Part shown: positions 1-64,000 of the stretch, in pieces | How positions within the stretch are numbered: position 1 is the stretch's first letter | Layout of the letters: each line of letters opens with the position of its first letter | Source: Chitinophagales bacterium | Lineage (GTDB): Bacteria > Bacteroidota > Bacteroidia > Chitinophagales > UBA2359 | Length of the DNA: 64,000 nt | Reading direction: 5' to 3' | Assembly (NCBI GenBank): GCA_020628375.1 | Contig: JAHDFD010000001.1 | Span: forward strand, 205,332-269,331 | Notes under the pieces: generated by a model | Databases searched by the model: none | What the model was told of the DNA's origin: nothing | Seen by the model: the letters and a program-made list of their open reading frames with translations, nothing else | Program-made: the position numbers and the translations under genes

Positions 1-7
1 TGTATAA

Positions 8-445
8 TTACTCGCAATAACAATTATATTTTTTTCCCAGATCGATCGTAGTTACCACTTTAGTAACATCGGCGCAATCTGCGAAGACTATACGGACTTC
101 CTGACCATCTTTTGTATAACTTTCTATGGCATAGGTCGGACACTTTCCACTTTGTTGTTCACTCTTACGGTGATTTACTTTTCCATTGTTCAATACAGCT
201 CTAACTTCTTTTTCAGAAATTGTTCTACAATCCATTCGGCATTTTGCGTGCTTAGTATAAATTATTTTTTTTGATTGTAAGCCAGCCAATATTGCAGCAT
301 CACTGGAATATTCTGTTGTATTGGCTCGATTACCATAATCTCGTGAGTTAAAGGAAGGTAAATTTCCTGTGGTAATATATTGATAGCCTGCATAACATAA
401 AAATGCAATGACCGTAACGATGATTCTTTGTAGTTGTTTATTCAT
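8..445 (-). CDS. Membrane-anchored DUF4258 protein
   Basis: A 145-residue protein with one N-terminal hydrophobic segment (about residues 8-24), probably a membrane anchor or uncleaved signal. After a Ser/Asn-rich linker comes a C-terminal domain (about 60-135) that fits DUF4258: 'YTKHAKCRM' near residue 63, then R-[ST]-I-S-x-x-E-V and a Gly-containing turn (NNGK), ending in beta strands. Relatives are small proteins of unknown biochemical role, some resembling toxin-like or ribonuclease-like folds; no function is assigned here. The Cys content (residues 68, 73, 102, 124, 142, 144) suggests the domain lies outside the cytoplasm, which is inference. It is divergent from the S4 gene and reads toward the window edge. 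The start is the only ATG before the hydrophobic segment. Confidence 0.7.
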   Translation of the reverse strand: MNKQLQRIIVTVIAFLCYAGYQYITTGNLPSFNSRDYGNRANTTEYSSDAAILAGLQSKKIIYTKHAKCRMDCRTISEKEVRAVLNNGKVNHRKSEQQSGKCPTYAIESYTKDGQEVRIVFADCADVTKVVTTIDLGKKYNCYCE

Positions 446-522
446 TTCTTATTTATGACTAAAAGTCAGAATGAAGTTTCGGAATTTCAGTTTCATAAAG
501 CTGCATTTTATATATTTCTTAC

Positions 523-553
523 TTTCGACAAGTAAATGCTTACTCTATATTTG
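523..553 (+). promoter_or_regulatory. Candidate Bacteroidota promoter for the S4 gene
   Basis: TATATTTG at 546-553 matches the Bacteroidota -7 box TAnnTTTG. TTTC at 523-526, 19 bp upstream, is one base from the -33 TTTG box. It lies 25 bp before the ATG at 579. Confidence 0.45.
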
Positions 554-578
554 TGCTTATTTCTTCTAACAAACTCCT

Positions 579-989
579 ATGAAAGTAAGAATAGATAAGT
601 GGCTTTGGGCTGTGCGTGTTTTTAAAACCCGTACGCTGGCAACAAATGCTTGTAACGCAGGTCGTGTTAAAATAAACGGCTCAAGCGTTAAAGCTTCTCG
701 ACATCTGAAAATAGGTGAAAAAGTAAATATAAAAAAAGGGCCTTTGACTATTATTTATGAAGTAGTCGATCTGATCGAAAAAAGGGTTTCGGCTACTTTG
801 GCAGCCGAAGCTTATGTTGATCATTCTCCTCCACCGCCCCCTAAACCTACTTTCAGTAAAAAAGATACCGCGTTTTACAACTTACCGGTTGCTTATCGTA
901 AAAGAGGGGATGGAAGACCGACTAAAAAAGATAGAAGGGAAATCGAAAAGCTCAAAGATTCTATTTGGGATGATTGGGAAGAAGATTGA
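579..989 (+). CDS. S4-domain RNA-binding protein, Hsp15-like
   Basis: A 136-residue protein whose N-terminal ~60 residues form a canonical S4 RNA-binding domain: 'MKVRIDKWLWAVRVFKTR', then 'AGRVKINGSSVKAS' and 'KIGEKVNI'. This matches the Hsp15 (HslR) family, which in E. coli binds free 50S subunits carrying a stalled nascent chain. The C-terminal half is charged and low in complexity: a Pro run near 83-88, 'KRGDGRPTKKDRRE' and an acidic tail 'WDDWEED', as in Bacteroidota homologues. Alone, divergent from the DUF4258 gene, with its own candidate promoter. The S4 assignment is firm; the ribosome-recycling role is by family only. Confidence 0.9.
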   Translation: MKVRIDKWLWAVRVFKTRTLATNACNAGRVKINGSSVKASRHLKIGEKVNIKKGPLTIIYEVVDLIEKRVSATLAAEAYVDHSPPPPPKPTFSKKDTAFYNLPVAYRKRGDGRPTKKDRREIEKLKDSIWDDWEED

Positions 990-1152
990 TCAAAAAGTGC
1001 TTAACTTATATCCATTTTGACGTTAAATCAATAAGATACCTTATTATTTATTTGTTGTAACAATTACAATTTCAAGTATATTATCTATATTAGTTCATTT
1101 TTGCAGAAAATTGGGTTTATAACTCAATTCAGTAAGTATAATAAATTAAGTA

Positions 1153-1860
1153 GTGGATTCTGTAGAAACAACTAAAAGGGAACAAGAACAAACTCAATTT
1201 ACAAATTCAGAAAGCCAGAATCCAATGGAAGTATTCTCGGCTAACAAAACATTTATGCCTCCCAAAAAGAAAGAAGCCAAAGAAAAAAAACCGAAAGAGA
1301 TCGAAATTATAGAGGATAGTAAAATGGCATTGATGATGTTTAAAACTGCTATCAGAAACCATATTGATCTGAGTAGCCTTGCTGATAATAAAGCGAATAC
1401 GATGTTAAGTGTAAACGCTTTAATTATTACAGTGGCACTTCCATTAATGATCTCTTACGTTGAAAGCAATAAATTATTGGTACTTCCAATGATTTGCTTA
1501 CTGATTACTTGTATCGCTTCGATGTATTATGCTACCGATGCAACAAGACCGATAAAATTACACGGAAAAACGAGCGACAAGTCGATAGAAAATGGAGAGT
1601 CGGATTTATTCTTTTTCGGTAATTTCTGTAACATGGAATATGATGAATACGAAGAAGGGATAGAAAAAGTGATAAAACGCAACGACTGGATGCAAAAATC
1701 CATTACCAAAGATTTGTTTTTCAGTGGTAAAGCTTTAGGAGATAAGTTCGATAACTTACGCCTTTCTTATACCATTTTTATTCGCGGCATGTTAACTTCT
1801 TCAGTCTTATTCGCAATAAGCGTTGGCATACATTTATTTTATGGGAATATTTTTTCGTGA
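1153..1860 (+). CDS. Stand-alone Pycsar-type transmembrane effector (DUF5706)
   Basis: A 235-residue protein. The first ~57 residues are disordered and Lys/Glu-rich; residues ~58-230 match the Pycsar effector domain (DUF5706/PycTM): 'FKTAIRNHIDLSSLADNKAN', hydrophobic segments at ~85-103 and 108-127, 'ATRP', 'FFFGNF', 'YEEGI', 'SITKDLFFSGKALG' and a last TM at ~208-230. In characterised Pycsar systems such proteins respond to cyclic pyrimidine nucleotides made by a partner cyclase and impair the membrane. Most Bacteroidota members I know carry an N-terminal HD domain; here it is absent and only the linker-like tail remains. No cyclase lies nearby. The start is GTG two codons after an in-frame stop; ATG at 1225 is an alternative. 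It precedes the SLATT gene by 117 bp in the same direction. Confidence 0.8.
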   Translation: MDSVETTKREQEQTQFTNSESQNPMEVFSANKTFMPPKKKEAKEKKPKEIEIIEDSKMALMMFKTAIRNHIDLSSLADNKANTMLSVNALIITVALPLMISYVESNKLLVLPMICLLITCIASMYYATDATRPIKLHGKTSDKSIENGESDLFFFGNFCNMEYDEYEEGIEKVIKRNDWMQKSITKDLFFSGKALGDKFDNLRLSYTIFIRGMLTSSVLFAISVGIHLFYGNIFS

Positions 1861-1977
1861 ATAAATAACAGGTATTTTCTTTGATTTGAACTCTGCAGAG
1901 ATTGGGTTTTATGCTCTTTTAGCGATACTTTTAGGCTAAATTATTTTTACCAGTTAGTGTATTGAAATTCAGTAATT

Positions 1978-2880
1978 ATGGCTGCACCCAATAATCACCA
2001 ATTAGAACATCAGGACTTTCCTAGTTTATTCAAAACTGCTGACAGGCATTCTATTGAAAGTCAACAGAAGTATTTGAATTGGATAAAGATAGAATTAGGC
2101 TTAATGGTTTTTGCTTCTTTTATTTCTATTTTCTCGATTACTAACCCAACTTATGGTTCAACCGTAGCTACAGTATCGGCTGCTGCCTTTGCCTTAGGCA
2201 TAATCATAACTTACTTTATCAAAAAAGCCAATTTGGAAGATGATTGGTATGTAAGCAGGGCTTTGGCGGAGTCGGCTAAATCACTTACATGGCGATTTGT
2301 TACAAGAGGCATACCATTTAAAAGTTCTGATGACGTGCAAGTTTATGAACAATTCAATGCTAGTATTGATGGGATATTCAAAGAAAACAAAGACTTTCTT
2401 CAGGTAGTTTTTGCCGATGATGATGGCTTACAGATAACAGAAAAAATGAAAGCCTTGCGTAATTTGAGTTTTGAGGAAAGAAAAGAACTTTATATGGAAG
2501 ATCGGGTAAGAAATCAGTTTGAGTGGTATAAACGTAAAACAGCTTATAATGAAAAAATGGCTACCCAGATCTTCAGGATCGTAATTGCCTTGCAAGCCAT
2601 TGCTTTTATTTATTCTATTTATTTGATATCGAATCCTGAAAGTCTGAATATAGTTTCGTTCATAGCCACTTTTGCGGTTGCCTTTCTATCGTGGATGCAG
2701 GTAAAACGCCATCAGGAGCTCTCAAAATCTTATGCTGTAACCGCCAATGAGATCAAAAGTATTATTAACAGAGCTAGTTTTATTAATGAAGAAGATTTTG
2801 CCGGATTTATTACCGATTCTGAAAATGCTTTTTCAAGGGAGCATACACTTTGGATGGCAAAACGAGATGTGTTGCTTTAA
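1978..2880 (+). CDS. Tandem SLATT/DUF4231 two-TM effector-like protein
   Basis: A 300-residue membrane protein with two helical hairpins: TM pairs at about 35-55 and 62-84, and at about 195-217 and 222-242, each followed by long amphipathic helices ('DDWYVSRALAESAKSLTWRF', 'SKSYAVTANEIKSIIN'). This matches DUF4231/SLATT proteins with an N-terminal SLATT_3-like and C-terminal SLATT_1-like unit. SLATT domains (SMODS- and SLOG-associating 2TM effectors) were described by comparative genomics as predicted pore-forming effectors of nucleotide-signalling conflict systems. Here it lies between a PycTM-type protein and a TIR-Sel1 array. Its TAA overlaps the opposing TIR-Sel1 stop (2877-2880), so there is no room for a terminator. 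The effector role is inferred from family and context. Confidence 0.78.
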   Translation: MAAPNNHQLEHQDFPSLFKTADRHSIESQQKYLNWIKIELGLMVFASFISIFSITNPTYGSTVATVSAAAFALGIIITYFIKKANLEDDWYVSRALAESAKSLTWRFVTRGIPFKSSDDVQVYEQFNASIDGIFKENKDFLQVVFADDDGLQITEKMKALRNLSFEERKELYMEDRVRNQFEWYKRKTAYNEKMATQIFRIVIALQAIAFIYSIYLISNPESLNIVSFIATFAVAFLSWMQVKRHQELSKSYAVTANEIKSIINRASFINEEDFAGFITDSENAFSREHTLWMAKRDVLL

Positions 2881-4604
2881 TTATAAATGTTGAGATCTTT
2901 TAAGATACTAATGGCAGGTTGGTAACCTTGTTCGGCGGCTTTTCTAAACCATTTCATAGCTTCGCTGTGGCTTTTTGCCACTTTTATTCCTTTGTAATAA
3001 GACAAACCTAAATTGTATTGTCCACCTGAATCTCCTTGTTCAGCAGACTTTATATACCACTTGACTGCTTCAGAAGAATTTTGTTCAACCCCCAGTCCTT
3101 TATCGTAACAAAAACCTAAGTTATTTTGAGCCATAGCATATCCTTGTTCAGCTGCCTTTATATACCATTTTACTGCTTCTGAATTATTTTGGGCAATGCC
3201 TTTTCCATCCGCATAACACACTCCTAAATTATATTGAGCTCTATCATATCCCTGTCCAGCTGCCTTTATATACCATTTTACTGCTTCTGAATTATTTTGG
3301 GCAATGCCTTCTCCATCCGCATAACACACTCCTAAATTATATTGTGCCATGGCATCTCCTTGTTCCGCAGCCTTTCTAAACCATTTTACAGCTTCTGAAG
3401 AATTTGGCTCAACTCCTTGTCCATTTGCATAGCAGCATCCTAAATTATATTGTGCCATGGCATCTCCTTGTTCGGCCGCTTTTCTATACCATTTAAACGC
3501 TTCATAATGATTTTGGACTATTCCTTCTCCAATTGCATAACACCTACCTAGATTATTTTGGGCTACTGCATATCCTTGTTCAGCTGCCTTTATATACCAT
3601 TTTACTGCTTCTGAATTATTTTGGACTACGCCTTCTCCTTTAGAATAACACACTCCTAAATTATTTTGGGCTGGCACATACCCTTGTTCGACTGCCTTTT
3701 TATACCATTTTACTGCTTCTGAATTATTTTGGGTTACGCCTTCTCCATTCTCATAACATAAACCTAAATTATTTTGAGCTGAAGCATATCCTTGTTCGGC
3801 TGCCTTTATATACCATTTTACTGCTTCTGAATAATTTTGGACAACTCCTCTTCCATATTGATAACACCATCCTAAATTATGTTGGGCTGCTGCATTTCCT
3901 TGTTTGGCTGCCTTTTTATACCATTTTACAGATTCGAACATATTTTCGCCAAAACCATCAACTACTAAATCCGAATATAGCACTCCTATATTCTTCATAT
4001 CTAAAGGTGTCAATCCCTCATATTCAAAATATCGTTGATAAATATTGGCACTTGCATTATTCTCATCTTCTTCATAAAATTTTCTGGCTAATGCTAAATC
4101 CTTTTCTATTTGTTCACTTATTTTATTGCTATCTGGCTCTTCTTTTATTTCCTTTTGTGATCCTCCTACACCATCGGGCACTAACACTTTAATAAAGGCT
4201 ATTATATCTCTTTTCCACGTTTTATGGTTTAGAGGAAAAGCATTGCGATATGCTATATCTTTCAAGCCCTCAGGCCAATGTTCTTCAGAAGGCATGGTTG
4301 CACCATCTACCAAAACAGGTATTAATTGTTTACCACAAGCCAGACTTTCGGTTATTTCCATGCGTACAAAATCGTTGCTTTGGAAAAGGCGATCACAAGC
4401 AAAGTTTTTACCAATAATTAGTAGTACAACATCGGTATTAGCTATGGCATCTTTAACCACCTTTCTGAAATCTACTCCAAAAGGGATATTATCTATATCT
4501 TTAAATAACGCTTCTTTTCCCAACTGTGCTTCTAAACTATCATACAATCTACCTGCACTTGCTTCGGTGTCGTTTCTTCGGTAGGAGATAAATATTTTGG
4601 GCAT
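2877..4604 (-). CDS. TIR-Sel1 repeat protein (copy 1)
   Basis: 575 residues from the 'MPKIFISYRR' start (an upstream in-frame Met adds 12 residues but lies upstream of the likely transcription start). Residues 1-~140 are a TIR domain: 'FISYRRNDTEASAGRLYDSL', 'LFKDIDNIPFGVDF', 'VVLLIIG' and 'DFVRMEITESL', with Glu83 in the position of the catalytic Glu of TIR NADases; then 'PVLVDGATMP'. After a linker, about ten 36-residue Sel1 repeats (A-x-K-W-Y-x-K-A-A-E-Q-G...A-Q-x-N-L-G-x-C-Y) run to the C terminus. Bacterial TIR proteins commonly hydrolyse or cyclise NAD+; the Sel1 solenoid is a likely sensing or scaffold module. No signal peptide, so cytoplasmic. Its TIR half is nearly identical to copy 2, while the repeats differ. 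Confidence 0.9.
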   Translation of the reverse strand: MPKIFISYRRNDTEASAGRLYDSLEAQLGKEALFKDIDNIPFGVDFRKVVKDAIANTDVVLLIIGKNFACDRLFQSNDFVRMEITESLACGKQLIPVLVDGATMPSEEHWPEGLKDIAYRNAFPLNHKTWKRDIIAFIKVLVPDGVGGSQKEIKEEPDSNKISEQIEKDLALARKFYEEDENNASANIYQRYFEYEGLTPLDMKNIGVLYSDLVVDGFGENMFESVKWYKKAAKQGNAAAQHNLGWCYQYGRGVVQNYSEAVKWYIKAAEQGYASAQNNLGLCYENGEGVTQNNSEAVKWYKKAVEQGYVPAQNNLGVCYSKGEGVVQNNSEAVKWYIKAAEQGYAVAQNNLGRCYAIGEGIVQNHYEAFKWYRKAAEQGDAMAQYNLGCCYANGQGVEPNSSEAVKWFRKAAEQGDAMAQYNLGVCYADGEGIAQNNSEAVKWYIKAAGQGYDRAQYNLGVCYADGKGIAQNNSEAVKWYIKAAEQGYAMAQNNLGFCYDKGLGVEQNSSEAVKWYIKSAEQGDSGGQYNLGLSYYKGIKVAKSHSEAMKWFRKAAEQGYQPAISILKDLNIYN

Positions 4605-4720
4605 AATTTTTTGTATTCTGTGTGGTTTACTTACTAACAAAAATAGATAAAATTTATTCAGTTTTGCTATAGCATACCTTTTCGATATTAATTTGAGGAA
4701 TGTTCATAATCAAGATTTAA
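4605..4720. repeat. Duplication junction between TIR-Sel1 copies 1 and 2
   Basis: This spacer, the first codons of copy 1 and the last codons of the next gene upstream recur at 6856-6971, apparently without differences, at a constant offset of 2,251 bp. It marks a tandem duplication whose unit ran from one gene's 3' end into the next gene's 5' end. Confidence 0.85.
4638..4645 (-). promoter_or_regulatory. Candidate -7 box of TIR-Sel1 copy 1
   Basis: The minus strand reads TATTTTTG, matching TAnnTTTG, 34 bp before the MPKI start codon. The surrounding AAATTTTATCTATTTTTGTTA is kept upstream of all three TIR-Sel1 genes although other spacer sequence differs at the third. No clear -33 box. Confidence 0.4.
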
Positions 4721-6855
4721 GCATTGAAGCGTTTTAAAACATTGATGGCGGGTTGGTAACCTTGTTTGGCAGATCTTTTATACAATTTAATAGCATAGGT
4801 GGAATCTTTTTGAACTCCATGCCCATTTTCATAAAAGTATCCCAAACCATACTGAGCAGCAGCATTTCCTTTTTCAACCGCTTTTCGATACCAATACACA
4901 GCTTCTGCATAATTTTTTGTAACCCCTTTACTATTCTCATAACAGTCTGCTAAGTTATTTTGAGCTGAAGTATTTCCTTGTTCAGCTGATTTTCGATACC
5001 AATTTACGGCTACCGCATAATTCTTTGTTACTCCTTTTCCATGCGCATAACACAATCCTAAATTATACTGGGCACTAGCGTTTCCTTGTTCGGCTGCTTT
5101 TTTATACCATTTTACTGCTTCTTTGTAATTTCGCTCAACTCCTTTACCTTCCTCATAACACACTCCTAAATGATATTGAGCGTTAGCATTTCCTTGTTCG
5201 GCAAACCTTCTATGCTGCTTTAAATTTGCTGAATTATCTCGTACTACTCCCTTGCTTTTTGCATAACAAAGTTCTAAACTAGTTTGCGCTTCAGCATCGC
5301 CTTGTTCGGCAGCCTTACCATACCAAAGAATTGCTTTATTATAGTTCTTCTCAGTACCCAAACCATTTTCATATAAATATGCTAAGTCAACTTGAGCTGA
5401 TAAATGACCACCTTCTGCAGCTCTTATAAACCAGACTAAAGCTATTTTATTATTTTGCACTACGCCTAAACCATTTCTATGTAGAATACCTATTCTATAA
5501 TTTGCATCAGCATTTTTTTCTTTAGAAGCTTTATGATACCATTTTAGTGCTTCCTCATAATTCTTTTCAACCCCTAAACCGTTTTCATAATAAAATCCTA
5601 AATGATATTGAGCTTTCACATGCCCCTGCTCTGCTGCCTTTCTATACCAGTTCGCTGCTGTTGTATAATCTTTTTTAACTCCTGAGCCATTTTCATATAA
5701 TCTCCCTAAACGAAACTGAGCATCAATATGATTTTGTTCAGAAGCTTTATTATATATCCTTATTGCTTCTTTATAATTCTTTCTTCCTCCTAATCCTTGT
5801 TCTAACAATAAACCTAAACTGAATTGAGCATTAAGATGGTCTTGACTTGAGGCTTCTTTATACCATTTTCGAGCTTCTTTATAATTCTGATCTACACCTA
5901 ATCCTTTTTCTAACAATAAACCCAAACTGAATTGAGCATTAAGATGACCTTGACTTGAAGCTTCTTTATACCATTTATGAGCTTCCTTATAATTCTGATC
6001 TACACCTAATCCTTGTTCATAACATTCTCCTATTCTATATTGAGCATTTGGATTACTCAATTCAGCTGCTTTTAGATACCATTCTAGCGCTTTTGCATAA
6101 TTGGTGGTAAATCCATTGTTCAGGTCACTATAAAATGTACCTATACAATACATATTCCTAGGTGTCAAACCATCATAATTAAAATACTTTTTATAAATTT
6201 TTGCCGATTCTACATATTCCCGTTTATTGTATAAGCTTCTTGCTAATGAAATATCTTTTTCAATTTTTATGAAATCTGATTTTTTCCTTTTAGTATTTTT
6301 TTGTTTTACATCTTTTGATTTAAGTTCTACCCCTTCAATGACATTAGATAATTCACTAGAAGACTTTATTTTGTCTTCATTTTGGGGAACTTCTTTTATT
6401 TCCTTTTGTGATCCTCCTTCACCATCGGGAGCTAACACTTTAACAAAGGCTATTATATCTCTTTTCCACGTTTTGTGGTTTAAAGGAAAAGCATTTCGAT
6501 ATGCCATATCTTTCAAGCCCGCAGGCCAATGTTCTTCAGAGGGCATTGTTGCACCATCTACCAAAACAGGTATTAATTGTTTACCACAAGATAGGCTCTC
6601 GGTTATTTCCATACGTACAAAATCGTTCGTCTGAAAAAGGCGATCACATATAAAATCTCTACCTATGATCAGTAATACGATATCTGTATTGGCTATGGCA
6701 TCTTTAACTACCTTTCTGAAATCTACTCCAAAAGGGATGTTATCTATATCTTTAAATAACGCTTCTTTTCCCAACTGTGCTTCTAAACTATCGTATAATC
6801 TGCCTGCGCTTGCTTCGGTGTCATTTCTTCGGTAGGAGATAAATATTTTGGGCAT
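4717..6855 (-). CDS. TIR-Sel1 repeat protein (copy 2)
   Basis: 712 residues from 'MPKIFISYRR'. The TIR domain (1-~140) is nearly the same as in copy 1, including Glu83 in 'DFVRMEITESL' and 'PVLVDGATMPSEEHW'. A Lys-rich linker of about 60 residues follows, then ~13 Sel1 repeats of 36 residues, ending 'AKQGYQPAINVLKRFNA'. The repeats have diverged strongly within the array (for example 'EARKWYKEASSQDHLNAQF' versus 'EAVKWYKKAAEQGNASAQY') and from copy 1; one repeat ('SANLKQHRRFAEQGNANAQ') has lost the KWY core. The pattern is a conserved catalytic module with variable repeat sensors. Expected activity is NAD+ cleavage or cyclisation by TIR proteins; the ligand is unknown. It lies between copies 1 and 3, all on the same strand with 112-bp spacers. 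Confidence 0.9.
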   Translation of the reverse strand: MPKIFISYRRNDTEASAGRLYDSLEAQLGKEALFKDIDNIPFGVDFRKVVKDAIANTDIVLLIIGRDFICDRLFQTNDFVRMEITESLSCGKQLIPVLVDGATMPSEEHWPAGLKDMAYRNAFPLNHKTWKRDIIAFVKVLAPDGEGGSQKEIKEVPQNEDKIKSSSELSNVIEGVELKSKDVKQKNTKRKKSDFIKIEKDISLARSLYNKREYVESAKIYKKYFNYDGLTPRNMYCIGTFYSDLNNGFTTNYAKALEWYLKAAELSNPNAQYRIGECYEQGLGVDQNYKEAHKWYKEASSQGHLNAQFSLGLLLEKGLGVDQNYKEARKWYKEASSQDHLNAQFSLGLLLEQGLGGRKNYKEAIRIYNKASEQNHIDAQFRLGRLYENGSGVKKDYTTAANWYRKAAEQGHVKAQYHLGFYYENGLGVEKNYEEALKWYHKASKEKNADANYRIGILHRNGLGVVQNNKIALVWFIRAAEGGHLSAQVDLAYLYENGLGTEKNYNKAILWYGKAAEQGDAEAQTSLELCYAKSKGVVRDNSANLKQHRRFAEQGNANAQYHLGVCYEEGKGVERNYKEAVKWYKKAAEQGNASAQYNLGLCYAHGKGVTKNYAVAVNWYRKSAEQGNTSAQNNLADCYENSKGVTKNYAEAVYWYRKAVEKGNAAAQYGLGYFYENGHGVQKDSTYAIKLYKRSAKQGYQPAINVLKRFNA

Positions 6856-6971
6856 AATTTTTTGTATTCTGTGTGGTTTACTTACTAACAAAAATAGATA
6901 AAATTTATTCAGTTTTGCTATAGCATACCTTTTCGATATTAATTTGAGGAATGTTCATAATCAAGATTTAA
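6856..6971. repeat. Duplication junction between TIR-Sel1 copies 2 and 3
   Basis: Second copy of the 4605-4720 junction (offset 2,251 bp). Similarity continues on both sides into the TIR coding sequence of copy 2 and the C-terminal Sel1 codons of copy 3. Confidence 0.85.
6889..6896 (-). promoter_or_regulatory. Candidate -7 box of TIR-Sel1 copy 2
   Basis: TATTTTTG on the minus strand, 34 bp before the MPKI start, in the same conserved 20-bp context as at 4638 and 8329. Confidence 0.4.
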
Positions 6972-8296
6972 GCCTTGAAGCGTTTTAAAGCATCGATGGC
7001 GGGTTGGTAACCTTGTTTGGCAGATTTTCTAAACCATTTTTCTGCTACTGAATGATCTTTATTAACGCCTTTTCCGTTATAATAACAAACACCTGTGCTA
7101 TATTGAGCTGAAGCTTTTCCTTGCTCAGCAGCTTTTCTATACCATTCTAAGGCTGCTGAATAATCCTGGCTTACACCTTCTCCATGGTAATAACTTTGTC
7201 CCAAATTATATTGAGCATTCGCATAACCTTGTTCTGCCGAATTCATATACCATTTTATAGCTTCCTTATAATTTTGTTGAACCCCTGTTCCAGTGTCATA
7301 ATACCACGCTAAATTACATTGAGCTGCGGCATTTCCTTGTTCCGCAGACTTTCTAAACCATTTTAGGGCTGCTGAATAATCCTTTTCGACTCCAATCCCA
7401 TTTGTATAACATATTCCTAAATTGTATTGTGCATTTACATTTCCTTGTTCTGCAGATGCTTTATACAAGTTTACAGCAGCTTCACAATCCTGAGTAACAC
7501 CTATTCCATTTTCATAACAATGCCCTAACTTATGTTGTGCTATAGCATTTCCCTGTTCCGCAGCTTTCCTATACCACCTTACTGCTTCATGTATATCTTT
7601 TGTGTATCCTTCAAAAACCAGATCTGAATATAATTCTCCAATATTTTTCATATCTAAAGGTGTCAATCCTTCATAATCAAAATAATTTTTATAAATATCA
7701 GCGCTTCCCTTATCATCATTTTCTTCATACAATTTTCGGGCTAAGACCAAATTATTTTCTATTAGGTTATTTGTATTGTTGCTATCTGTTTCTCCCTTAG
7801 TTTTGTTTACCGGTCGTTCACCTTCTATCTGCTTATTACCTACTTCAACTTTTTCTAATGCTTGTATAAGTCTTTCCTTGCTTTGCTCCCAATAATCTTC
7901 TCTAAGTGAAAAACCATTAATGTGTGAAAGCTCTTTCATTCCATTTGGTAAAGCCGTTTTACTTGGCATTATGGCATTATCTACCAGTATTGGAATAACT
8001 AATTTATCTTGTTTCAAAGCAGAACTAACTTCATAAGCAACGTGGTCATTTTCTATGAATAGTCGTTTTATTCCATTTTCTTCTATAGTTGTATAATGCT
8101 TACCAATTATCACTAAAATAATATCAGAATTCTTAACCGTTTCTTCCATTACTTTAACAAAGTTAGAACCAATAAGAATGTCATAAACATCAATAAAAAC
8201 ATTATCCTTTCCAAAATGATCAACTAAATCTTTATACAACTTATTAGAAGGCCAACTTGAGTCATCTCTTCTATAACTAATAAATATTTTGGGCAT
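6968..8296 (-). CDS. TIR-Sel1 repeat protein (copy 3, divergent TIR)
   Basis: 442 residues beginning directly with 'MPKIFISYRRDDSS', which supports the same start in copies 1 and 2. The TIR domain (1-~150) is clearly diverged: 'VFIDVYDILIGSNF', 'IILVIIGKHY', 'NDHVAYEVSSALKQ' with Glu89 as the candidate catalytic residue, then 'IPILVDNAIMPSK'. About six Sel1 repeats follow, ending 'AKQGYQPAIDALKRFKA', close to the end of copy 2. It therefore pairs an older TIR with a C-terminal end shared with copy 2. Cytoplasmic; TIR NADase-like activity is expected from the family. It lies downstream of carB on the same strand, separated by a terminator hairpin and with its own -7 box. Confidence 0.9.
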   Translation of the reverse strand: MPKIFISYRRDDSSWPSNKLYKDLVDHFGKDNVFIDVYDILIGSNFVKVMEETVKNSDIILVIIGKHYTTIEENGIKRLFIENDHVAYEVSSALKQDKLVIPILVDNAIMPSKTALPNGMKELSHINGFSLREDYWEQSKERLIQALEKVEVGNKQIEGERPVNKTKGETDSNNTNNLIENNLVLARKLYEENDDKGSADIYKNYFDYEGLTPLDMKNIGELYSDLVFEGYTKDIHEAVRWYRKAAEQGNAIAQHKLGHCYENGIGVTQDCEAAVNLYKASAEQGNVNAQYNLGICYTNGIGVEKDYSAALKWFRKSAEQGNAAAQCNLAWYYDTGTGVQQNYKEAIKWYMNSAEQGYANAQYNLGQSYYHGEGVSQDYSAALEWYRKAAEQGKASAQYSTGVCYYNGKGVNKDHSVAEKWFRKSAKQGYQPAIDALKRFKA

Positions 8297-8328
8297 ACTT
8301 TTTATGTTCTATGTGGTTTGCTTTTTAA

Positions 8329-8336
8329 CAAAAATA
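8329..8336 (-). promoter_or_regulatory. Candidate -7 box of TIR-Sel1 copy 3
   Basis: TATTTTTG on the minus strand, 32 bp before the ATG, within the 20-bp block shared with copies 1 and 2. Confidence 0.4.
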
Positions 8337-8356
8337 GATAAAATTTATAATATAAA

Positions 8357-8400
8357 AAACCAGTAAATCAAAGCTGCAAGCAACATTGATTTACTGGTTT
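8357..8400 (-). terminator. Intrinsic terminator of carB
   Basis: A 14-bp perfect stem (AAACCAGTAAATCA at 8357-8370 with its complement at 8387-8400), 16-nt loop and a T-rich tail on the minus strand, 45 bp after the carB stop. Confidence 0.85.
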
Positions 8401-8444
8401 AATCTATCTGTTCAGACATAGCATTGCTACGTCTTTAATAATTA

Positions 8445-11267
8445 TCAACGACTCAAATACATCGACTTTTCGCTCAACACTTTACGGAAGAAAGGATCAT
8501 TGGTATCTTTAACAAATCGGATTTCTTCTCCTGTTGATTTCATTTCCGGTCCTAATTCTTTGTTTACATTAGGAAATTTATTGAAAGAGAAAACAGGTAT
8601 TTTGATTGCATATCCTTCCAATTTCTTTTCAAAAGTATAATCGCTCAGTTTTGCACCTAACATTACTTCTGTTGCTACTTTTAAATATGGAATTTGATAT
8701 GCTTTACAAATAAATGGTGTTGTACGCGATGCTCTCGGATTCGCTTCTATTACGTAAACCTTTTCATCTTTTACAGCAAACTGAATATTCACAAGCCCTT
8801 TTATTTGTAGTGCCACGGCAATTTTTTCAGTCGCATCCTTCATTTGCTGAATTACACTATCAGAAAAACTGAAACTAGGTAACACCGAATGCGAATCGCC
8901 AGAATGTATTCCTGCGGGTTCTATATGTTCCATTATGCCCATAATATGTACTTGCTCTCCATCACAAATTGCATCAATTTCTGCTTCAGCTGCACGATCA
9001 AGGAAATGATCGATCAATACACGATTCCCAGGAAGGTCGTTCAATAGCTTGATTATATGCGCCTCTAACTCTTCATCGTTCAGTACGATTTTCATGCGTT
9101 GCCCACCAAGTACATAACTCGGTCGTACTAAAGCAGGATACCCTACTTCATCGGCAACATCTATGGCTTCTCCTGCGCTTTTAGCTACACCAAATTTCGG
9201 ATATGGGATTTGCTCTCTTTCCAACATTTCAGAAAACAAACCTCTGTCTTCTGCCAGATCCATATTTTCAAAAGAAGTACCAATAATTTTAATACCGTGC
9301 TGATGGAAAGTTTCTGCTAATTTTAGAGCTGTTTGTCCTCCAAGTTGTACTACAACTCCTTCAGGTTGTTCAAGTTCAATAATTTCTCTTACATGCTCCC
9401 AGAAAACAGGTTCAAAATAAAGCTTATCTGAAATATCAAAATCTGTTGAAACCGTTTCAGGATTACAGTTAATCATTATGGCTTCATATCCTGCCTGCTT
9501 AATCGCTTTCACACCATGTACACAACAGTAGTCGAACTCTATCCCTTGTCCTATTCTGTTAGGTCCAGCTCCTAAAACAATGATCTTTTTCTTATCTGAA
9601 CTAACACTTTCGTTTTCCTCTTCAAACGTAGAATAATAATATGGTGTTTGTGCTTCGAATTCGGCCGCACAAGTATCTACTAATTTGTAGGCACGACGAA
9701 TGCCCATTTCTTTTGTTCTTTTTTGATATACTTCTTCTTCAGTAATAGCCTCCGGCAAAGTATAGGCTATTTGAGCATCGGAATAACCTTGTTGCTTCAA
9801 TTCCCACATCAACTCATAAGAAAGTGCTTCAAAAGAGGTTTCTTTTAATTTTCGTTCAAGATTTACCAGATCTTTCATCTGTCGCAAATACCATTTATCG
9901 ATCTTGGTATATTTGTGAATGGTCTTTACAGGAAAGCCCATTGCCAGCGCTTCTTTGATTCTGAATATACGATCCCAGTTAGCTGCTCTGAATTTATCTT
10001 CCAAATGCTCTAAGACAGGTTCATCGGCTCCGTCAGCCCCTAATCCTTTGTGGTTAGTTTCCAAGCTCTGACAGGCTTTTTGTAATGCTTCATTAAACGA
10101 ACGCCCGATTGCCATTACTTCACCAACAGATTTCATTTGTAATCCCAGGCTTCTGTCGCATCCTTCAAATTTATTGAAATTCCAGCGTGGTACTTTTACG
10201 ATAACGTAATCGAGGGTAGGTTCAAAATACGCCGATGTTGTGCCGGTAATTTGATTTTTCAATTCATCCAAAGTGTATCCTATTGCCAGTTTGGCTGCAA
10301 TTTTCGCTATTGGATAACCTGTGGCTTTTGAAGCTAGCGCCGAAGAACGTGATACGCGCGGATTAACCTCGATCACAATAATTTCTTCAGTTTTAGGATT
10401 GATAGAAAACTGTATATTACAACCTCCTGCAAAGTTTCCTAAGGCACGCATTACCTTAAACGACATATTTCTCATTTCCTGATAAGAACGATCGCTCAAA
10501 GTCATTGCCGGAGCTACGGTAATAGAATCACCGGTATGAATACCCATTGGGTCCATATTTTCTACCGTGCAAATAATCACCAGATTATCGTTTTTGTCGC
10601 GCAGCAATTCCAGTTCATATTCTTTCCAGCCCAAAACAGCTTGCTCAACTAAAATTTCGTGTGTTGGAGAAGCATTCAAACCACGTTTAAGCGCAGTTTT
10701 CAGATCTTCTTTATTATGAACGAATCCACCACCGTATCCTCCGAGTGTATAACTCGGACGAATTACTAAAGGCAAGCCAATTTTCTGTGCAGCATCTTTA
10801 CCTTCGAGATATGAATTGGCAATTTGAGAAGTTGCCACAGGAATACCGATATCGATCATTAGCTTTCGAAAAGCCTCTCGGTTTTCTGCAAGTTCAATAG
10901 CCGTCAGATCTACACCTATGAGCTTAATATTATGTTTTTCCCATAAACCAACCTTTCCTGCTTCCATACAAAGGTTTAAAGCAGTTTGCCCCCCCATTGT
11001 TGGTAAAACTGAGTCGATATCCGGTCGCTCGGTAAGTATTTCATCAAGCGATTCAACCGTAAGCGGTTTAAGGTAAACATGATCGGCGGTCATAGGGTCG
11101 GTCATTATAGTAGCCGGATTGCTATTAATTAATGAAACCGTAATTCCTTCTTCTCTTAATGATCGTGATGCTTGTGTTCCTGAGTAATCGAACTCGCAGG
11201 CCTGGCCAATAATAATTGGTCCACTTCCAACAATGAGAACCGAACGGATGCTTGAATCTTTAGGCAT
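8445..11267 (-). CDS. carB: Carbamoyl-phosphate synthase large subunit (short form)
   Basis: 940 residues. CarB uses ammonia delivered by CarA, bicarbonate and two ATP to make carbamoyl phosphate for pyrimidine and arginine synthesis in the cytosol. Two homologous ATP-grasp halves are visible: residues ~1-400 ('SVLIVGSGPIIIGQACEFDY', 'RPSYTLGGYGGG', 'EVNPRVSRSSALASKATGYP') and ~555-935 ('IIVLGAGPNRIGQGIEFDYC', 'RPSYVLGGQRM', 'EANPRASRTTPF'). The protein stops about 130 residues short of the E. coli length (1,073), right after the second synthetase domain, so the C-terminal MGS-like allosteric domain is missing; short CarBs are, to my knowledge, common in Bacteroidota. Divergent from gyrB with a good promoter; carA is not in the window. 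Confidence 0.97.
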   Translation of the reverse strand: MPKDSSIRSVLIVGSGPIIIGQACEFDYSGTQASRSLREEGITVSLINSNPATIMTDPMTADHVYLKPLTVESLDEILTERPDIDSVLPTMGGQTALNLCMEAGKVGLWEKHNIKLIGVDLTAIELAENREAFRKLMIDIGIPVATSQIANSYLEGKDAAQKIGLPLVIRPSYTLGGYGGGFVHNKEDLKTALKRGLNASPTHEILVEQAVLGWKEYELELLRDKNDNLVIICTVENMDPMGIHTGDSITVAPAMTLSDRSYQEMRNMSFKVMRALGNFAGGCNIQFSINPKTEEIIVIEVNPRVSRSSALASKATGYPIAKIAAKLAIGYTLDELKNQITGTTSAYFEPTLDYVIVKVPRWNFNKFEGCDRSLGLQMKSVGEVMAIGRSFNEALQKACQSLETNHKGLGADGADEPVLEHLEDKFRAANWDRIFRIKEALAMGFPVKTIHKYTKIDKWYLRQMKDLVNLERKLKETSFEALSYELMWELKQQGYSDAQIAYTLPEAITEEEVYQKRTKEMGIRRAYKLVDTCAAEFEAQTPYYYSTFEEENESVSSDKKKIIVLGAGPNRIGQGIEFDYCCVHGVKAIKQAGYEAIMINCNPETVSTDFDISDKLYFEPVFWEHVREIIELEQPEGVVVQLGGQTALKLAETFHQHGIKIIGTSFENMDLAEDRGLFSEMLEREQIPYPKFGVAKSAGEAIDVADEVGYPALVRPSYVLGGQRMKIVLNDEELEAHIIKLLNDLPGNRVLIDHFLDRAAEAEIDAICDGEQVHIMGIMEHIEPAGIHSGDSHSVLPSFSFSDSVIQQMKDATEKIAVALQIKGLVNIQFAVKDEKVYVIEANPRASRTTPFICKAYQIPYLKVATEVMLGAKLSDYTFEKKLEGYAIKIPVFSFNKFPNVNKELGPEMKSTGEEIRFVKDTNDPFFRKVLSEKSMYLSR

Positions 11268-11302
11268 TGGTTATGAATGATTTGTTCTTAATTATTGGAG
11301 TA

Positions 11303-11336
11303 CAAATATATGATGCTAATTGTTGCTTCATTCAAA
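11303..11336 (-). promoter_or_regulatory. Promoter of carB
   Basis: The minus strand reads TTTG (11333-11336), 22 bp, then TATATTTG (11303-11310), matching both Bacteroidota boxes (TTTG / TAnnTTTG). It lies 36 bp before the carB ATG. Confidence 0.6.
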
Positions 11337-11470
11337 AAACAGTGTAAGAATTTAGCAAAATAATGATTCAGTTGCGGTATGTGTCTATGATTTAATAAAT
11401 TGACTGTTATTTATCTGCTATTCGTTCAAAATAGGTGTAAAATAAGCCTACAATTCTGGCTATTTTTTTG

Positions 11471-11478
11471 TAAATTTG
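11471..11478 (+). promoter_or_regulatory. Candidate -7 box of gyrB
   Basis: TAAATTTG fits TAnnTTTG and would give a leader of about 90 nt before the gyrB ATG; the -33 region is weak. The rest of the 305-bp carB-gyrB divergent spacer (11268-11572) shows no other feature. Confidence 0.4.
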
Positions 11479-11554
11479 TATGTTCTTATTCTGAATAGAA
11501 ACAGAGCTGAAATACTTCATTCACAATCTCATGTACTCAGTTCTATCTATATAA

Positions 11555-13501
<1,947 letters not shown>

Positions 13502-13525
13502 AAAATGAATAATTATTAAATACTG

Positions 13526-13566
13526 AACCGTTGATGTTTTGGATAAAATGTCAACGGTTTTTGTTT
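13526..13566 (+). terminator. Intrinsic terminator of gyrB
   Basis: Stem AACCGTTGA (13526-13534) with TCAACGGTT (13551-13559), loop of 16 nt, followed by TTTTG TTTTG, 25 bp after the gyrB stop. Confidence 0.8.
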
Positions 13567-13753
13567 TGAAAACACCCCAAAAAGCAGATATTTTGCTGCT
13601 AAAACTACTATATAATTTCTAAGCACCAACTTTTAACCTTTTTTATTGAAAATAATAAGAAATTTTCCTTATTTTACCAATTCTTTATTGTGATATTTGC
13701 ATAATAGATTTTTCGTACAATTTTCTTCATTTTTTAAACCGTTTCCAAACTGA

Positions 13754-14785
13754 ATGGGGCTATTTGATTTTTTAACGCATGAAATAGCGATTGACTTAGG
13801 AACAGCCAATACGCTTATAATATATAAAGGACAAGTTGTTGTCGATGAACCATCTATTGTTGCACGCGACAGGTCTAGTAAAAAAGTTATCGCAGTCGGC
13901 ACCCGTGCCATGCAGATGTTCGGTAAAACACACAAAGATATTGAGACAATTCGTCCATTAAAAGATGGTGTGATTGCTGACTTTGAAGCAGCTGAAGAAA
14001 TGCTTCGTCAGATGATAAAAATGTTGTACGATCGTAAACGCTGGATTACCCCTCAGTACAAAATGGTTATTTGCATTCCTTCAGGTATAACAGAAGTGGA
14101 GAAGGAAGCTGTTTTTAAATCGGCAGAAAAATCAGGCTCAAGAGAAACATATCTTGTACATGAACCAATGGCAGCAGCCCTGGGTATTGGTATCGATGTA
14201 GGAGAACCGGAAGGAAACATGGTTATTGATATTGGAGGAGGAACAACAGAAATTGCCGTTATTGCACTAATGGGTATTGTCTGCGACGAATCTATCAGAG
14301 TTGCCGGTGATGAATTCACACTTGCTATTGTCGATTATATTCGCCGCCAACACAATATGTTGATTGGTGAACGTACTGCTGAAAAAATTAAAATCCATGT
14401 GGGTTCTGCTCTGGATGAACTTCCCGACGAAATAGCTCCGGAACCTTATGCTGTAAATGGGCGTGACTTGATGACCGGTGTTCCAAAACAAATTCATATC
14501 GGTTATCAGGAAATTACCAAGTGTTTAAATGTTTCTATTTCCAAAATTGAAGAAGCAGTGTTGCGTGCTCTGGAAGCAACTCCTCCGGAATTAGCTGCCG
14601 ACATTTATGAAAAAGGAATTCATTTAACTGGTGGTGGTGCTTTGTTGCGTGGACTGAATATTCGTTTGGCTCGTAAAACTAAACTAGAGGTTCATGTTGC
14701 TGACGATCCGCTTCGTGCTGTTGTTCGTGGTACAGGCGAAGCTTTGAAGTCTCCTGGAAAATACCCTTTCTTAATCAGTAAATAA
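13754..14785 (+). CDS. mreB: Rod shape-determining protein MreB
   Basis: 343 residues, full length for this bacterial actin that forms membrane-associated filaments directing lateral wall synthesis. Visible signatures: phosphate-1 loop 'IAIDLGTANTLI' (~11-22), 'VGTRAMQMFGKTH', 'RPLKDGVIADF', phosphate-2 'MVIDIGGGTTEIAVIAL' (~157-173), 'VAGDEF', and the adenosine motif 'HLTGGGALLRGL' (~292-303). The N-terminal 'MGLFDFL' is the amphipathic membrane-binding start typical of MreB. First gene of mreB-mreC-mreD; 21 bp separate it from mreC. A weak -7 box (GATATTTG) lies about 40 bp upstream. Confidence 0.97.
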   Translation: MGLFDFLTHEIAIDLGTANTLIIYKGQVVVDEPSIVARDRSSKKVIAVGTRAMQMFGKTHKDIETIRPLKDGVIADFEAAEEMLRQMIKMLYDRKRWITPQYKMVICIPSGITEVEKEAVFKSAEKSGSRETYLVHEPMAAALGIGIDVGEPEGNMVIDIGGGTTEIAVIALMGIVCDESIRVAGDEFTLAIVDYIRRQHNMLIGERTAEKIKIHVGSALDELPDEIAPEPYAVNGRDLMTGVPKQIHIGYQEITKCLNVSISKIEEAVLRALEATPPELAADIYEKGIHLTGGGALLRGLNIRLARKTKLEVHVADDPLRAVVRGTGEALKSPGKYPFLISK

Positions 14786-14806
14786 TAATAAACAAGACCA
14801 ACTCAA

Positions 14807-15661
14807 ATGCATACACTACTGCAATTCCTAGGTAGGTCTTATCCGTTATTCCTGTTTATCTTTTTGGAACTGGTTTGTTTGGTCTTAATGATCAATCATC
14901 ATCACTATCAAAGAGTTAGCTATCTGCACGGTGCTAATGCCTTTAATGGATATATTGATGAAAAAATCAGTGGTTGGGGTGAATTTCTTCTGTTAAGGGA
15001 GAGTAATGAACAATTATTGGCGTATAATGAAACACTTCTTTCAGAAGTTTACCGAACCGACAACTTTACAGACATAAATAGCAAAGAAGCAGTAACAGAT
15101 ACACTTTGTGATCCAAAAAATAACGCACCTTATATTTTTCATTCAGCAAAGGTTATTAACCGAACCGTTAATCGACAACATAATTATTTAACGATAAATA
15201 AAGGAAGTAATGATGGCATCAAAGCTGAAATGGGTGTAATTTCCAATGAAGGTTTAGTGGGTATAGTTAAGAATGTTTCTGCGAACTATGCGACAGTGAT
15301 GACGCTCATTCATAAAGAATCTAAAATAAGCGCTCTTTTATCGACAACCAAGAATTTTGGTTCGCTTCGATGGAATGGAAAGAGTGCTCTAATGGCTCAA
15401 CTGTACGATATTCCATCTTATGTTCCTATTCCAATGAATGACACCTTAGTTACCAGTGGATTTTCTGCTATATTCCCCGAAGGTATTCCTATTGGAATAG
15501 TAAAGGAAAAAAGTATTTCAAAAGGTGATAGTTTCTATGTTCTGGACATAAAATTACTTACCGACTTTCATACCTTATACAATGTATATATAATTGAATA
15601 CACCGACCTAGAAGAGCGTTTACAATTAGAGGCTTCAACAATAAAAGGTTTAGGCGAATGA
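14807..15661 (+). CDS. mreC: Rod shape-determining protein MreC
   Basis: 284 residues, one TM helix near residues 10-31 ('YPLFLFIFLELVCLVLMI') and a periplasmic part with a short coiled coil (~55-85) followed by the two-lobed beta domain: 'NRTVNRQHNYLTINKGSNDG', 'GVISNEGLVGIV', 'VMTLIHKESKISALL', 'VTSGFSAIFPEGIPIG'. These are typical MreC motifs. MreC scaffolds MreB with wall-synthesis enzymes. Its TGA overlaps the mreD ATG by 4 bp (ATGA), implying translational coupling. Confidence 0.95.
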   Translation: MHTLLQFLGRSYPLFLFIFLELVCLVLMINHHHYQRVSYLHGANAFNGYIDEKISGWGEFLLLRESNEQLLAYNETLLSEVYRTDNFTDINSKEAVTDTLCDPKNNAPYIFHSAKVINRTVNRQHNYLTINKGSNDGIKAEMGVISNEGLVGIVKNVSANYATVMTLIHKESKISALLSTTKNFGSLRWNGKSALMAQLYDIPSYVPIPMNDTLVTSGFSAIFPEGIPIGIVKEKSISKGDSFYVLDIKLLTDFHTLYNVYIIEYTDLEERLQLEASTIKGLGE

Positions 15662-16176
15662 ACAGATTGCTTGGATTAAATATTACCCGATTTATTGGCT
15701 TAATGCTTTTTCAGTTATTTATACTGAACGAAATTGATTTACATAACTTCATCAATCCATATATATATCCATTAATCATTCTACTAATGCCTCGCACTTT
15801 AAAGCCCTGGATGCTGATGCTCCTGAGTTTTTTTGTAGGAATTTTAATAGATGGTTATAGTAATACATTAGGAATTCATGCTTCCGCTTGTGTTTTTCTT
15901 GCTTTTATACGCCCAGCAGTACTGCAGCTAGTGCAACCCAGATTGGGATACAACGATATTGAAGATCCTGGTTCTGCTAAATTAGGGTTTCAATGGTTCA
16001 TAAGCTATGCCTTTATATGTATTTTACTACATCATATTTTTTACTTTTCGGTTGAAGCATGGGGATTTTCTAATTTACCACAATTAGGTATGCGCATTCT
16101 ATCCAGCTTTTTAGTAAGTATGCTTATGGTTATTCTTTATCGTTTATTTTTTAAGACAAAAATATTCGACAGCTAA
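15658..16176 (+). CDS. mreD: Rod shape-determining protein MreD
   Basis: 172 residues, highly hydrophobic with about five TM helices, the size and position of MreD, the membrane partner of MreC. The motif 'GILIDGYSNTLGIHASACVFLAF' region (~60-82, given here only by its key residues G-x2-x-D-G...G-x-H-A) is typical of the family. It overlaps mreC by 4 bp. Sequence conservation in MreD is low, so the call rests on operon position plus topology. Confidence 0.92.
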   Translation: MNRLLGLNITRFIGLMLFQLFILNEIDLHNFINPYIYPLIILLMPRTLKPWMLMLLSFFVGILIDGYSNTLGIHASACVFLAFIRPAVLQLVQPRLGYNDIEDPGSAKLGFQWFISYAFICILLHHIFYFSVEAWGFSNLPQLGMRILSSFLVSMLMVILYRLFFKTKIFDS

Positions 16177-16186
16177 TACGAACCTA

Positions 16187-16783
16187 ATGACCCAGCTACT
16201 CACACTAATACTAATATTGATAATAGCAATATTTATTGCTTCACTGAATGCAATCGTAACTTTTATACTTCATTTTTCATTGGGCAGTCCAAGCATTGCA
16301 CGCTCTGCTTTAGAATTGGAAGCTGAAAATGGTGCATTTGAATACGAAAAACGATATGCCACTATTAAACCAGGCAGAATATTGGGTGGTATCGGTGCTT
16401 TTTTCGCATTAAAATTCAACCAATACGAGGCTAAAATTGAAGTTAGTAATATGGAAATACAAGAGGCACTCGATTTAAAAGAAGCCGGATACGATAAAAT
16501 TTTAGAAGAAGAGTGTGAAGACTTCAACGATTTAGTTAGTGGATTGACCAATAAGTTAAACCTCGATATTGAAAGGGCGCAGAAGAAAAAGAAAAATGTT
16601 TGGAAAGCTTTTGGCTTTTGTTATTTGTGTTTTTCGTGGTGGATGGGATGGATCCTGTCTATACTATTTGGAATTGTACTTTTCTTAATTACCAATATTT
16701 CGCTTCCTCTTTTATTGGTTTTTATATTTTCCTGTGCTGTATTTTCAACATTCATTTCGTTAAAATTGAAAATAGGAGTCTAA
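16187..16783 (+). CDS. Unrecognised membrane protein after mreD
   Basis: 198 residues. One N-terminal TM (~5-28), a soluble, acidic, helical middle (~40-130: 'MEIQEALDLKEAGYDKILEE', 'LNLDIERAQKKKK'), then two TM helices (~142-166 and 169-192). I do not recognise the family. It starts 10 bp after mreD, so it is probably co-transcribed with the mre genes and may act at the envelope. In many Bacteroidota the next genes are mrdA (PBP2) and rodA; neither is here. An 'AFGFCYLCFSWWMGW' stretch marks the second TM. Confidence 0.75.
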   Translation: MTQLLTLILILIIAIFIASLNAIVTFILHFSLGSPSIARSALELEAENGAFEYEKRYATIKPGRILGGIGAFFALKFNQYEAKIEVSNMEIQEALDLKEAGYDKILEEECEDFNDLVSGLTNKLNLDIERAQKKKKNVWKAFGFCYLCFSWWMGWILSILFGIVLFLITNISLPLLLVFIFSCAVFSTFISLKLKIGV

Positions 16784-16922
16784 AATTTCCTTAAAATATT
16801 TTATTTATTGAAGTTATTGGTTATATTTATTAAATCGAAATACTTCTTATAATCATTTAGTCAATATTGATTTAACAGAAGTTTTGATACCATTATTAAT
16901 TAACCATTAAATTTTTAACATT

Positions 16923-17045
16923 ATGAAAAAATTGAAAATTAAAAAATTTCAGAAAAACGCCATTGAAAACAAAAAACAGTTAAAGCAAACTGTGGGAGGG
17001 GCGGCAAAGAAGAAGGATATCCTTTTAGATTGTCTTGATTGCTAA
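16923..17045 (+). CDS. Double-glycine leader peptide 1 (DCLDC core)
   Basis: 40 residues: a basic leader 'MKKLKIKKFQKN...LKQTVGG' (1-26) and a 14-residue core 'AAKKKDILLDCLDC'. The leader fits the Bacteroidota GG-leader natural-product precursor pattern (MKKLKLKK...GG), whose members are made ribosomally, cleaved after GG by a C39-type peptidase and often modified. The core has a Lys cluster, a hydrophobic stretch and two cysteines in the last four residues. No modifying enzyme or C39 transporter is in the window. ATG is preceded by an AT-rich, SD-less leader. Function unknown; RiPP or secreted signal are the leading ideas. Confidence 0.8.
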   Translation: MKKLKIKKFQKNAIENKKQLKQTVGGAAKKKDILLDCLDC

Positions 17046-17088
17046 TTCATACCTATCATTATTAATTAACCATTAAAATTCTAACATT

Positions 17089-17211
17089 ATGAAAAAATTG
17101 AAAATTAAAAAATTTCAGAAAAACGCCATTGAAAACAAAAAACAGTTAAAGCAAACTGTTGGAGGGGCGGCAAAGAAGAAGCATGTTTTAGTAGATTGTC
17201 TTGATTGCTAA
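17089..17211 (+). CDS. Double-glycine leader peptide 2 (DCLDC core)
   Basis: 40 residues. The leader (1-26) is identical in protein sequence to peptide 1; the core is 'AAKKKHVLVDCLDC'. Only three core residues differ from peptide 1 and the invariant part is again DCLDC at the extreme C terminus. It begins 44 bp after peptide 1 with the same upstream block. Confidence 0.8.
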   Translation: MKKLKIKKFQKNAIENKKQLKQTVGGAAKKKHVLVDCLDC

Positions 17212-17257
17212 GGACTCATACCTATCATTATTAATTAACCTTTAAAATTCTAACATT

Positions 17258-17374
17258 ATGAAAAAATTGAAAATTAAAAAATTTCAGAAAAATGCCATTG
17301 AAAACAAAAAACAGTTAAAGCAAACCGTAGGAGGAAATAAAAGACATATTCATGCTGACTGCCTTGATTGCTAA
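17258..17374 (+). CDS. Double-glycine leader peptide 3 (DCLDC core, short)
   Basis: 38 residues, the most divergent core: 'NKRHIHADCLDC' after an identical leader. The AAKKK block is replaced by NKR and two histidines flank the Ile, yet DCLDC is kept, so selection appears to act on the terminal motif and on a basic segment before it. Confidence 0.8.
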   Translation: MKKLKIKKFQKNAIENKKQLKQTVGGNKRHIHADCLDC

Positions 17375-17421
17375 GGACTCATACCTATCATTATTTAATT
17401 AACCTTTAAAATTCTAACATT

Positions 17422-17544
17422 ATGAAAAAATTGAAAATTAAAAAATTTCAGAAAAATACTATTGAAAACCCTAAAAAGTTAAAGCAAACTGTGGGAGGGG
17501 CCGCAAAGAAGAAGAGCATTCTTGTTGACTGTTTTGATTGCTAA
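17422..17544 (+). CDS. Double-glycine leader peptide 4 (DCFDC core)
   Basis: 40 residues with leader changes at three positions ('NTIENPKKLKQTVGG') and core 'AAKKKSILVDCFDC'. The Leu between the two DC pairs becomes Phe, giving VDCFDC, close to the LDCFDC found inside the secreted protein at 19427-21805. A terminator follows 9 bp after the stop. Confidence 0.8.
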   Translation: MKKLKIKKFQKNTIENPKKLKQTVGGAAKKKSILVDCFDC

Positions 17545-17552
17545 AATTAATG

Positions 17553-17587
17553 AAGCAGTGAATTGACCATTTTTCAATTCACTGCTT
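17553..17587 (+). terminator. Terminator of the peptide array (shared with convergent gene)
   Basis: Perfect stem AAGCAGTGAATTGA (17553-17566) / TCAATTCACTGCTT (17574-17587), 7-nt loop, then T-rich sequence. It overlaps the last codons of the opposing gene, so it likely works in both directions. Confidence 0.85.
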
Positions 17588-19097
17588 TTGTAATTGAAAC
17601 AGCTTTGTAATCATTTTTAATAAAATAATATAAATAGTTAAGAATACCCGATGTGAGCAAGAATAGTTCTCCTTTTTCATCTTCTTCAACTAAATAGTTA
17701 TGTAAAGCCCTTATTGCTTTTTTATGCACCTTTCCATTGGTATAGTAACGATTTACGCGCTCTAAATATTGAACCACTTCTTTTGCAAAACCAACATAAG
17801 AAGCCTTTGCCTTCAAAGTATATCGAATACCATTTATAGATCGTTCTGCTAATGAATACTCTTGTCGTTCCCAGTAATTCAATATCTGATAAACTCGATA
17901 GGTAAAATAATAATTCGTATTTATTTTAATCGTATCATGGTTTACAAGATCACTCGACAACAAGTTAAACGCCTCTTCAAATTTGTCAGTACGCAATTTA
18001 TATTGGACTAAGAAAAAAAATAGTTTCTGCCGATTATATTCTTCAAGCATCGAGCTATTCTTTAATTCGTTCATTACTAAACTACTTGGATTATAATCTA
18101 TTTCCGGGTAGATATTTACATTTGATGTACCTATCAACACTGATTTTAAATAGGCGATCCAGTGGCGCGTACTATACGTTTTAATTCTTTCTGTAAATGG
18201 TGCTATAAGCTGCATTGCCTCTTGTGCATTTTTCAACTTTTGTGTTCTGAATGAAATCGTTAAAAAGTTGATCAAAGCAGAAAATAGTCTTTTATCTGTA
18301 CTATCTTCTCCAAATTGTTGTAAAGCACGATCAACAATAGGCCTAATTAATTGATGATATACATCGAAAGCATTCGTATTCAAAGCAAACTCTGTATAGA
18401 TCATAATCAGCAGATATAAGTTCTGCTTATCAAGACTTTCGATATCCTGCGTTAGCAAGTATCCATAATTCTGATGAATATTTTTAATAACTTCTGATTT
18501 GGGTAGTTCCCTGAAATATGGATTGGAATTGGCATTTTTTGACGCAAAAAATGCCGCCTCTCTATATTTTACATTGATATTGATACGTTCAGCTATTGCT
18601 AAAATTTTTTTACTGATCGCTTCTAATTTTAAGTGCAGATCTATATCTGCATCATATAAGGTATTTGTAAGTATTTCACGCATGTCCAGAATTTGCAACA
18701 ACTCTGAATAAGCACAAGCTTCTTCTGCTTTCTCCTCTAATTTTAATAGGCGTTGTTCGCATTCTGTATAAAGTCGATGTTCATAAAGGATTTTAATTTT
18801 AGCTATCTCATTAGCAAATTGAATACTAGTTTCATTATTTTTCCGATACATTACTAATGCATCTAATAACTTGTTAAAGAGTCGGTGTTTGCGATTAGAA
18901 GTACTTTTAACCAACTCATTAATTTTTGTAAGATTAGTCCCTTTTAGTAAGTATTCATTGATCTCATCGAATAAAGACAGTAAGGAGTTTTCAGAACTAT
19001 TTCGCTTAAAAGTACTTGCATATAATTTAAAAAAACGCTTTTCAGAAGCAGTCATTCTGTGAATTAATTCTTCTAACTTATAAGTATTTTTTAACAT
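17574..19097 (-). CDS. Helical-repeat protein of the 'EKRFFKLY' family
   Basis: About 507 residues from the internal Met ('MLKNTYKLEELI'); four more upstream codons are possible. All-helical, with no TM or signal peptide, so cytoplasmic. The N terminus 'HRMTASEKRFFKLYASTFKR' followed by 'SLFDEINEY' is a motif I recall as recurring in Bacteroidota, chiefly Saprospiria, proteins of unknown function. The rest looks like degenerate TPR-type helix pairs (for example 'YTECEQRLLKLEEKAEEA'). It converges on the peptide array and shares its terminator, so a regulatory link is possible but unproven. A second N terminus of this family opens the truncated gene at 63011. Confidence 0.75.
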   Translation of the reverse strand: MLKNTYKLEELIHRMTASEKRFFKLYASTFKRNSSENSLLSLFDEINEYLLKGTNLTKINELVKSTSNRKHRLFNKLLDALVMYRKNNETSIQFANEIAKIKILYEHRLYTECEQRLLKLEEKAEEACAYSELLQILDMREILTNTLYDADIDLHLKLEAISKKILAIAERININVKYREAAFFASKNANSNPYFRELPKSEVIKNIHQNYGYLLTQDIESLDKQNLYLLIMIYTEFALNTNAFDVYHQLIRPIVDRALQQFGEDSTDKRLFSALINFLTISFRTQKLKNAQEAMQLIAPFTERIKTYSTRHWIAYLKSVLIGTSNVNIYPEIDYNPSSLVMNELKNSSMLEEYNRQKLFFFLVQYKLRTDKFEEAFNLLSSDLVNHDTIKINTNYYFTYRVYQILNYWERQEYSLAERSINGIRYTLKAKASYVGFAKEVVQYLERVNRYYTNGKVHKKAIRALHNYLVEEDEKGELFLLTSGILNYLYYFIKNDYKAVSITKAVN

Positions 19098-19426
19098 TTT
19101 ACAATACAATTTTCTGATAGAACTACTGAATACATTTCTATCATATCAGATACCAAACTATGTACGTTCTGAATAGATATTTGTTTGCGTTTAAAGTATA
19201 AATAGCTAAAATAGAATTAAGGAATACAATAAATATTTCCTGCTTTTTAGGTAAAAATAAGTACAGAATCTTATTTCAAAACAAAAAAAATAAAGCCAAC
19301 ATACTGATTTTTAATACATTATATTAAAAAAAACAGTAATTTCAAATCTTAAAGTCATTTTTGACGTATAATACAACTTTACAGTATAATTGTGCGTTAA
19401 CGCTCTTAAATTAAAACCTCTACTAC
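19098..19426. other. AT-rich divergent intergenic region
   Basis: About 330 bp between the minus-strand helical-repeat gene and the plus-strand secreted protein. Promoters for both must lie here, but I see only imperfect -7 boxes (GATATTTG near 19171). No hairpin with a T tract and no small ORF with coding character. Confidence 0.5.
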
Positions 19427-21805
19427 GTGTACAAGTCATATATAAGTTGCTTACTCTCTCTTCTTCTGCACTTTGGATTAGTTGCTAATTGTGATTATCA
19501 GACAATCCCATTTCTTATTGGTGCTGAAGATTATTGTGACGAAGTCGGTATAGATACTAATACCTTTTCAAGTGGTGGACAATATTTGCACAATATAGAA
19601 CACAACGATTGGGTATCTTATAATATAAATGTTCCTGCTACTAATATATATACCTTACGTTTTTCTTATGCAAAGAATAGCCCGACTGGAAGTATGACTA
19701 TTACTCAGGATGGTCAAGCAGGTGCGAGCTTTGTTCTTAATCCCACAGGTAGTTGGGAAAACTACCAAATAGTAGAGCAAACCATACCATTGGTTGCTGG
19801 TTCTTCAACCTTAAAATTTACATTTACTAATCCCACTGCACCAACCAATGGAATTCTGAATTTAGACTTTTTTCAAATTTATGCTAATTGCGAACCAGTA
19901 GGTACAGCCTGTGATGATGGGAATATAGCTACTAATAACGATGTAGAAGATGGTAATTGTGTTTGTAGTGGTACACCATGTTCTCCTACACAAATCCCTG
20001 CACTTATTGAATCGGCAATGTATTGTAATGGCTTTGGAACAGTGTTAATAGATGGGGCTTCAGCTCATATTGAACATGGCGACTGGCATGCCTATCAAAT
20101 TAATATTCCACAAACCAAAACCTATAATTTTATTTACAAATATGCTAAAAACAGCTCTGGTGGTAGCATGAATCTTTACCAAGATGGTTCTTTTATTACA
20201 ACCATAAATATTCCTCCTACCAATAGTTGGAATGACTTTAATATACATACACAAAAGATAACACTGTCCGCTTCTTCATCTTCTTCTTTACGAATGGATT
20301 TTGAGTATCCTGAAGCTCCAGAAAATGGTATTCTCTCTTTAGATTATATCAGTATTCAGGAATTAGATTGTGATGATATATCTATTCCAACTACAACAGC
20401 TGTACAAGCTGAAACTTATTGTGATAAAGTAGGCATACAAATCGTAAATAATGGGACTAGTGTTGGATATACCAACCATAATAATTGGGTAAGTTATAAT
20501 ATTAGTGTTCCTGCAAGTCAGGAATATAGTTTTAATTACCACTATTCAAAATTAAGTGCTGATGGAGCATTGAAGATTTATCAGGATAATGTTTTGGTTG
20601 CCGATATTAATTCACCTGCTACGGGAAGTTGGACAACTTATGACAATCATAGTGTACCTATTAACTTACAGGCTTCCGCCTCTTCTGAGTTAAGAGTCGT
20701 TTTTGACAACGCTACTTCTCCTCAAGCAGGTGTAATGAATCTGGATTATTTTACTATAAATACTATCGACCCCTGTGAGAATTTCTCTTATTTTGGAAGT
20801 CATTCTATCAATAATGGAAATTTGGTTAATAGCACAAGCGTTGACTGTCAAATTGGAGACCTCGTTAGGTTAGTTCCAAGTATTAATGCTAGCTGGGAGT
20901 GGATAAATCCAGCAGGAAGTTCAGTTATACTTAATGAACTGTCTTTTACCATTTCAAATGCTAATCAATTTGGAACATATACTGCAAGTTATACCAATGA
21001 AGATAATTGTGAAGCAAGCTTAACCTACACTTTAAATTCAAGCTGTCCCCTACCTGGAACAGCCTGTGATGATGGTAACTCCAACACAGAAAATGATGTA
21101 GAAGACGGAAGCTGTAATTGTGCCGGAACTTTAATGGCATATCGTATTAGCATGAATACAGCTGTCAGAGGATATAAACATATTTATCTTGATTGTTTCG
21201 ATTGTAAGATGCACAAAGATCTGAATGATCTTAATTTGATTCCTAATGCTCAACCATTTAACATTGAACCATTTTATTATAATGGCAACGAATCTATCAA
21301 CCCTGTTCCTGATACTATGGTTGACTGGATATTGGTTGTAGCCAGAGATGGTGCTGGTAATGCTTTGGATAGGATTGCGGCTATTATGCATCAAGATGCA
21401 AGTGTTACCAATATTAATGGTAGTTCTGAATTGATTTTTGAAAATCTACCTATTACCGGACAATATTATATCAGTGTACATCATAAAGGTCATTTGGGTA
21501 TTATTTCTGATCAACTTATCGATGGGAATGCCTTTGTTGATTTTACCGATGAAAATAATATAGAAGGAGATAACCAAGCTCAGGTTTTAGATGGTGATGC
21601 CTACATGCACTCTGGTGATTATAATAATAATGGCGTTATTAATTCCGAAGACTTTAATGAATGGTCTTCTTCTGGTGGTGAAGTAAATGTTTACAAACCT
21701 TATGATGCTGATGGTAATGGTATTATTAATAATCTGGATTATAATGCCTGGGCGAACAATCGATCAAAACTTGGGGCAGAACCAATTATCGATGCTGATT
21801 ACTAA
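19427..21805 (+). CDS. Secreted triple-CBM6-like, dockerin-like protein
   Basis: 792 residues, GTG start followed by a signal peptide ('SYISCLLSLLLHFGLVANC'). Three CBM6-like beta-sandwich modules occur at ~25-160, 185-310 and 320-440 (shared 'HNDWVSYNI', 'GSMTI.QDG', 'GSW..Y', 'LNLDYF'). An Ig/PKD-like domain follows (~445-545), then a 'GTACDDGNSNTENDV' Cys linker also used in the protein at 37950-40787. The ~570-720 domain ('LIPNAQPF', 'VDWILVVARDG', 'YYISVHHKGHLGI') is shared with the protein at 61595-62824. Two Ca-binding dockerin-like loops ('GDYNNNGVINSEDFN', 'YDADGNGIINNLDYN') close it. Likely binds extracellular polysaccharide. It contains HIYLDCFDC where relatives usually have no cysteines. 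Confidence 0.85.
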   Translation: MYKSYISCLLSLLLHFGLVANCDYQTIPFLIGAEDYCDEVGIDTNTFSSGGQYLHNIEHNDWVSYNINVPATNIYTLRFSYAKNSPTGSMTITQDGQAGASFVLNPTGSWENYQIVEQTIPLVAGSSTLKFTFTNPTAPTNGILNLDFFQIYANCEPVGTACDDGNIATNNDVEDGNCVCSGTPCSPTQIPALIESAMYCNGFGTVLIDGASAHIEHGDWHAYQINIPQTKTYNFIYKYAKNSSGGSMNLYQDGSFITTINIPPTNSWNDFNIHTQKITLSASSSSSLRMDFEYPEAPENGILSLDYISIQELDCDDISIPTTTAVQAETYCDKVGIQIVNNGTSVGYTNHNNWVSYNISVPASQEYSFNYHYSKLSADGALKIYQDNVLVADINSPATGSWTTYDNHSVPINLQASASSELRVVFDNATSPQAGVMNLDYFTINTIDPCENFSYFGSHSINNGNLVNSTSVDCQIGDLVRLVPSINASWEWINPAGSSVILNELSFTISNANQFGTYTASYTNEDNCEASLTYTLNSSCPLPGTACDDGNSNTENDVEDGSCNCAGTLMAYRISMNTAVRGYKHIYLDCFDCKMHKDLNDLNLIPNAQPFNIEPFYYNGNESINPVPDTMVDWILVVARDGAGNALDRIAAIMHQDASVTNINGSSELIFENLPITGQYYISVHHKGHLGIISDQLIDGNAFVDFTDENNIEGDNQAQVLDGDAYMHSGDYNNNGVINSEDFNEWSSSGGEVNVYKPYDADGNGIINNLDYNAWANNRSKLGAEPIIDADY

Positions 21806-21814
21806 TCTCGTTTT

Positions 21815-22174
21815 ATGCGCAAAATGAAATTTTGGATTTACTTAGAGATAGACTTGATTGATTTAAAGCCAAAATTTGAGAAAATTTTCAATGTTAATAA
21901 TTTATATCGTGATTACGAAAATGTTTGGGAATGGATTGAATCAAGTGATAGAAATTCGAAAATTTATCTGAATATAAGCAGACCTCATAATTGGCAAAAT
22001 GGTGACTTTAAGAAACCAATAATAATAATAGTTGAATCAAATAATCAAAAGAAGTTAAGTGAAGAAAAAATAGCTTATGCTATCAAAACTGAACTTAAAT
22101 GTGAGGTCTTTACCGGAGAAATTTTTGCCGATAATAATAATGATCTGGTAATCAAAGAAAAAAGAAAATATTAA
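21815..22174 (+). CDS. Small soluble protein, unknown
   Basis: 119 residues, starting 9 bp after the secreted protein (Met1 or Met4). No signal peptide or TM. Predicted alpha/beta: 'KMKFWIYLEIDL', 'VWEWIESSDRNSKIYLNIS', 'KKPIIIIVESN', 'EKIAYAIKTELKCEVFTGEIF'. Small acidic alpha/beta proteins like this occur among immunity-type proteins, but I cannot place it in a family and make no functional claim. Confidence 0.6.
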   Translation: MRKMKFWIYLEIDLIDLKPKFEKIFNVNNLYRDYENVWEWIESSDRNSKIYLNISRPHNWQNGDFKKPIIIIVESNNQKKLSEEKIAYAIKTELKCEVFTGEIFADNNNDLVIKEKRKY

Positions 22175-22333
22175 AACACCAACTTCTAAAAGTCTATATC
22201 TCAGCAAAAGAAAAGTGTATTTAGTATTCTGAGTACCTAAAACTTATTCGATTGTCAACTTTTATATTATAAGTTACAAACAGCTACATAATTAATGTAG
22301 TATTTTTATTGACTTATATTGTAATTACCAGCT

Positions 22334-24238
22334 TTGTCGAATGAAATAAAAACATACAAGACCAACAAGAGTCAAATCGACTATATTGCATTTTTGAAAG
22401 ATGCTTTTAACCTTACTCGTAGAAAAGATTTTAAAAAGTGCGATGCTAAAATAGAAGATTTAAGAAAATTGTCCTTTAAGAAAGATGATGCTTTAGGAAT
22501 GCTCACAGTTGAATTAGCTTGTGTTTACAATTATATCGCGCAAAATGATTTAAAATCAACTAATAAGCATATAAATAACTTTGATGATCTTTACAATAAA
22601 ATAAGATACCGCTTTCATAGAGAAACTATTTTCGCTCAAATTTTACAGCGTTTTTATAATATTAAAAGTGCATACTTCAGAAATGTCCAAGCTTTGGATA
22701 TGGCTATTTTATATAGTAACAAAGCGTTAACTATTGCTAAAGAAATAAATGATACTCGATTTATTATTAATGTTACGGTTAGCCTTAGTAATCTTTATCA
22801 TTATGAACGTCAATTTGATAAAGCAATAAATATTTTAAAACAGGCATTTGAAAAATTGAAGGATTTACCTGAATTTAAAGGAAAAAATGTTCTACACTAT
22901 TGCCTAGCAGACAATCAATCATCACTTGGTTTGCACATAGATGCTAATAATAATTTTAATAAAGCTATCTATTGGGCTGTAAGAGAAAATAATATAAATA
23001 ACATTATTGCAATCATTTGTGGTCAAGCGCTTAATTGTTTACACTCAGAAGAATTATATCCTGAAGCTAAGTCTATATTGGATAAAGCCTCTATACTTAT
23101 TCAAGAAAAAGATTATAAAGCTACAGATGAAATATTGATAGAATACTATAAGGTGTGGAGTATGTACCATGTCAAAGAAAAACAATATCAAAATGCTCTC
23201 GATATTTTATCGCCTTATTTATCTATAGTTGAAATACCACAATTACAACAACGCATACAAATATTCAAACTAATTACAGAAGCTTATATCGGTCTTGGTG
23301 AGCAAGAGAAAGCTTTTGAATATTTACAGAAATATACTGAGTTCCAGGATCAGGAATATCAGAATGCCCGTTCCATTTATTTTAAACGTCAGGAAATCTA
23401 CCTGGATAGTTTACAAGATAAAGTAGATGATAGTCAGAAAGATCTGGAAAAAGAGATTGCCCATCGTCAGCAATTAGAACGCGACAAAGAAGAAATTCTT
23501 AAGCTGACCGATCTTACCATGAATCAAAAAGAAGCTCTGGAACAAAAGTCGGAAGATCTGGAAAGAATGAACCAACAGCTTGAACACTTCAGCCGTATGG
23601 TTGCCCACGATTTGAAAGAACCACTTCGTACCATGCACAGTTTTGCTCAAATACTTGAACAGGGAGAGAAAAATAACTTACAGGAATCGTCATTGGAGTT
23701 TTTGAATTATATAGTTGAAGGCTCAGATAGAATGCAGAAGCTGATAAGTAGCATACTGGAGTATTCAAAACTAGGGAATAAACAATTAGTGTTCAAAGAT
23801 GTAGATGTTAATATGCTAATTGAAAGCACATTGGCAGATTTACGTAATCAAATACAACGAACAAATGCAAAAATAGAGGTTAAAGCCGTACCTCCTGTTA
23901 AAGGTGTTCCGGCAATGATTAAATTATTATTTCAGAATTTAATCTCCAATGCCCTAAAATTCATTCCCGACGATAGAACTCCTCATATTAAAATTGGTGC
24001 AGAAATAATTGATGGTAAGATCAGTTATTACGTTTCAGATAATGGTATTGGTATTGCTGAAGAAAACATCGGGAAAGTATTTGAAGTATTTACCCGATTG
24101 AACAAAAAAAGTGCTTACGAAGGCTCAGGTTTAGGCTTAGCCAGTTGCCACCGGATCATCGAATTACATAATGGTGGAATCTGGTTAGAAAGCGAACCAG
24201 ATAAAGGCACAACTTTTTACTTCACATTCCAGTCATAA
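22334..24238 (+). CDS. Cytoplasmic TPR-coupled sensor histidine kinase
   Basis: 634 residues. Residues ~1-345 are TPR-type helical repeats ('LYHYERQFDKAINILKQAFE', 'LITEAYIGLGEQEKAFEYL'), ~355-415 a coiled coil, then HisKA with 'VAHDLKEPLRTM' (phospho-acceptor His ~425) and HATPase_c: N box 'LLFQNLISNALKFI', G1 'VSDNGIGIAEENI', F box 'VFEVFTRLN', G2 'GSGLGLA', and 'GTTFYFTF' at the end. There is no TM or signal peptide, so the TPR array likely senses a cytosolic partner. No response regulator is adjacent (orphan). The start is TTG; the next in-frame Met is ~55 codons later and would cut the repeats. Confidence 0.9.
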   Translation: MSNEIKTYKTNKSQIDYIAFLKDAFNLTRRKDFKKCDAKIEDLRKLSFKKDDALGMLTVELACVYNYIAQNDLKSTNKHINNFDDLYNKIRYRFHRETIFAQILQRFYNIKSAYFRNVQALDMAILYSNKALTIAKEINDTRFIINVTVSLSNLYHYERQFDKAINILKQAFEKLKDLPEFKGKNVLHYCLADNQSSLGLHIDANNNFNKAIYWAVRENNINNIIAIICGQALNCLHSEELYPEAKSILDKASILIQEKDYKATDEILIEYYKVWSMYHVKEKQYQNALDILSPYLSIVEIPQLQQRIQIFKLITEAYIGLGEQEKAFEYLQKYTEFQDQEYQNARSIYFKRQEIYLDSLQDKVDDSQKDLEKEIAHRQQLERDKEEILKLTDLTMNQKEALEQKSEDLERMNQQLEHFSRMVAHDLKEPLRTMHSFAQILEQGEKNNLQESSLEFLNYIVEGSDRMQKLISSILEYSKLGNKQLVFKDVDVNMLIESTLADLRNQIQRTNAKIEVKAVPPVKGVPAMIKLLFQNLISNALKFIPDDRTPHIKIGAEIIDGKISYYVSDNGIGIAEENIGKVFEVFTRLNKKSAYEGSGLGLASCHRIIELHNGGIWLESEPDKGTTFYFTFQS

Positions 24239-24240
24239 AA

Positions 24241-24274
24241 AAATCCCTCTATACTTTTTTGTACAGAGGGATTT
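24241..24274 (-). terminator. Hairpin with minus-strand T tract (giant gene side)
   Basis: AAATCCCTCT...AGAGGGATTT (24241-24250 / 24265-24274), preceded on the plus strand by A residues that become a seven-T tail on the minus strand. It directly follows the kinase stop but is better oriented to stop transcripts from the giant minus-strand gene. Confidence 0.7.
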
Positions 24275-24305
24275 ATTATCCAAAAAATTTGTCATCCTTA
24301 TAAAC

Positions 24306-24337
24306 GCTATCAGAGAACGCAATTATTCTCTGATAGC
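24306..24337 (+). terminator. Intrinsic terminator of the histidine kinase
   Basis: A 12-bp perfect stem GCTATCAGAGAA / TTCTCTGATAGC with an 8-nt loop and ATTTTTCT on the plus side. With 24241-24274 it forms an interleaved pair of terminators between convergent genes. Confidence 0.75.
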
Positions 24338-24346
24338 ATTTTTCTA

Positions 24347-27300
24347 TTAGTGCTTGATAAACTTCGTATTCACTACACTGTTTCCATCTTGTAAAGTAAT
24401 GAAGTAAGTACCGATCGTATAATCCTGAACATCCAGTATTAACGTATTCTCACCACCTTCAACATCTGTTTCAATGTACTCAACTACCTTTCCGGTTACA
24501 TCATATACAGTTACGAATACAGTATTTGAAACCGTTGCCTGATAATCGATATACAACGTAGCACTTGTTGGTACCGGTCGTACACTGATAATCGTTTCTT
24601 CTGAAACTCTTACCAATTTGATCACTTCTGATACAACTTCTGTATTTCCTTCAAAATCTGTTGCTTTCAAACGGTAGAAGTTTTCACCTGTTTGTGCTTC
24701 TATATCCATGAAATTATAAGCTGAAGGTGTACTGCTGTTGCCAGCACCATTTACATAAGTAATTACTTCAAAATCGATTCCATTGAAAGAACGCTCTAAA
24801 GTGAAGAAATCATTCTCATTTTCTGTAGCTGTTGTCCAGAAAACATTGTTTCTTTCACGCTCTACTTCTCCTTCAAAAGTAATCAACTCTATTGCTGTAA
24901 CAGTACAGTCAACAATTGGTCCTCCATAAGTAACTTCACAATCATTTGCATCAACTATTAAAACTGTATAGTTGGTCAAATTATCATAAGGGCCAAATGA
25001 GAATCCTTCTTCTACCGTTTGTGTTTCTCCATTTACAGTAATAGTATATGGTGCTTCACCACCGATAATAGAACCAATAACATTGTAGGCTGTTCCTCCA
25101 CTATTACAAGGGTTCTCAATTTCAAGTACAATATCATCACAACTCTTCGAGCATTCTCCCGGTTGTCCGCTTAATGCTAAGCTAGGACAAACACCTGCCG
25201 GATCGGCTATTACAAAATTGTAAGGCGTTTGATCAGGGAATGAACCAATAACTGTTAAACCTGCACTTACACCTTCTTCATTAAGCGTTCCTGAAACATT
25301 ATATGTTCCACTTCCACCACTTATCAGAATAGCAAGCGAATAAGTACTTCCATCTTCACTACATTCTGTAATGATTTCAGCACTGATCGGCGTATCGCAA
25401 ACATCATCAGCACAATCTACAGAACCAATAATTCCTTCAGAAATACCACAAGCATTTTCCACATAGAATATTACTTCACCACTTTCTCCTGCATCAGCTG
25501 TATAACTATCTCCTGTGAATATTTGTCCGTTAACAACATGTGTTATCGTCGAACCTTCACATGCAGTTATTCCCACACTACATCCATCTTCAGCAGTAAA
25601 TAACTCCACTCCATTATTCGGATCAGGAAGAACGTTAATTTCAAAAGTAACCGAGGTTGCTTCTGTACAATATTCAGCTCCAGCAGGAATAGTAGCAGAA
25701 ACTTCCATAGTCATAATATCACATGAAGTATTCTCCATAGCTTCAATTGAGATCATTGTAACACCCATTTCTCCGGTTGACCAGATAATGTCATCTTCAT
25801 CAGCATTATCTACTATTACTTCCAGATCAAGCATTTCGCCTGCACAAGCAGTCAATTCTCCTATACCAGCTCCGGCGATCATAATTTCAGGACATGGCTC
25901 CAATACTACATTTACATAAGTATCATCATCATCCGTAACTTCTTCTCCAGAATCAGTTCCTGTAGCTGTTACTGTTGCAACGTTGATAAAGTCTTCTGTT
26001 ACATTATCAATCGTACATTCATAACTGAATAAATCTCCAGGCATTAATGGATCAAACTGGTAAACAGCATCACAATTAGGTGATAATGGATCGCTTACTA
26101 CAATATTCGATAATGGTTCAGTACCAATATTGGTAACTGTAATAGTGAATGTTGCAGTACCTCCGCTATAGATCGTCTGGAAGTCATTCTGATTGTCAGC
26201 ATCATCTTTCACGATTAGAATAGCAGGTGCACCAGTTACTAAACAATCTTCAACCGTAATGGTAATTTCTGCTGCATCTTCCGGACAAGCATCAGTACCA
26301 CCAACTGTATAAGTGAAAGTATAAGTTCCTGTTGCGAATCCATTTGCATCGAATAAAGAAGCAGCTGCATTTCCGTCAGCATCAGTAAATATACCACCTG
26401 TATCTGCACCTTCTAATAGTTCAGTCAGGTTTGCTATTGAGTTTCCTTCTTCTGCGTTATTACAAACTGTTGCTGCAACATCTGCACCTGCTGTTGGTGC
26501 ATCACCTACACTTACAGTTACATCATCAGATGCTGAACAGATATAGTCAGTACCTGAAATCGTTGTTATTCCAAATACGGTAACTGTATAAGTAGCAGTA
26601 CCATTTGGTGTTACCGAAATTGAAGCAGTAGTTTCTCCTGTACTCCATTCAAATGTAGCATTAGGATCATCTGAACTAGCTGTTAAAGTAATTGCATCTC
26701 CACCACAAGCAAAGATGTCTTCTCCTGCATCTACACTTGGTACAGAATTGAATACTGCAAATGCTGTTGCAGTATATTCACAATCAGCTGCATTTGTTAA
26801 TGTTACTGTGAAACTTCCAAATCCATTTGCAACATCATCATTCGTTACAGTAATAGAACTTGTTGTTTCACCATTACTCCATTCATAAGAATAACCATCC
26901 GGTGCCGTTAATGTAATCGTTTCACCAACACAAGCTACTTGCGATTCGATTGAAATATCCGGTGTATCTGTTACCTCAACCATTTGACTCGCAGAACAAC
27001 CATTTCCATTATCTGTAACTGTTAACGTAAAAATTCCTGCAACTCCAGGCATATAATCTGCTGTATTCGCTACTAAATTTCCTTCAGCATCTACCCATTC
27101 GTAAGTATAATCACCTTCAGGTCCATTAATTGTACCTGATGCATCACATGGTGCAGACAAAGTAAATACAGGTCCTTCGTTTATAGAAACATCTACAGTT
27201 ATAGGCTCACTCACACAACCACTTCCAGTTGCGATAATTGTATAAGTTCCTGCTTCTGTTACAGTTAATTCACTTACATTCTCTGTTACGTTTCCACTTG

Positions 27301-30300
27301 GATCGGTAAATGTGTAACCTGAAACCGGAACATCACCTGTAATTTGTAATCCTGCATTAATGATTCCAAATGAGTTCGTATCATTAGAAATCCACCCATC
27401 ATTCGTTAACTCTAATGATGAACCTTCTGGTTCTCCATCCTGAGCGACTAATATATCAGTAGTTTGTAAACCAGCAGCAGGACCATCTACTGCTTGTAAT
27501 ACACCACCATAGCTAATGAATTCAATGATCGTTGAAGAACAAGTGTCAACTAAAGCAATACCATCTGGTCCATTTTGGATACCACTGATTGGGAATGAAA
27601 TTGCTCCATATCCATTACTTTGGTCTGCTATAGTATTTCCACCTAAGAATACTTCATTATATTCAGCACCATTACTACCATTGTACAAATAAAGTGCGTA
27701 ACAATCAAGTGATCCTACAGGACCGGAAATCTCAATAGCTTCACCTTCATCACTACCTGCATCGTCATAATGAATTTCTGAAATAAATGCTGTATTTCCA
27801 TTACCATTGATTCCTCCACCAGTAGGAGAAATAATAATTTCATCGCTTGAACATGCAGCAATTGGGTCAATTGCGTCTGGTGCTTCAAAACCAGCACAGA
27901 AGTTGCAATCCTGAACGGTTATCGTAAATACTGCAGTATCGCCTTCACATGCTCCGTTTGCCGGAACAATATATTGATAATTATATGCTCCTGTAAAAGT
28001 GCCATCCAGATTAATTTCTGTTGTACTTAAAGGCATATCAACAAAATCTAACCAAGTACCATTATCATCTGCAGTTGCATCCAATAATGTAGCAATATCA
28101 ATTACTGTATTTCCTTCAGCACTATTGCTACAAACTGAAGCAAAACTATCGGCACCTGCAAAAGGTTGTGCATCAACGGTAACTGTTACCGGAATAGCTG
28201 CACTTGTACAGAATCCATCAGTAGCTACAACATAAATTGTTGAAGTAATACCTGCAGCAGGACTTGGATCGAAAGAGTTTCCTGTTCCTAACAAGTTACC
28301 ACCCGTAGCAGCATCATAGTATTCAAATGTAACTGGTGAAGCGGTTGCACCAACTTCCCCTGAAACAATTACGTCGTCAACTCTCCACGTTCCACCAGAA
28401 CTAGAAGCACCAACTCCATAAATTCTAAAGCAAGCAGTAGCACCTGCAGCAACGCCAAAATTCAGATTGATTGCTTCATTTGCTGTACTAACAAACGATA
28501 GGTTTGTTGAACCAGAAGCAACAGCATTTGTATAACCATCTGCTGAAGTATATACTTCATACGTATCAGGTCCTGAACCTGAAGCATCATCGAAGAACGA
28601 TAATGTATTAATTACCAATGATTGCGACGAACTTACACAGAACTCGAAGTAATCAGTTGCTTCATTATCTTCCCAATCGCTTGAAGAAAGTGCATCTCCA
28701 CCTCCGTTTCCAGCAGGGAAACCAGCCGCATTCAAACCAGCACCTAAAGTAGCATCACTACCCATTACGTCAACATTATCTGAAACGCCACCTACAAGCT
28801 CTCCTTCAAAATCCCATGTTACTGTAAACGGTGTACCAGAAGTTCCTCCACCATTATTATCAGTTGGGAATATTTCTGTGTCTCCACCTTCACAAACGGT
28901 TATATTATCAACTGAAGGATCGACAAAAGTTGAACAATCAACTCCGCAACCACATGCTACACCATTTACAGAACCCATAGCCGGAGCTGAAAGATCATAA
29001 CAACCAGTAACAGTTCCGTTTACTAAACCATCAATTGCATCACCTTCAGCAAAGGCTGGTGCATCACTATCCTGATAATTCAGTGCATACACTTCATAAG
29101 AGCCATCTGCTAGGTTCGGGAATGTACCGTCTGTTGCAATTGCGATGATCGTTCCACCCTGAACTAAAATATAAGTTTGAGAATAAGTATTACCTGCATC
29201 ATCGGTGCTTGCGAATGTGCCATCTTCTGCCACTGCGATTATAGTTGCTTCATCGCCATTACAAGGACAAACATCCAATACAGAAATTACCTGCTCTCCA
29301 CAATCACTTGGTTCTATAATTGCCACCAAAGTAGTATTAGCACATCCTGTTACATCGTTCGTTGCAGTTATTACATAGTTACCAGCCATTAAGCCTGTGA
29401 ACGAACCACCTGTAATTGTATAAGTAACATCTGTTTCAGGTGTAACAGTAATTTCACCACCTGCCAGATCATCACAAGTTGGTTGTAATACAGAATAATC
29501 TATTGTAGGAATTTCAGCATTAGCACCAACTGTTACTGTATTCGTTCCTGAACAATTAGTTGCATCATCAGTAGCCGTAATCGTATAAGTACCAGCCGGA
29601 ACATTCGATAATGAAGTTCCTGCTACACCATTGATCGTATAAGTAACTCCTGTTTGAGGATTATCAATAGTGATAGTACCACCTTCTGTACAAGTTGCAT
29701 CTGTTGCTTGTGCACTAACTGCTACTGTTACCACATCACTTCCAATTGTAATATTTTGCATAGCTTCACAACCAGTAACCGGATTTGCAGCTACCACTTC
29801 GTAAGTACCAGCAGCTAAATCGGCTAAATTGGTTGTTACACCATTGATCGTGTAAGTAATACCTGCCTGTGGATTATTGATCGAAATTGACCCAGGTCCA
29901 TCACAAGTCTCATTGCTCACAATTACATCTATAGTTGGAATATCGTCAGAAGTTCCAATAGTAACCGTATCTGAATCTGAACATCCTGTGTTATCATCAG
30001 TAGCAGTAATAGTATAAGTTCCTGCATTCAGGTCTTCAACAGGGCTAGCTGTAATAGCTACCGGAGCGCCTCCACCCACTGAGTAGGTATAGCTTACACC
30101 TGTATCGATCGTAATCGTAATACTTCCTCCCTGAGTACAAGTTGCATCTGTTGCAGATGCTGTTATCTGAGGTAAAGGATTAACTGTAAATACAATTGTT
30201 ATGTCTTCAACACAACCTTCATCTGAAGTGAAAGTGTAAGTAAATGTTGCTCCATCTCCTACTGTTACATTTGTTGTAATCAAAGGCTCACCCATAATAT

Positions 30301-33300
30301 CTGTCCATTCTCCTGAACCACTCACACCATTTAATTCAGCAGGCGTATAAGTTGCTAAATCAATAGTTGTTGCATCAGCACAAAGTGCAGGATTTGTAAT
30401 ATCTGCTAAATCAGGGATACATTGGTTTACGAAACCTTGAGTTACCTGTAGATCGTAACAAGGGTCATCGCTTGTTCCCACAACTAAATTGAATGTTGCT
30501 CCAAGTACCAAGTTATCCAGAACTGTTTGAACGTTTGCATCGTTTTGATCGTAGTTCAGCGCATACATACTATAAGTACCAGTTGGAACATCGGTATAAA
30601 TTCCATCGTTAGAAACCTGAACAACCAAGCCTGTTGCATTATCAACTAATACATAAACCTGAGTATTCATTTCATTGAATGAACCAGGTTGAGCAGCTGC
30701 GCTTAAAGTTGCATTTGAACCATCACAATTACAAACAGTATCTACTAAAGGAATTTCTTCTTCTAAAGTAAAGAATGCCGGATCATAATCATCTGAATCT
30801 GCTGGGTTATCTGAACCACCTGTGCTATCATCATTGATATCATTATCTGAACCAATTTCAGGATCAGTATTGGAATTATCACCTGGAGTTGAATCTTCAT
30901 CAACTGCTACATCTCCATTTTCATCGCGTGCATCTGTAATTTCCGCATTGTTAATGATCTGTCCTGCACCTACTGCAGAAGCGTCTATTACCAAGTCGAT
31001 CTCTACCTGAGCAGAACCACCTGCCGGAATCGAAGCAATTTGTGTTGTTGTTACCACATCACCAGCCATTCCTGACCAAGTATAAGCTGTAGTATTAGCC
31101 GGATCAAAGTTCAATCCTGCCGGAACATAATCGGTAACATCGATTAAAGTAGCCTCAACATTACCCTGATTATATACGGTAATAACGAAGGTAATTTCCT
31201 GTCCTACCGTATAAGGACCAGCCGTTAATAAATCTTTCGTTAGTGCAAGATCAAATACTTCAACCGTACAATCAGCAACGACTACTGTTACCGTTGCTAC
31301 ATCATCTACACAAGGTGAAGTTCCGGCTGCGGTATAAGTAAAGGTATAAGTACCTTCAGCAATACCATCGAAATCAACCATCATCGGGTTAGAAATATCT
31401 ACCCCTGACGCACTTGTTTCAGCCCATGCACCTCCTGCATCTTCAACTCCACCTAAAACAGCAGCTAAATCAGCAATAGAACCATCGGCTGTTGCATTAC
31501 ATACATTTAGTAAGCCATCGTTACCTGCATTTGGAGGTGTGATGACTGTTACTGTAACATCATCTGTACCTTCACATCCATTTCCATCAACCACATCTAA
31601 AGTATAAGTTGTTGTAACTGCCGGAGAAACGGTTATATCTTGTGTCGTTTCTGATGTACTCCATGCATAAACTGCCAAACCATCAGGTCCCATTAGCGTT
31701 ACCGATTCACCTAAACAAATCGTTTGATCCATTAGTGTAAATGTTGGTAAGTCATTCACAGTTATTGTTGCAGTACCTGAAACTGTTCCTGTACATCCAT
31801 TGGCATCTGTAACTGAAACCATAGTATAAGTAGTATCGTCTGCCGGAGCTACTGCTATAGCATCGCCACTATTATAATTAGTTACTGTGATATCAGTTGT
31901 TCCATCATTGTAAACAATTGTATATGGACCAACTCCACTTCCTGCAATTGTTACGGTTAAATCTGAAGCTGTATCATCTGCACAAACAGATGCATCACCA
32001 GCAAGTGTAGCTGCAATGTCATTAGGACAAGTATTACAATCATTTACAGTAACTGTTACAGTTGCCACTGCATCTACACAAGGGCTTGTTGCTGTTACTG
32101 TATATTCAAAAGTATAAGCACCTACTGCTACACCATCAAAGTCAACCATTGTCGGATCAGTAAGGTCAACACCTGAAGTAGTTGTTTCAGCCCATGAACC
32201 ACCTGCATCCGGTGCTCCCATTAATGCTGCTGATAAATCGGCGATCGTATTTCCATCTGCACTATTTGAACAAGCAGTAGCTGTTCCGTTCATCCCTGCA
32301 TTTGGAGGTGTGATAACTGTTATTGTTGCTGTTCCATTTACTGTACCCGTACACAAACCTGTTCCACTTTCATCAACTACCGATAACAATGAATAGCTTG
32401 TAGTTGTAGTTGGTGAAACGGTAACTACATCACCACTATTTACACCGAACAATGGGATATTTGCTGCTCCGTCTGTGTAAGTAATTGAGTATGGTCCTGT
32501 TCCGCCTCCTGTAATTGTAATTGTTAGATTTGATGTCGTTGCATCTGCGCAAACCGAATTATCACCTGTTATTGTGGCAACTATATCATCTGGGCAACAT
32601 TGGCAATCTTCTGCTGGGAACATTATCATTTCAAAAGTGTAGCAGTAAACATTTCCGTTTACATCATCTAAGTTTCCTGCAATAGCTTCGTTAATATCTA
32701 AAAGTACATCACCCTCAAACCCTGCAACTTCAGAATCTAAAACGTTGAAAGCATAAACTGTGTATGCTGCATTATCTGCTAAACCAGTAAAACTTGCTGG
32801 TTGTTGCGCTGCTGGCGTTTGTGGGGTTGCCACAATAGCACCACTTGCATCTACTAATACATAAACCAAAGTATAACCATCTTGATTCTGGTTACTTGCA
32901 ACAGTATTAATAGTGTAAGATTGTGGAGCGGCACTACAATCACAAACATTATTTTGAATTACTAATACTTCTGTATCGTCAGTATCTGTAACTTGCGTAT
33001 TGGGATCATTCACATCATTAGCTGTTACAGTTGCTTCATTAACAAAACCCATTGTTACACCTCCTGTTGTTGAACAATTATAAGTAAATGATTCGCCTAC
33101 ATTAAATACCGCATCTAAATTACCTACTGCTGATATTGCTGTCGCTGTCATTGTAGCATCCATTGCACAAGAAACAGTTATTGCATCGGTAATTACAACA
33201 TTTGTTAAATCTGCACTTCCATTGTTGGTTACTGTAATTGTAAATGTAGCATCTGCTCCTGACATTACATTTTGTGTATCGTCAGCGTTATCAGCATCAT

Positions 33301-36300
33301 CTTTTACAATCATTATTGAAGGTGTACCTAATGGACATTCACCTGGATTTGTTGTTACCGTACTTACAGCACTTGCTGTTGTCATATCTAAATCACATAA
33401 ACAACGTGTATCTATTGTAATAGCATTGGCATCGTCATATATAGGTAGCGTTGTTACCCAATTTAATCCGCCATCAGTTGAGTATTGTAATGTCGAGCCA
33501 ACTGGGCAAGTCGTTGTTGGTGCTGTTGTTGTTCCTGCTACATCTTGACCTGTGTTACCACCTACGGTATTACACGCGCTGTTAGTAAATGTTACGTTCA
33601 AATCACCTACTGCAATACCTGTTAAATCTGGACAAACCGCACAGGCACAATCTTCATTATAAGTAGTACAAACATACTCATAACATAAACCAGCAAAAGC
33701 TCCCGTTCCTGCTTGTGCGTCGGCTACGGCAGCCTCACTAATCATTGCAGCGTTAAACGCTACTAAATCATCTGCATCAACATCGAAAGCACAAACTTCA
33801 AAAGCAGTATTATCTGCTAAACCTGTGAAACTTGCCGGACTTCCTGCTGCTGGAGTTGCTGTTTCTAATGGATCTCCATTTCCAGTTAATGTATAAATTA
33901 ATGCCTTATCTGAAGGAGAAGCATTAGCTACTGTATTTATTGTAAATGGCGTTGGATCATTCCCACAATTACAATCGTTTGCAACTTGTGCTGGACAAGG
34001 TGTACAATTTCCGCCTATTACACTTGGCATTGCACCATCGTTTGCTCCACCACCTGTTATTGTAAACTCTGCAGTATAAGGCGTTGAAGCGGTAATATAA
34101 GCCGTAAATGTATATGTTCCATTTCCATTATCTGTTGCTGTTCCTGAAGCTGGTGTAGTTCCATCAGCTGTAACTAATCCGCCTGCTGTTGTTAATGTTA
34201 TTGTTTGTCCTGCTGTTGCAGTAATAGTAATTGTTTCCAATAAAATATCATTTTGAAAATCTCCGTCTAAATCAATTCCGTCAATACAATTACAAGGATC
34301 GGTAATTGCAATTTCTACAGGTAAAATACAAACATCTGGTACTGTTGTAACCATACTTGTTGCACTTGCTATTGTTGCATCAACATCGCATAAACAACGT
34401 GTTGTTACAGTTATAGCTGTTGTTTGGTCATAAACTGGTAAAGTTGTTGACCAAACTGTTCCTCCATCAATAGAATATTCTAAAGTTGAACCTGTTGGAC
34501 AAGCTGTTGCTGGTGCTGAAATAACACCTCCTGAAAGTGTTACATTATCAGCTTCACAAGTACTCTCTGAAGTGACAACTACCGCAGGCGCTGTTGCCAC
34601 TGCTATTGCCGGATCACAACAAACACAACTTTCAGTAAATGCTACTGCTGGTGCAACTTCGTAACAATAAGGTGTTATTCCATCTGAAGACATTACCAAA
34701 GCATTATTAGCAGAAATTGCTGTTGTAATATCTGTCGTTGCATCTGTAATAAAACCTGTAACCTCTGTATCAATCACATTAAAGGCATAAACATTGTACA
34801 TTGCTCCATCATCTGGTAAAGCAGTAAATGTTCCTGTTTGGTTAATTGCATTAAGCGTTCCATCGGCATTAACCAATGCGTAAACCATTTGATAGCCATC
34901 GGCGTTTCCTGTAGCTTGAACGTTAATAGTATAAGGCGTTGCACTTGTACAATCGCAAACTTCTTGCTCTAAACAATTCAATTCAAAAACATTAAATGTT
35001 GTGGCACAAGTTACATCATCTGCATCTTCAATAGTTAGCATAATTGCAAGTTGCTCTCCGCTTGTTCCTCCAACATAAGTTTGATTAGCAATTGATGTAA
35101 CTGCAGGGTATGAAATGGTTGTTCCGTTTGCTGTTACATTAAAATCGGCTGTTGTGGCAATACCACCAGTAATTGAAATTATGTCAATATTATATGTTCC
35201 ATCGGCATTACAAGAACTTGTTGCATCTACTACAATTGGGTCGCAAGTTGGTCCAACTGGACACGTACCTGGCACTGTTGTTACTTCACTTGTTGCACTT
35301 GCTGTTGTGCCGTCTATATCACATAAACAACGAGTAGTTACTGTTACTGCTGTTGTTTGGTTATAAGTTGGTAAAGTTGTTGACCAAGCAGTTCCTCCAT
35401 CTATTGAGTATTCTAAAGTTGAACCTGTTGGGCAAGCGGTTGTAGGAGCTGCTATTACTCCACCAGAAAGTGTTGTATTATCTGCTTCACAGGTACTTTC
35501 TGTTACACCAACTACTAAATCGCCCGCTAAAATTGTTGTTAAATCTGGGCAAGAAGGGCATGCTGCTGGTAAAACTGGTGTAATAGCACCATTATTTGTC
35601 AATGCTTGTCCATCAGTATCGCTACCCCAATTTTCATCACAAGCAGACACTGCTCCTAATGGTAAGACGTTGGTATCCAAAGCAAAGCCATTATAAACAA
35701 CACTTTGATATGTATTAGCATTCGGATCATATAAAATTGCTTGATCTCCACCATTATTTAATGGAACTCCCCCACTAAAATAGTTTGTAGGTATAGGACC
35801 AGAAGAAGCTGGCCATTCATCAACAACTATTGCACAATCTCCTGCTGCCAATATTGTGCCTGCTGGGAATGTAAAAACAGCAGCATTATCATAAATTTGA
35901 AATCCTGAAATATCAATATCGGCACTCGAGTTATTACAAATTTTCACATAATCATCTCCTGCATCTGCAATACCATCACAGTTTACATCTACATTACTCG
36001 AAGCAGAATTGGGGTCTGGTAAAATTTCTACAATTGCAACTCCTGGGTTTGTTGCTTCGTTTGAACATTCTACATTACTAAATTCTCTTGCTCCGTTATT
36101 TATCCATTCTTGAATGCAAGCAAAATCTGCTGGATTTGTTGCATCTAGCCCTGTAGAACCTTGAGGCATAGCTCCACCGCAACCTGAGGTCCCTTCTATT
36201 TTATCTAAAAAATAGTCGAATCCACTTGTTCCATCAGGTGCACAACTCATTGTTAGAATGTTGGCATACGTTAGTGGTCGTAATGCACCCGTATGACACC

Positions 36301-36430
36301 CGGTGAAATTACAACTTGTATTCATAATTATTTCCACATCTGCAAAATCGGCACATTGTGAAAAGGCGTTACTATTTATCAAAAATATTGATAAACAGAC
36401 ACAGATTATATATTTTAAATTTCTTATCAT
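24347..36430 (-). CDS. Giant T9SS-exported modular surface protein with haem-c-like N terminus
   Basis: About 4,027 residues from 'MIRNLKYIICVCLSIFLI' (signal peptide); an upstream Met adds 16 residues. The N terminus has C-x4-C-H at ~40-46 ('CNFTGCHTG') and 'AMPQG' ~88, resembling planctomycete-type cytochrome c domains. A lamin-tail-like module follows ('VAIVEILPDPNS', 'DDYVKICNNSS'). The bulk is repeats: three ~100-residue units with 'LEYSIDGG...TRCLCD', five 'CxC...VYA[FL]N' units, many 'C.GTVSGTATITV' Ig-like units, and DUF11-type domains ('TFTITVTNNGSADL', 'ITFVITVYNQGNVE'). Near the end is 'FWTTATENENDFFTLERSF', then a T9SS type A sorting domain ('VRPVPTSATLYIDY...GTYFITLQDG'). Likely a cell-surface or secreted adhesin; redox role of the haem site is inference. 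Confidence 0.88.
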   Translation of the reverse strand: MIRNLKYIICVCLSIFLINSNAFSQCADFADVEIIMNTSCNFTGCHTGALRPLTYANILTMSCAPDGTSGFDYFLDKIEGTSGCGGAMPQGSTGLDATNPADFACIQEWINNGAREFSNVECSNEATNPGVAIVEILPDPNSASSNVDVNCDGIADAGDDYVKICNNSSADIDISGFQIYDNAAVFTFPAGTILAAGDCAIVVDEWPASSGPIPTNYFSGGVPLNNGGDQAILYDPNANTYQSVVYNGFALDTNVLPLGAVSACDENWGSDTDGQALTNNGAITPVLPAACPSCPDLTTILAGDLVVGVTESTCEADNTTLSGGVIAAPTTACPTGSTLEYSIDGGTAWSTTLPTYNQTTAVTVTTRCLCDIDGTTASATSEVTTVPGTCPVGPTCDPIVVDATSSCNADGTYNIDIISITGGIATTADFNVTANGTTISYPAVTSIANQTYVGGTSGEQLAIMLTIEDADDVTCATTFNVFELNCLEQEVCDCTSATPYTINVQATGNADGYQMVYALVNADGTLNAINQTGTFTALPDDGAMYNVYAFNVIDTEVTGFITDATTDITTAISANNALVMSSDGITPYCYEVAPAVAFTESCVCCDPAIAVATAPAVVVTSESTCEADNVTLSGGVISAPATACPTGSTLEYSIDGGTVWSTTLPVYDQTTAITVTTRCLCDVDATIASATSMVTTVPDVCILPVEIAITDPCNCIDGIDLDGDFQNDILLETITITATAGQTITLTTAGGLVTADGTTPASGTATDNGNGTYTFTAYITASTPYTAEFTITGGGANDGAMPSVIGGNCTPCPAQVANDCNCGNDPTPFTINTVANASPSDKALIYTLTGNGDPLETATPAAGSPASFTGLADNTAFEVCAFDVDADDLVAFNAAMISEAAVADAQAGTGAFAGLCYEYVCTTYNEDCACAVCPDLTGIAVGDLNVTFTNSACNTVGGNTGQDVAGTTTAPTTTCPVGSTLQYSTDGGLNWVTTLPIYDDANAITIDTRCLCDLDMTTASAVSTVTTNPGECPLGTPSIMIVKDDADNADDTQNVMSGADATFTITVTNNGSADLTNVVITDAITVSCAMDATMTATAISAVGNLDAVFNVGESFTYNCSTTGGVTMGFVNEATVTANDVNDPNTQVTDTDDTEVLVIQNNVCDCSAAPQSYTINTVASNQNQDGYTLVYVLVDASGAIVATPQTPAAQQPASFTGLADNAAYTVYAFNVLDSEVAGFEGDVLLDINEAIAGNLDDVNGNVYCYTFEMIMFPAEDCQCCPDDIVATITGDNSVCADATTSNLTITITGGGTGPYSITYTDGAANIPLFGVNSGDVVTVSPTTTTSYSLLSVVDESGTGLCTGTVNGTATITVITPPNAGMNGTATACSNSADGNTIADLSAALMGAPDAGGSWAETTTSGVDLTDPTMVDFDGVAVGAYTFEYTVTATSPCVDAVATVTVTVNDCNTCPNDIAATLAGDASVCADDTASDLTVTIAGSGVGPYTIVYNDGTTDITVTNYNSGDAIAVAPADDTTYTMVSVTDANGCTGTVSGTATITVNDLPTFTLMDQTICLGESVTLMGPDGLAVYAWSTSETTQDITVSPAVTTTYTLDVVDGNGCEGTDDVTVTVITPPNAGNDGLLNVCNATADGSIADLAAVLGGVEDAGGAWAETSASGVDISNPMMVDFDGIAEGTYTFTYTAAGTSPCVDDVATVTVVVADCTVEVFDLALTKDLLTAGPYTVGQEITFVITVYNQGNVEATLIDVTDYVPAGLNFDPANTTAYTWSGMAGDVVTTTQIASIPAGGSAQVEIDLVIDASAVGAGQIINNAEITDARDENGDVAVDEDSTPGDNSNTDPEIGSDNDINDDSTGGSDNPADSDDYDPAFFTLEEEIPLVDTVCNCDGSNATLSAAAQPGSFNEMNTQVYVLVDNATGLVVQVSNDGIYTDVPTGTYSMYALNYDQNDANVQTVLDNLVLGATFNLVVGTSDDPCYDLQVTQGFVNQCIPDLADITNPALCADATTIDLATYTPAELNGVSGSGEWTDIMGEPLITTNVTVGDGATFTYTFTSDEGCVEDITIVFTVNPLPQITASATDATCTQGGSITITIDTGVSYTYSVGGGAPVAITASPVEDLNAGTYTITATDDNTGCSDSDTVTIGTSDDIPTIDVIVSNETCDGPGSISINNPQAGITYTINGVTTNLADLAAGTYEVVAANPVTGCEAMQNITIGSDVVTVAVSAQATDATCTEGGTITIDNPQTGVTYTINGVAGTSLSNVPAGTYTITATDDATNCSGTNTVTVGANAEIPTIDYSVLQPTCDDLAGGEITVTPETDVTYTITGGSFTGLMAGNYVITATNDVTGCANTTLVAIIEPSDCGEQVISVLDVCPCNGDEATIIAVAEDGTFASTDDAGNTYSQTYILVQGGTIIAIATDGTFPNLADGSYEVYALNYQDSDAPAFAEGDAIDGLVNGTVTGCYDLSAPAMGSVNGVACGCGVDCSTFVDPSVDNITVCEGGDTEIFPTDNNGGGTSGTPFTVTWDFEGELVGGVSDNVDVMGSDATLGAGLNAAGFPAGNGGGDALSSSDWEDNEATDYFEFCVSSSQSLVINTLSFFDDASGSGPDTYEVYTSADGYTNAVASGSTNLSFVSTANEAINLNFGVAAGATACFRIYGVGASSSGGTWRVDDVIVSGEVGATASPVTFEYYDAATGGNLLGTGNSFDPSPAAGITSTIYVVATDGFCTSAAIPVTVTVDAQPFAGADSFASVCSNSAEGNTVIDIATLLDATADDNGTWLDFVDMPLSTTEINLDGTFTGAYNYQYIVPANGACEGDTAVFTITVQDCNFCAGFEAPDAIDPIAACSSDEIIISPTGGGINGNGNTAFISEIHYDDAGSDEGEAIEISGPVGSLDCYALYLYNGSNGAEYNEVFLGGNTIADQSNGYGAISFPISGIQNGPDGIALVDTCSSTIIEFISYGGVLQAVDGPAAGLQTTDILVAQDGEPEGSSLELTNDGWISNDTNSFGIINAGLQITGDVPVSGYTFTDPSGNVTENVSELTVTEAGTYTIIATGSGCVSEPITVDVSINEGPVFTLSAPCDASGTINGPEGDYTYEWVDAEGNLVANTADYMPGVAGIFTLTVTDNGNGCSASQMVEVTDTPDISIESQVACVGETITLTAPDGYSYEWSNGETTSSITVTNDDVANGFGSFTVTLTNAADCEYTATAFAVFNSVPSVDAGEDIFACGGDAITLTASSDDPNATFEWSTGETTASISVTPNGTATYTVTVFGITTISGTDYICSASDDVTVSVGDAPTAGADVAATVCNNAEEGNSIANLTELLEGADTGGIFTDADGNAAASLFDANGFATGTYTFTYTVGGTDACPEDAAEITITVEDCLVTGAPAILIVKDDADNQNDFQTIYSGGTATFTITVTNIGTEPLSNIVVSDPLSPNCDAVYQFDPLMPGDLFSYECTIDNVTEDFINVATVTATGTDSGEEVTDDDDTYVNVVLEPCPEIMIAGAGIGELTACAGEMLDLEVIVDNADEDDIIWSTGEMGVTMISIEAMENTSCDIMTMEVSATIPAGAEYCTEATSVTFEINVLPDPNNGVELFTAEDGCSVGITACEGSTITHVVNGQIFTGDSYTADAGESGEVIFYVENACGISEGIIGSVDCADDVCDTPISAEIITECSEDGSTYSLAILISGGSGTYNVSGTLNEEGVSAGLTVIGSFPDQTPYNFVIADPAGVCPSLALSGQPGECSKSCDDIVLEIENPCNSGGTAYNVIGSIIGGEAPYTITVNGETQTVEEGFSFGPYDNLTNYTVLIVDANDCEVTYGGPIVDCTVTAIELITFEGEVERERNNVFWTTATENENDFFTLERSFNGIDFEVITYVNGAGNSSTPSAYNFMDIEAQTGENFYRLKATDFEGNTEVVSEVIKLVRVSEETIISVRPVPTSATLYIDYQATVSNTVFVTVYDVTGKVVEYIETDVEGGENTLILDVQDYTIGTYFITLQDGNSVVNTKFIKH

Positions 36431-36481
36431 TTTTAAACTAAGATTTTGGTTAATAAATTTTTCCTTTAATCTTAGCAATGA

Positions 36482-37852
36482 TTAAGGAGCAGTTGTCGTT
36501 GTGCCATTAGGTACGAATACAGGCGTGTTTGGCGTTGTGCCAATTGGGGCATTACCATTAAACACCTCAGAAGTACAACTTATATCTGAGGGATCCACTA
36601 ATTGAACCAATAATGCTGAACCATCCGCTGGTAGTTGAGTTCCCGCTGTATATGCAATCCAATTTGTGCCGCCATCTATTGAGTATTCTACATTTCCATC
36701 TACTGCATCATCTGTAGTTCCAGATGCAATAATATTGGTTACATCTATTGTAAATTGACCACAAACTTCTGTGAATGCTACATCTGCGGTGTAACCACAA
36801 GGTGCATCATTACACACCTCTACATAACTTAGTGTATTTGTAAATGCAGTATTAGTGGCAGCTGTTCCATCTGGATCATTACAATCACTTGTTGATTGCC
36901 CATTTCCTGTAGTTCCATTTGTTGGCAAGTCATCTCCACCACAAGTAGTGGCTACATCTTCTAAACAAACAGTATAAACAAATCCGCTAACAATATCAGT
37001 TGCCATAAGTCCAGCATCAGTGGTAGCATCTACAGTATAGTTATTATTGGAACCACTTGTACCATTTTCAGGAAAACAATAAGTTCCAGTATTTGGTGCA
37101 GCTGATGTTGTGATAGATCCTGGGTCTGCTGCAAAAACAACACCCGTTCCTGTAGTTGTATAAATATCTGCTTCAATGTTAATTGAGTTAGTGCCACTAC
37201 AACCATTTGTACCTCCATTACTTCCACCTGGTGCACCATTCCAAAATCCATTATATGTTGCTGATCCATAAGGAACTCCTGCACCATCAAGAAAAACAAC
37301 AGATGCTGATTCAAATATTTGTCCAGCTGTATTAATACTGGTAACTCTTGCTACTGCATCCTGTGCTTGTAAGGGATTACCAAAAGTAACTTCGTAGGTA
37401 TAACAATATACATCGCCGGTAGTTGAAACAAACTCACCACTAGTAAAATCAGTAATGGTTTTAATTCCTACACCATCAATAAAGAAACTTCTACCTGCTC
37501 CTCCAGTTCCTGGACTACCGACGCCACCACCGTAAACATCATAAACTGGTTCAACAGTTAATGTAATTGATAAATCATCTGATCCATCTGTACCCAATGT
37601 ACAATCTCCCGATGCGGAATCGAAAATATCGAAACTGTATGAAGCTGTTGGAGTATTTCCATCTGCGATTTGAGTACCAGATTCTGTTAAATTAACATCG
37701 GTATATGACGCATCAGAAAAAAATCCTTCTCCATCATTTGTTATTCCGTCATTTTGAAAGTCAACTCTACAAGTATTTGTACACTGAGCATTTACATTTT
37801 GCAAACCAAATGCTAAAAGAAAAGAACATATTAAAATATTTATATTTTTCAT
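36482..37852 (-). CDS. Secreted Cys-rich protein upstream of the giant gene
   Basis: 456 residues with a signal peptide ('MKNINILICSFLLAFGLQNVNAQ'; cleavage near residue 22). The body is Gly/Thr/Ser/Asp-rich beta-type sequence with paired cysteines. The C-terminal ~100 residues ('VEYSIDGGTNWIAYTAGTQL') resemble the 'EYSIDGG' units of the giant protein downstream. It ends abruptly ('NGTTTTAP') with no T9SS sorting domain, so it may be the 5' remnant of a longer gene, or may be secreted by another route. It is separated from the giant ORF by 51 bp on the same strand (or 3 bp if the longer start is used), so the two are probably one transcript. Confidence 0.8.
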   Translation of the reverse strand: MKNINILICSFLLAFGLQNVNAQCTNTCRVDFQNDGITNDGEGFFSDASYTDVNLTESGTQIADGNTPTASYSFDIFDSASGDCTLGTDGSDDLSITLTVEPVYDVYGGGVGSPGTGGAGRSFFIDGVGIKTITDFTSGEFVSTTGDVYCYTYEVTFGNPLQAQDAVARVTSINTAGQIFESASVVFLDGAGVPYGSATYNGFWNGAPGGSNGGTNGCSGTNSINIEADIYTTTGTGVVFAADPGSITTSAAPNTGTYCFPENGTSGSNNNYTVDATTDAGLMATDIVSGFVYTVCLEDVATTCGGDDLPTNGTTGNGQSTSDCNDPDGTAATNTAFTNTLSYVEVCNDAPCGYTADVAFTEVCGQFTIDVTNIIASGTTDDAVDGNVEYSIDGGTNWIAYTAGTQLPADGSALLVQLVDPSDISCTSEVFNGNAPIGTTPNTPVFVPNGTTTTAP

Positions 37853-37888
37853 TATATTTTTTTAAAAGGTTTTTAAAAGGGAAATAAC

Positions 37889-37934
37889 GAAATGTCGTAC
37901 TTCGGTGTGTTATACTTACTCAGTATGACATTTC
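37889..37934. repeat. REP-like palindrome
   Basis: GAAATGTCGTAC (37889-37900) and GTATGACATTTC (37923-37934) form an 11-of-12 inverted repeat. On the minus strand the unit contains 'GTCATACTGAG...CCGAAGTA', the same style as the element at 61280-61343. It may also end transcription of the 945-aa gene. Confidence 0.55.
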
Positions 37935-37949
37935 ATTAAATTGGTTTTA

Positions 37950-40787
37950 TTAATTACCTCCTTGATAAGGGAAGTTTCCTGAGTTTGAGTTACAGTTTGG
38001 ATTAACTGGCGTTCCAGCACAAGTACAATCGCTCTGGATTACATCATTTTCTGTATTCACATCCCCATCGTCACACGCATCACCAAAGTTGACCATTTCG
38101 GTTGGACAATCGAAAGTTGGTGCCGCTCCACATGTGGAAAGATCGTTGGTTCCTCCAGCTGTTGCCGTACAGTTAACACCCCATGTCGTTCCATCAAACT
38201 GTATTGACTGTGTTGCTGTTGTACTTGAGTCTTCTGCTACTCCAACATCAGTTGAAACTGTCCCACTTGCAGGTCCGTCAACTGCTGTTAATGTACCCTC
38301 GTAAGAAATCAATTGTATTAATGAACCATCTGCTGAACAACTTAATGAAATTCCATCAGCAGCACCATTCTGAATTGAACTTGGATACCATACATAATAA
38401 TCATAGTTCGCATCACTACCTATTAAATCTGTTGCTGTTAGGGTATAAGAACTGTAAGATGATCCTGCATCGTTGTAAAGGTCTATTACTAAGCTTGAAG
38501 CATCTCCACCTGTTGCTACGGCGATCTCGATAAATTCATTCATATCTGTACTGGCATTATCGTAATGGAACTCGTTGATAAATGCTACTGGACAACTACC
38601 ACTTGGCACTGTTCCTGAACAACTACAATCGGATTGAATTACATCATTTGTTGTATTAGCATCTAAATCATCACAGGCATCACCGAAGTTGACCATTTCG
38701 GTTGGACAATCAAAAACAATTGCTGTTCCAGCACAAGTACAATCGCTCTGGATTACATCATTTTCTGTATTCACATCCCCATCGTCACACGCATCACCAA
38801 AGTTGACCATTTCGGTTGGACAATCGAAAGTTGGTGCCGCTCCACATGTGGAAAGATCGTTGGTTCCTCCAGCTGTTGCCGTACAGTTAACACCCCATGT
38901 CGTTCCATCAAACTGTATTGACTGTGTTGCTGTTGTACTTGAGTCTTCTGCTACTCCAACATCAGTTGAAACTGTCCCACTTGCAGGTCCGTCAACTGCT
39001 GTTAATGTACCCTCGTAAGAAATCAATTGTATTAATGAACCATCTGCTGAACAACTTAATGAAATTCCATCAGCAGCACCATTCTGAATTGAACTTGGAT
39101 ACCATACATAATAATCATAGTTCGCATCACTACCTATTAAATCTGTTGCTGTTAGGGTATAAGAACTGTAAGATGATCCTGCATCGTTGTAAAGGTCTAT
39201 TACTAAGCTTGAAGCATCTCCACCTGTTGCTACGGCGATCTCGATAAATTCATTCATATCTGTACTGGCATTATCGTAATGGAACTCGTTGATAAATGCT
39301 ACTGGACAACTACCACTTGGCACTGTTCCTGAACAACTACAATCGGATTGAATTACATCATTTGTTGTATTAGCATCTAAATCATCACAGGCATCACCGA
39401 AGTTGACCATTTCGGTTGGACAATCAAAAACAATTGCTGTTCCAGCACAAGTACAATCGCTCTGGATTACATCATTTTCTGTATTCACATCCCCATCGTC
39501 ACACGCATCACCAAAGTTGACCATTTCGGTTGGACAATCGAAAGTTGGTGCCGCTCCACATGTGGAAAGATCGTTGGTTCCTCCAGCTGTTGCCGTACAG
39601 TTAACACCCCATGTCGTTCCATCAAACTGTATTGACTGTGTTGCTGTTGTACTTGAGTCTTCTGCTACTCCAACATCAGTTGAAACTGTCCCACTTGCAG
39701 GTCCGTCAACTGCTGTTAATGTACCCTCGTAAGAAATCAATTGTATTAATGAACCATCTGCTGAACAACTTAATGAAATTCCATCAGCAGCACCATTCTG
39801 AATTGAACTTGGATACCATACATAATAATCATAGTTCGCATCACTACCTATTAAATCTGTTGCTGTTAGGGTATAAGAACTGTAAGATGATCCTGCATCG
39901 TTGTAAAGGTCTATTACTAAGCTTGAAGCATCTCCACCTGTTGCTACGGCGATCTCGATAAATTCATTCATATCTGTACTGGCATTATCGTAATGGAACT
40001 CGTTGATAAATGCTACTGGACAACTACCACTTGGCACTGTTCCTGAACAACTACAATCGGATTGAATTACATCATTTGTTGTATTAGCATCTAAATCATC
40101 ACAGGCATCACCGAAGTTGACCATTTCGGTTGGACAATCAAAAACAATTGCTGTTCCAGCACAAGTACAATCGCTCTGGATTACATCATTTTCTGTATTC
40201 ACATCCCCATCGTCACACGCATCACCAAAGTTGACCATTTCGGTTGGACAATCGAAAGTTGGTGGAGTTGTATCATTTGCCATACCTTGAGTTGGTACAC
40301 CGGAAAGGAAAGCCCCACTTCCATCATCTTGTAATGATGTATCTGCATCATCATTATACTGTATTGTTTCGCCTAATCCTGTTAATAAACCAGTATCGTC
40401 TGCATCATTTGTTCCATAAACAATTGCATCTAGTAAGTTTGTGGTTGTTACAGGAGTATCTGTTGGAAAATCAGTTGCATCCCCATTATATAAGGCTATT
40501 GCATCTGCTCCATTTTGAATCCCATTTGAAGGAAAGTTGATTACTAACAACCCATTCGCATCAAAGAATAAACCATCAAGATCTATCGCATCGTAAGAAG
40601 CATCGTCTGACCCATTAAACAAGACCAATACTAACCCATCTGCTGGTGCACCCGGAGTACCTAGTAGTTCTACAAATTCTGCCATATCAGTACCAGCCTG
40701 ATCTGGGTCAATTTCATTAATAGTTTGTGCCTGCACCAAAAATGGTAAGCACAATGCCATTAGAAAAGAGAGAAAAAGTTTTTTCAT
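37950..40787 (-). CDS. Secreted lamin-tail-like protein with three ~238-aa tandem repeats
   Basis: 945 residues, signal peptide 'MKKLFLSFLMALCLPFLVQAQ'. Residues ~22-170 form a lamin-tail-type module ('INEIDPDQAGTDMAEFVELL', 'NGIQNGADAIALYNGD'). Then come just over three copies of a ~238-residue unit, each with two 'VNFGDACDD....NDVIQSDC.C.GT' linkers and a second lamin-tail-like domain ('INEFHYDNASTDMNEFIEIA', 'ISYEGTLTAVDGPASG'). The copies look the same in protein and DNA. The end 'NSNSGNFPYQGGN' shows no T9SS domain. The 'CDDG' linker also occurs in the protein at 19427. Probable extracellular structural or binding protein; exact role unknown. Confidence 0.85.
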   Translation of the reverse strand: MKKLFLSFLMALCLPFLVQAQTINEIDPDQAGTDMAEFVELLGTPGAPADGLVLVLFNGSDDASYDAIDLDGLFFDANGLLVINFPSNGIQNGADAIALYNGDATDFPTDTPVTTTNLLDAIVYGTNDADDTGLLTGLGETIQYNDDADTSLQDDGSGAFLSGVPTQGMANDTTPPTFDCPTEMVNFGDACDDGDVNTENDVIQSDCTCAGTAIVFDCPTEMVNFGDACDDLDANTTNDVIQSDCSCSGTVPSGSCPVAFINEFHYDNASTDMNEFIEIAVATGGDASSLVIDLYNDAGSSYSSYTLTATDLIGSDANYDYYVWYPSSIQNGAADGISLSCSADGSLIQLISYEGTLTAVDGPASGTVSTDVGVAEDSSTTATQSIQFDGTTWGVNCTATAGGTNDLSTCGAAPTFDCPTEMVNFGDACDDGDVNTENDVIQSDCTCAGTAIVFDCPTEMVNFGDACDDLDANTTNDVIQSDCSCSGTVPSGSCPVAFINEFHYDNASTDMNEFIEIAVATGGDASSLVIDLYNDAGSSYSSYTLTATDLIGSDANYDYYVWYPSSIQNGAADGISLSCSADGSLIQLISYEGTLTAVDGPASGTVSTDVGVAEDSSTTATQSIQFDGTTWGVNCTATAGGTNDLSTCGAAPTFDCPTEMVNFGDACDDGDVNTENDVIQSDCTCAGTAIVFDCPTEMVNFGDACDDLDANTTNDVIQSDCSCSGTVPSGSCPVAFINEFHYDNASTDMNEFIEIAVATGGDASSLVIDLYNDAGSSYSSYTLTATDLIGSDANYDYYVWYPSSIQNGAADGISLSCSADGSLIQLISYEGTLTAVDGPASGTVSTDVGVAEDSSTTATQSIQFDGTTWGVNCTATAGGTNDLSTCGAAPTFDCPTEMVNFGDACDDGDVNTENDVIQSDCTCAGTPVNPNCNSNSGNFPYQGGN
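38011..40262 (-). repeat. 714-bp tandem repeat, about 3.15 copies
   Basis: The sequence from GTTCCAGCACAAGTACAATC repeats with a period of exactly 714 bp (starts near 38011, 38725, 39439, and a partial fourth at 40153). In the stretches I compared by eye there were no differences, implying very recent expansion or ongoing gene conversion. 714 is a multiple of 3, so copy-number change keeps the frame. Confidence 0.9.
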
Positions 40788-40839
40788 AATTAAGATTTTA
40801 AAATTTATTGTTGAGGAAAATTTTTCTTGAAAATAAAAA

Positions 40840-40866
40840 AGCCCACTTATGTAGGGTAAGTGGGCT
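40840..40866 (-). terminator. Intrinsic terminator of the DUF4293-DUF3109-BatC genes
   Basis: AGCCCACTTA (40840-40849) / TAAGTGGGCT (40857-40866), 7-nt loop, followed on the minus strand by TTTTTATTTT. It lies in the 314-bp gap 40788-41101, in which I see nothing else of note. Confidence 0.8.
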
Positions 40867-41101
40867 ATCAGTTATTGATTTTATTAAAAAAGGGCAACAA
40901 ATTGTAAAGGTAATAAAAATTACCAAAGAGGAATTTGAATAAACAGGGAATAGTGTCATCATATTTCTCAATTTGACAACACAAAAATATGATGATTTTT
41001 TAGGTGTAAAAAATGATTAAGGTTAAGCCTATATTAACTTTAGGCACTTTCGCCGAATGTATTTTTATCGGCTACTGAAAATATTATCGAAAAGTCTTGA
41101 T

Positions 41102-41533
41102 TTATCTCAAGCGATCTTCAGATTTCAACATTCTGATATCACTATTGATACTGTTACCGGCTATTAGGTTAGAAATTAATGCTAATGGTGGGAATGCCCA
41201 CTCAATATTAGGGTTTTCAAATAAGTTATTCAAATATACGATTGCTCCAAAAGCCAATAGGAGTGTAAAAATCCCATAACTAGTAATTTTATTGAACGTC
41301 AATTGGCGTTTGAGCTTTGCTAACGCTTTTTTATTTTTATCAAGTCCGAAGAAGATTACAACAAGTGCATCAAGTGCAAGAACAATAGCTGCCACTGCCA
41401 ATATAAGTGCATAAGTATTGGCACTATTGAAATTGGCTAAGTCTACCAAAGTTGCAAAAGGTGTAAAAGGCACTAGTAAACAGAAAACAGCAGTAAGTAT
41501 TTGAAAAATGGTTGTTTTTGGATTATCGAACAT
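41102..41533 (-). CDS. DUF4293 four-TM protein
   Basis: 143 residues with about four TM helices (~9-28, 38-60, 83-103, 113-130) and a conserved tail 'LKSEDRLR', which I associate with DUF4293, a Bacteroidota-specific inner-membrane family of unknown role. The loop 'FFGLDKNKKALAKLKRQLTF' between TM2 and TM3 also fits. It follows DUF3109 by 33 bp on the same strand. Confidence 0.75.
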   Translation of the reverse strand: MFDNPKTTIFQILTAVFCLLVPFTPFATLVDLANFNSANTYALILAVAAIVLALDALVVIFFGLDKNKKALAKLKRQLTFNKITSYGIFTLLLAFGAIVYLNNLFENPNIEWAFPPLALISNLIAGNSINSDIRMLKSEDRLR

Positions 41534-41566
41534 TAATTTTAGGTTTCGGATTTCAGAAATCAGGTT

Positions 41567-42181
41567 TTAGTCTTTGGAATTTTCAGCTTCGTTTTTTCTG
41601 GTCTCTGCTATTTCACACAGTTGTTTATAGAAATCTTCCCCGTATTTTCTGACGATCGGATCTTTCAGAAATTTATATACCGGAACCTGTAATTCTTTAC
41701 CCAAGGTGCAAGCAGGGCTGCAAATATCCCACTTGAAGTAATTTACAGCATCATAATTTTGATATTTTTTTATACGGATCGGATATAAATGACAGGAAAT
41801 CGGCTTTTGGAAGTTCACGATGCCTTCTTCCCATGCTCTTTCTATCTGACATTTGGCGATTCCTTTTTCATCGAAATTCAAGTAAGCACATTTTCCACCT
41901 TCAACCAAAGGTGTTTCAAATCCTGTTTGATTACTCATGTCATTGTATTCTGCTTCAAAAGGTACATACTTACCTTGTTCTTCTATGACCTTTATGCCTT
42001 CTTCTGTCAAAAATGGTTTCACATCTTCATAAATGTCATCCAAAATCGACAGCTCGTGTTCTTCAAGTGGCGCCCCACCTTCTCCTTCTACGCAACAAGC
42101 TCCTTTGCATGCACTCAGGTTACACACAAATTCTCTTTGAATAATATCGTCGCTGATTATTTTATCGTCTATTACTATCAT
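41567..42181 (-). CDS. DUF3109 Cys-rich protein
   Basis: 204 residues. DUF3109 signatures: 'REFVCNLSACKGACCVEGEG' with 'GAPL' near the N terminus, then 'GGKCAYL', 'CQIERAWEEG', 'KPISCHLYPIR' and 'WDICSPAC'. The ordered cysteines resemble YkgJ-type zinc/iron-binding proteins, so metal or Fe-S binding is plausible, but no reaction is established. Soluble. Located between DUF4293 and the BatC-like gene, probably co-transcribed. Confidence 0.9.
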   Translation of the reverse strand: MIVIDDKIISDDIIQREFVCNLSACKGACCVEGEGGAPLEEHELSILDDIYEDVKPFLTEEGIKVIEEQGKYVPFEAEYNDMSNQTGFETPLVEGGKCAYLNFDEKGIAKCQIERAWEEGIVNFQKPISCHLYPIRIKKYQNYDAVNYFKWDICSPACTLGKELQVPVYKFLKDPIVRKYGEDFYKQLCEIAETRKNEAENSKD

Positions 42182-42184
42182 GTT

Positions 42185-42230
42185 TTGAGATTTGAGGTTT
42201 CAGGTTTGAGGTTTGAGGTTTCAGGCACTC
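42185..42230. repeat. Short tandem 'TTTGAGGTTTCAGG' repeat
   Basis: About three to four imperfect copies of a 7- or 14-bp unit (TTTGAGG / TTTCAGG) in the 61-bp gap between the BatC-like and DUF3109 genes. A weaker relative ('TTTAGGTTTCGGATTTCAG') lies between DUF3109 and DUF4293 at ~41535-41565. Confidence 0.7.
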
Positions 42231-42242
42231 CTGTTCCCTAAT

Positions 42243-43160
42243 TTACCAATCTTTATCACTCTTAATGGTTTGTCCTTGTTGGGTTCTTAATTTTTCCTGT
42301 ACTTTTAATTCTTCGTTCTTAAGGGCTTCTAACAAGCGTAACATTTCTTCTCTACTTAATTCTCTTTCTTCAGGAATTCCGGCAGCTGTTGAATCTTTAG
42401 CTGCTGTAGGATCCTGTTGCTCTTCAGGTTTTGGTTGTTCTTCCTGTTCTTCACCTTTTTCTCCTTCCTTTTGTTCTTGTTCCTTTTTCTCTTCGGCTTC
42501 CTGTTCCTCTTGTTCTTTTTTCTGTTCTTCTTCAGATTGCTCTTGCTCTTCTTGATTTTGTTCTTGTTGTTCCTGATTCTCGTTTTCTTTTTGCTCTTGC
42601 TGTTCCTGTTCTTGTTTTTCGCCGTCCTGATTTTCCTGTGGATTATCGCACTGCTTGTTTTGTTCTTGCTCTTGTTGCTGCTGTTCCTGCTCTTTTTTCA
42701 TATCCATTGCTAACGAAAGATTGTACTTGGTATCCATATCTTTCGGATTCAATCGGAGTGCTTTCTTATAAGCTTCAATGCTTTCATCTAATTTTTCAGA
42801 AAGTAAATAGGCATTTCCTAAATTATGATAAGCCAGAGCCTGAAGTGCTTTATCATTTTTACTCTCATTAATTACCCTTTCAAACAAAGGAACAGACTCT
42901 TCATATCGTTCCTGAGTAAACAAAGCATTTCCAAGATTAAAAACTGTTTCAGCCAAATCTCCCTGATCGTTTTTATTCATAGCAGCACGATACGCTAATT
43001 CGGCATCTCCATATTGCTCATTTCTAAAGGCATCATTTCCATCTCTTGTTAAAGATTTCTCTGTTTCTGTTTCAAGAAAAACAGCTTGAGCCCCAACCAT
43101 AAAAGGCAAATAAATTAAAAGAATAGCAAAAAATATAAAACGCATTTTTGATATTTTCAT
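42243..43160 (-). CDS. BatC-like TPR protein with Gln/Glu-rich tail
   Basis: 305 residues. A signal peptide or membrane anchor (~6-24), then three TPRs (~35-145: 'GNDAFRNEQYGDAELAYRAA', 'VFNLGNALFTQERYEESVPL', 'YHNLGNAYLLSEKLDESIEA'). The second half (~160-265) is almost only Q, E and K, followed by 'ELSREEMLRLLEALKNEELK'. This matches BatC of the Bacteroides aerotolerance operon (batA-E), a periplasm-facing TPR protein. Other bat genes (vWA proteins batA/B, batD, batE) would be expected upstream, but the neighbour upstream reads the other way, so this copy is an orphan. Confidence 0.8.
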   Translation of the reverse strand: MKISKMRFIFFAILLIYLPFMVGAQAVFLETETEKSLTRDGNDAFRNEQYGDAELAYRAAMNKNDQGDLAETVFNLGNALFTQERYEESVPLFERVINESKNDKALQALAYHNLGNAYLLSEKLDESIEAYKKALRLNPKDMDTKYNLSLAMDMKKEQEQQQQEQEQNKQCDNPQENQDGEKQEQEQQEQKENENQEQQEQNQEEQEQSEEEQKKEQEEQEAEEKKEQEQKEGEKGEEQEEQPKPEEQQDPTAAKDSTAAGIPEERELSREEMLRLLEALKNEELKVQEKLRTQQGQTIKSDKDW

Positions 43161-43420
43161 TTAAAAATCGATGAAAGTAAGGCGTACAATAATTGTCCTT
43201 ATTAAACGCAAAATTATTCGATTTTAAGTTCTTAAAGTTCCATTTCTCATCTTTTAAGCTTTATTTATTGGTACGAAAAAAATTAAAGTCATAACTTTAT
43301 ACGTTTACACTTGTTGTGTATTAAGTAATTCTTTAAAATGGAATTCATTTTCGATCACTCAGAAAGAATTTACTTCTTTGAATTAAGCTGAATTATTAAT
43401 GCACCTAATAATCTTAAATC

Positions 43421-44626
43421 ATGTTTAAACATTTACTATACCTCTTCCCAATTTTAGGCATTTTGAATTTACAGGCTCAGGAACGATATGTAGATAAAGT
43501 TTTTGAAGAAGTAACCGTACATTCCGATGTTATTTATTCTGATTCTACTGGTTATTATATGGATATATATGAACCCGCAGGCGACACCATGGCACAACGT
43601 CCATTGTTGATTTTTGCACATGGTGGAGCATTCATAGATGGAAGCCCCAGAACAAGTACTTCTGTAGATTTTTGCACTCAATTTGCTCAACGTGGTTATG
43701 TAACTGCTTCTATTCAATATAAATTGGCTGATTATCCAGCACTTTTAGTCGATTCGTTGGCGATGTTCGATGTTGTTGTGAAAGCAATGGGAGATGCAAA
43801 AGCTGCAATTCGCTATTTCAATAAAGATGCTGTAACGAATAAAACTTACAGAACCGATCCTGATCGTGTATTTATTGGTGGAAATTCAGCAGGTGGTATT
43901 TTATCGATGCACATGGCTTATTTAGATGAAAATGATATTCTACCTGAAAAATTAAATGAGGTTTATGAAGCTAATGGTGGTTTTGAAGGAGAACGTGGCA
44001 ATCCGGGTTATCCTTCAGATGTAATTGGTGTTATTAATCTTGCAGGTGGTTTGAATGTTTTATCACTAGTTGATGGTAATTCTCCTGAAACTTTTTCTGC
44101 TCACGGTGATATAGACAGTGTTGTTCCGTTCGACTGTAACGATGTTTATTGGGCTGACCCGATTATTGGCGTTCTGGATATGACGGATATTTGTGGCAGT
44201 AGCGTTATACATCCTATATTGGATGAGCTTGGCATCAGAAATGAATTAATTGTTTATGAAAATGCCGACCACACACCTTGGTCTTTCAATGCAAGCATGC
44301 GTGATGATATCATACAAATGGCGGCAGATTTCCTAGCTCCTTTGACTGTACCGATCATTACTTCAAATGAAAATGACCTAAATAACATAGACTGGAAATT
44401 ATATCCTAATCCAAGTAATGGCTTACTAACCTTAGAACACGATCTGCAAGATCCTTTTTCAATTAATATTTATGAAACAACAGGAAGACTTGTTAAACAA
44501 CAAGATTTTTCAGCCTTCAACCAAAAAACAAGTATTAACTGTTCGGATCTAAGAGCAGGGGCTTACATTCTGGAACTGTACTCAAACGACAGTAAAGTAA
44601 GTGAATTGTTTTTTATTACCCATTAA
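43421..44626 (+). CDS. T9SS-exported alpha/beta-hydrolase (esterase)
   Basis: 401 residues with a signal peptide (~1-20) and a T9SS type A tail ('WKLYPNPSNGLLTLEHDL ... GAYILELYSND'). The catalytic domain (~25-310) has the oxyanion motif 'FAHGGAF', nucleophile elbow 'GGNSAGG' (Ser156), a probable acid in 'HGDIDSVVP' and His in 'NADHTPW', as in carboxylesterase/lipase-type hydrolases (BD-FAE-like). Likely acts on ester bonds of external polymers, at the cell surface or secreted. Substrate not predictable. A hairpin follows the stop. Confidence 0.9.
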   Translation: MFKHLLYLFPILGILNLQAQERYVDKVFEEVTVHSDVIYSDSTGYYMDIYEPAGDTMAQRPLLIFAHGGAFIDGSPRTSTSVDFCTQFAQRGYVTASIQYKLADYPALLVDSLAMFDVVVKAMGDAKAAIRYFNKDAVTNKTYRTDPDRVFIGGNSAGGILSMHMAYLDENDILPEKLNEVYEANGGFEGERGNPGYPSDVIGVINLAGGLNVLSLVDGNSPETFSAHGDIDSVVPFDCNDVYWADPIIGVLDMTDICGSSVIHPILDELGIRNELIVYENADHTPWSFNASMRDDIIQMAADFLAPLTVPIITSNENDLNNIDWKLYPNPSNGLLTLEHDLQDPFSINIYETTGRLVKQQDFSAFNQKTSINCSDLRAGAYILELYSNDSKVSELFFITH

Positions 44627-44635
44627 GAGTGTATT

Positions 44636-44672
44636 AAATCAAGCCTCAAAACTATTGTCTGAGGCTTGATTT
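44636..44672 (+). terminator. Hairpin after the esterase gene
   Basis: 13-bp perfect stem AAATCAAGCCTCA / TGAGGCTTGATTT with an 11-nt loop, 10 bp after the stop. No clear T tract, so terminator or mRNA-stabilising hairpin. Confidence 0.55.
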
Positions 44673-44828
44673 AGAGTATGTTTAAATTTCTATCAACTGA
44701 AAACCAATATTTTATGAACCTGATGTTGAAAAATCGCATTTATTTAGCTCGCTAAACGCATACAATTTTTCTTATTCAGAACCACAAACTATTGATTTTC
44801 AATTTAAAATAATTTTTAAACATACTCT
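44673..44828. mobile_element. MITE-like element, family C
   Basis: 156 bp bounded by a 14-bp perfect terminal inverted repeat (AGAGTATGTTTAAA / TTTAAACATACTCT). Inner halves also pair imperfectly around TTTAGC-TC-GCTAAA (~44742), so the unit folds into one long hairpin. No ORF. It accounts for much of the 435-bp gap 44627-45061; the remainder (44829-45061) is AT-rich with no feature seen. Confidence 0.65.
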
Positions 44829-45061
44829 TAATTAGATTGAAAAACTTTATTCTCTAAACGCCAACTTCTTCTGTTTCAATTCGATACCTTTTTGCTCAAC
44901 AATTACCTATTAAAATCATAGCCAATTCACTTTGGCATCAAATTGTATTGTATCGTTAAAAATTAATGAATTGGATTTCATCTTAATTATTTTTTGTTTA
45001 ACTTTATATACCAAATAGTTAAACAAATATATTATTTTTATAGTGTATAACAGTAGAGAAT

Positions 45062-46261
45062 ATGTGGAGTGAGCTTGAAAACAAACCTGACTTAAAAGAT
45101 AAACTAATGGTTTATTTTGAGGAGACTTATGTACCCAAAAGGCTTGATCTTGCCTATGAGATTTCTATGCAAATTGAGGCGAATTATCCTGGTGAAACAT
45201 TAAAATTATTAAAAGAAGCAGTAAACATTGCTTATGAGCATAATGCATCGATAACAACAAAATTAATTATAAGAATTGCTGAAATATATTTCAGAAAAGG
45301 GCAACTATTTTATGCTAAGGAATATGTCGAAAAAGCAATAGAAGAACATGCAAAAGGAGTAAAAGAAATTAACTCTATTCGCCTGTTAAATTTTTTGGGA
45401 GGGCTTTACTTTCACGACCGGGAACTAACCATTTCCTTTTCTTATATACTTGAGGCCTATAATAAAGCATTAAGTGAAAATGTTTTAAATCAACAAGCAT
45501 TTTGCTTAAGTAATTTTGGGCATATATTTAATTATATTGGTCATACCGAAAAAGCAAATCATTTCTACAGATCAGCTGTTGTAAAGTATGAAAAACTATT
45601 AGAGCTACACCCTGCTTTCAGTGCTGATGTAGATTCCCAAACACAGTATATTTATTATGAATACTTTTTTAGTTTGATTATCTGGATCACACATTTTTAT
45701 CAGAACTACTCAAAAGCAGGCAACAGCGATGATATTAACAGAAAATTACAAGTTTTAAAAGTAGCTTATCCTGATATTGACAACCAGCACATAAAAATAC
45801 TGATCGATCTGTGCGATATTCATCAATTACTCGAATCAAACAATGAAGCAATAGCCACCGATAAAATGAATGAAATTGAAATTGTTATCGAAAAGCTAGC
45901 TTATAAAGAAGAAATGAGAAATTTTCTCATGATAAAAATAAAACATGCACTATTCCAGAATGATTTAGATAAAGCTTTAGAACTTACCAAACATCGCTTC
46001 TTTAATCCGATCAATTTATATAGTATTCCTCAATGTGAGAATTTATTTCAGATTTATACAATGAATAATTCAGAAAAAGCTGTTGATTTTTGTAATGAGA
46101 TCATACAACAAAGTAAGACAAAGGCTTCTTTAGTATATATTTCAAAATGGGCTTATGAAAAACTAACTGAATTGGAGGAAACCATTGATGAAAAAGCATA
46201 CAATTATGCTAAAGAACAATATCAGATTTTGTTTCATTCGATTCTGAAATTCTCAGTATAA
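45062..46261 (+). CDS. TPR-type helical protein, unknown
   Basis: 399 residues, no signal or TM, built of helix pairs resembling TPRs ('TLKLLKEAVNIAYEHNAS', 'RIAEIYFRKGQLFYAKEYVE', 'LSNFGHIFNYIGHTEKANHF'). Similar in style to the sensor half of the TPR histidine kinase but without a kinase domain. Probably a cytosolic scaffold or sensor. Followed 80 bp later by the S41 peptidase gene; no functional link is evident. Confidence 0.7.
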   Translation: MWSELENKPDLKDKLMVYFEETYVPKRLDLAYEISMQIEANYPGETLKLLKEAVNIAYEHNASITTKLIIRIAEIYFRKGQLFYAKEYVEKAIEEHAKGVKEINSIRLLNFLGGLYFHDRELTISFSYILEAYNKALSENVLNQQAFCLSNFGHIFNYIGHTEKANHFYRSAVVKYEKLLELHPAFSADVDSQTQYIYYEYFFSLIIWITHFYQNYSKAGNSDDINRKLQVLKVAYPDIDNQHIKILIDLCDIHQLLESNNEAIATDKMNEIEIVIEKLAYKEEMRNFLMIKIKHALFQNDLDKALELTKHRFFNPINLYSIPQCENLFQIYTMNNSEKAVDFCNEIIQQSKTKASLVYISKWAYEKLTELEETIDEKAYNYAKEQYQILFHSILKFSV

Positions 46262-46341
46262 GTATTTCGATTTTGATTTTTTTCGGAACTTTATTCATGA
46301 ATAATAATATTGTTTATGCAATCTGATCAATATTATTTTGC

Positions 46342-47769
46342 ATGAAATACCTTTTTGTTCTTTCTATCTTTTTCATTAACCTAACAACTTTATTTTCTCA
46401 AAAAATAAAACCAGAAAAGCTTCAAAATGACTTTAATTTTCTTGTTGAAGAATTGAGACTGAAACATCAGGGCTTATACCAATATGAAACTCATGCTGTT
46501 ATTGATGGGAAAATTGACAGTCTTTATGCCACGCTATCTAAACCACACAGTAAAATAGAATTTTACACCAAAGTGAGAGCATTAATTGCACTTACCAACG
46601 AGGGGCACACCTATGCAGATTTACCAAAAGGTGCTATGGTCAAGGCAGGAATTTCAAGGTCATTCCTTCCATTGAGTATTCGGTATTGTGATAAACAACT
46701 CATCATCGATCAATATTTTGGTGAATCGGAATCCAAGTTAAAGCAAGGTTTGCGTATTCTTTCAATAAATGGAAAAGATGTTGACGAAATAGTTCAGGAT
46801 ATTTTCCCTTATATACCCAGCGATGGCTTTAATGAAACGTCGAAATATGAATGGTCTGCGAATGTAATTTTTTCCCTATTGTATCGCCTTGTTTATGGTG
46901 CTGAAAAGAAATTTATTTTAGAAGTAGAAGAATTTGAAAAAAGAAAACCGTTCACTGTTGAACTTCCTGCGGTAAGGTTTACAAAGTTCAAAGTAAAACA
47001 TGCTAAATATCCATTTAAAAAGTTTGAATTCAAACAATTCAAGTTTCAAATCCTAAATGATTCAGTAGCTTACATGTCTGTTCCTAGTTTTGATAGCGAA
47101 GCTGCCTCTTACAGTTCTTTCTATGGCGACTGCTTTGAAAAAGTTACTGAAAAAGATATCAAACACTTAATAATTGACTTACAAGACAATGGCGGAGGGT
47201 CGGAAGGAAACGAAAATCTCCTATATAGTTACCTTCAATGGGATATTTTTCCAAAATACAAATCGGTTTCCATGACTCCAATCATATATAATGACAGAAA
47301 AAATGAAAACAGTATCAAATTTGATAAGTGGGAGCATAAAGGACAATATGCTGAAAGAGGCGACTTCACTTTATCAAGCAGTTATTACTCCACACACAGC
47401 TATCAGAAACCTGACAAAGCCCATGTTTATGATGGCAAACTATATGTTTTGATCAGTGGTGCTACTTTTTCTGGTGGTGCTGAATTTTGTAGTATGGTTA
47501 AAATGAATAACAGAGGTATTTTTATTGGCGAAGAAACCGGAGGAACTTTTGAAGGAAATGTAAGTGGCTATGCTGAAAACATCAAATTACCAAATACTAA
47601 GATCCGTGTTTCTATACCTGTTGTTAATTTTAGAATGAATGTTGATCCAGCAATAAAAGGTAGGGGAATTATGCCAGACTTTGAAGTTCCACAAAACTGG
47701 GAGGATTACCTTAGTAGTGAAAACAGTAAATTAAAGTTTGTTCTTGAAGATTTATTGAAAATTAAATAA
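46342..47769 (+). CDS. Secreted S41-family peptidase
   Basis: 475 residues with a signal peptide ('MKYLFVLSIFFINLTTLFSQ'). An N-terminal helical part (~25-110, 'NDFNFLVEELRLKHQGLYQY', 'ALTNEGHTYADLP') is followed by a possible PDZ-like region ('KLKQGLRILSINGKDVDE', ~130-150) and the tail-specific protease core: 'YMSVPSFDS', 'LIIDLQDNGGGS', 'VLISGATFSGGAEF' (nucleophile Ser377) and 'FIGEETGG'. S41 enzymes use a Ser-Lys dyad; the Lys is probably in 'MVKMNN'. Periplasmic or exported, no T9SS tail. Spaced 22 bp from the next lipoprotein gene, so likely co-transcribed. Confidence 0.88.
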   Translation: MKYLFVLSIFFINLTTLFSQKIKPEKLQNDFNFLVEELRLKHQGLYQYETHAVIDGKIDSLYATLSKPHSKIEFYTKVRALIALTNEGHTYADLPKGAMVKAGISRSFLPLSIRYCDKQLIIDQYFGESESKLKQGLRILSINGKDVDEIVQDIFPYIPSDGFNETSKYEWSANVIFSLLYRLVYGAEKKFILEVEEFEKRKPFTVELPAVRFTKFKVKHAKYPFKKFEFKQFKFQILNDSVAYMSVPSFDSEAASYSSFYGDCFEKVTEKDIKHLIIDLQDNGGGSEGNENLLYSYLQWDIFPKYKSVSMTPIIYNDRKNENSIKFDKWEHKGQYAERGDFTLSSSYYSTHSYQKPDKAHVYDGKLYVLISGATFSGGAEFCSMVKMNNRGIFIGEETGGTFEGNVSGYAENIKLPNTKIRVSIPVVNFRMNVDPAIKGRGIMPDFEVPQNWEDYLSSENSKLKFVLEDLLKIK

Positions 47770-47791
47770 CTGAACAATAAGACCTCTCCTT

Positions 47792-48406
47792 ATGAAAATA
47801 ACCCTATATATTTCAATCATCTTTTCCTTATTTATTAGTTGTTCTAATAATAATAAAAACAACCAAAATCGTGAGCTTTTAGCACACCCTGAAAAGTATG
47901 TTCAAGATAATTATAAAGCTGAGACAATTAGCTTTCAACCGGATACTACTATTAGTCGAATAGCTTTACTCAGCGATACTAACATCCAATCATATCTTGG
48001 AGAGAAAGTGATGGATCGACTTAATAATGAAGTGATTCCAAGTTCTTATGTATTGAGTAAAGACAAAAAGCAAAGACTCGATTTTTTCTTTCATCCCGGA
48101 AGTTCAACAAACACCTTTGCAGAATTCAGGGTCAGTTATACTTCTACGAGAACACGATCTGAATACTCAGTAAATGATATTAACTTTTCAACAGAAAGCG
48201 GTATTAAATTAGGTATTACCGAAGGTACTTTAAAAGCCGTTAAGGGAGAACCCGATAGTATAGACAATAGTACTTATTACTATCGAATTACAGATCGAGA
48301 AAGCCCAGTATTTTTAGATAAATACAAGATGCCCATTTACTACGCAAACTACACCTTTGAAAATGGTTATCTGATTCAATTTAGATTTGGATTTGAATAC
48401 CCCTAA
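47792..48406 (+). CDS. Lipoprotein with SmpA/OmlA-like motif
   Basis: 204 residues. Lipobox 'LFISC' with Cys17, then an Asn-rich linker, so a probable lipoprotein. The C-terminal part contains 'GIKLGITEGTLKAVKGEPD', reminiscent of the 'I..G.T..qV...lG.P' motif in SmpA/BamE-like folds, then beta strands ('YYANYTFENGYLIQFRFGF'). Not BamE by length or context. Co-directional with the S41 peptidase 22 bp upstream. Function unknown. Confidence 0.7.
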   Translation: MKITLYISIIFSLFISCSNNNKNNQNRELLAHPEKYVQDNYKAETISFQPDTTISRIALLSDTNIQSYLGEKVMDRLNNEVIPSSYVLSKDKKQRLDFFFHPGSSTNTFAEFRVSYTSTRTRSEYSVNDINFSTESGIKLGITEGTLKAVKGEPDSIDNSTYYYRITDRESPVFLDKYKMPIYYANYTFENGYLIQFRFGFEYP

Positions 48407-48463
48407 ACCCAGTTTAACATATTTATATTATAAATTCTATTACCTTTATTAAAAAAGGAAATA

Positions 48464-49144
48464 ATGGTTCAGGTTGATGTTTTTTGGGCGTATGCTTTAG
48501 GAGGAAGTTTGGCTGAAGCAGGAGGTGATAAGATGCTCAATCAACACGATTCTGTAGGCAATCATTACTTTGCCTGGACAATGATCTTCCTATCCGTTTT
48601 TTGGGCACCGACAGGTATGTATCTTCTAGCTCAGCACCCATCCTGGGAAACAATGCAAGTATATGATTCGATCAGCGATATTCCTCCCTGGTTGATCGTT
48701 GGTTTTGGTTTAACGAATATTACTCAGGGCATACTTGGGTATTTCACTACGCGTTTCCTTATGAAAAGCAACTTAACCAAATTTGCCACCCTTAACTGGA
48801 TGTTAGGTTATTTCTTGCTCTTTTTTGTACTTATTTATGGTTGGGATGGAACAGGCATTGATCGTTTCCTGTACGATCGGGATTGTTTTAATGGAACAGC
48901 CTGGACAGCCGGAGCCGGATTTCAGGAAGGGGCAGGTGTATATTTTCTTATCAGCTCGGTAGCTAAAACACTATATATTGAAGGCGCCTATTTGCTTATC
49001 CCCTACTTTTTACTGGTAGCACGTTGGGCTCAACACAATCGTCAATATGGCATTCCTGCTATACTGAAATTATTAATGCGTGTTTTTCTAATGGCATTGC
49101 CAGCGGCTATTTTGTGCGCAGCAGCACTTTGGTTGTTTTTATGA
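48464..49144 (+). CDS. Polytopic membrane protein, unknown
   Basis: 226 residues with five or six TM segments (for example ~38-56, 75-95, 107-127, 155-185, 202-225). Aromatic- and Gly-rich ('FWAYALGGSLAEAGGDKML', 'LIYGWDGTGIDRFLYD', 'FNGTAWTAGAGFQEGAG'). I do not recognise the family. The extramembrane loop with 'YDRDCFNG' is unusual. It stands alone between the lipoprotein and the T9SS protein. Confidence 0.65.
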   Translation: MVQVDVFWAYALGGSLAEAGGDKMLNQHDSVGNHYFAWTMIFLSVFWAPTGMYLLAQHPSWETMQVYDSISDIPPWLIVGFGLTNITQGILGYFTTRFLMKSNLTKFATLNWMLGYFLLFFVLIYGWDGTGIDRFLYDRDCFNGTAWTAGAGFQEGAGVYFLISSVAKTLYIEGAYLLIPYFLLVARWAQHNRQYGIPAILKLLMRVFLMALPAAILCAAALWLFL

Positions 49145-49360
49145 TTGATGATTGGGAATAGGTTCAATATCTCATACAATTTGAAATATAATTTTTCGTA
49201 TAAATATTTTTTTAATTGTATCATAAAGTGAATACAGGTATTACATTAAATACAAAACATTTTAGTAATGCTTTGATAAGACAAGAACTTTATGCAGGTT
49301 CTGAGGGTTTACACAAACTAATAATGAACAACCTAATGGTAGGTTTAGAACAACCTTATT

Positions 49361-50911
49361 ATGCAGATTAAATTTAAACAACTCATATTATTAATACTGG
49401 GATGGCTTATCAGTCATTCTGGTATTTCTCAAGAATTACAACCGTATTATACGACGGATGCTGATGAATTTTGCTTAAGTGCTACACTCGTTGAATATAA
49501 TAAAATATTATTGCTAAAGGCGCATAGTCAATTCCCTAATGAAACAGGTTCCTTTGCTAATTATAATGATATTTTTAATAATATCCAAACAATGGCTATC
49601 GACACAAGCTATTCACTTTCGACTCTTATAAAAACCGATGAAAATCTGAATACTTTAAAGATCTATACTTTTCAATCTACAAAAGATACCTTACAAGTAG
49701 GTTTAGATGCCATTGAAAATTATATAAGTCAGGAGTTTGTTGTCTTAGTTGGTTATATAACAGAAAATGTGGTAAGTAAATATCTTTTGTTTACCGATTA
49801 TGATTTTAATGTAAAACGAAAAGTATTTATAGATACCGATATTATTTCCGATGATGGTTTTGGATGGGGAATAACAATCAAAAAAGATTTATTTAGTGAT
49901 AATTATATTGTTTCTGACATAGATAAGTTTTACGAAGTTGATGCTCAAACTGGAGTAGTAAATAAAGTAAAAACGACTAGTTGGGGAAATACTTTACAAT
50001 TCCCTAATAAGCGATTAATCAAAGCTAATAGTGGTAGTGGATTTCCAATATATAATCAAGATTTTGAATGGGATACCATTGTATTAAAGAATGACCCACC
50101 GCAAATGTATAGTAAAATACTTAAAATCGTTCGTCCCCAAAACAAGGATTATATTTATTCAGCTGGTATATTCAGACACGATACATTGACTAATATTGGT
50201 TTACCAGTTCCTTTAGGGTTTAGTGATGCTTTAGTCCGCGTAAATCAAGATTTAACTTTAGAATATGTATTTATTGATTCTGTTTCCTTAGAATCAACTC
50301 AAGGAATTAACGGACTTCATTCTTTAGACTTACACAATGAAGACAACATTTATTTCTGTATAAATAATAACTTTTGTGGATACTATTTTTCATCTGAATC
50401 TTGTGTTGAATACCTTAATTTTTATAATATTGATTCAGAAGGAGAAATAAACTATATAAAGTATATTGGAGGCGAAGCAAATTATATTCCTCTGGAAATT
50501 GTTGCCCTTCCCGACTCATCTGCCATTATGTTCCTAGCTCGTTTTGAACCTGGAGAAAATGAACTTTACGAATCTGACACTTATTTTATTAAATTTGATG
50601 CTCAGGGTAATCAAATCGAACTCGATCCAGAACCTTACACCAGTAACGCTTTTATTCCTCTGAATAATATTCCAGTTTATGATGTGTTGGTATATCCCAA
50701 TCCAACATCAAATATCTTGAACTTTAAGACTAGCTTGGAAAAGTCTGATATCAACGTCAATATTTATAATTCAAAAGGAAAACTTGTGTTTCAACAAGAA
50801 GATATTATAAGTCCGATTTTATTAAATAGTTTAGCTGAAGGCATTTATGTTTATGAACTCGTTAAAAATGATAGACAATTACAAACTGGTAATATTGTAG
50901 TTAAAAGGTAA
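49361..50911 (+). CDS. T9SS-exported protein, possible beta-propeller
   Basis: 516 residues: signal peptide (~1-24, 'LILLILGWLISHSGISQ'), a ~400-residue beta-rich body with recurring strand pairs ('EFVVLVGYITENVVSKYLLF', 'NKDYIYSAGIFRHDTLTNIG'), and a T9SS type A sorting domain ('YDVLVYPNPTSNILNFKTSL', 'AEGIYVYELVKNDRQ'). The body resembles Kelch/WD-style surface proteins but no family is certain. Surface-attached or secreted. Confidence 0.8.
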   Translation: MQIKFKQLILLILGWLISHSGISQELQPYYTTDADEFCLSATLVEYNKILLLKAHSQFPNETGSFANYNDIFNNIQTMAIDTSYSLSTLIKTDENLNTLKIYTFQSTKDTLQVGLDAIENYISQEFVVLVGYITENVVSKYLLFTDYDFNVKRKVFIDTDIISDDGFGWGITIKKDLFSDNYIVSDIDKFYEVDAQTGVVNKVKTTSWGNTLQFPNKRLIKANSGSGFPIYNQDFEWDTIVLKNDPPQMYSKILKIVRPQNKDYIYSAGIFRHDTLTNIGLPVPLGFSDALVRVNQDLTLEYVFIDSVSLESTQGINGLHSLDLHNEDNIYFCINNNFCGYYFSSESCVEYLNFYNIDSEGEINYIKYIGGEANYIPLEIVALPDSSAIMFLARFEPGENELYESDTYFIKFDAQGNQIELDPEPYTSNAFIPLNNIPVYDVLVYPNPTSNILNFKTSLEKSDINVNIYNSKGKLVFQQEDIISPILLNSLAEGIYVYELVKNDRQLQTGNIVVKR

Positions 50912-50982
50912 CAGAGAATATACAGATTCAAATCATACAATTTCTAATTTTCTTACGTTAATTAGTTTAATTTGTAATTCTT

Positions 50983-51573
50983 ATGAATATCCGAATCTTA
51001 TTAGCAATATTTTCTTTGGTGATCATTAGCGCTTGTGGTGAAGAAAATTACATTCCTAAACCAAAGGCATATCATCGTTTAATGCTGCCTGAAAAACAAT
51101 ATCAAAAAGCACAAATACCCGATTGCCCTTTTGAATTCGATATTCCTCAATATGCGTCAATAACAAAAGATACGCTTTTCTTTAATCAACCACCGAGCGA
51201 TCCTTGCTGGATGGATATTTCTTTTAAAGGCATGAATGGTAAAATTCATATTAGTTATAAAGAAATAGGCAATCAAAACAAATTACCGAAATTGATCGAA
51301 GATGCTTATAAGCTAACTGCAAAGCACATTCGTAAAGCGGAATTCATTGATGACCGTATCTTTCATAAAGATGATGTTCATGGTTTGATTTATGATGTGG
51401 GTGGTGATGCTGCTTCGGCAGTTCAGTTTTTCCTTACCGATAGTACAACACATTTTTTAAGAGGTGCTTTATACTTTCAATCTAAACCCAATTACGACTC
51501 AATTCGTCCGGTTGTCGATTTCATTAAAACCGATATTCAGCAAATGATCGACACCTTTGAATGGAAAGAATGA
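50983..51573 (+). CDS. gldD: Gliding motility lipoprotein GldD
   Basis: 196 residues. Signal with lipobox 'VIISAC' (Cys18), then the GldD pattern: 'YIPKPKAYHRLMLPEKQY', 'CPFEFDIPQYA', 'PCWMDISFKGMNGKIHISYK', 'TAKHIRKAEFI', 'GLIYDVGGDAASAVQFFLTD' and 'THFLRGALYFQSKPNYDSI', ending 'FEWKE'. GldD is one of the lipoproteins needed for gliding and T9SS function in Flavobacterium johnsoniae. Its presence agrees with the T9SS sorting domains elsewhere in the window. Monocistronic here; a MITE follows. Confidence 0.95.
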   Translation: MNIRILLAIFSLVIISACGEENYIPKPKAYHRLMLPEKQYQKAQIPDCPFEFDIPQYASITKDTLFFNQPPSDPCWMDISFKGMNGKIHISYKEIGNQNKLPKLIEDAYKLTAKHIRKAEFIDDRIFHKDDVHGLIYDVGGDAASAVQFFLTDSTTHFLRGALYFQSKPNYDSIRPVVDFIKTDIQQMIDTFEWKE

Positions 51574-51658
51574 TCAAATTCTATTCTAAATAAAAACAGA
51601 AAGATAGTATTTACTAAACCTTCCCTTACAATTTTTCTTTAACTTTAAACTAGTAATT

Positions 51659-51806
51659 CAAGTTGCGATGTATGATGACATTTTTGTACATAGACGACTG
51701 TTTAACAGACCACAGACCACAAAACCTTACTTTTCACGATTATAATGGTTTTTTTGTGGACAGTGGACTATTGTACTGTTGACAGTTGAGATTTATCGCA
51801 ACTTAG
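51659..51806. mobile_element. MITE-like element, family A (copy 1, intact)
   Basis: ~148 bp with terminal inverted repeats AAGTTGCGAT (51660-51669) / ATCGCAACTT (51795-51804); the inner halves also pair imperfectly ('TTTTTGTACATAGACGAC...' with 'GGACTATTGTACTGTTGAC'). Flanks share only a partial direct repeat (TAGTA). No ORF. Ends 25 bp before the GMC gene, so it may carry that gene's upstream signals. Confidence 0.8.
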
Positions 51807-51831
51807 GTTAGTAGATATTCAAATAATTCGT

Positions 51832-53406
51832 ATGCAGGAAAAAGTAGCAGATCTGGAATATGATTATGTCATTATTGGTAGTGGTTTCGGTGGTTCTGTT
51901 AGTGCATTACGGCTTTCTGAAAAAGGATACAAAGTACTCGTAATTGAAAAAGGAAAGTGGTGGAATGCTGAAGATTTCCCTGAAAACAACTGGCAAGTAA
52001 AAAAGTGGTTATGGGAACCACGCTTGGGTATGCGTGGTATCATGAAAATTACTTTTCTGAAACATATTACCGTACTTTCTGGTGTTGGTGTTGGAGGTGG
52101 CTCACTCACTTATGCCAATACGCTACCTGTTCCCAAGCAAGCCTTTTTCACTTCAGGAAGCTGGAAAAACCTTGCCGATTGGGAAACGGAGTTAGCCCCT
52201 TTTTACGATACAGCTTACAGAATGTTGGGCGCTGCTAAAAATCCATCATCAGGGCCTGCCGACAAAGCCATTAAAACTTTAGCAGAGGATTTAGGGAAAG
52301 CCGACAAATATGATAAAACGAAGGTTGCTGTTTATTTTGGCAAACCTGGAGAAACTGTTGCTGATCCCTATTTCGATGGAAAGGGTCCTGCTCGTACCGG
52401 TTGTACTCATTGCGGTGAATGTATGACCGGCTGTCGCCACGACTCAAAAAACACCTTAGATAAAAATTATCTTTATTTAGCTCAGCAACTCGGCTGTGAA
52501 ATAATTGCAGAACACGAAGTAAGCGATGTCATTCCACTCGATGGCTTAAGCGGTAAAACAGGTTATGAGATCACCTTTGCTCCCGAAAAAGGAACAGCAA
52601 AAAAAGTAAGAACCAAAGGTGTTGTTTTTTCGGGCGGAGTTTTAGGAACGATGCCTTTACTTTTAAATCTGAAAGAAACTTCCCTACCCAATTTATCAGA
52701 TAAATTAGGCTGTAGCGTCAGCACCAATAATGAAGCATTAATTAATGTGGTTAGCTTGGATGATGACAAAGATTTCACCAAAGGTATTGCCATTGGTTCT
52801 ATTTTACATACCGACGAAAATACGCATTTAGAGCCTTGCCGTTATGGTGAAAATTCTGGTTTTTTCCGGGTAATGATGGTTCCGATGGCATTTGGCAGCA
52901 ATGCCATAATTCGTTTAGCCAAGGCTTTCTGGGGCATATTGAAATCACCGATCGCCAATTTAAAAATTCTATTTACCCGCAAATACGCCGCTCGTTCAAC
53001 AGTTTTGTTGTTCATGCAAACCCTCAACAGCACCATACGCATTAAAAAAGGTGGCTTATTGTATGGTTATAATACTGAAGTAGAAGAAGGAGCAAAACCT
53101 AGTGCCTTTATTCCCGAAGCAAAAACACTTGCCGATAAATTCTCCAAAATAGTGAACGGGAAAGCTTTTGTAGGTTTTACTGAAACCATATTAGGTATTC
53201 CAAGTACTGCGCATATTTTAGGTGGTGCGAGAATGGGAGCGAATAAAGAAGACGGTGTTATCGATAAAGACAACAAAGTTTTTGGTTATGAAAACATGTT
53301 GGTTTGTGATGGTTCTATGATCTCTGCGAATCCGGGTGTTAATCCTTCTTTATCTATTACGGCTATTTCAGAAAGGGCAATGAGTAAGGTGCCTGAAAAG
53401 GAGTAG
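51832..53406 (+). CDS. GMC-type FAD oxidoreductase (cholesterol-oxidase-like)
   Basis: 524 residues, no signal peptide. FAD-binding 'YDYVIIGSGFGGSVSALRLS' (~10-29), 'VLVIEKGKWW', 'LSGVGVGGGSLTYANT' (~86-101), a Cys-rich 'GCTHCGECMTGCRHDSKN' (~196-213) and C-terminal 'CDGSMISANPGVNPSLSITA', the typical GMC/cholesterol-oxidase end. Catalyses FAD-dependent oxidation of an alcohol, often a sterol or other hydrophobic compound; substrate unknown. The cysteine cluster could hold a metal or Fe-S centre. ATG sits 25 bp after a MITE. Confidence 0.9.
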   Translation: MQEKVADLEYDYVIIGSGFGGSVSALRLSEKGYKVLVIEKGKWWNAEDFPENNWQVKKWLWEPRLGMRGIMKITFLKHITVLSGVGVGGGSLTYANTLPVPKQAFFTSGSWKNLADWETELAPFYDTAYRMLGAAKNPSSGPADKAIKTLAEDLGKADKYDKTKVAVYFGKPGETVADPYFDGKGPARTGCTHCGECMTGCRHDSKNTLDKNYLYLAQQLGCEIIAEHEVSDVIPLDGLSGKTGYEITFAPEKGTAKKVRTKGVVFSGGVLGTMPLLLNLKETSLPNLSDKLGCSVSTNNEALINVVSLDDDKDFTKGIAIGSILHTDENTHLEPCRYGENSGFFRVMMVPMAFGSNAIIRLAKAFWGILKSPIANLKILFTRKYAARSTVLLFMQTLNSTIRIKKGGLLYGYNTEVEEGAKPSAFIPEAKTLADKFSKIVNGKAFVGFTETILGIPSTAHILGGARMGANKEDGVIDKDNKVFGYENMLVCDGSMISANPGVNPSLSITAISERAMSKVPEKE

Positions 53407-53476
53407 ATGATTTGTTTGTAGTGTGTTTGTACACTGGTTGTGTGTCATTTAAAAAAATCGTGCTGAATTGAATAAA

Positions 53477-53959
53477 ATGAATCAAGAAAAGTTAATAAAT
53501 GCTGGATTTAAGATTAAATATAGCTCAATGGAATTAGAAATACCGAAGAGTTTATTAAATCGTTATAAAAATTTACCAATTGATTATCTCACCTTTCTGA
53601 AAAACTTTGAAGAAATAACGAACGAAAAAGATACAGCTTGGTTTAACTTGGCTAAAGAATTTAATGGAAATTCTGAAAATGAATTTAAATGGAACGAATT
53701 TGAATTATTGAGTTTGGAATGGAGCGAAGATGATACTGAAGAAATAAAAGTTATTACTGAATTTTGGAATCACCATATTCCAATTATTATGTCTGTAAAA
53801 GATGAATATCAATTTTTAGCCATTAGTTTGGAAAAAGAAAAATATGGAGATATAGTTCACGGAAAAGAACCTGAATTTGAAAATATAACAAAGGTTTGTA
53901 ACGATTTAAACGAGCTGATTGATTTACTTGAAAAAAGAGAATTGAAAAACATAGTCTGA
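53477..53959 (+). CDS. SUKH/SMI1-KNR4 family protein
   Basis: 160 residues from ATG at 53477 (a TTG three codons upstream is also possible). Single SMI1/KNR4-like domain: 'LLNRYKNLPIDYLTFLKNFE' (~27-46), 'LLSLEWSEDDTEEIK', 'HIPIIMSVKDEYQFLAISLE', 'GDIVHGKEPEFENITKVCND'. SUKH proteins are often immunity proteins against contact-dependent or polymorphic toxins. No toxin gene adjoins it, so it may be an orphan immunity gene. An inverted repeat begins 8 bp after the stop. Confidence 0.78.
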   Translation: MNQEKLINAGFKIKYSSMELEIPKSLLNRYKNLPIDYLTFLKNFEEITNEKDTAWFNLAKEFNGNSENEFKWNEFELLSLEWSEDDTEEIKVITEFWNHHIPIIMSVKDEYQFLAISLEKEKYGDIVHGKEPEFENITKVCNDLNELIDLLEKRELKNIV

Positions 53960-53967
53960 ATAAAAAG

Positions 53968-54022
53968 CCGAACACACAACAATGTGTATGATGTTCATGT
54001 GCCCCATTCGGTCGACATGTCG
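53968..54022. other. Imperfect palindrome just after the SUKH gene
   Basis: CCGAA (53968-53972) / TTCGG (54007-54011) enclose a smaller hairpin (CACA-ACAA-TGTG); a perfect palindrome CGACATGTCG follows at 54013-54022. It resembles the folded sites seen at cassette ends but lacks a clean attC consensus. The rest of the 316-bp gap 53960-54275 shows no feature. Confidence 0.35.
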
Positions 54023-54275
54023 TATATACAAGACCGTATGCTATCAAATAAAAGAATAAAATTGGCTCTCACTTCCTAATTATTGCTCACATTGGCTCAA
54101 TTTTACTCTATTTGATTAATGAGCAAAGAGATTTACAATTTCACAATAGAGTTAAGCTGGAAGCTATATTGAAAACCTCAGCAATTCCTGTTATTTACCA
54201 TTTCTTAGTATATAAATTCCGAAAACTTAGTTGTATTTCCAATGAAAGGAATCTTTCTTACGTTAGCTATGTTAA

Positions 54276-55955
54276 ATGACCAATCAGGGTTTGTCTATGG
54301 CACAGCAAAAGATATTTAATCCACGATACAGAATTCGCAAAGCTTATTCAACCACTTTTGTTGTTATTTGGTCTTATGTGTGGCTATTTGCAAAGTCGAA
54401 GTTTTTGGGACAACAATATTACGAACGCAATATTCAAACTTTACACCTTAAAAATGCCGAGCGCGTTAAAAATAGTATTCTGCATTTGCAGGGCTTGTTC
54501 ATAAAAGTAGGACAATTACTTTCTATCCTTTCTAACTTCTTACCTCCTACTTTTAATGAGCCATTGGCGGCTTTACAAAACCAGCTTCCAGCGAGCAATT
54601 ACGCCGATGTTGAACAACAGATCACCAAAGAACTAGGTAAAAGTCCGGAAGAACTATTTGAGACTTTTGATCGTCAGGCACTGGCATCTGCATCTATTGG
54701 TCAGGTACACAAAGCACAGTTAAAAACCGGAGAAAAAGTAGTTGTAAAAGTGCAACATCCACACATTAAGGAAATTGCCAAAGTGGATTTGAAAGTTATG
54801 CAACGGATCGTGAATATGCTTTCTTTTTTCTTCAATATAAAAGGAATTGAGCATGCTTATACACAGGTAAAGAAAATGATGGAGGAAGAGCTCGATTTCA
54901 GAATGGAAGCAAATTCAATGCAGCAAATAGCAGCCAATCTTAAAGACGAACAAAAATTGAAAATTGCCCATACTTATCCAGAGTATTCGAGCGAACGGGT
55001 ATTAACCACAGAGTTTTGTGAAGGTGTAAAAATCAGTGATACTGAACAATTAGATGAATGGGGAATAGATAAAACGAAATTAGCAAACCACTTAGTTCAT
55101 GCTTATTGCCAGATGGTTTTTGAAGATGGCTTTTATCACGCCGATCCACATCCGGGAAATATATTAGTACAATACGATGGTACGATCGTATTCTTAGATT
55201 TTGGTGCGGTTGCTCATTTACAACCTGCTATGCGCGAAGGTTTTCTGGCACTGATAAATGCTGCAGTTAAGAACGATAATGACAAAATAATTGAAGCATT
55301 ACAATCCATGAATTTTCTTACCGATCATAAAGATGCTGAAAAAACAGCAGAGAAGATCATTGATGCTTTTAGACGTTTTTTAGCTAATGAAGTTCAGTTC
55401 GATGGTTTGAACTTTAAAGACATTAAGGTGAATCCTTTTGAAACAAGTATTTATAATTTACTAAAAGAAGTCGGACTCAGTGGCATTGCCCAAACGGTTC
55501 AGGTTCCTAAAGAATTTGTATTATTAAATAGAATGCTCACCTTATTACTTGGAATCTGCAATACACTCGATTCGCAAATGAATCCCATAAACGAAATGCA
55601 GCCTTATTTGAAAAAATTCATACTTGGTGAACAGGGAAATTTTGTTCAATTTATTAGCAATCTAGTCAAAGGCAATATTAGCAGTATAATTGCATTACCC
55701 AGCGAATTACACAAAACACTGAAACAAGCTCAGAAAGGTGAATTAAGTATAAAACTTGAAGAAAGTGAACAACGCACTCGATTACTATACATTCTGGGAC
55801 AACAAATGATTTACCTGATACTTTTGATCACAGCACTTAGTTTCAGTTATATCTTTTACAGAAATGGCGATTCTGCTTTAGTGCGCTATGCACTTTGGGC
55901 AAGTGGAATTTCGGGTGGTTTCTTATTATATTCTAAATGGAAACACAGAAAATAA
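54276..55955 (+). CDS. ABC1/UbiB atypical kinase family protein
   Basis: 559 residues (Met1 or Met8). ABC1/UbiB signatures: 'LFIKVGQLLSILSNFLPPTF' (KxGQ motif, ~72-91), 'ALASASIGQVHKAQLKTG' (Ala-rich nucleotide loop, ~133), 'VVVKVQHP', 'EEELDFRMEA', catalytic loop 'FYHADPHPGNILV' and 'IVFLDFGAVA'. C-terminal TM helices at ~510-530 and ~537-553. The family acts as ATPases/kinases helping membrane-lipid-linked processes, classically ubiquinone synthesis; in Bacteroidota, which use menaquinone, the role is less certain. Alone between the SUKH and EGF-lipoprotein genes. Confidence 0.92.
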   Translation: MTNQGLSMAQQKIFNPRYRIRKAYSTTFVVIWSYVWLFAKSKFLGQQYYERNIQTLHLKNAERVKNSILHLQGLFIKVGQLLSILSNFLPPTFNEPLAALQNQLPASNYADVEQQITKELGKSPEELFETFDRQALASASIGQVHKAQLKTGEKVVVKVQHPHIKEIAKVDLKVMQRIVNMLSFFFNIKGIEHAYTQVKKMMEEELDFRMEANSMQQIAANLKDEQKLKIAHTYPEYSSERVLTTEFCEGVKISDTEQLDEWGIDKTKLANHLVHAYCQMVFEDGFYHADPHPGNILVQYDGTIVFLDFGAVAHLQPAMREGFLALINAAVKNDNDKIIEALQSMNFLTDHKDAEKTAEKIIDAFRRFLANEVQFDGLNFKDIKVNPFETSIYNLLKEVGLSGIAQTVQVPKEFVLLNRMLTLLLGICNTLDSQMNPINEMQPYLKKFILGEQGNFVQFISNLVKGNISSIIALPSELHKTLKQAQKGELSIKLEESEQRTRLLYILGQQMIYLILLITALSFSYIFYRNGDSALVRYALWASGISGGFLLYSKWKHRK

Positions 55956-55956
55956 A

Positions 55957-55984
55957 AAAGGCTTCCTCATTTGAGAAAGCCTTT
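55957..55984 (-). terminator. Terminator of the EGF-like lipoprotein gene
   Basis: AAAGGCTT.CTCA / TGAG.AAGCCTTT hairpin. The A run on its left is a TTTTTTATTTT tail on the minus strand; it may also work weakly for the ABC1 gene on the plus strand. Confidence 0.7.
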
Positions 55985-56068
55985 GTAAACTTTGATCGTT
56001 TTTAATTTTTCTTTTAAAACTGAACCCTGTCAGGGGTATAATCAAAAGTTTTTCAATCTATTCAGCTA

Positions 56069-56947
56069 TTACTGACGTGTATAAGTATCTGTACAATCCT
56101 GAGATGCCAAAGTAGCGTTATCAGTAACCGTAAAGCTTACTACCAAAGTGGTATAAGTGTTATCAGTAAAAGAACCTGTTCCGATAATGGTATAACCAGG
56201 ATTTCCAGAACTGAATAAGATATCTAATGTTTGTCCATCTAAAATATCAGCAACTACATCGAAAGAATTACCTCCGTCCGGATCGAATAGGTTAGAGAAA
56301 TTCGTAATTTTCACTTTACCAGGTACTACATTGCCATTTTCTGTTTGTTCAACGATCATTGAAGTAAATGAAGTTGGATCACATGTTGAAGCAACAGAAT
56401 AATTCCCAATGAAAGGAGCATCTAATAATTCATCGCAATTTTCACCTCCAAAACCAGGAGCACATTCACAATCACATGTTACATCATCTAATGCAACCGC
56501 TACTTCGTTATCGCCACAAACAACATCAGTACATGGGTCCGTAGAGCTACAATCAGCACCAAAGAAACCATCTGCACAAATACAAACGCCATCTACACAA
56601 TCTACAGCGTTAGGACCACAATCAATATCTTCACAAGTGTCTGTTCCATCAACCGGATTTGATGAGCTACAGTCTGCACCGTACCATCCTTCATCACACT
56701 CACACTCACCTGTAATTTCATTACAAGTACCATTCACACAACCTTCATCTCCATAAATTGAACAGTCGAATTGCTCACAATTTGCACCAAACCATCCTGT
56801 TTCACAAATACAAACACCTTCTTCGCATCCTACCGAATTAGGTCCGCAATCCAGATTATCACATGGTTCATCATCTGTACAAGCTGCAAAGCCTACTAGT
56901 AAAACTAAGGCAAGCACTCGTATCCAGCTTTTTAAATTAAAATCCAT
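56069..56947 (-). CDS. Lipoprotein with EGF-like repeats
   Basis: 292 residues. Signal with lipobox 'LVGFAAC' (Cys23), then about four EGF-like modules (~27-170: 'CEEGVCICETGWFGANCEQF', 'CNEITGECECDEGWYGADC', 'CVDGVCICADGFFGADC', 'CDCECAPGFGGENCDEL'). A C-terminal beta domain follows (~178-292, 'GNYSVASTCDPTSFTSMIVE') like the lipocalin-type domains of Bacteroidota lipoproteins. Cell-surface binding is plausible. EGF-like repeats are uncommon in bacteria but recur in this phylum. Confidence 0.82.
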   Translation of the reverse strand: MDFNLKSWIRVLALVLLVGFAACTDDEPCDNLDCGPNSVGCEEGVCICETGWFGANCEQFDCSIYGDEGCVNGTCNEITGECECDEGWYGADCSSSNPVDGTDTCEDIDCGPNAVDCVDGVCICADGFFGADCSSTDPCTDVVCGDNEVAVALDDVTCDCECAPGFGGENCDELLDAPFIGNYSVASTCDPTSFTSMIVEQTENGNVVPGKVKITNFSNLFDPDGGNSFDVVADILDGQTLDILFSSGNPGYTIIGTGSFTDNTYTTLVVSFTVTDNATLASQDCTDTYTRQ

Positions 56948-57070
56948 AGCTTTTATTTTTAAAGTTTTGTTAAAATAGGCGACAAAGATAGTTTAGTTAT
57001 TTTTATTAAGAATAAATTTGCTTTTCGCCACAAGCTAAAAAAGCTCTGACCATGTAACTCAACAAATGGT

Positions 57071-57583
57071 TTAATCTGCATCAAACCAATGCCCATTTAG
57101 TTTCATTACCTTTTCGATAACATCACGCACACAACCTTCTCCTCCCTCAATTGGTGATATATACTGTGCAATATTCAATATTTCAGGAACCGCATTTTTA
57201 GGAGCGCAGGCTAAACCCACTTCTTGCATTACTTCAAAATCATTAACATCATCGCCCATGTAAAGTACTTGCTCTGTTTTCCAATTATAGGCGTCGAACA
57301 ATTCTAGATAAGTAGTCTTTTTATCGGTTACGCCGTAATATACTTCTTCTATTCCTAAACCTTTCAGCCTTTTTACAACACCTAAATTTTTTCCACCAGT
57401 AATTACTATGATCTGATATCCTGCATCGATTGCTTTTCTGATCGCCATGCCATCTTTAGAATTCATTTGTCGAAGTAGCTCACCATTCGTCATTACTAAT
57501 AAATAGTTAGAAGCCAAAACCCCATCGACATCAAAAATAAGGGTAGAAATTGGCTTAAACTTTGCTAAAATATTGTCGCTCAT
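57071..57583 (-). CDS. kdsC: KdsC-type HAD phosphatase
   Basis: 170 residues from 'MSDN' (a TTG two codons upstream is possible). HAD motif I 'LIFDVDGVL' (Asp nucleophile, ~18-26), motif II 'IIVITGG', motif III Lys in 'GVTDKK', motif IV 'YMGDDVNDF'. 'RQMNSKDGMAIR' is the KdsC signature. KdsC removes phosphate from 3-deoxy-D-manno-octulosonate 8-phosphate, giving Kdo for lipid A-core. 'VLASNYL' replaces the usual 'VLTDG', a small deviation. kdsA is not in the window. A YrbI-like phosphatase for another sugar acid is the alternative. Confidence 0.88.
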   Translation of the reverse strand: MSDNILAKFKPISTLIFDVDGVLASNYLLVMTNGELLRQMNSKDGMAIRKAIDAGYQIIVITGGKNLGVVKRLKGLGIEEVYYGVTDKKTTYLELFDAYNWKTEQVLYMGDDVNDFEVMQEVGLACAPKNAVPEILNIAQYISPIEGGEGCVRDVIEKVMKLNGHWFDAD

Positions 57584-57816
57584 AAACAATTGTTTTTTTT
57601 ATAATATAAGAACACACTATTGATAAATATCAAAAAATAATGATTTCATTTACAGTGACTTCAATAGTATTGTGCGTCTATAAGTGCAAATGTCTCTCAT
57701 TTTGAAAAATGATTTTCCTGAGCTGCGCTAACTCTGGAAAATTTTTCGCAAAAGTGAATTAAACTTTTAAATTAATATTTAATCATAAACAATTTTTTAG
57801 AATCAAAACTTAATTT

Positions 57817-58929
57817 ATGAAGCGGTTATTAGTATTTGCTTTATCATTATTTGTGTGTGGGTTCTTAAGTACTTCTGTACAGGCACAAGATACCACACAA
57901 AAATTGGAGGACTTAAAAGAACAACTTCAGTTTTTAAAAGACAAGATTAAAAAGAACGAAACTCAAAATGCTGATTTATTAAAGCAGGCTGAGGCTATCG
58001 AAGGTCTAATGAAAGAAGGCTGGACTTATGGTGGTGATGGTCTATTGAATGTAAGTTTCACAAACCTTAACAACTGGTTCTCTGCTGCTGCTGCAAAAGA
58101 AAACCAGATAGGTATTAACGGAAACGTAAACCTTTATGCAGATTTCAAAAGAGATCGTTTACTATGGAGTAACAGAGGTGGTTTTAAATTAGGATATTTA
58201 CGTACACGTTCAGGTGATGATGATGAATCTCCTTTCGTAAAAAGTATTGATGAGATCAACTTAGGTTCAAATGTAGATTATTTATTGAATGATAAATTGA
58301 GCTATAACGCAGGTTTCACTTTCTTATCTCAGTTTGCTGTAGGAAAGAACGATACTATTGCTGAAGGAAATCAAGGATTTATCTCATCTGCTTTTGCAGC
58401 ACCAGCATACATTACTATCGGTACGGGTATCAAATACATTCCAAATAGTAAGTTCAACATTTTATACCATCCTTTAAGCTATAAAGTAACAATTGTACGT
58501 GAGGCTAAAGAATATGATGGTACAGAATATACGATTCCTGCAAACAACCCAGAAATTCCAACTAAACGTTTCGGTGTTGATTTCGGAGAAACTGCATTCC
58601 ACACTATCGGTAGTTCAGTTCATGTAGGATACCGCGATCAGTTCTTCAAAAACCTGAATGTTGCTTCTAACTTAGATTACTATTTCAGTTACCTTTCAAG
58701 AGGATTAACTGAAAGTACTGGAACTTTTGATGCAAATGGAGTTGAGATTTTTGATGATGCAGGATTATTTAAAGATCGTTCAACATTAAACTGGAATACT
58801 ATTTTAAGTTTCGCTTTCAATAAGTACATTTCATTAACTGCCGATTATACTTTACGTTATGATTTTGCTGAAAAAGCAGATTTACAACACCGTAATTTCT
58901 TTGGAATTGGTGTAACTGCTCAATTCTAA
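57817..58929 (+). CDS. DUF3078 outer-membrane beta-barrel-like protein
   Basis: 370 residues: signal peptide ending 'SVQAQD', a short coiled coil (~25-65, 'LEDLKEQLQFLKDKIKKNE'), then DUF3078: 'GWTYGGDGLLNVSFTNLNNW', alternating strands with aromatic ends, 'HVGYRDQFFKNLNVASNLDY', closing 'FGIGVTAQF' with a C-terminal Phe typical of outer-membrane proteins. Probable barrel protein. Role unknown. A strong terminator follows. Confidence 0.88.
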   Translation: MKRLLVFALSLFVCGFLSTSVQAQDTTQKLEDLKEQLQFLKDKIKKNETQNADLLKQAEAIEGLMKEGWTYGGDGLLNVSFTNLNNWFSAAAAKENQIGINGNVNLYADFKRDRLLWSNRGGFKLGYLRTRSGDDDESPFVKSIDEINLGSNVDYLLNDKLSYNAGFTFLSQFAVGKNDTIAEGNQGFISSAFAAPAYITIGTGIKYIPNSKFNILYHPLSYKVTIVREAKEYDGTEYTIPANNPEIPTKRFGVDFGETAFHTIGSSVHVGYRDQFFKNLNVASNLDYYFSYLSRGLTESTGTFDANGVEIFDDAGLFKDRSTLNWNTILSFAFNKYISLTADYTLRYDFAEKADLQHRNFFGIGVTAQF

Positions 58930-58952
58930 AAAGAATAAATAACAATCTTAAG

Positions 58953-58995
58953 AAAGCCAGAAACAGCGTTATTTGCAGTTTTTGGCTTTTTTTTT
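58953..58995 (+). terminator. Intrinsic terminator of the DUF3078 gene
   Basis: AAAGCCAGAAAC (58953-58964) / GTTTTTGGCTTT (58978-58989) followed by a long T run. Confidence 0.88.
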
Positions 58996-59079
58996 GATTT
59001 TTTTTTATTGGAATTGCAACCTTTTTTAAAAAAAACCTCTCTTTTATTGTAGTTATAAGAAGTTGATATTATATATTTG

Positions 59080-59180
59080 TGATATCGTTTTTAATTAAAA
59101 GATGTTTTGGCATCTTATTTTCAAGGGTGGTTTATCAATGGGAATTGCCTGACCGATTTGGTCAGGCATTCTTATTTTTT
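59080..59180 (+). ncRNA. Candidate small RNA with two hairpins
   Basis: After the DUF3078 terminator, a promoter-like pair (TTG at 59047-59049; TATATTTG at 59072-59079, 22 bp apart) precedes ~100 nt without an ORF. Two hairpins lie in it: AAGATG-TTTTGG-CATCTT (59099-59116) and TGCCTGACC-GATTT-GGTCAGGCA (59146-59168), the second followed by TTCTTATTTTTT, an intrinsic terminator. It may instead be a plain second terminator for converging genes. Confidence 0.35.
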
Positions 59181-59182
59181 GT

Positions 59183-60211
59183 CTAATCCTTTTTGATTAT
59201 ATCTAAACAAGTCTGCACAATACTGCCCATATTCTTACAATTCAGAAAATCTTTGTTTTTGTAGTACTTAGCCAACTCCTTTTTAAGCTGTTCAATTTTT
59301 TCTTTTGTAGAAACAATACTGTTATTCATACAATCGATCAGATCGCTCAACTGATAACGTGATGCTTTTACACGCATTGCTATTAAAGTGCGCTCCTCTT
59401 CCTGATATTGAAGCAACGTTTTATGATTCAAATGCCGCATACCTAATTCGACATAAGCTCGATTATCTTTAAAGTAATGTGGCTGGTATAAATTCAATTT
59501 ACCTTCATAAGATTGCTGATCGAAGTCAATGGCTCTTATACGATATTGTACATCGTCAAAATCGGGTGTAATATCCATTACAAAATTGTATGCACGCATA
59601 TCGCCTAGCAATCGCACCAAACATCTTTCATTGAACTTAATAAACTCTTTGGCAATCCTGATTTCGTTTACATTAGGAGCATTCAAATGTTGCTTTATGA
59701 ATACATCGCCGGGAATGCCTGCAATATGTTCTTCTATGAGTGTTTTTTCATGCACAAAATAATTAATTCTGTTAGGAGATAAAATATGCTCAAGCTCAAG
59801 ACCAAAAACCCTGGAAGCATCGGCAACTTTAACATAGTAGTAATCATAGTTATCATTGTAGTTATTAATAATTCTAACACGAAAGGGATTGGTGTTTCCG
59901 AATGTACAATAATCAACTCTATCAACTCTTAAATGTTCCATTACACTCATATCTCCCTTTGTTTTGAGCAAAGCATATATTTGGGTGAGTGCTGGAAACA
60001 ATTCATTCATATCGGTAGGCGAATATTGCACCGATTCCCAAAGGGTATCATTACCATTTTTGTCTAGCAAAGGAATAGAAGAAATATAGTGTTTAAGATC
60101 GGCATAAGTAACCGGAATATTCAGATATCGATCGTAATGTTTTAAGTATTTACTCAGTTGTTCGTTGATCGGATATATAATTTTTTTCTTTAAATTTTCG
60201 GAAAGTGCCAT
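59183..60211 (-). CDS. Divergent kinase-fold protein
   Basis: 342 residues, no signal or TM. The middle shows a kinase/phosphotransferase pattern: 'YYYVKVADAS' (candidate ATP Lys), 'EEHIAGIPGDVFI' (hinge-like), 'LVRLLGDMRAYNFVMD' (D-x4-N catalytic loop as in APH/ABC1 enzymes) and 'IRAIDFDQQSYEGK' (DFD metal motif). C-terminal ~80 residues are helical, partly coiled coil ('KEKIEQLKKELAKYYKN'). I infer an atypical small-molecule or protein kinase. The Gly loop is not obvious, so it could be inactive. Convergent with DUF3078. Confidence 0.6.
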   Translation of the reverse strand: MALSENLKKKIIYPINEQLSKYLKHYDRYLNIPVTYADLKHYISSIPLLDKNGNDTLWESVQYSPTDMNELFPALTQIYALLKTKGDMSVMEHLRVDRVDYCTFGNTNPFRVRIINNYNDNYDYYYVKVADASRVFGLELEHILSPNRINYFVHEKTLIEEHIAGIPGDVFIKQHLNAPNVNEIRIAKEFIKFNERCLVRLLGDMRAYNFVMDITPDFDDVQYRIRAIDFDQQSYEGKLNLYQPHYFKDNRAYVELGMRHLNHKTLLQYQEEERTLIAMRVKASRYQLSDLIDCMNNSIVSTKEKIEQLKKELAKYYKNKDFLNCKNMGSIVQTCLDIIKKD

Positions 60212-60384
60212 AGGCTTATTTGATTTTGTAGAGTATTATTTTTCTTTATTTAAACAAAGGAAAATTTATTCCAATTATTCTTGCACAAGAGCTCAAAAAC
60301 AAATAGAATTATAATTTAAGATGCAGGGCTGTCTTGTTCATGCAACTGTAAACTTACAATAATAATTCAATTGACCCTTAGTAC

Positions 60385-60912
60385 ATGAAGTTAGAAGCGG
60401 CAAAACAGGAATTTATACAAACCTGGGGGACTTTAGGTTCTAAATGGGGAATTAATCGAACAATGGCACAAATTCATGCTTTTCTACTTTGCTCGAGTGA
60501 ACCACAATGTACAGAAATGATTATGCAGTCGCTGAATGTTTCGCGTGGTAATGTGAATATGAATTTACGTAAACTTATGGAATGGCGACTGGTAATGAAA
60601 CAACATAAATCAGGTGAAAGAAAGGAATTTTTCTTTGCAGAAAAAAATGCTGTTACCATTTGTAAGCGTATTGCCGAAGAACGTAAAAAACAAGAGCTGG
60701 ATCCTGCTCTGCATACCCTTAACCAAATAGTTGAGCAATTAGAAATCACTTCTGAAGAAGATAAAGAGTTTCATGAAACAGTAAAAGAATTTGCTTTGAT
60801 AAGCAACCATACAAATACTATTATCAATAGTGTTATCAAAGCTGAAGAATCATGGATACTTAATAAGTTCTTATATTTCGTTAAGAACAACCAGAAAGGT
60901 GCAGAATACTGA
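60385..60912 (+). CDS. GbsR/MarR-family transcriptional regulator
   Basis: 175 residues. Winged-helix region ~15-100: 'FIQTWGTLGSKWGINRTMAQ', 'HAFLLCSSEPQCTEMIMQSL', 'NVSRGNVNMNLRKLMEWRLV' (recognition helix), 'GERKEFFFAEKN' (wing). Long C-terminal helices follow, probably for dimerisation. Matches the GbsR-type MarR-like regulators of Bacteroidota. Divergent from the kinase-fold gene (173 bp), a possible target. Family A MITE begins 10 bp after its stop. Confidence 0.9.
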   Translation: MKLEAAKQEFIQTWGTLGSKWGINRTMAQIHAFLLCSSEPQCTEMIMQSLNVSRGNVNMNLRKLMEWRLVMKQHKSGERKEFFFAEKNAVTICKRIAEERKKQELDPALHTLNQIVEQLEITSEEDKEFHETVKEFALISNHTNTIINSVIKAEESWILNKFLYFVKNNQKGAEY

Positions 60913-60922
60913 TTATATAATT

Positions 60923-61202
60923 CGAGTTGCGATGTATAATGACATTTTTGTACATAGACAACTGTTTAACAGACCACAGACCACAAAACCCTGATTGTAA
61001 TGGGCAACAAACTTGTGGATACTTTAAAGAAATTCAGTTGGTCAGGAGACCAACTGAGGTACAGACCTTTGTTGATCTCCTGACCAACAATAAAATGTCC
61101 ATAAGTTGATTGCCCATTACACCTAATCTTTACGATTATAATGTTTTTTTGTGGACAGTGGACTATTGTACTGTTGACAGTTGGGATTTATCGCAACTTA
61201 GC
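60923..61202. mobile_element. MITE-like element, family A (copy 2, interrupted)
   Basis: 280 bp with the same ends as 51659-51806 (AGTTGCGAT / ATCGCAACT), flanked by an exact 10-bp direct repeat TTATATAATT (60913-60922 and 61203-61212), a probable target-site duplication. It is split at ~60990 by element B; without B its length matches copy 1. No transposase. Confidence 0.82.
60996..61121. mobile_element. Element B nested in MITE A
   Basis: 126 bp bounded by a perfect 12-bp inverted repeat TGTAATGGGCAA / TTGCCCATTACA, absent from the intact family A copy. Near-duplicate CCTGAT / CCTAAT at its edges may be a target duplication. Inside is a 9-bp perfect hairpin (CAGTTGGTC-AGGA-GACCAACTG, 61035-61056) whose arm also pairs with TCTCCTGACCAAC at ~61077-61089. 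Confidence 0.75.
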
Positions 61203-61279
61203 TTATATAATTTATGTTATAAATTGCACTAATCCTTTATGATACAAATTTAAAAATTAAAAAACGTACAAATTTTCGT

Positions 61280-61343
61280 GTCATATTGAGCGCAATGCAA
61301 TGAAGTCGAAATATAGACACCTCCCTATTTTTCGCGGGATGAC
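61280..61343. repeat. REP-like element
   Basis: Begins GTCATATTGAGCG, contains GAAGTCGAAATAT and ends CGCGGGATGAC, the form of short dispersed Bacteroidota palindromes (GTCATnnTGAGCG...GATGAC). In the rest of the 61203-61594 gap I see no ORF or hairpin. Confidence 0.55.
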
Positions 61344-61594
61344 TTGTGTATTGGGCTTAATTTGATAGTGGTTCACGTTCTCATAAATGTACGATATATT
61401 AAAATTAAAATTGTATGACAATATCTAATGTCCTGAACGCTACGCTTTTGGTGTAATTTTTGCCACATATCCGTATATTAAATTGAAAAGATTCTTTTTT
61501 CTGGAAAGGAAAAGCTCTTCTTCAATTGATATGGCTTTCGAAAAACACATTTCAACTGTGTTCAGACTATTCCAGAGTTATTAAAATAAGGAAT

Positions 61595-62824
61595 ATGAAA
61601 AAAGGAATTTTACTTATTAGCGCCTCCTTCATTTATTTAATTTTCTTCATCCTACAAACTGGAGAACAGGCACATACCTTTAGTAGTCAACCACCGGCTT
61701 TTAATGCTAGTGCACCCGGGCAAGGAAGTTGTGGAGCAGGTGGATTAGGCTGTCATAGTTCTTCTGCTCTTAATTCAGGAATGGGAGGTGTGAGTATTGA
61801 TTTCGATGGTGGGAGCAATAGCTATATGCCAGATCAAACTTATACGATAAATGTTACTGTTGAGCAGATGGGTGCAAGCAGATTCGGATTTCAAATGGTT
61901 GCACTTGATGCTGCCGATGCTACAAGTATTGGAAACTTTACTATTACAAATGCCAGTAATACAAGTACTCAATCTTCTGCCGGAATAGAGTTTATAAACC
62001 ACTTAAACGCACCAAGTAATAATGACAGCTTTACCTTTAGTTTTGACTGGACTGCCCCTTCAACCGGAAGTGGTGATGTTAACTTCTATGTTTCAGGAAA
62101 TGCCGCAGATGGTTCTTTCAATGCTATGGGCGACAATATTTATAGTAGTCAGTTAAGTATTTCAGAAGGCGCTTCTGTGTCAAATGATTTTGAAATAAAT
62201 GCCAAAGTTTTACTTGAAGCAATGTGGGATGGCACAGCTATGACCACTCAGAGAAATCAAGATGGTTTACTACCAAACACACAACCTTTTGGAAGCTTAT
62301 TCGGATATAATGGAAGTGAAATGGTAACGAGTTTCCCAGTTAACGCTGTTGATTGGATTCTACTAAGTTTAAAAGATGCTTCAGAAAATATAGTTGGTCA
62401 ATCGGCAGGTATTCTTTTATCTGATGGAACAATTACTTCAGTTAACAATGGAATAGTAAGCTTTTCTGGTGTTCCTAGCACTGGAAATTATACTTTAGTT
62501 GTTCATCACCAAAGCCATTTAGGTATGGCAAGTAGCATTCAATTGAGTTCGGGCAGCACTTATGATTTTAGCACCTCTCAATCACAGGCAGCCGGAATAG
62601 AACAACAAAAACTGGTAAACGGTGCTTATGCAATGTATAGTGGTGATTATGATGGAAATGGCAATATAAATAATCTGGATTTCAACTTATGGGCAAATAA
62701 TAATGCCGCAGTAAACCAATACCTTAGTCACGATGCCGATGGAAATGGTATAGTTAATAATTTAGACTACAATAGTTGGGAGCTGAACAGAAGTAAAGTC
62801 GGTGATCCTTCAGCTGCTTTGTAA
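61595..62824 (+). CDS. Secreted choice-of-anchor-V, dockerin-like protein
   Basis: 409 residues from 'MKKGILLISASFIYLIFF' (signal peptide; an upstream Met adds 23 residues). Residues ~25-190: 'AHTFSSQPPAFNASAPGQGS' then C-x6-C-H ('CGAGGLGCH'), 'YMPDQTYTINVTVEQMGASR', 'FGFQMVALD', matching the choice-of-anchor V/Reeler-like domain whose relatives have C-x2-C-H. Then the same domain as in the protein at 19427 ('LLPNTQPF', 'VDWILLSLKDA', 'YTLVVHHQSHLGMASS') and two dockerin-like Ca loops ('GDYDGNGNINNLDFN', 'HDADGNGIVNNLDYN'). No T9SS tail. Extracellular; function unknown. Confidence 0.85.
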   Translation: MKKGILLISASFIYLIFFILQTGEQAHTFSSQPPAFNASAPGQGSCGAGGLGCHSSSALNSGMGGVSIDFDGGSNSYMPDQTYTINVTVEQMGASRFGFQMVALDAADATSIGNFTITNASNTSTQSSAGIEFINHLNAPSNNDSFTFSFDWTAPSTGSGDVNFYVSGNAADGSFNAMGDNIYSSQLSISEGASVSNDFEINAKVLLEAMWDGTAMTTQRNQDGLLPNTQPFGSLFGYNGSEMVTSFPVNAVDWILLSLKDASENIVGQSAGILLSDGTITSVNNGIVSFSGVPSTGNYTLVVHHQSHLGMASSIQLSSGSTYDFSTSQSQAAGIEQQKLVNGAYAMYSGDYDGNGNINNLDFNLWANNNAAVNQYLSHDADGNGIVNNLDYNSWELNRSKVGDPSAAL

Positions 62825-62832
62825 AACGGACC

Positions 62833-62860
62833 CCTGATCTTCAGGAATCAGGTACTTCTT
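62833..62860 (+). terminator. Weak terminator
   Basis: CCTGAT-CTTCAGGA-ATCAGG followed by TACTTCTTTTT, 8 bp after the stop at 62824. The gap to 63010 holds nothing else visible. Confidence 0.5.
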
Positions 62861-63010
62861 TTTAAAAACCTTAAAGTTCTGAAAGATATTTATTTGAATC
62901 CTTTTCAGCAATTAATCGTAGAACAAAATTGATTCTTCTTAAAGAGGAATTTTCGTTTATTTAATTGTATTTTAGTTAAAAAATAGTTCTAGTAACCTGA
63001 ATATTGAACT

Positions 63011-64000
63011 TTGAAAAGAAAAAGATATAAAACTGAAGAATTGATCGCTAAAATGACCGCACCCGAGAAGCGATTCTTCAAATTATATGCGCTATCTTTT
63101 AAAAAGAATAACTCTATTGTTAAGCTGTTTGATGATATAAAATGCCCTGTAATTTTTAACCCATGCAATTTCACACCTTGGAACCCTGCAATTCCAAAAC
63201 CCTTCGATACAAAAAGCAATAATGAAGTATTAGGAAAAAAGAAACCAATTCCAATTAAGCCAAAGCCCTGTACAGAACCACCAATAGTACCAATACTTGA
63301 AGCAGAATTAGCTCATTTGGAGAATATAATGATTAACTCTATACAATTATATACAAAAAAGTGTACCAAAATTGGTATCCCTGAAGACAATGATAACGAA
63401 ATAGTTTTAGAAACAGATGACAAATACAATGAACTATTAATGCAAGCTAAATTATTAAAACGATATGGAAACTCAACAAAATTACAAGTTAATTTAGCAG
63501 ATGCCTATATTAAGTTAGGAAAATATGAAAAAGGTAGGTCAACAATGGATCAGGTGTACACTAATGCTCATAGTAGTAGAAAAAAACAGTTATGTTTAAA
63601 ACGTGCTGTCAATGAGCTAAAAGTACAAAAAGGATTGAATAAATGGACTTGGAGAGATATGCCTGAAGCAGAAACAAAATTACTCCAAGAACTAACTACT
63701 TATGATAATGCTGTGGGCAATGAAGCCAATGCAATTTGGTTTAATAATGTAAAAAGGAAACCCTATTTTGTTAAAGTAAAAATACCAAAAGGTGCTAAAG
63801 AAATTGTTGACCAACCAGTATTAAATATTCCAGATACTAAACCCACAGATAATGTTAATGTAGTTCAGCTTTATCCAAACCCAGCTAATACTTATATAAA
63901 TCTTAAATCTGATAATATAGATTTACAAGAAGTATCATTAAATATTATTGACATAAATGGTAATAAACAACCACTTGTGGAAATAGAAAGAAATGAGCAT
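63011..64000 (+). CDS. Chimeric protein: 'EKRFFKLY' N terminus joined to a T9SS tail (3' truncated by window)
   Basis: 330 codons are open to the window end. It starts at TTG (63011) two codons after a stop; the TTG aligns with the ATG of the helical-repeat gene at 17574-19097, and 22 of 30 following residues agree ('YKTEELIAKM', 'EKRFFKLYALSFKKN'). After ~38 residues this family likeness ends and a Pro/Lys-rich stretch follows ('KKKPIPIKPKPCTEPP'), then helices ('LADAYIKLGKYEKGRSTMDQ'), then a T9SS sorting domain ('VVQLYPNPANTYINLKSDN'). No signal peptide is seen, odd for a T9SS cargo. It could be a gene fusion or a decayed remnant; ATG at 63053 is possible but inside the shared motif. Confidence 0.65.
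   Translation, partial: MKRKRYKTEELIAKMTAPEKRFFKLYALSFKKNNSIVKLFDDIKCPVIFNPCNFTPWNPAIPKPFDTKSNNEVLGKKKPIPIKPKPCTEPPIVPILEAELAHLENIMINSIQLYTKKCTKIGIPEDNDNEIVLETDDKYNELLMQAKLLKRYGNSTKLQVNLADAYIKLGKYEKGRSTMDQVYTNAHSSRKKQLCLKRAVNELKVQKGLNKWTWRDMPEAETKLLQELTTYDNAVGNEANAIWFNNVKRKPYFVKVKIPKGAKEIVDQPVLNIPDTKPTDNVNVVQLYPNPANTYINLKSDNIDLQEVSLNIIDINGNKQPLVEIERNEH

Follow-up and report, generated by a model that had tools for sequence, protein, structure and literature searches.

Three tandem arrays in one Chitinophagales genome encode short double-glycine peptides with a C-terminal cysteine pair

What are the products of four very short genes that follow one another as near-repeats, each with a double-glycine (GG) leader and a pair of cysteines at its extreme end, and how might they be processed? 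The genes lie within a 64,000-nucleotide stretch of DNA (the window), which corresponds to C30:205332-269331 of a 3.30-Mb genome in 41 contigs with a completeness score of 69%. The reading developed below, drawn from sequence and given a probability of roughly 0.5, is that they belong to a C39-processed family of secreted peptides with a trans-acting exporter, a terminal dithiol and a bacteriocin-like or signalling repertoire.

The window array (array A) is on the plus strand. Gene 1 (16923..17045, 40 aa) encodes the leader MKKLKIKKFQKNAIENKKQLKQTVGG and the core AAKKKDILLDCLDC. Gene 2 (17089..17211, 40 aa), gene 3 (17258..17374, 38 aa) and gene 4 (17422..17544, 40 aa) have leaders ending in TVGG, followed by the cores AAKKKHVLVDCLDC, NKRHIHADCLDC and AAKKKSILVDCFDC, respectively. 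The leaders share the pattern MKKLKIKKFQKN[A/T]IEN[K/P]K[Q/K]LKQTVGG, and the C-terminal end is DCLDC in three of the four peptides and DCFDC in the other. TRF places the tandem array at 16891..17544 (+), with 3.9 copies of a 166-bp unit and 87% matches, and an alignment of the units reveals the common upstream stretches ATTATTAATTAACC[A/T]TTAAA..TTNTAACATTATG. A preliminary description of this DNA reported four tandem genes of 38-40 aa with GG leaders, units of about 166 bp and DC[L/F]DC ends, all of which the open reading frames and TRF confirm. Its end coordinate, 17544, also stands, but its start at 16886 falls inside the repeated upstream sequence, and the first ATG is at 16923. The array is closed by a terminator-like hairpin of 14 pairs (17553..17587) at the 3' end of a convergent 511-aa gene. 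This hairpin conforms to the terminator consensus on the minus strand, and its plus-strand tail is weaker.

The array is not the only one in the genome. A search with peptide 1 finds array B, comprising three paralogues on the minus strand (C30:155255-155668, equivalent to L013:9256-9669), which is on the same contig about 67 kb from array A and outside the window. Its peptides end in IDCLEC, as in the example with leader MKRTKKIKIKKFEKQTLQEKQTKQTVGG and core KFKHQLIDCLEC. A genome search with TIGR04149 reaches array C, which consists of four paralogues on a different contig (C2:7072-7690, +) whose peptides end in CLEC without the preceding Asp, as in the example with leader MKKIILKNIGTKQALREKELLVVKGG and core NGGNNEQVRGYKITQSCLEC. 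Arrays B and C each close with a terminator-like hairpin, as array A does, and the family totals at least eleven genes in three separate arrays of one genome. In approximately 430 kb on three contigs, a mechanical filter for short Lys-rich GG reading frames passes only these eleven and one Cys-free neighbour. Array C is headed by a Cys-free GG peptide (L053:1310-1474, +, on C2; leader MNKKFKALALKTKDQKAIKGG, core VINNSHSPTYFSSNGQDSVLALTSANGETGSIA). It is also adjoined by a gene for a DUF1905/OmdA protein (L058:7972-8505, -), whose Pfam title is 'Bacteriocin-protection, YdeI or OmpD-Associated', and which is a possible immunity candidate.

When the eleven peptides are aligned, the GG and both terminal Cys residues are invariant, Leu follows the first terminal Cys in 10, and the Asp before that Cys is absent from array C. 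Seven paralogues end in CLEC, four of them without the preceding Asp, and for this reason C-terminal C-[LF]-[DE]-C (a CxxC) describes the family better than DCxDC does. The invariant DCxDC end proposed earlier holds within array A, where x is L or, once, F, but across the family only the CxxC is invariant; the seven paralogues are homologues that retain both the GG and the terminal Cys pair. The pattern CLxC-stop occurs 12 times in the whole genome, compared with three times in a reversed control; eleven of these matches are the peptides themselves, and the twelfth lacks a GG. The DCFDC sequence of peptide 4 also occurs, in frame, as part of YLDCFDCKMH in a 792-aa CBM6 protein encoded downstream (window ~21191-21205, +), and no other long frame in the 430 kb contains such a motif. 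Lying in frame within a long protein, it is treated as a coincidence, not as a link to the peptides.

Array A is a strong 166-bp tandem repeat, and such an element could carry spurious reading frames within a DNA repeat. This explanation is close to negligible, however, because each of the three arrays shows a bias toward synonymous substitutions and because diverged arrays at other loci repeat the protein pattern. Within array A, substitutions are mostly synonymous (pS 0.38, pN 0.08, dN/dS 0.16 by the Nei-Gojobori method), and dN/dS is 0.31 within both array B and array C. The VGG and DCxDC codons of array A vary only synonymously, with GGG/GGA, GAT/GAC and TGT/TGC exchanges for Gly, Asp and Cys, except for the one L-to-F replacement, and change in the CxxC end is likewise mostly synonymous. 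The dN/dS of 0.16 and the closure of the array at a terminator-like hairpin establish that the array A reading frames are real genes under protein-level constraint. A lack of coding constraint, which the preliminary description named as grounds for rejecting the family, is not what is seen in this genome, where the ratio is 0.16-0.31.

The window contains no maturation enzyme, as was claimed for it. The genome has one C39 family member (113.6 bits, against a cut-off of 22), which is a C39 peptidase-ABC exporter (L014:5937-8123, -) with an adjoining HlyD adaptor. Its peptidase domain (L014:7674-8123, -) aligns to the solved ComA and PCAT peptidases and retains Q, C, H and D at the active site, so that the C39 ABC transporter anticipated elsewhere in the genome is indeed present with intact catalytic residues. 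It is unlinked to all three arrays, and this separation counts against the C39 reading. A GG stands at the leader-core junction of the short precursor in all eleven peptides. Published residues for C39 leader recognition are L(-12), E(-8), L(-7), V(-4) and GG (PMC6363468), and three of the four array C leaders match them (LKEKELLVVKGG, LREKELLVVKGG). Arrays A and B fit only partly, which also counts against this reading: array A has L at -7 but E at -12, and array B has L at -12 but T at -7.

We propose that the Lys-rich leader is recognized and cut after the GG by the C39 peptidase-ABC exporter with its HlyD adaptor. No array has its own exporter, so this exporter would act in trans. Leader removal and export in trans are the most likely course, because the one C39 exporter found in the genome is unlinked; no maturation enzyme lies beside the arrays. 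The released cores would be 12-23 residues long, with C[LF][DE]C at the C terminus and with the residues between the GG and the CxxC diversifying among copies. Outside the cytoplasm, the two Cys residues would most likely become joined by oxidation in a local disulfide within the CxxC, or else act as a reactive dithiol, and the sequence alone fits a disulfide, a free thiol or a modified Cys equally well. The products would likely be a limited set of peptides, bacteriocin-like or signalling in nature, that act in competition or signalling. No immunity gene or receptor was recognized beside the arrays, and immunity proteins are small and diverse.

Judging from their sequences, further modification of the peptides is possible, and the main rival to the C39 reading is that they are precursors of ribosomally synthesized and post-translationally modified peptides (RiPPs). 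The terminal Cys pair would then be modified before export, in trans, by a grasp-with-spasm enzyme pair or by an enzyme encoded in the third of the genome that is missing, which we regard as possible but doubtful. A grasp-with-spasm locus is present about 10 kb from array B (~C30:142282-145172, -). It encodes a SPASM maturase, an ATP-grasp protein and a thioredoxin-like protein (C30:142282-144915; L057:14283-16916), together with a GG precursor of 70 aa (L052:1363-1575). The maturase exceeds its cut-off (TIGR04193, 215 versus 175 bits), whereas the ATP-grasp protein is below its own. The peptide leaders weakly match TIGR04149 (GG_sam_targ_CFB), a family of Bacteroidota GG precursors named for radical SAM (rSAM) modification, with a best score of 22.6 bits, below the curated cut-off of 25. 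Graspetide precursors of Bacteroidetes frequently have conserved Cys residues and several precursors per locus (PMC8939145), and invariant core residues among variable ones, as in these peptides, are typical of modification sites.

On the other hand, the grasp-with-spasm system has its own adjacent precursor with a different leader (MIKFEDFKK..VKGG.., L052:1363-1575), nothing links the system to the CxxC peptides, and no maturase lies beside any of the three arrays, the nearest rSAM/SPASM gene being the one about 10 kb from array B. The ester links of graspetides require Thr or Ser together with Asp or Glu, and five of the eleven CxxC cores have neither residue for ester or lanthionine chemistry. 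Of the radical SAM and LanB enzymes mentioned in the preliminary description, the genome contains the former, as the SPASM maturase, but LanB, the dehydratase that defines class I lanthipeptides, was not found with PF04738 in this genome of about 69% completeness. Absences from such an incomplete genome are weak evidence. Nor does the failure of a single family model to find a protein weigh much, because Pfam PF13186 missed the SPASM protein, which NCBIfam recognized. A bolder form of the RiPP proposal is a new class, represented by a library of eleven or more precursors spread over the genome. Their C[LF][DE]C would be turned, in trans, into a sulfur heterocycle or crosslink at the C terminus while the preceding residues diversify; this we consider unlikely.

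The position of the two Cys residues raises two further alternatives to the disulfide or dithiol of the C39 reading. Cypemycin, a type A linaridin, ends in CLVC. Its C-terminal Cys is oxidatively decarboxylated and aminovinyl-cysteine (AviCys) is formed (PMC9927463). By analogy, an HFCD flavoprotein decarboxylase could make the C-L-x-C end into an AviCys ring; in all eleven peptides, as in type A linaridins, the C-terminal Cys is free and another Cys stands three residues before it, and an AviCys end is chemically possible. However, a crude motif search of the approximately 430 kb of three contigs finds no HFCD-like reading frame, no linaridin enzymes are seen near the arrays, the linaridin cleavage motif PxxxTP is absent from all eleven peptides, and the cores are Thr-poor where linaridin cores are Thr-rich. 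An AviCys end is accordingly very improbable. Alternatively, the peptides might be secreted to bind Zn or Cu by using the CxxC with its Asp or Glu, the C-terminal carboxylate and, in several, His. Every peptide does have an acidic CxxC with a terminal carboxylate, and of the seven cores in arrays A and B, four contain His. Metal binding is nevertheless improbable, because neither His nor the first Asp is conserved across arrays, and no metal-regulated or metal-transport genes were noticed beside them.

In general, GG peptides are common among Bacteroidota, and this C-terminal end was seen nowhere else. Among 20 genomes of the same taxonomic family, profile A1 gives only weak unrelated matches outside the source genome, and among 395 genomes of the class, profile A2 finds the source genome and one weakly matching GG peptide without the CxxC end. 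The latter peptide (L059) has two Cys residues and terminates in ...KELKQTMGGYQYPNLCFDYESGKYYKC, thus ending in Cys and not in CxxC. A leader-independent pattern, DC[LF]xC-stop, was searched in 398 genomes of the order; its outside matches do not stand in a fitting context, and their number is close to that of the control. The 78 matches to CLxC-stop that were read in the 20 genomes of the taxonomic family include no GG peptides. A profile search of a wider collection of genome contigs gave no match, and no family member was found in the plasmids and viral contigs searched. A GG-to-DC[LF]xC pattern, covering only Asp-containing ends with TGT as the final Cys codon, has 42 matches in 84,980 species, none of which is a GG peptide.

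The preliminary description proposed a search for homologues across Bacteroidota; seven exist in this genome and none was found outside it, and a broad family in the phylum is not borne out. The best reading of these sequence comparisons is a lineage-specific family, with a GG peptide having this end found in no other examined genome. The family may be wider within the genus, because the single congener examined is just 61% complete. No paper describing such a C-terminal end was found in the literature searched, which is a weak negative.

Among known systems, the family is best filed with the C39-dependent GG peptides, in whose manner it appears to work, and it falls short of the TIGR04149 cut-off and lacks the graspetide and class I lanthipeptide features that were tested. 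It resembles the C39/PCAT (AMS) precursors in its short cationic GG leader, in the L-12/E-8/L-7/V-4 residues of array C and in the C39 ABC exporter of its genome. It differs from them in that the exporter is unlinked, the 12-23-aa cores have an invariant CxxC, and no immunity or accessory genes are recognized nearby. Prochlorosins and class IIb microcins, which have several GG precursors with variable cores and shared trans machinery, offer an analogy only: no ProcM-like or siderophore-attachment enzymes are seen here, and the cores are much shorter.

Several other genes occur in the window. A PycTM (Pycsar effector, PF18967) protein and then a two-domain SLATT protein (SLATT_3 and SLATT_1) are encoded at 1153-2880 (+), and no cyclase gene is seen beside this pair in the window. 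Three tandem genes at 2877-8296 (-) encode TIR-domain proteins with Sel1 repeats, two of which have near-identical N termini; these proteins give weak ThsB and bSEFIR matches in PADLOC. A 4043-aa secreted repeat protein is encoded at 24347-36478 (-), and more repeat-rich secreted proteins follow, to 40787.

GG peptides are usually discovered by searching next to exporters or maturases. The arrays described here have no such neighbours at any of their three loci and would probably escape mining that relies on gene clusters. They raise the question of which trans machinery reads the peptides, and why both Cys residues sit at the extreme end. The eleven short peptides (12-23 aa), with their common CxxC and variable cores, constitute a concrete set that can be synthesized and tested.

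Follow-up and report, generated by a model that had tools for sequence, protein, structure and literature searches.

Does the hairpin-rich stretch behind a regulator gene of a Chitinophagales-like bacterium record two successive insertions, one mobile element landing in another, and if so, what were these elements and how did they move? We examined this question in a window of 64,000 nucleotides (G000:C30:205332-269331), which belongs to a genome (G000) of 3.3 Mb in 41 contigs that is 69% complete. An initial annotation had described two distinct non-coding mobile elements at this place, with element B inside a copy of element A (A2). In the sequence of the window, TTATATAATT occurs at both 60913-60922 and 61203-61212, the AGTTGCGAT/ATCGCAACT ends of A2 lie at 60925 and 61190, and B occupies 60996-61121, with the length of 126 bp and the 12-bp perfect ends first described. 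The inverted arms measure 22 nt in A and 31 nt in B, the latter being 84% complementary. The features of the locus are as follows.

60385..60912, + strand: upstream gene, HTH regulator; best NCBIfam match CudC, below cut-off
60914..60919, + strand: left target duplication of A2, TATATA, an exact match to 61204-61209
60920..60995, + strand: left half of A2, beginning ATTCGAGTTGCGAT; 93.4% identity to the 24-copy A consensus
60990..60995, + strand: left target duplication of B, CCTGAT, which belongs to A (the last 6 bases of the A2 left half); one mismatch to CCTAAT at 61122..61127
60996..61121, + strand: element B, TGTAATGGGCAA...TTGCCCATTACA, 126 bp
61037..61054, + strand: REP palindrome 1 in B, GTTGGTCAGGAGACCAAC
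61071..61088, + strand: REP palindrome 2 in B, GTTGATCTCCTGACCAAC, inverted relative to palindrome 1
61122..61127, + strand: right target duplication of B, CCTAAT, which belongs to A
61122..61203, + strand: right half of A2, with the end ATCGCAACTTAGCT; 93.9% identity to the A consensus
61204..61209, + strand: right target duplication of A2, TATATA
51656..51808, + strand: A1, an intact A with a TAGTA duplication; 153 bp, 98.7% identity to the consensus

The regulator gene ends in TGA, one base ahead of the target duplication of A2. When 60900-61230 was compared by BLAST with its own genome, nearly all of the 82 matches were copies of B or A. The pattern AGTTGCGATN{100,130}ATCGCAACT was found at 15 places in this genome, versus 0 for the reversed control, and the B-end pattern at 29 forward and 25 reverse places (control, 0 and 1). 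The loci drawn from this genome hold 22 near-full-length copies of B, plus one that was set aside for an identical flank. The initial annotation had proposed looking for further copies of both pairs of ends and for a parent IS element with matching transposase ends; the copies were found in plenty (two-ended, 32 of A and 28 of B), and the parent was not found. The multi-copy families, their ends and the controls bear out the description of two distinct non-coding elements, and their multiple copies in G000 make the nested event a real one, of a kind already known. Neither codes for a transposase, as had been stated: the sole ORF of at least 60 aa inside A2 is 60 aa long and runs through the hairpins. 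With terminal inverted repeats (TIRs), a target duplication at most copies and no transposase gene, A and B are new MITE families within a known class, and the nesting as such is ordinary.

Very probably, A and B are unrelated MITE families moved in trans, with A inserting at TANNTA and B then inserting into A with a REPIN-like cargo. The TIRs of each would be recognised by a transposase that is coded elsewhere and most likely belongs to the DDE type. A would have entered a TANNTA site just behind the stop of the regulator gene, duplicating TATATA, and B would later have entered a TA-centred site midway along A, duplicating 6 bp of A; B would spread by means of its TIRs, carrying the inverted REP pair along.

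The 32 copies of A with both ends lined up define the element as ATTCAAGTTGCGAT...ATCGCAACTTAGGT, commonly ~145-156 bp long and reaching 5 bp past each AGTTGCGAT motif. Identity to the consensus is at least 92% in 22 of the 24 aligned copies, the lower two being L050 (76%) and L078 (89%). In 27 of the 32 copies, exact direct repeats 5-8 bp long adjoin the ends directly (6 bp in 20, 7 bp in four, 5 bp in two and 8 bp in one), mostly with the form TANNTA; the other five copies lack them. This count is cleaner than that of an earlier shuffle control, in which 37 of 55 rows had at most one mismatch versus a shuffled mean of 17 and a maximum of 25, and whose rows include copies counted on both strands and chance pairs. 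The 10-bp duplication initially claimed for A is rejected, since ATT is element sequence: on the left side of A2 the element begins with these bases, on the right side they are native flank that matches by chance, and the leading T of the right-hand TTATATAATT is A2's own last base. The duplicated target is thus TATATA only, 6 bp. A1 had been described as intact with only a partial flank match; it is intact, and its flanks carry an exact 5-bp duplication, TAGTA. A 2-bp TA duplication of the IS630-like kind is disfavoured because L033 duplicates TTGATA, without TA beside the right end, though the flank matches revealed no paralogous empty site of A. For A2 itself, no orthologous empty site was readable in the congener G001, where the orthologue of the regulator gene shares only 57% identity. 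A single DDE transposase would not usually make duplications of variable length, and the 5-8 bp range in A counts against the explanation that we favor.

Two further kinds of A derivative were seen. A second split copy, at L028:1325-1571 (G000:C34), is interrupted by another hairpin element of ~95 bp with TTTAAAACGATTTTT/AAAAATCGTTTTAAA arms and a AGACGTAGCA/TGCTACGTCT core. At L057:2098-2127 and L047:3038-3067 there are 30-bp elements that consist of little beyond the two A ends, with 7-bp and 6-bp duplications, respectively; the former is explainable by deletion between AGTTGCGAT-like repeats within A.

The order of events proposed at the outset, A and then B, is supported by comparison of the copies: intact A occurs without B, B occurs in unrelated flanks, and the duplication around B in A2 is A sequence, all of which points to A having inserted first and B later.

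A third MITE family, E (~200 bp, e.g., L062:1468-1665), is a frequent host of B. Its ends are GGTAGTG...CACTACC, and exact 8-bp duplications surround several copies (L019, L020, L021, L062, L063). A ~120-bp repeat with TTGAGCGCAATGCAATGAAGTCGAA, just downstream of A2 (window 61239-61357), has 88-95% matches in some ten other loci, including L064 (twice), L003, L016, L022, L042, L043, L077 and L131; in L064 an E element surrounds it.

Copies of E provide paralogous empty sites for B: those without B (L062, L057, L063) have a single 6-mer at the B site, and those with B (L019, L021, L022, L023) have two. Since B occupies an identical site in four E copies, the two may have moved together as one unit, yet the B sequences in those four copies form no exclusive clade. 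The B copy at L015:1501-1626 has no duplication and takes its left flank from one E site and its right flank from another, the pattern expected of recombination between two copies of B within one E. This copy lends something to the alternative that neither A nor B transposed at our locus and that the nested unit came about by recombination between older repeats. A2, however, has matching duplications both for A (exact) and for B (5/6), its left flank is unmatched at any other locus, and its right flank is matched only from position 32-39, by the 61239-61357 repeat. We therefore regard recombination as highly improbable here and proceed with two transpositions, A followed by B.

The insertion of B follows a target rule. 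Its 6-bp duplication is exact in 16 of 27 copies and has at most one mismatch in 22, compared to means of 1.8 and 5.0 when the flanks are paired at random by shuffling; the remaining five have two or more mismatches, and the same 27 copies give no duplication at widths of 4, 5, 7 or 8 bp. Before this count, four of eight extra candidates were dropped as chance or wrong pairings; it includes the 58-bp element of L042, added by hand, and leaves aside small B-type pieces in L043, L044 and L060, as well as the 28th copy, in L022, because its left flank equals that of another copy. TA stands at the center of the 6-mer in all 27 copies, 7 bp to the right of the center in 24 and 7 bp to the left in 21, from which we derive the target TA-N5-TA-N5-TA. 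Because many B copies sit within E, this pattern comes partly from shared flanks; copies without an E match (L002, L007, L008, L010, L011, L013) mostly obey the rule. For B in A2, the duplication CCTGAT/CCTAAT is imperfect by its one mismatch, and the left outer TA is absent. The congener G001 holds diverged copies of B, with 73-82% identity and somewhat different ends, several of which have the 6-bp duplication and the TA spacing.

What B carries raises a second question about how it moves. Its interior consists of two inverted palindromes, GTTGGTCNNNNGACCAAC. The pattern TTGGTCN{2,5}GACCAA finds 78 palindromes in the genome; among the 50 listed, 28 belong to B-type elements, 8 surround a Y1 transposase gene on contig C12 and 14 are elsewhere, and in 11 stretches around these 14 places the palindromes have no paired B ends (the one in L147 is a pair). 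For the C12 gene (L133:1444-1959), the match to Pfam Y1_Tnp scores 23.1 bits (cut-off 23) and that to the NCBIfam model REP_Tyr_transpos (REP-associated tyrosine transposase, RAYT) 67.9 bits, below the cut-off of 80 (E 8.6e-19, residues 4-151). Arrays of TTGGTC...GACCAA palindromes lie on both sides of this RAYT-like gene (L133:1261-2800, G000:C12). A second Y1_Tnp match, on C32 (L131), contains three in-frame stops.

B could accordingly be viewed as a REPIN moved by an IS200/IS605-like RAYT, with its TIRs as mere flanking hairpin arms: its core is two inverted REPs resembling those at the RAYT locus, and it holds most of the listed palindromes. Y1 transposases of the IS200/IS605-like REP-associated group are not known to make target duplications. 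B, on the other hand, duplicates 6 bp with a fixed TA center, such duplications also flank versions that have ends of this kind but no REP, and free-standing REPs without B ends occur in the genome, so that REP and B are separable units. One-REP versions of 92 bp (L061, L069, L070, L071) and the REP-free 58-bp version in L042 keep an exact 6-mer in three of five cases; REP-free TIR elements that still have a 6-bp duplication are that of L042 (exact) and L093 in G001 (one mismatch), the latter with ends similar to those of B and a different hairpin inside. Deletions between short direct repeats within B would be expected to produce such shorter variants. Movement of B by a RAYT is in our judgment very unlikely, and we keep to transposition through the TIRs. 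Like REPs, BIMEs and REPINs with their RAYT, B has a core of two inverted REPs, which match those of the resident RAYT (a gene whose own match is below the NCBIfam cut-off), in a genome with a RAYT-like gene and such palindromes beside it. Unlike them, its REPs are enclosed by ~30-bp TIRs and, rather than inserting without target duplication, it shows 6-bp duplications and empty sites in E. We thus read B as an element with TIRs and target duplication whose core of inverted REPs, being like those of the RAYT locus, is a REPIN-like cargo. It is a tentative proposal, with somewhat less than an even chance of being correct, that B spreads REPs independently of their own tyrosine transposase. In this view an element with a strict TA-heptad target took up a REPIN and now serves as the chief carrier of REPs of this type in the genome, and the TIRs, which in similar form hold a different hairpin in the congener, would be an exchangeable vehicle for hairpins.

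The position of A relative to genes shows a bias. A simple longest-ORF call puts 23 of the 32 copies of A no more than 40 bp behind a facing stop codon, compared to 70 of the 285 TANNTA sites that lie between genes in the window and in the A loci (Fisher p ~2e-7). By a similar ORF method, stops face 4 of 27 B copies within 40 bp (L005, the second copy of L009, L012, L071). Folding of the 306-nt nested unit is predicted to give one hairpin (-119.1 kcal/mol, z -12.8) in which B occupies the loop of A. If transcribed, this hairpin may affect the 3' end of the upstream mRNA. Rfam gave just two sub-threshold microRNA-type matches to the hairpin (23.9 and 22.4 bits versus gathering cut-offs of 99 and 55.5). 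A could be kept behind stops for a role as a 3'-end hairpin (a terminator or mRNA stabiliser), and not solely as a parasite, which both the excess near facing stops and the predicted fold would suit. Its orientation toward the stop is unbiased, however (left end facing in 13, right end in 10), the TANNTA target can overlap TAA and TAG stops, and selection against insertions elsewhere would yield the same pattern. We consider such a role possible but rather doubtful; it would be compatible with transposition of A.

The search for parents and relatives covered the transposase families PF00665, PF01609 and Y1_Tnp (PF01797). The first two have no match in G000 or G001, both of which are incomplete, and in the loci read the ends of B and A pair over short distances only, with no transposase between them. 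One scan of a genome collection with the B-end pattern gave 22 stretches and no parent element; copies of B came from Chitinophagales bacterium MAG-147 only (L104, L107, L118, L119, L121), which is apparently the same as G001 because the sequences coincide, and the other stretches are chance-like, judged from their flanking letters. The viral contigs gave just three chance-like stretches with this pattern. The sequences of A and B appear to be the lineage's own: plasmids gave no match, and among 99 related genomes a combined query matched three, namely the genome itself, G001 (B only) and G068 (one REP hairpin). The missing parent is weak evidence, since repeats frequently drop out of assemblies of this kind and the genomes are not complete.

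How do these elements compare with known systems? B starts with TGT and ends with ACA and makes a short duplication, as do IS481, IS1202 and Tn7-like elements (TGT...ACA), which are possible kin of its parent. IS481 targets NCTAGN. B differs from this group in duplicating 6 bp in a TA heptad and not at a dif-adjacent site, and no PF00665 match was found in G000 or G001. IS1202 is described as having TGT/ACA ends, TIRs of 24-26 bp and 5-bp duplications (PMC10132070). Known bacterial MITE families include NEMIS/Correia, RUP, Nezha and a Porphyromonas gingivalis MITE (PMC3733652, PMC2817692, PMC4596501). Like these, A and B are short, non-coding, multi-copy and mostly intergenic, with TIRs, target duplications and hairpin folds; compared by description only, they are unlike them in their targets (TANNTA for A, TA-N5-TA-N5-TA for B) and in the REP cargo of B. 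The publications found on nested MITEs concern eukaryotes, judged from their abstracts; among the papers listed, titles and opening lines of abstracts contain no description of A or B; and the literature consulted on a GTTGGTC palindrome with a transposase offers only known proteobacterial REPs (PMC2817692).

Nested insertions reveal which of two MITE families was active earlier, and in this case paralogous empty sites are available within one genome. The most interesting parts are the TA-heptad target of B, its REP cargo and the place of A behind stops. The B family connects MITEs and RAYT-dependent REPs, classes that are usually kept apart, and its target rule would make the missing transposase easier to recognise. 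With its bias toward stop codons, A offers a simple case in which to ask whether MITEs shape the 3' ends of mRNAs.
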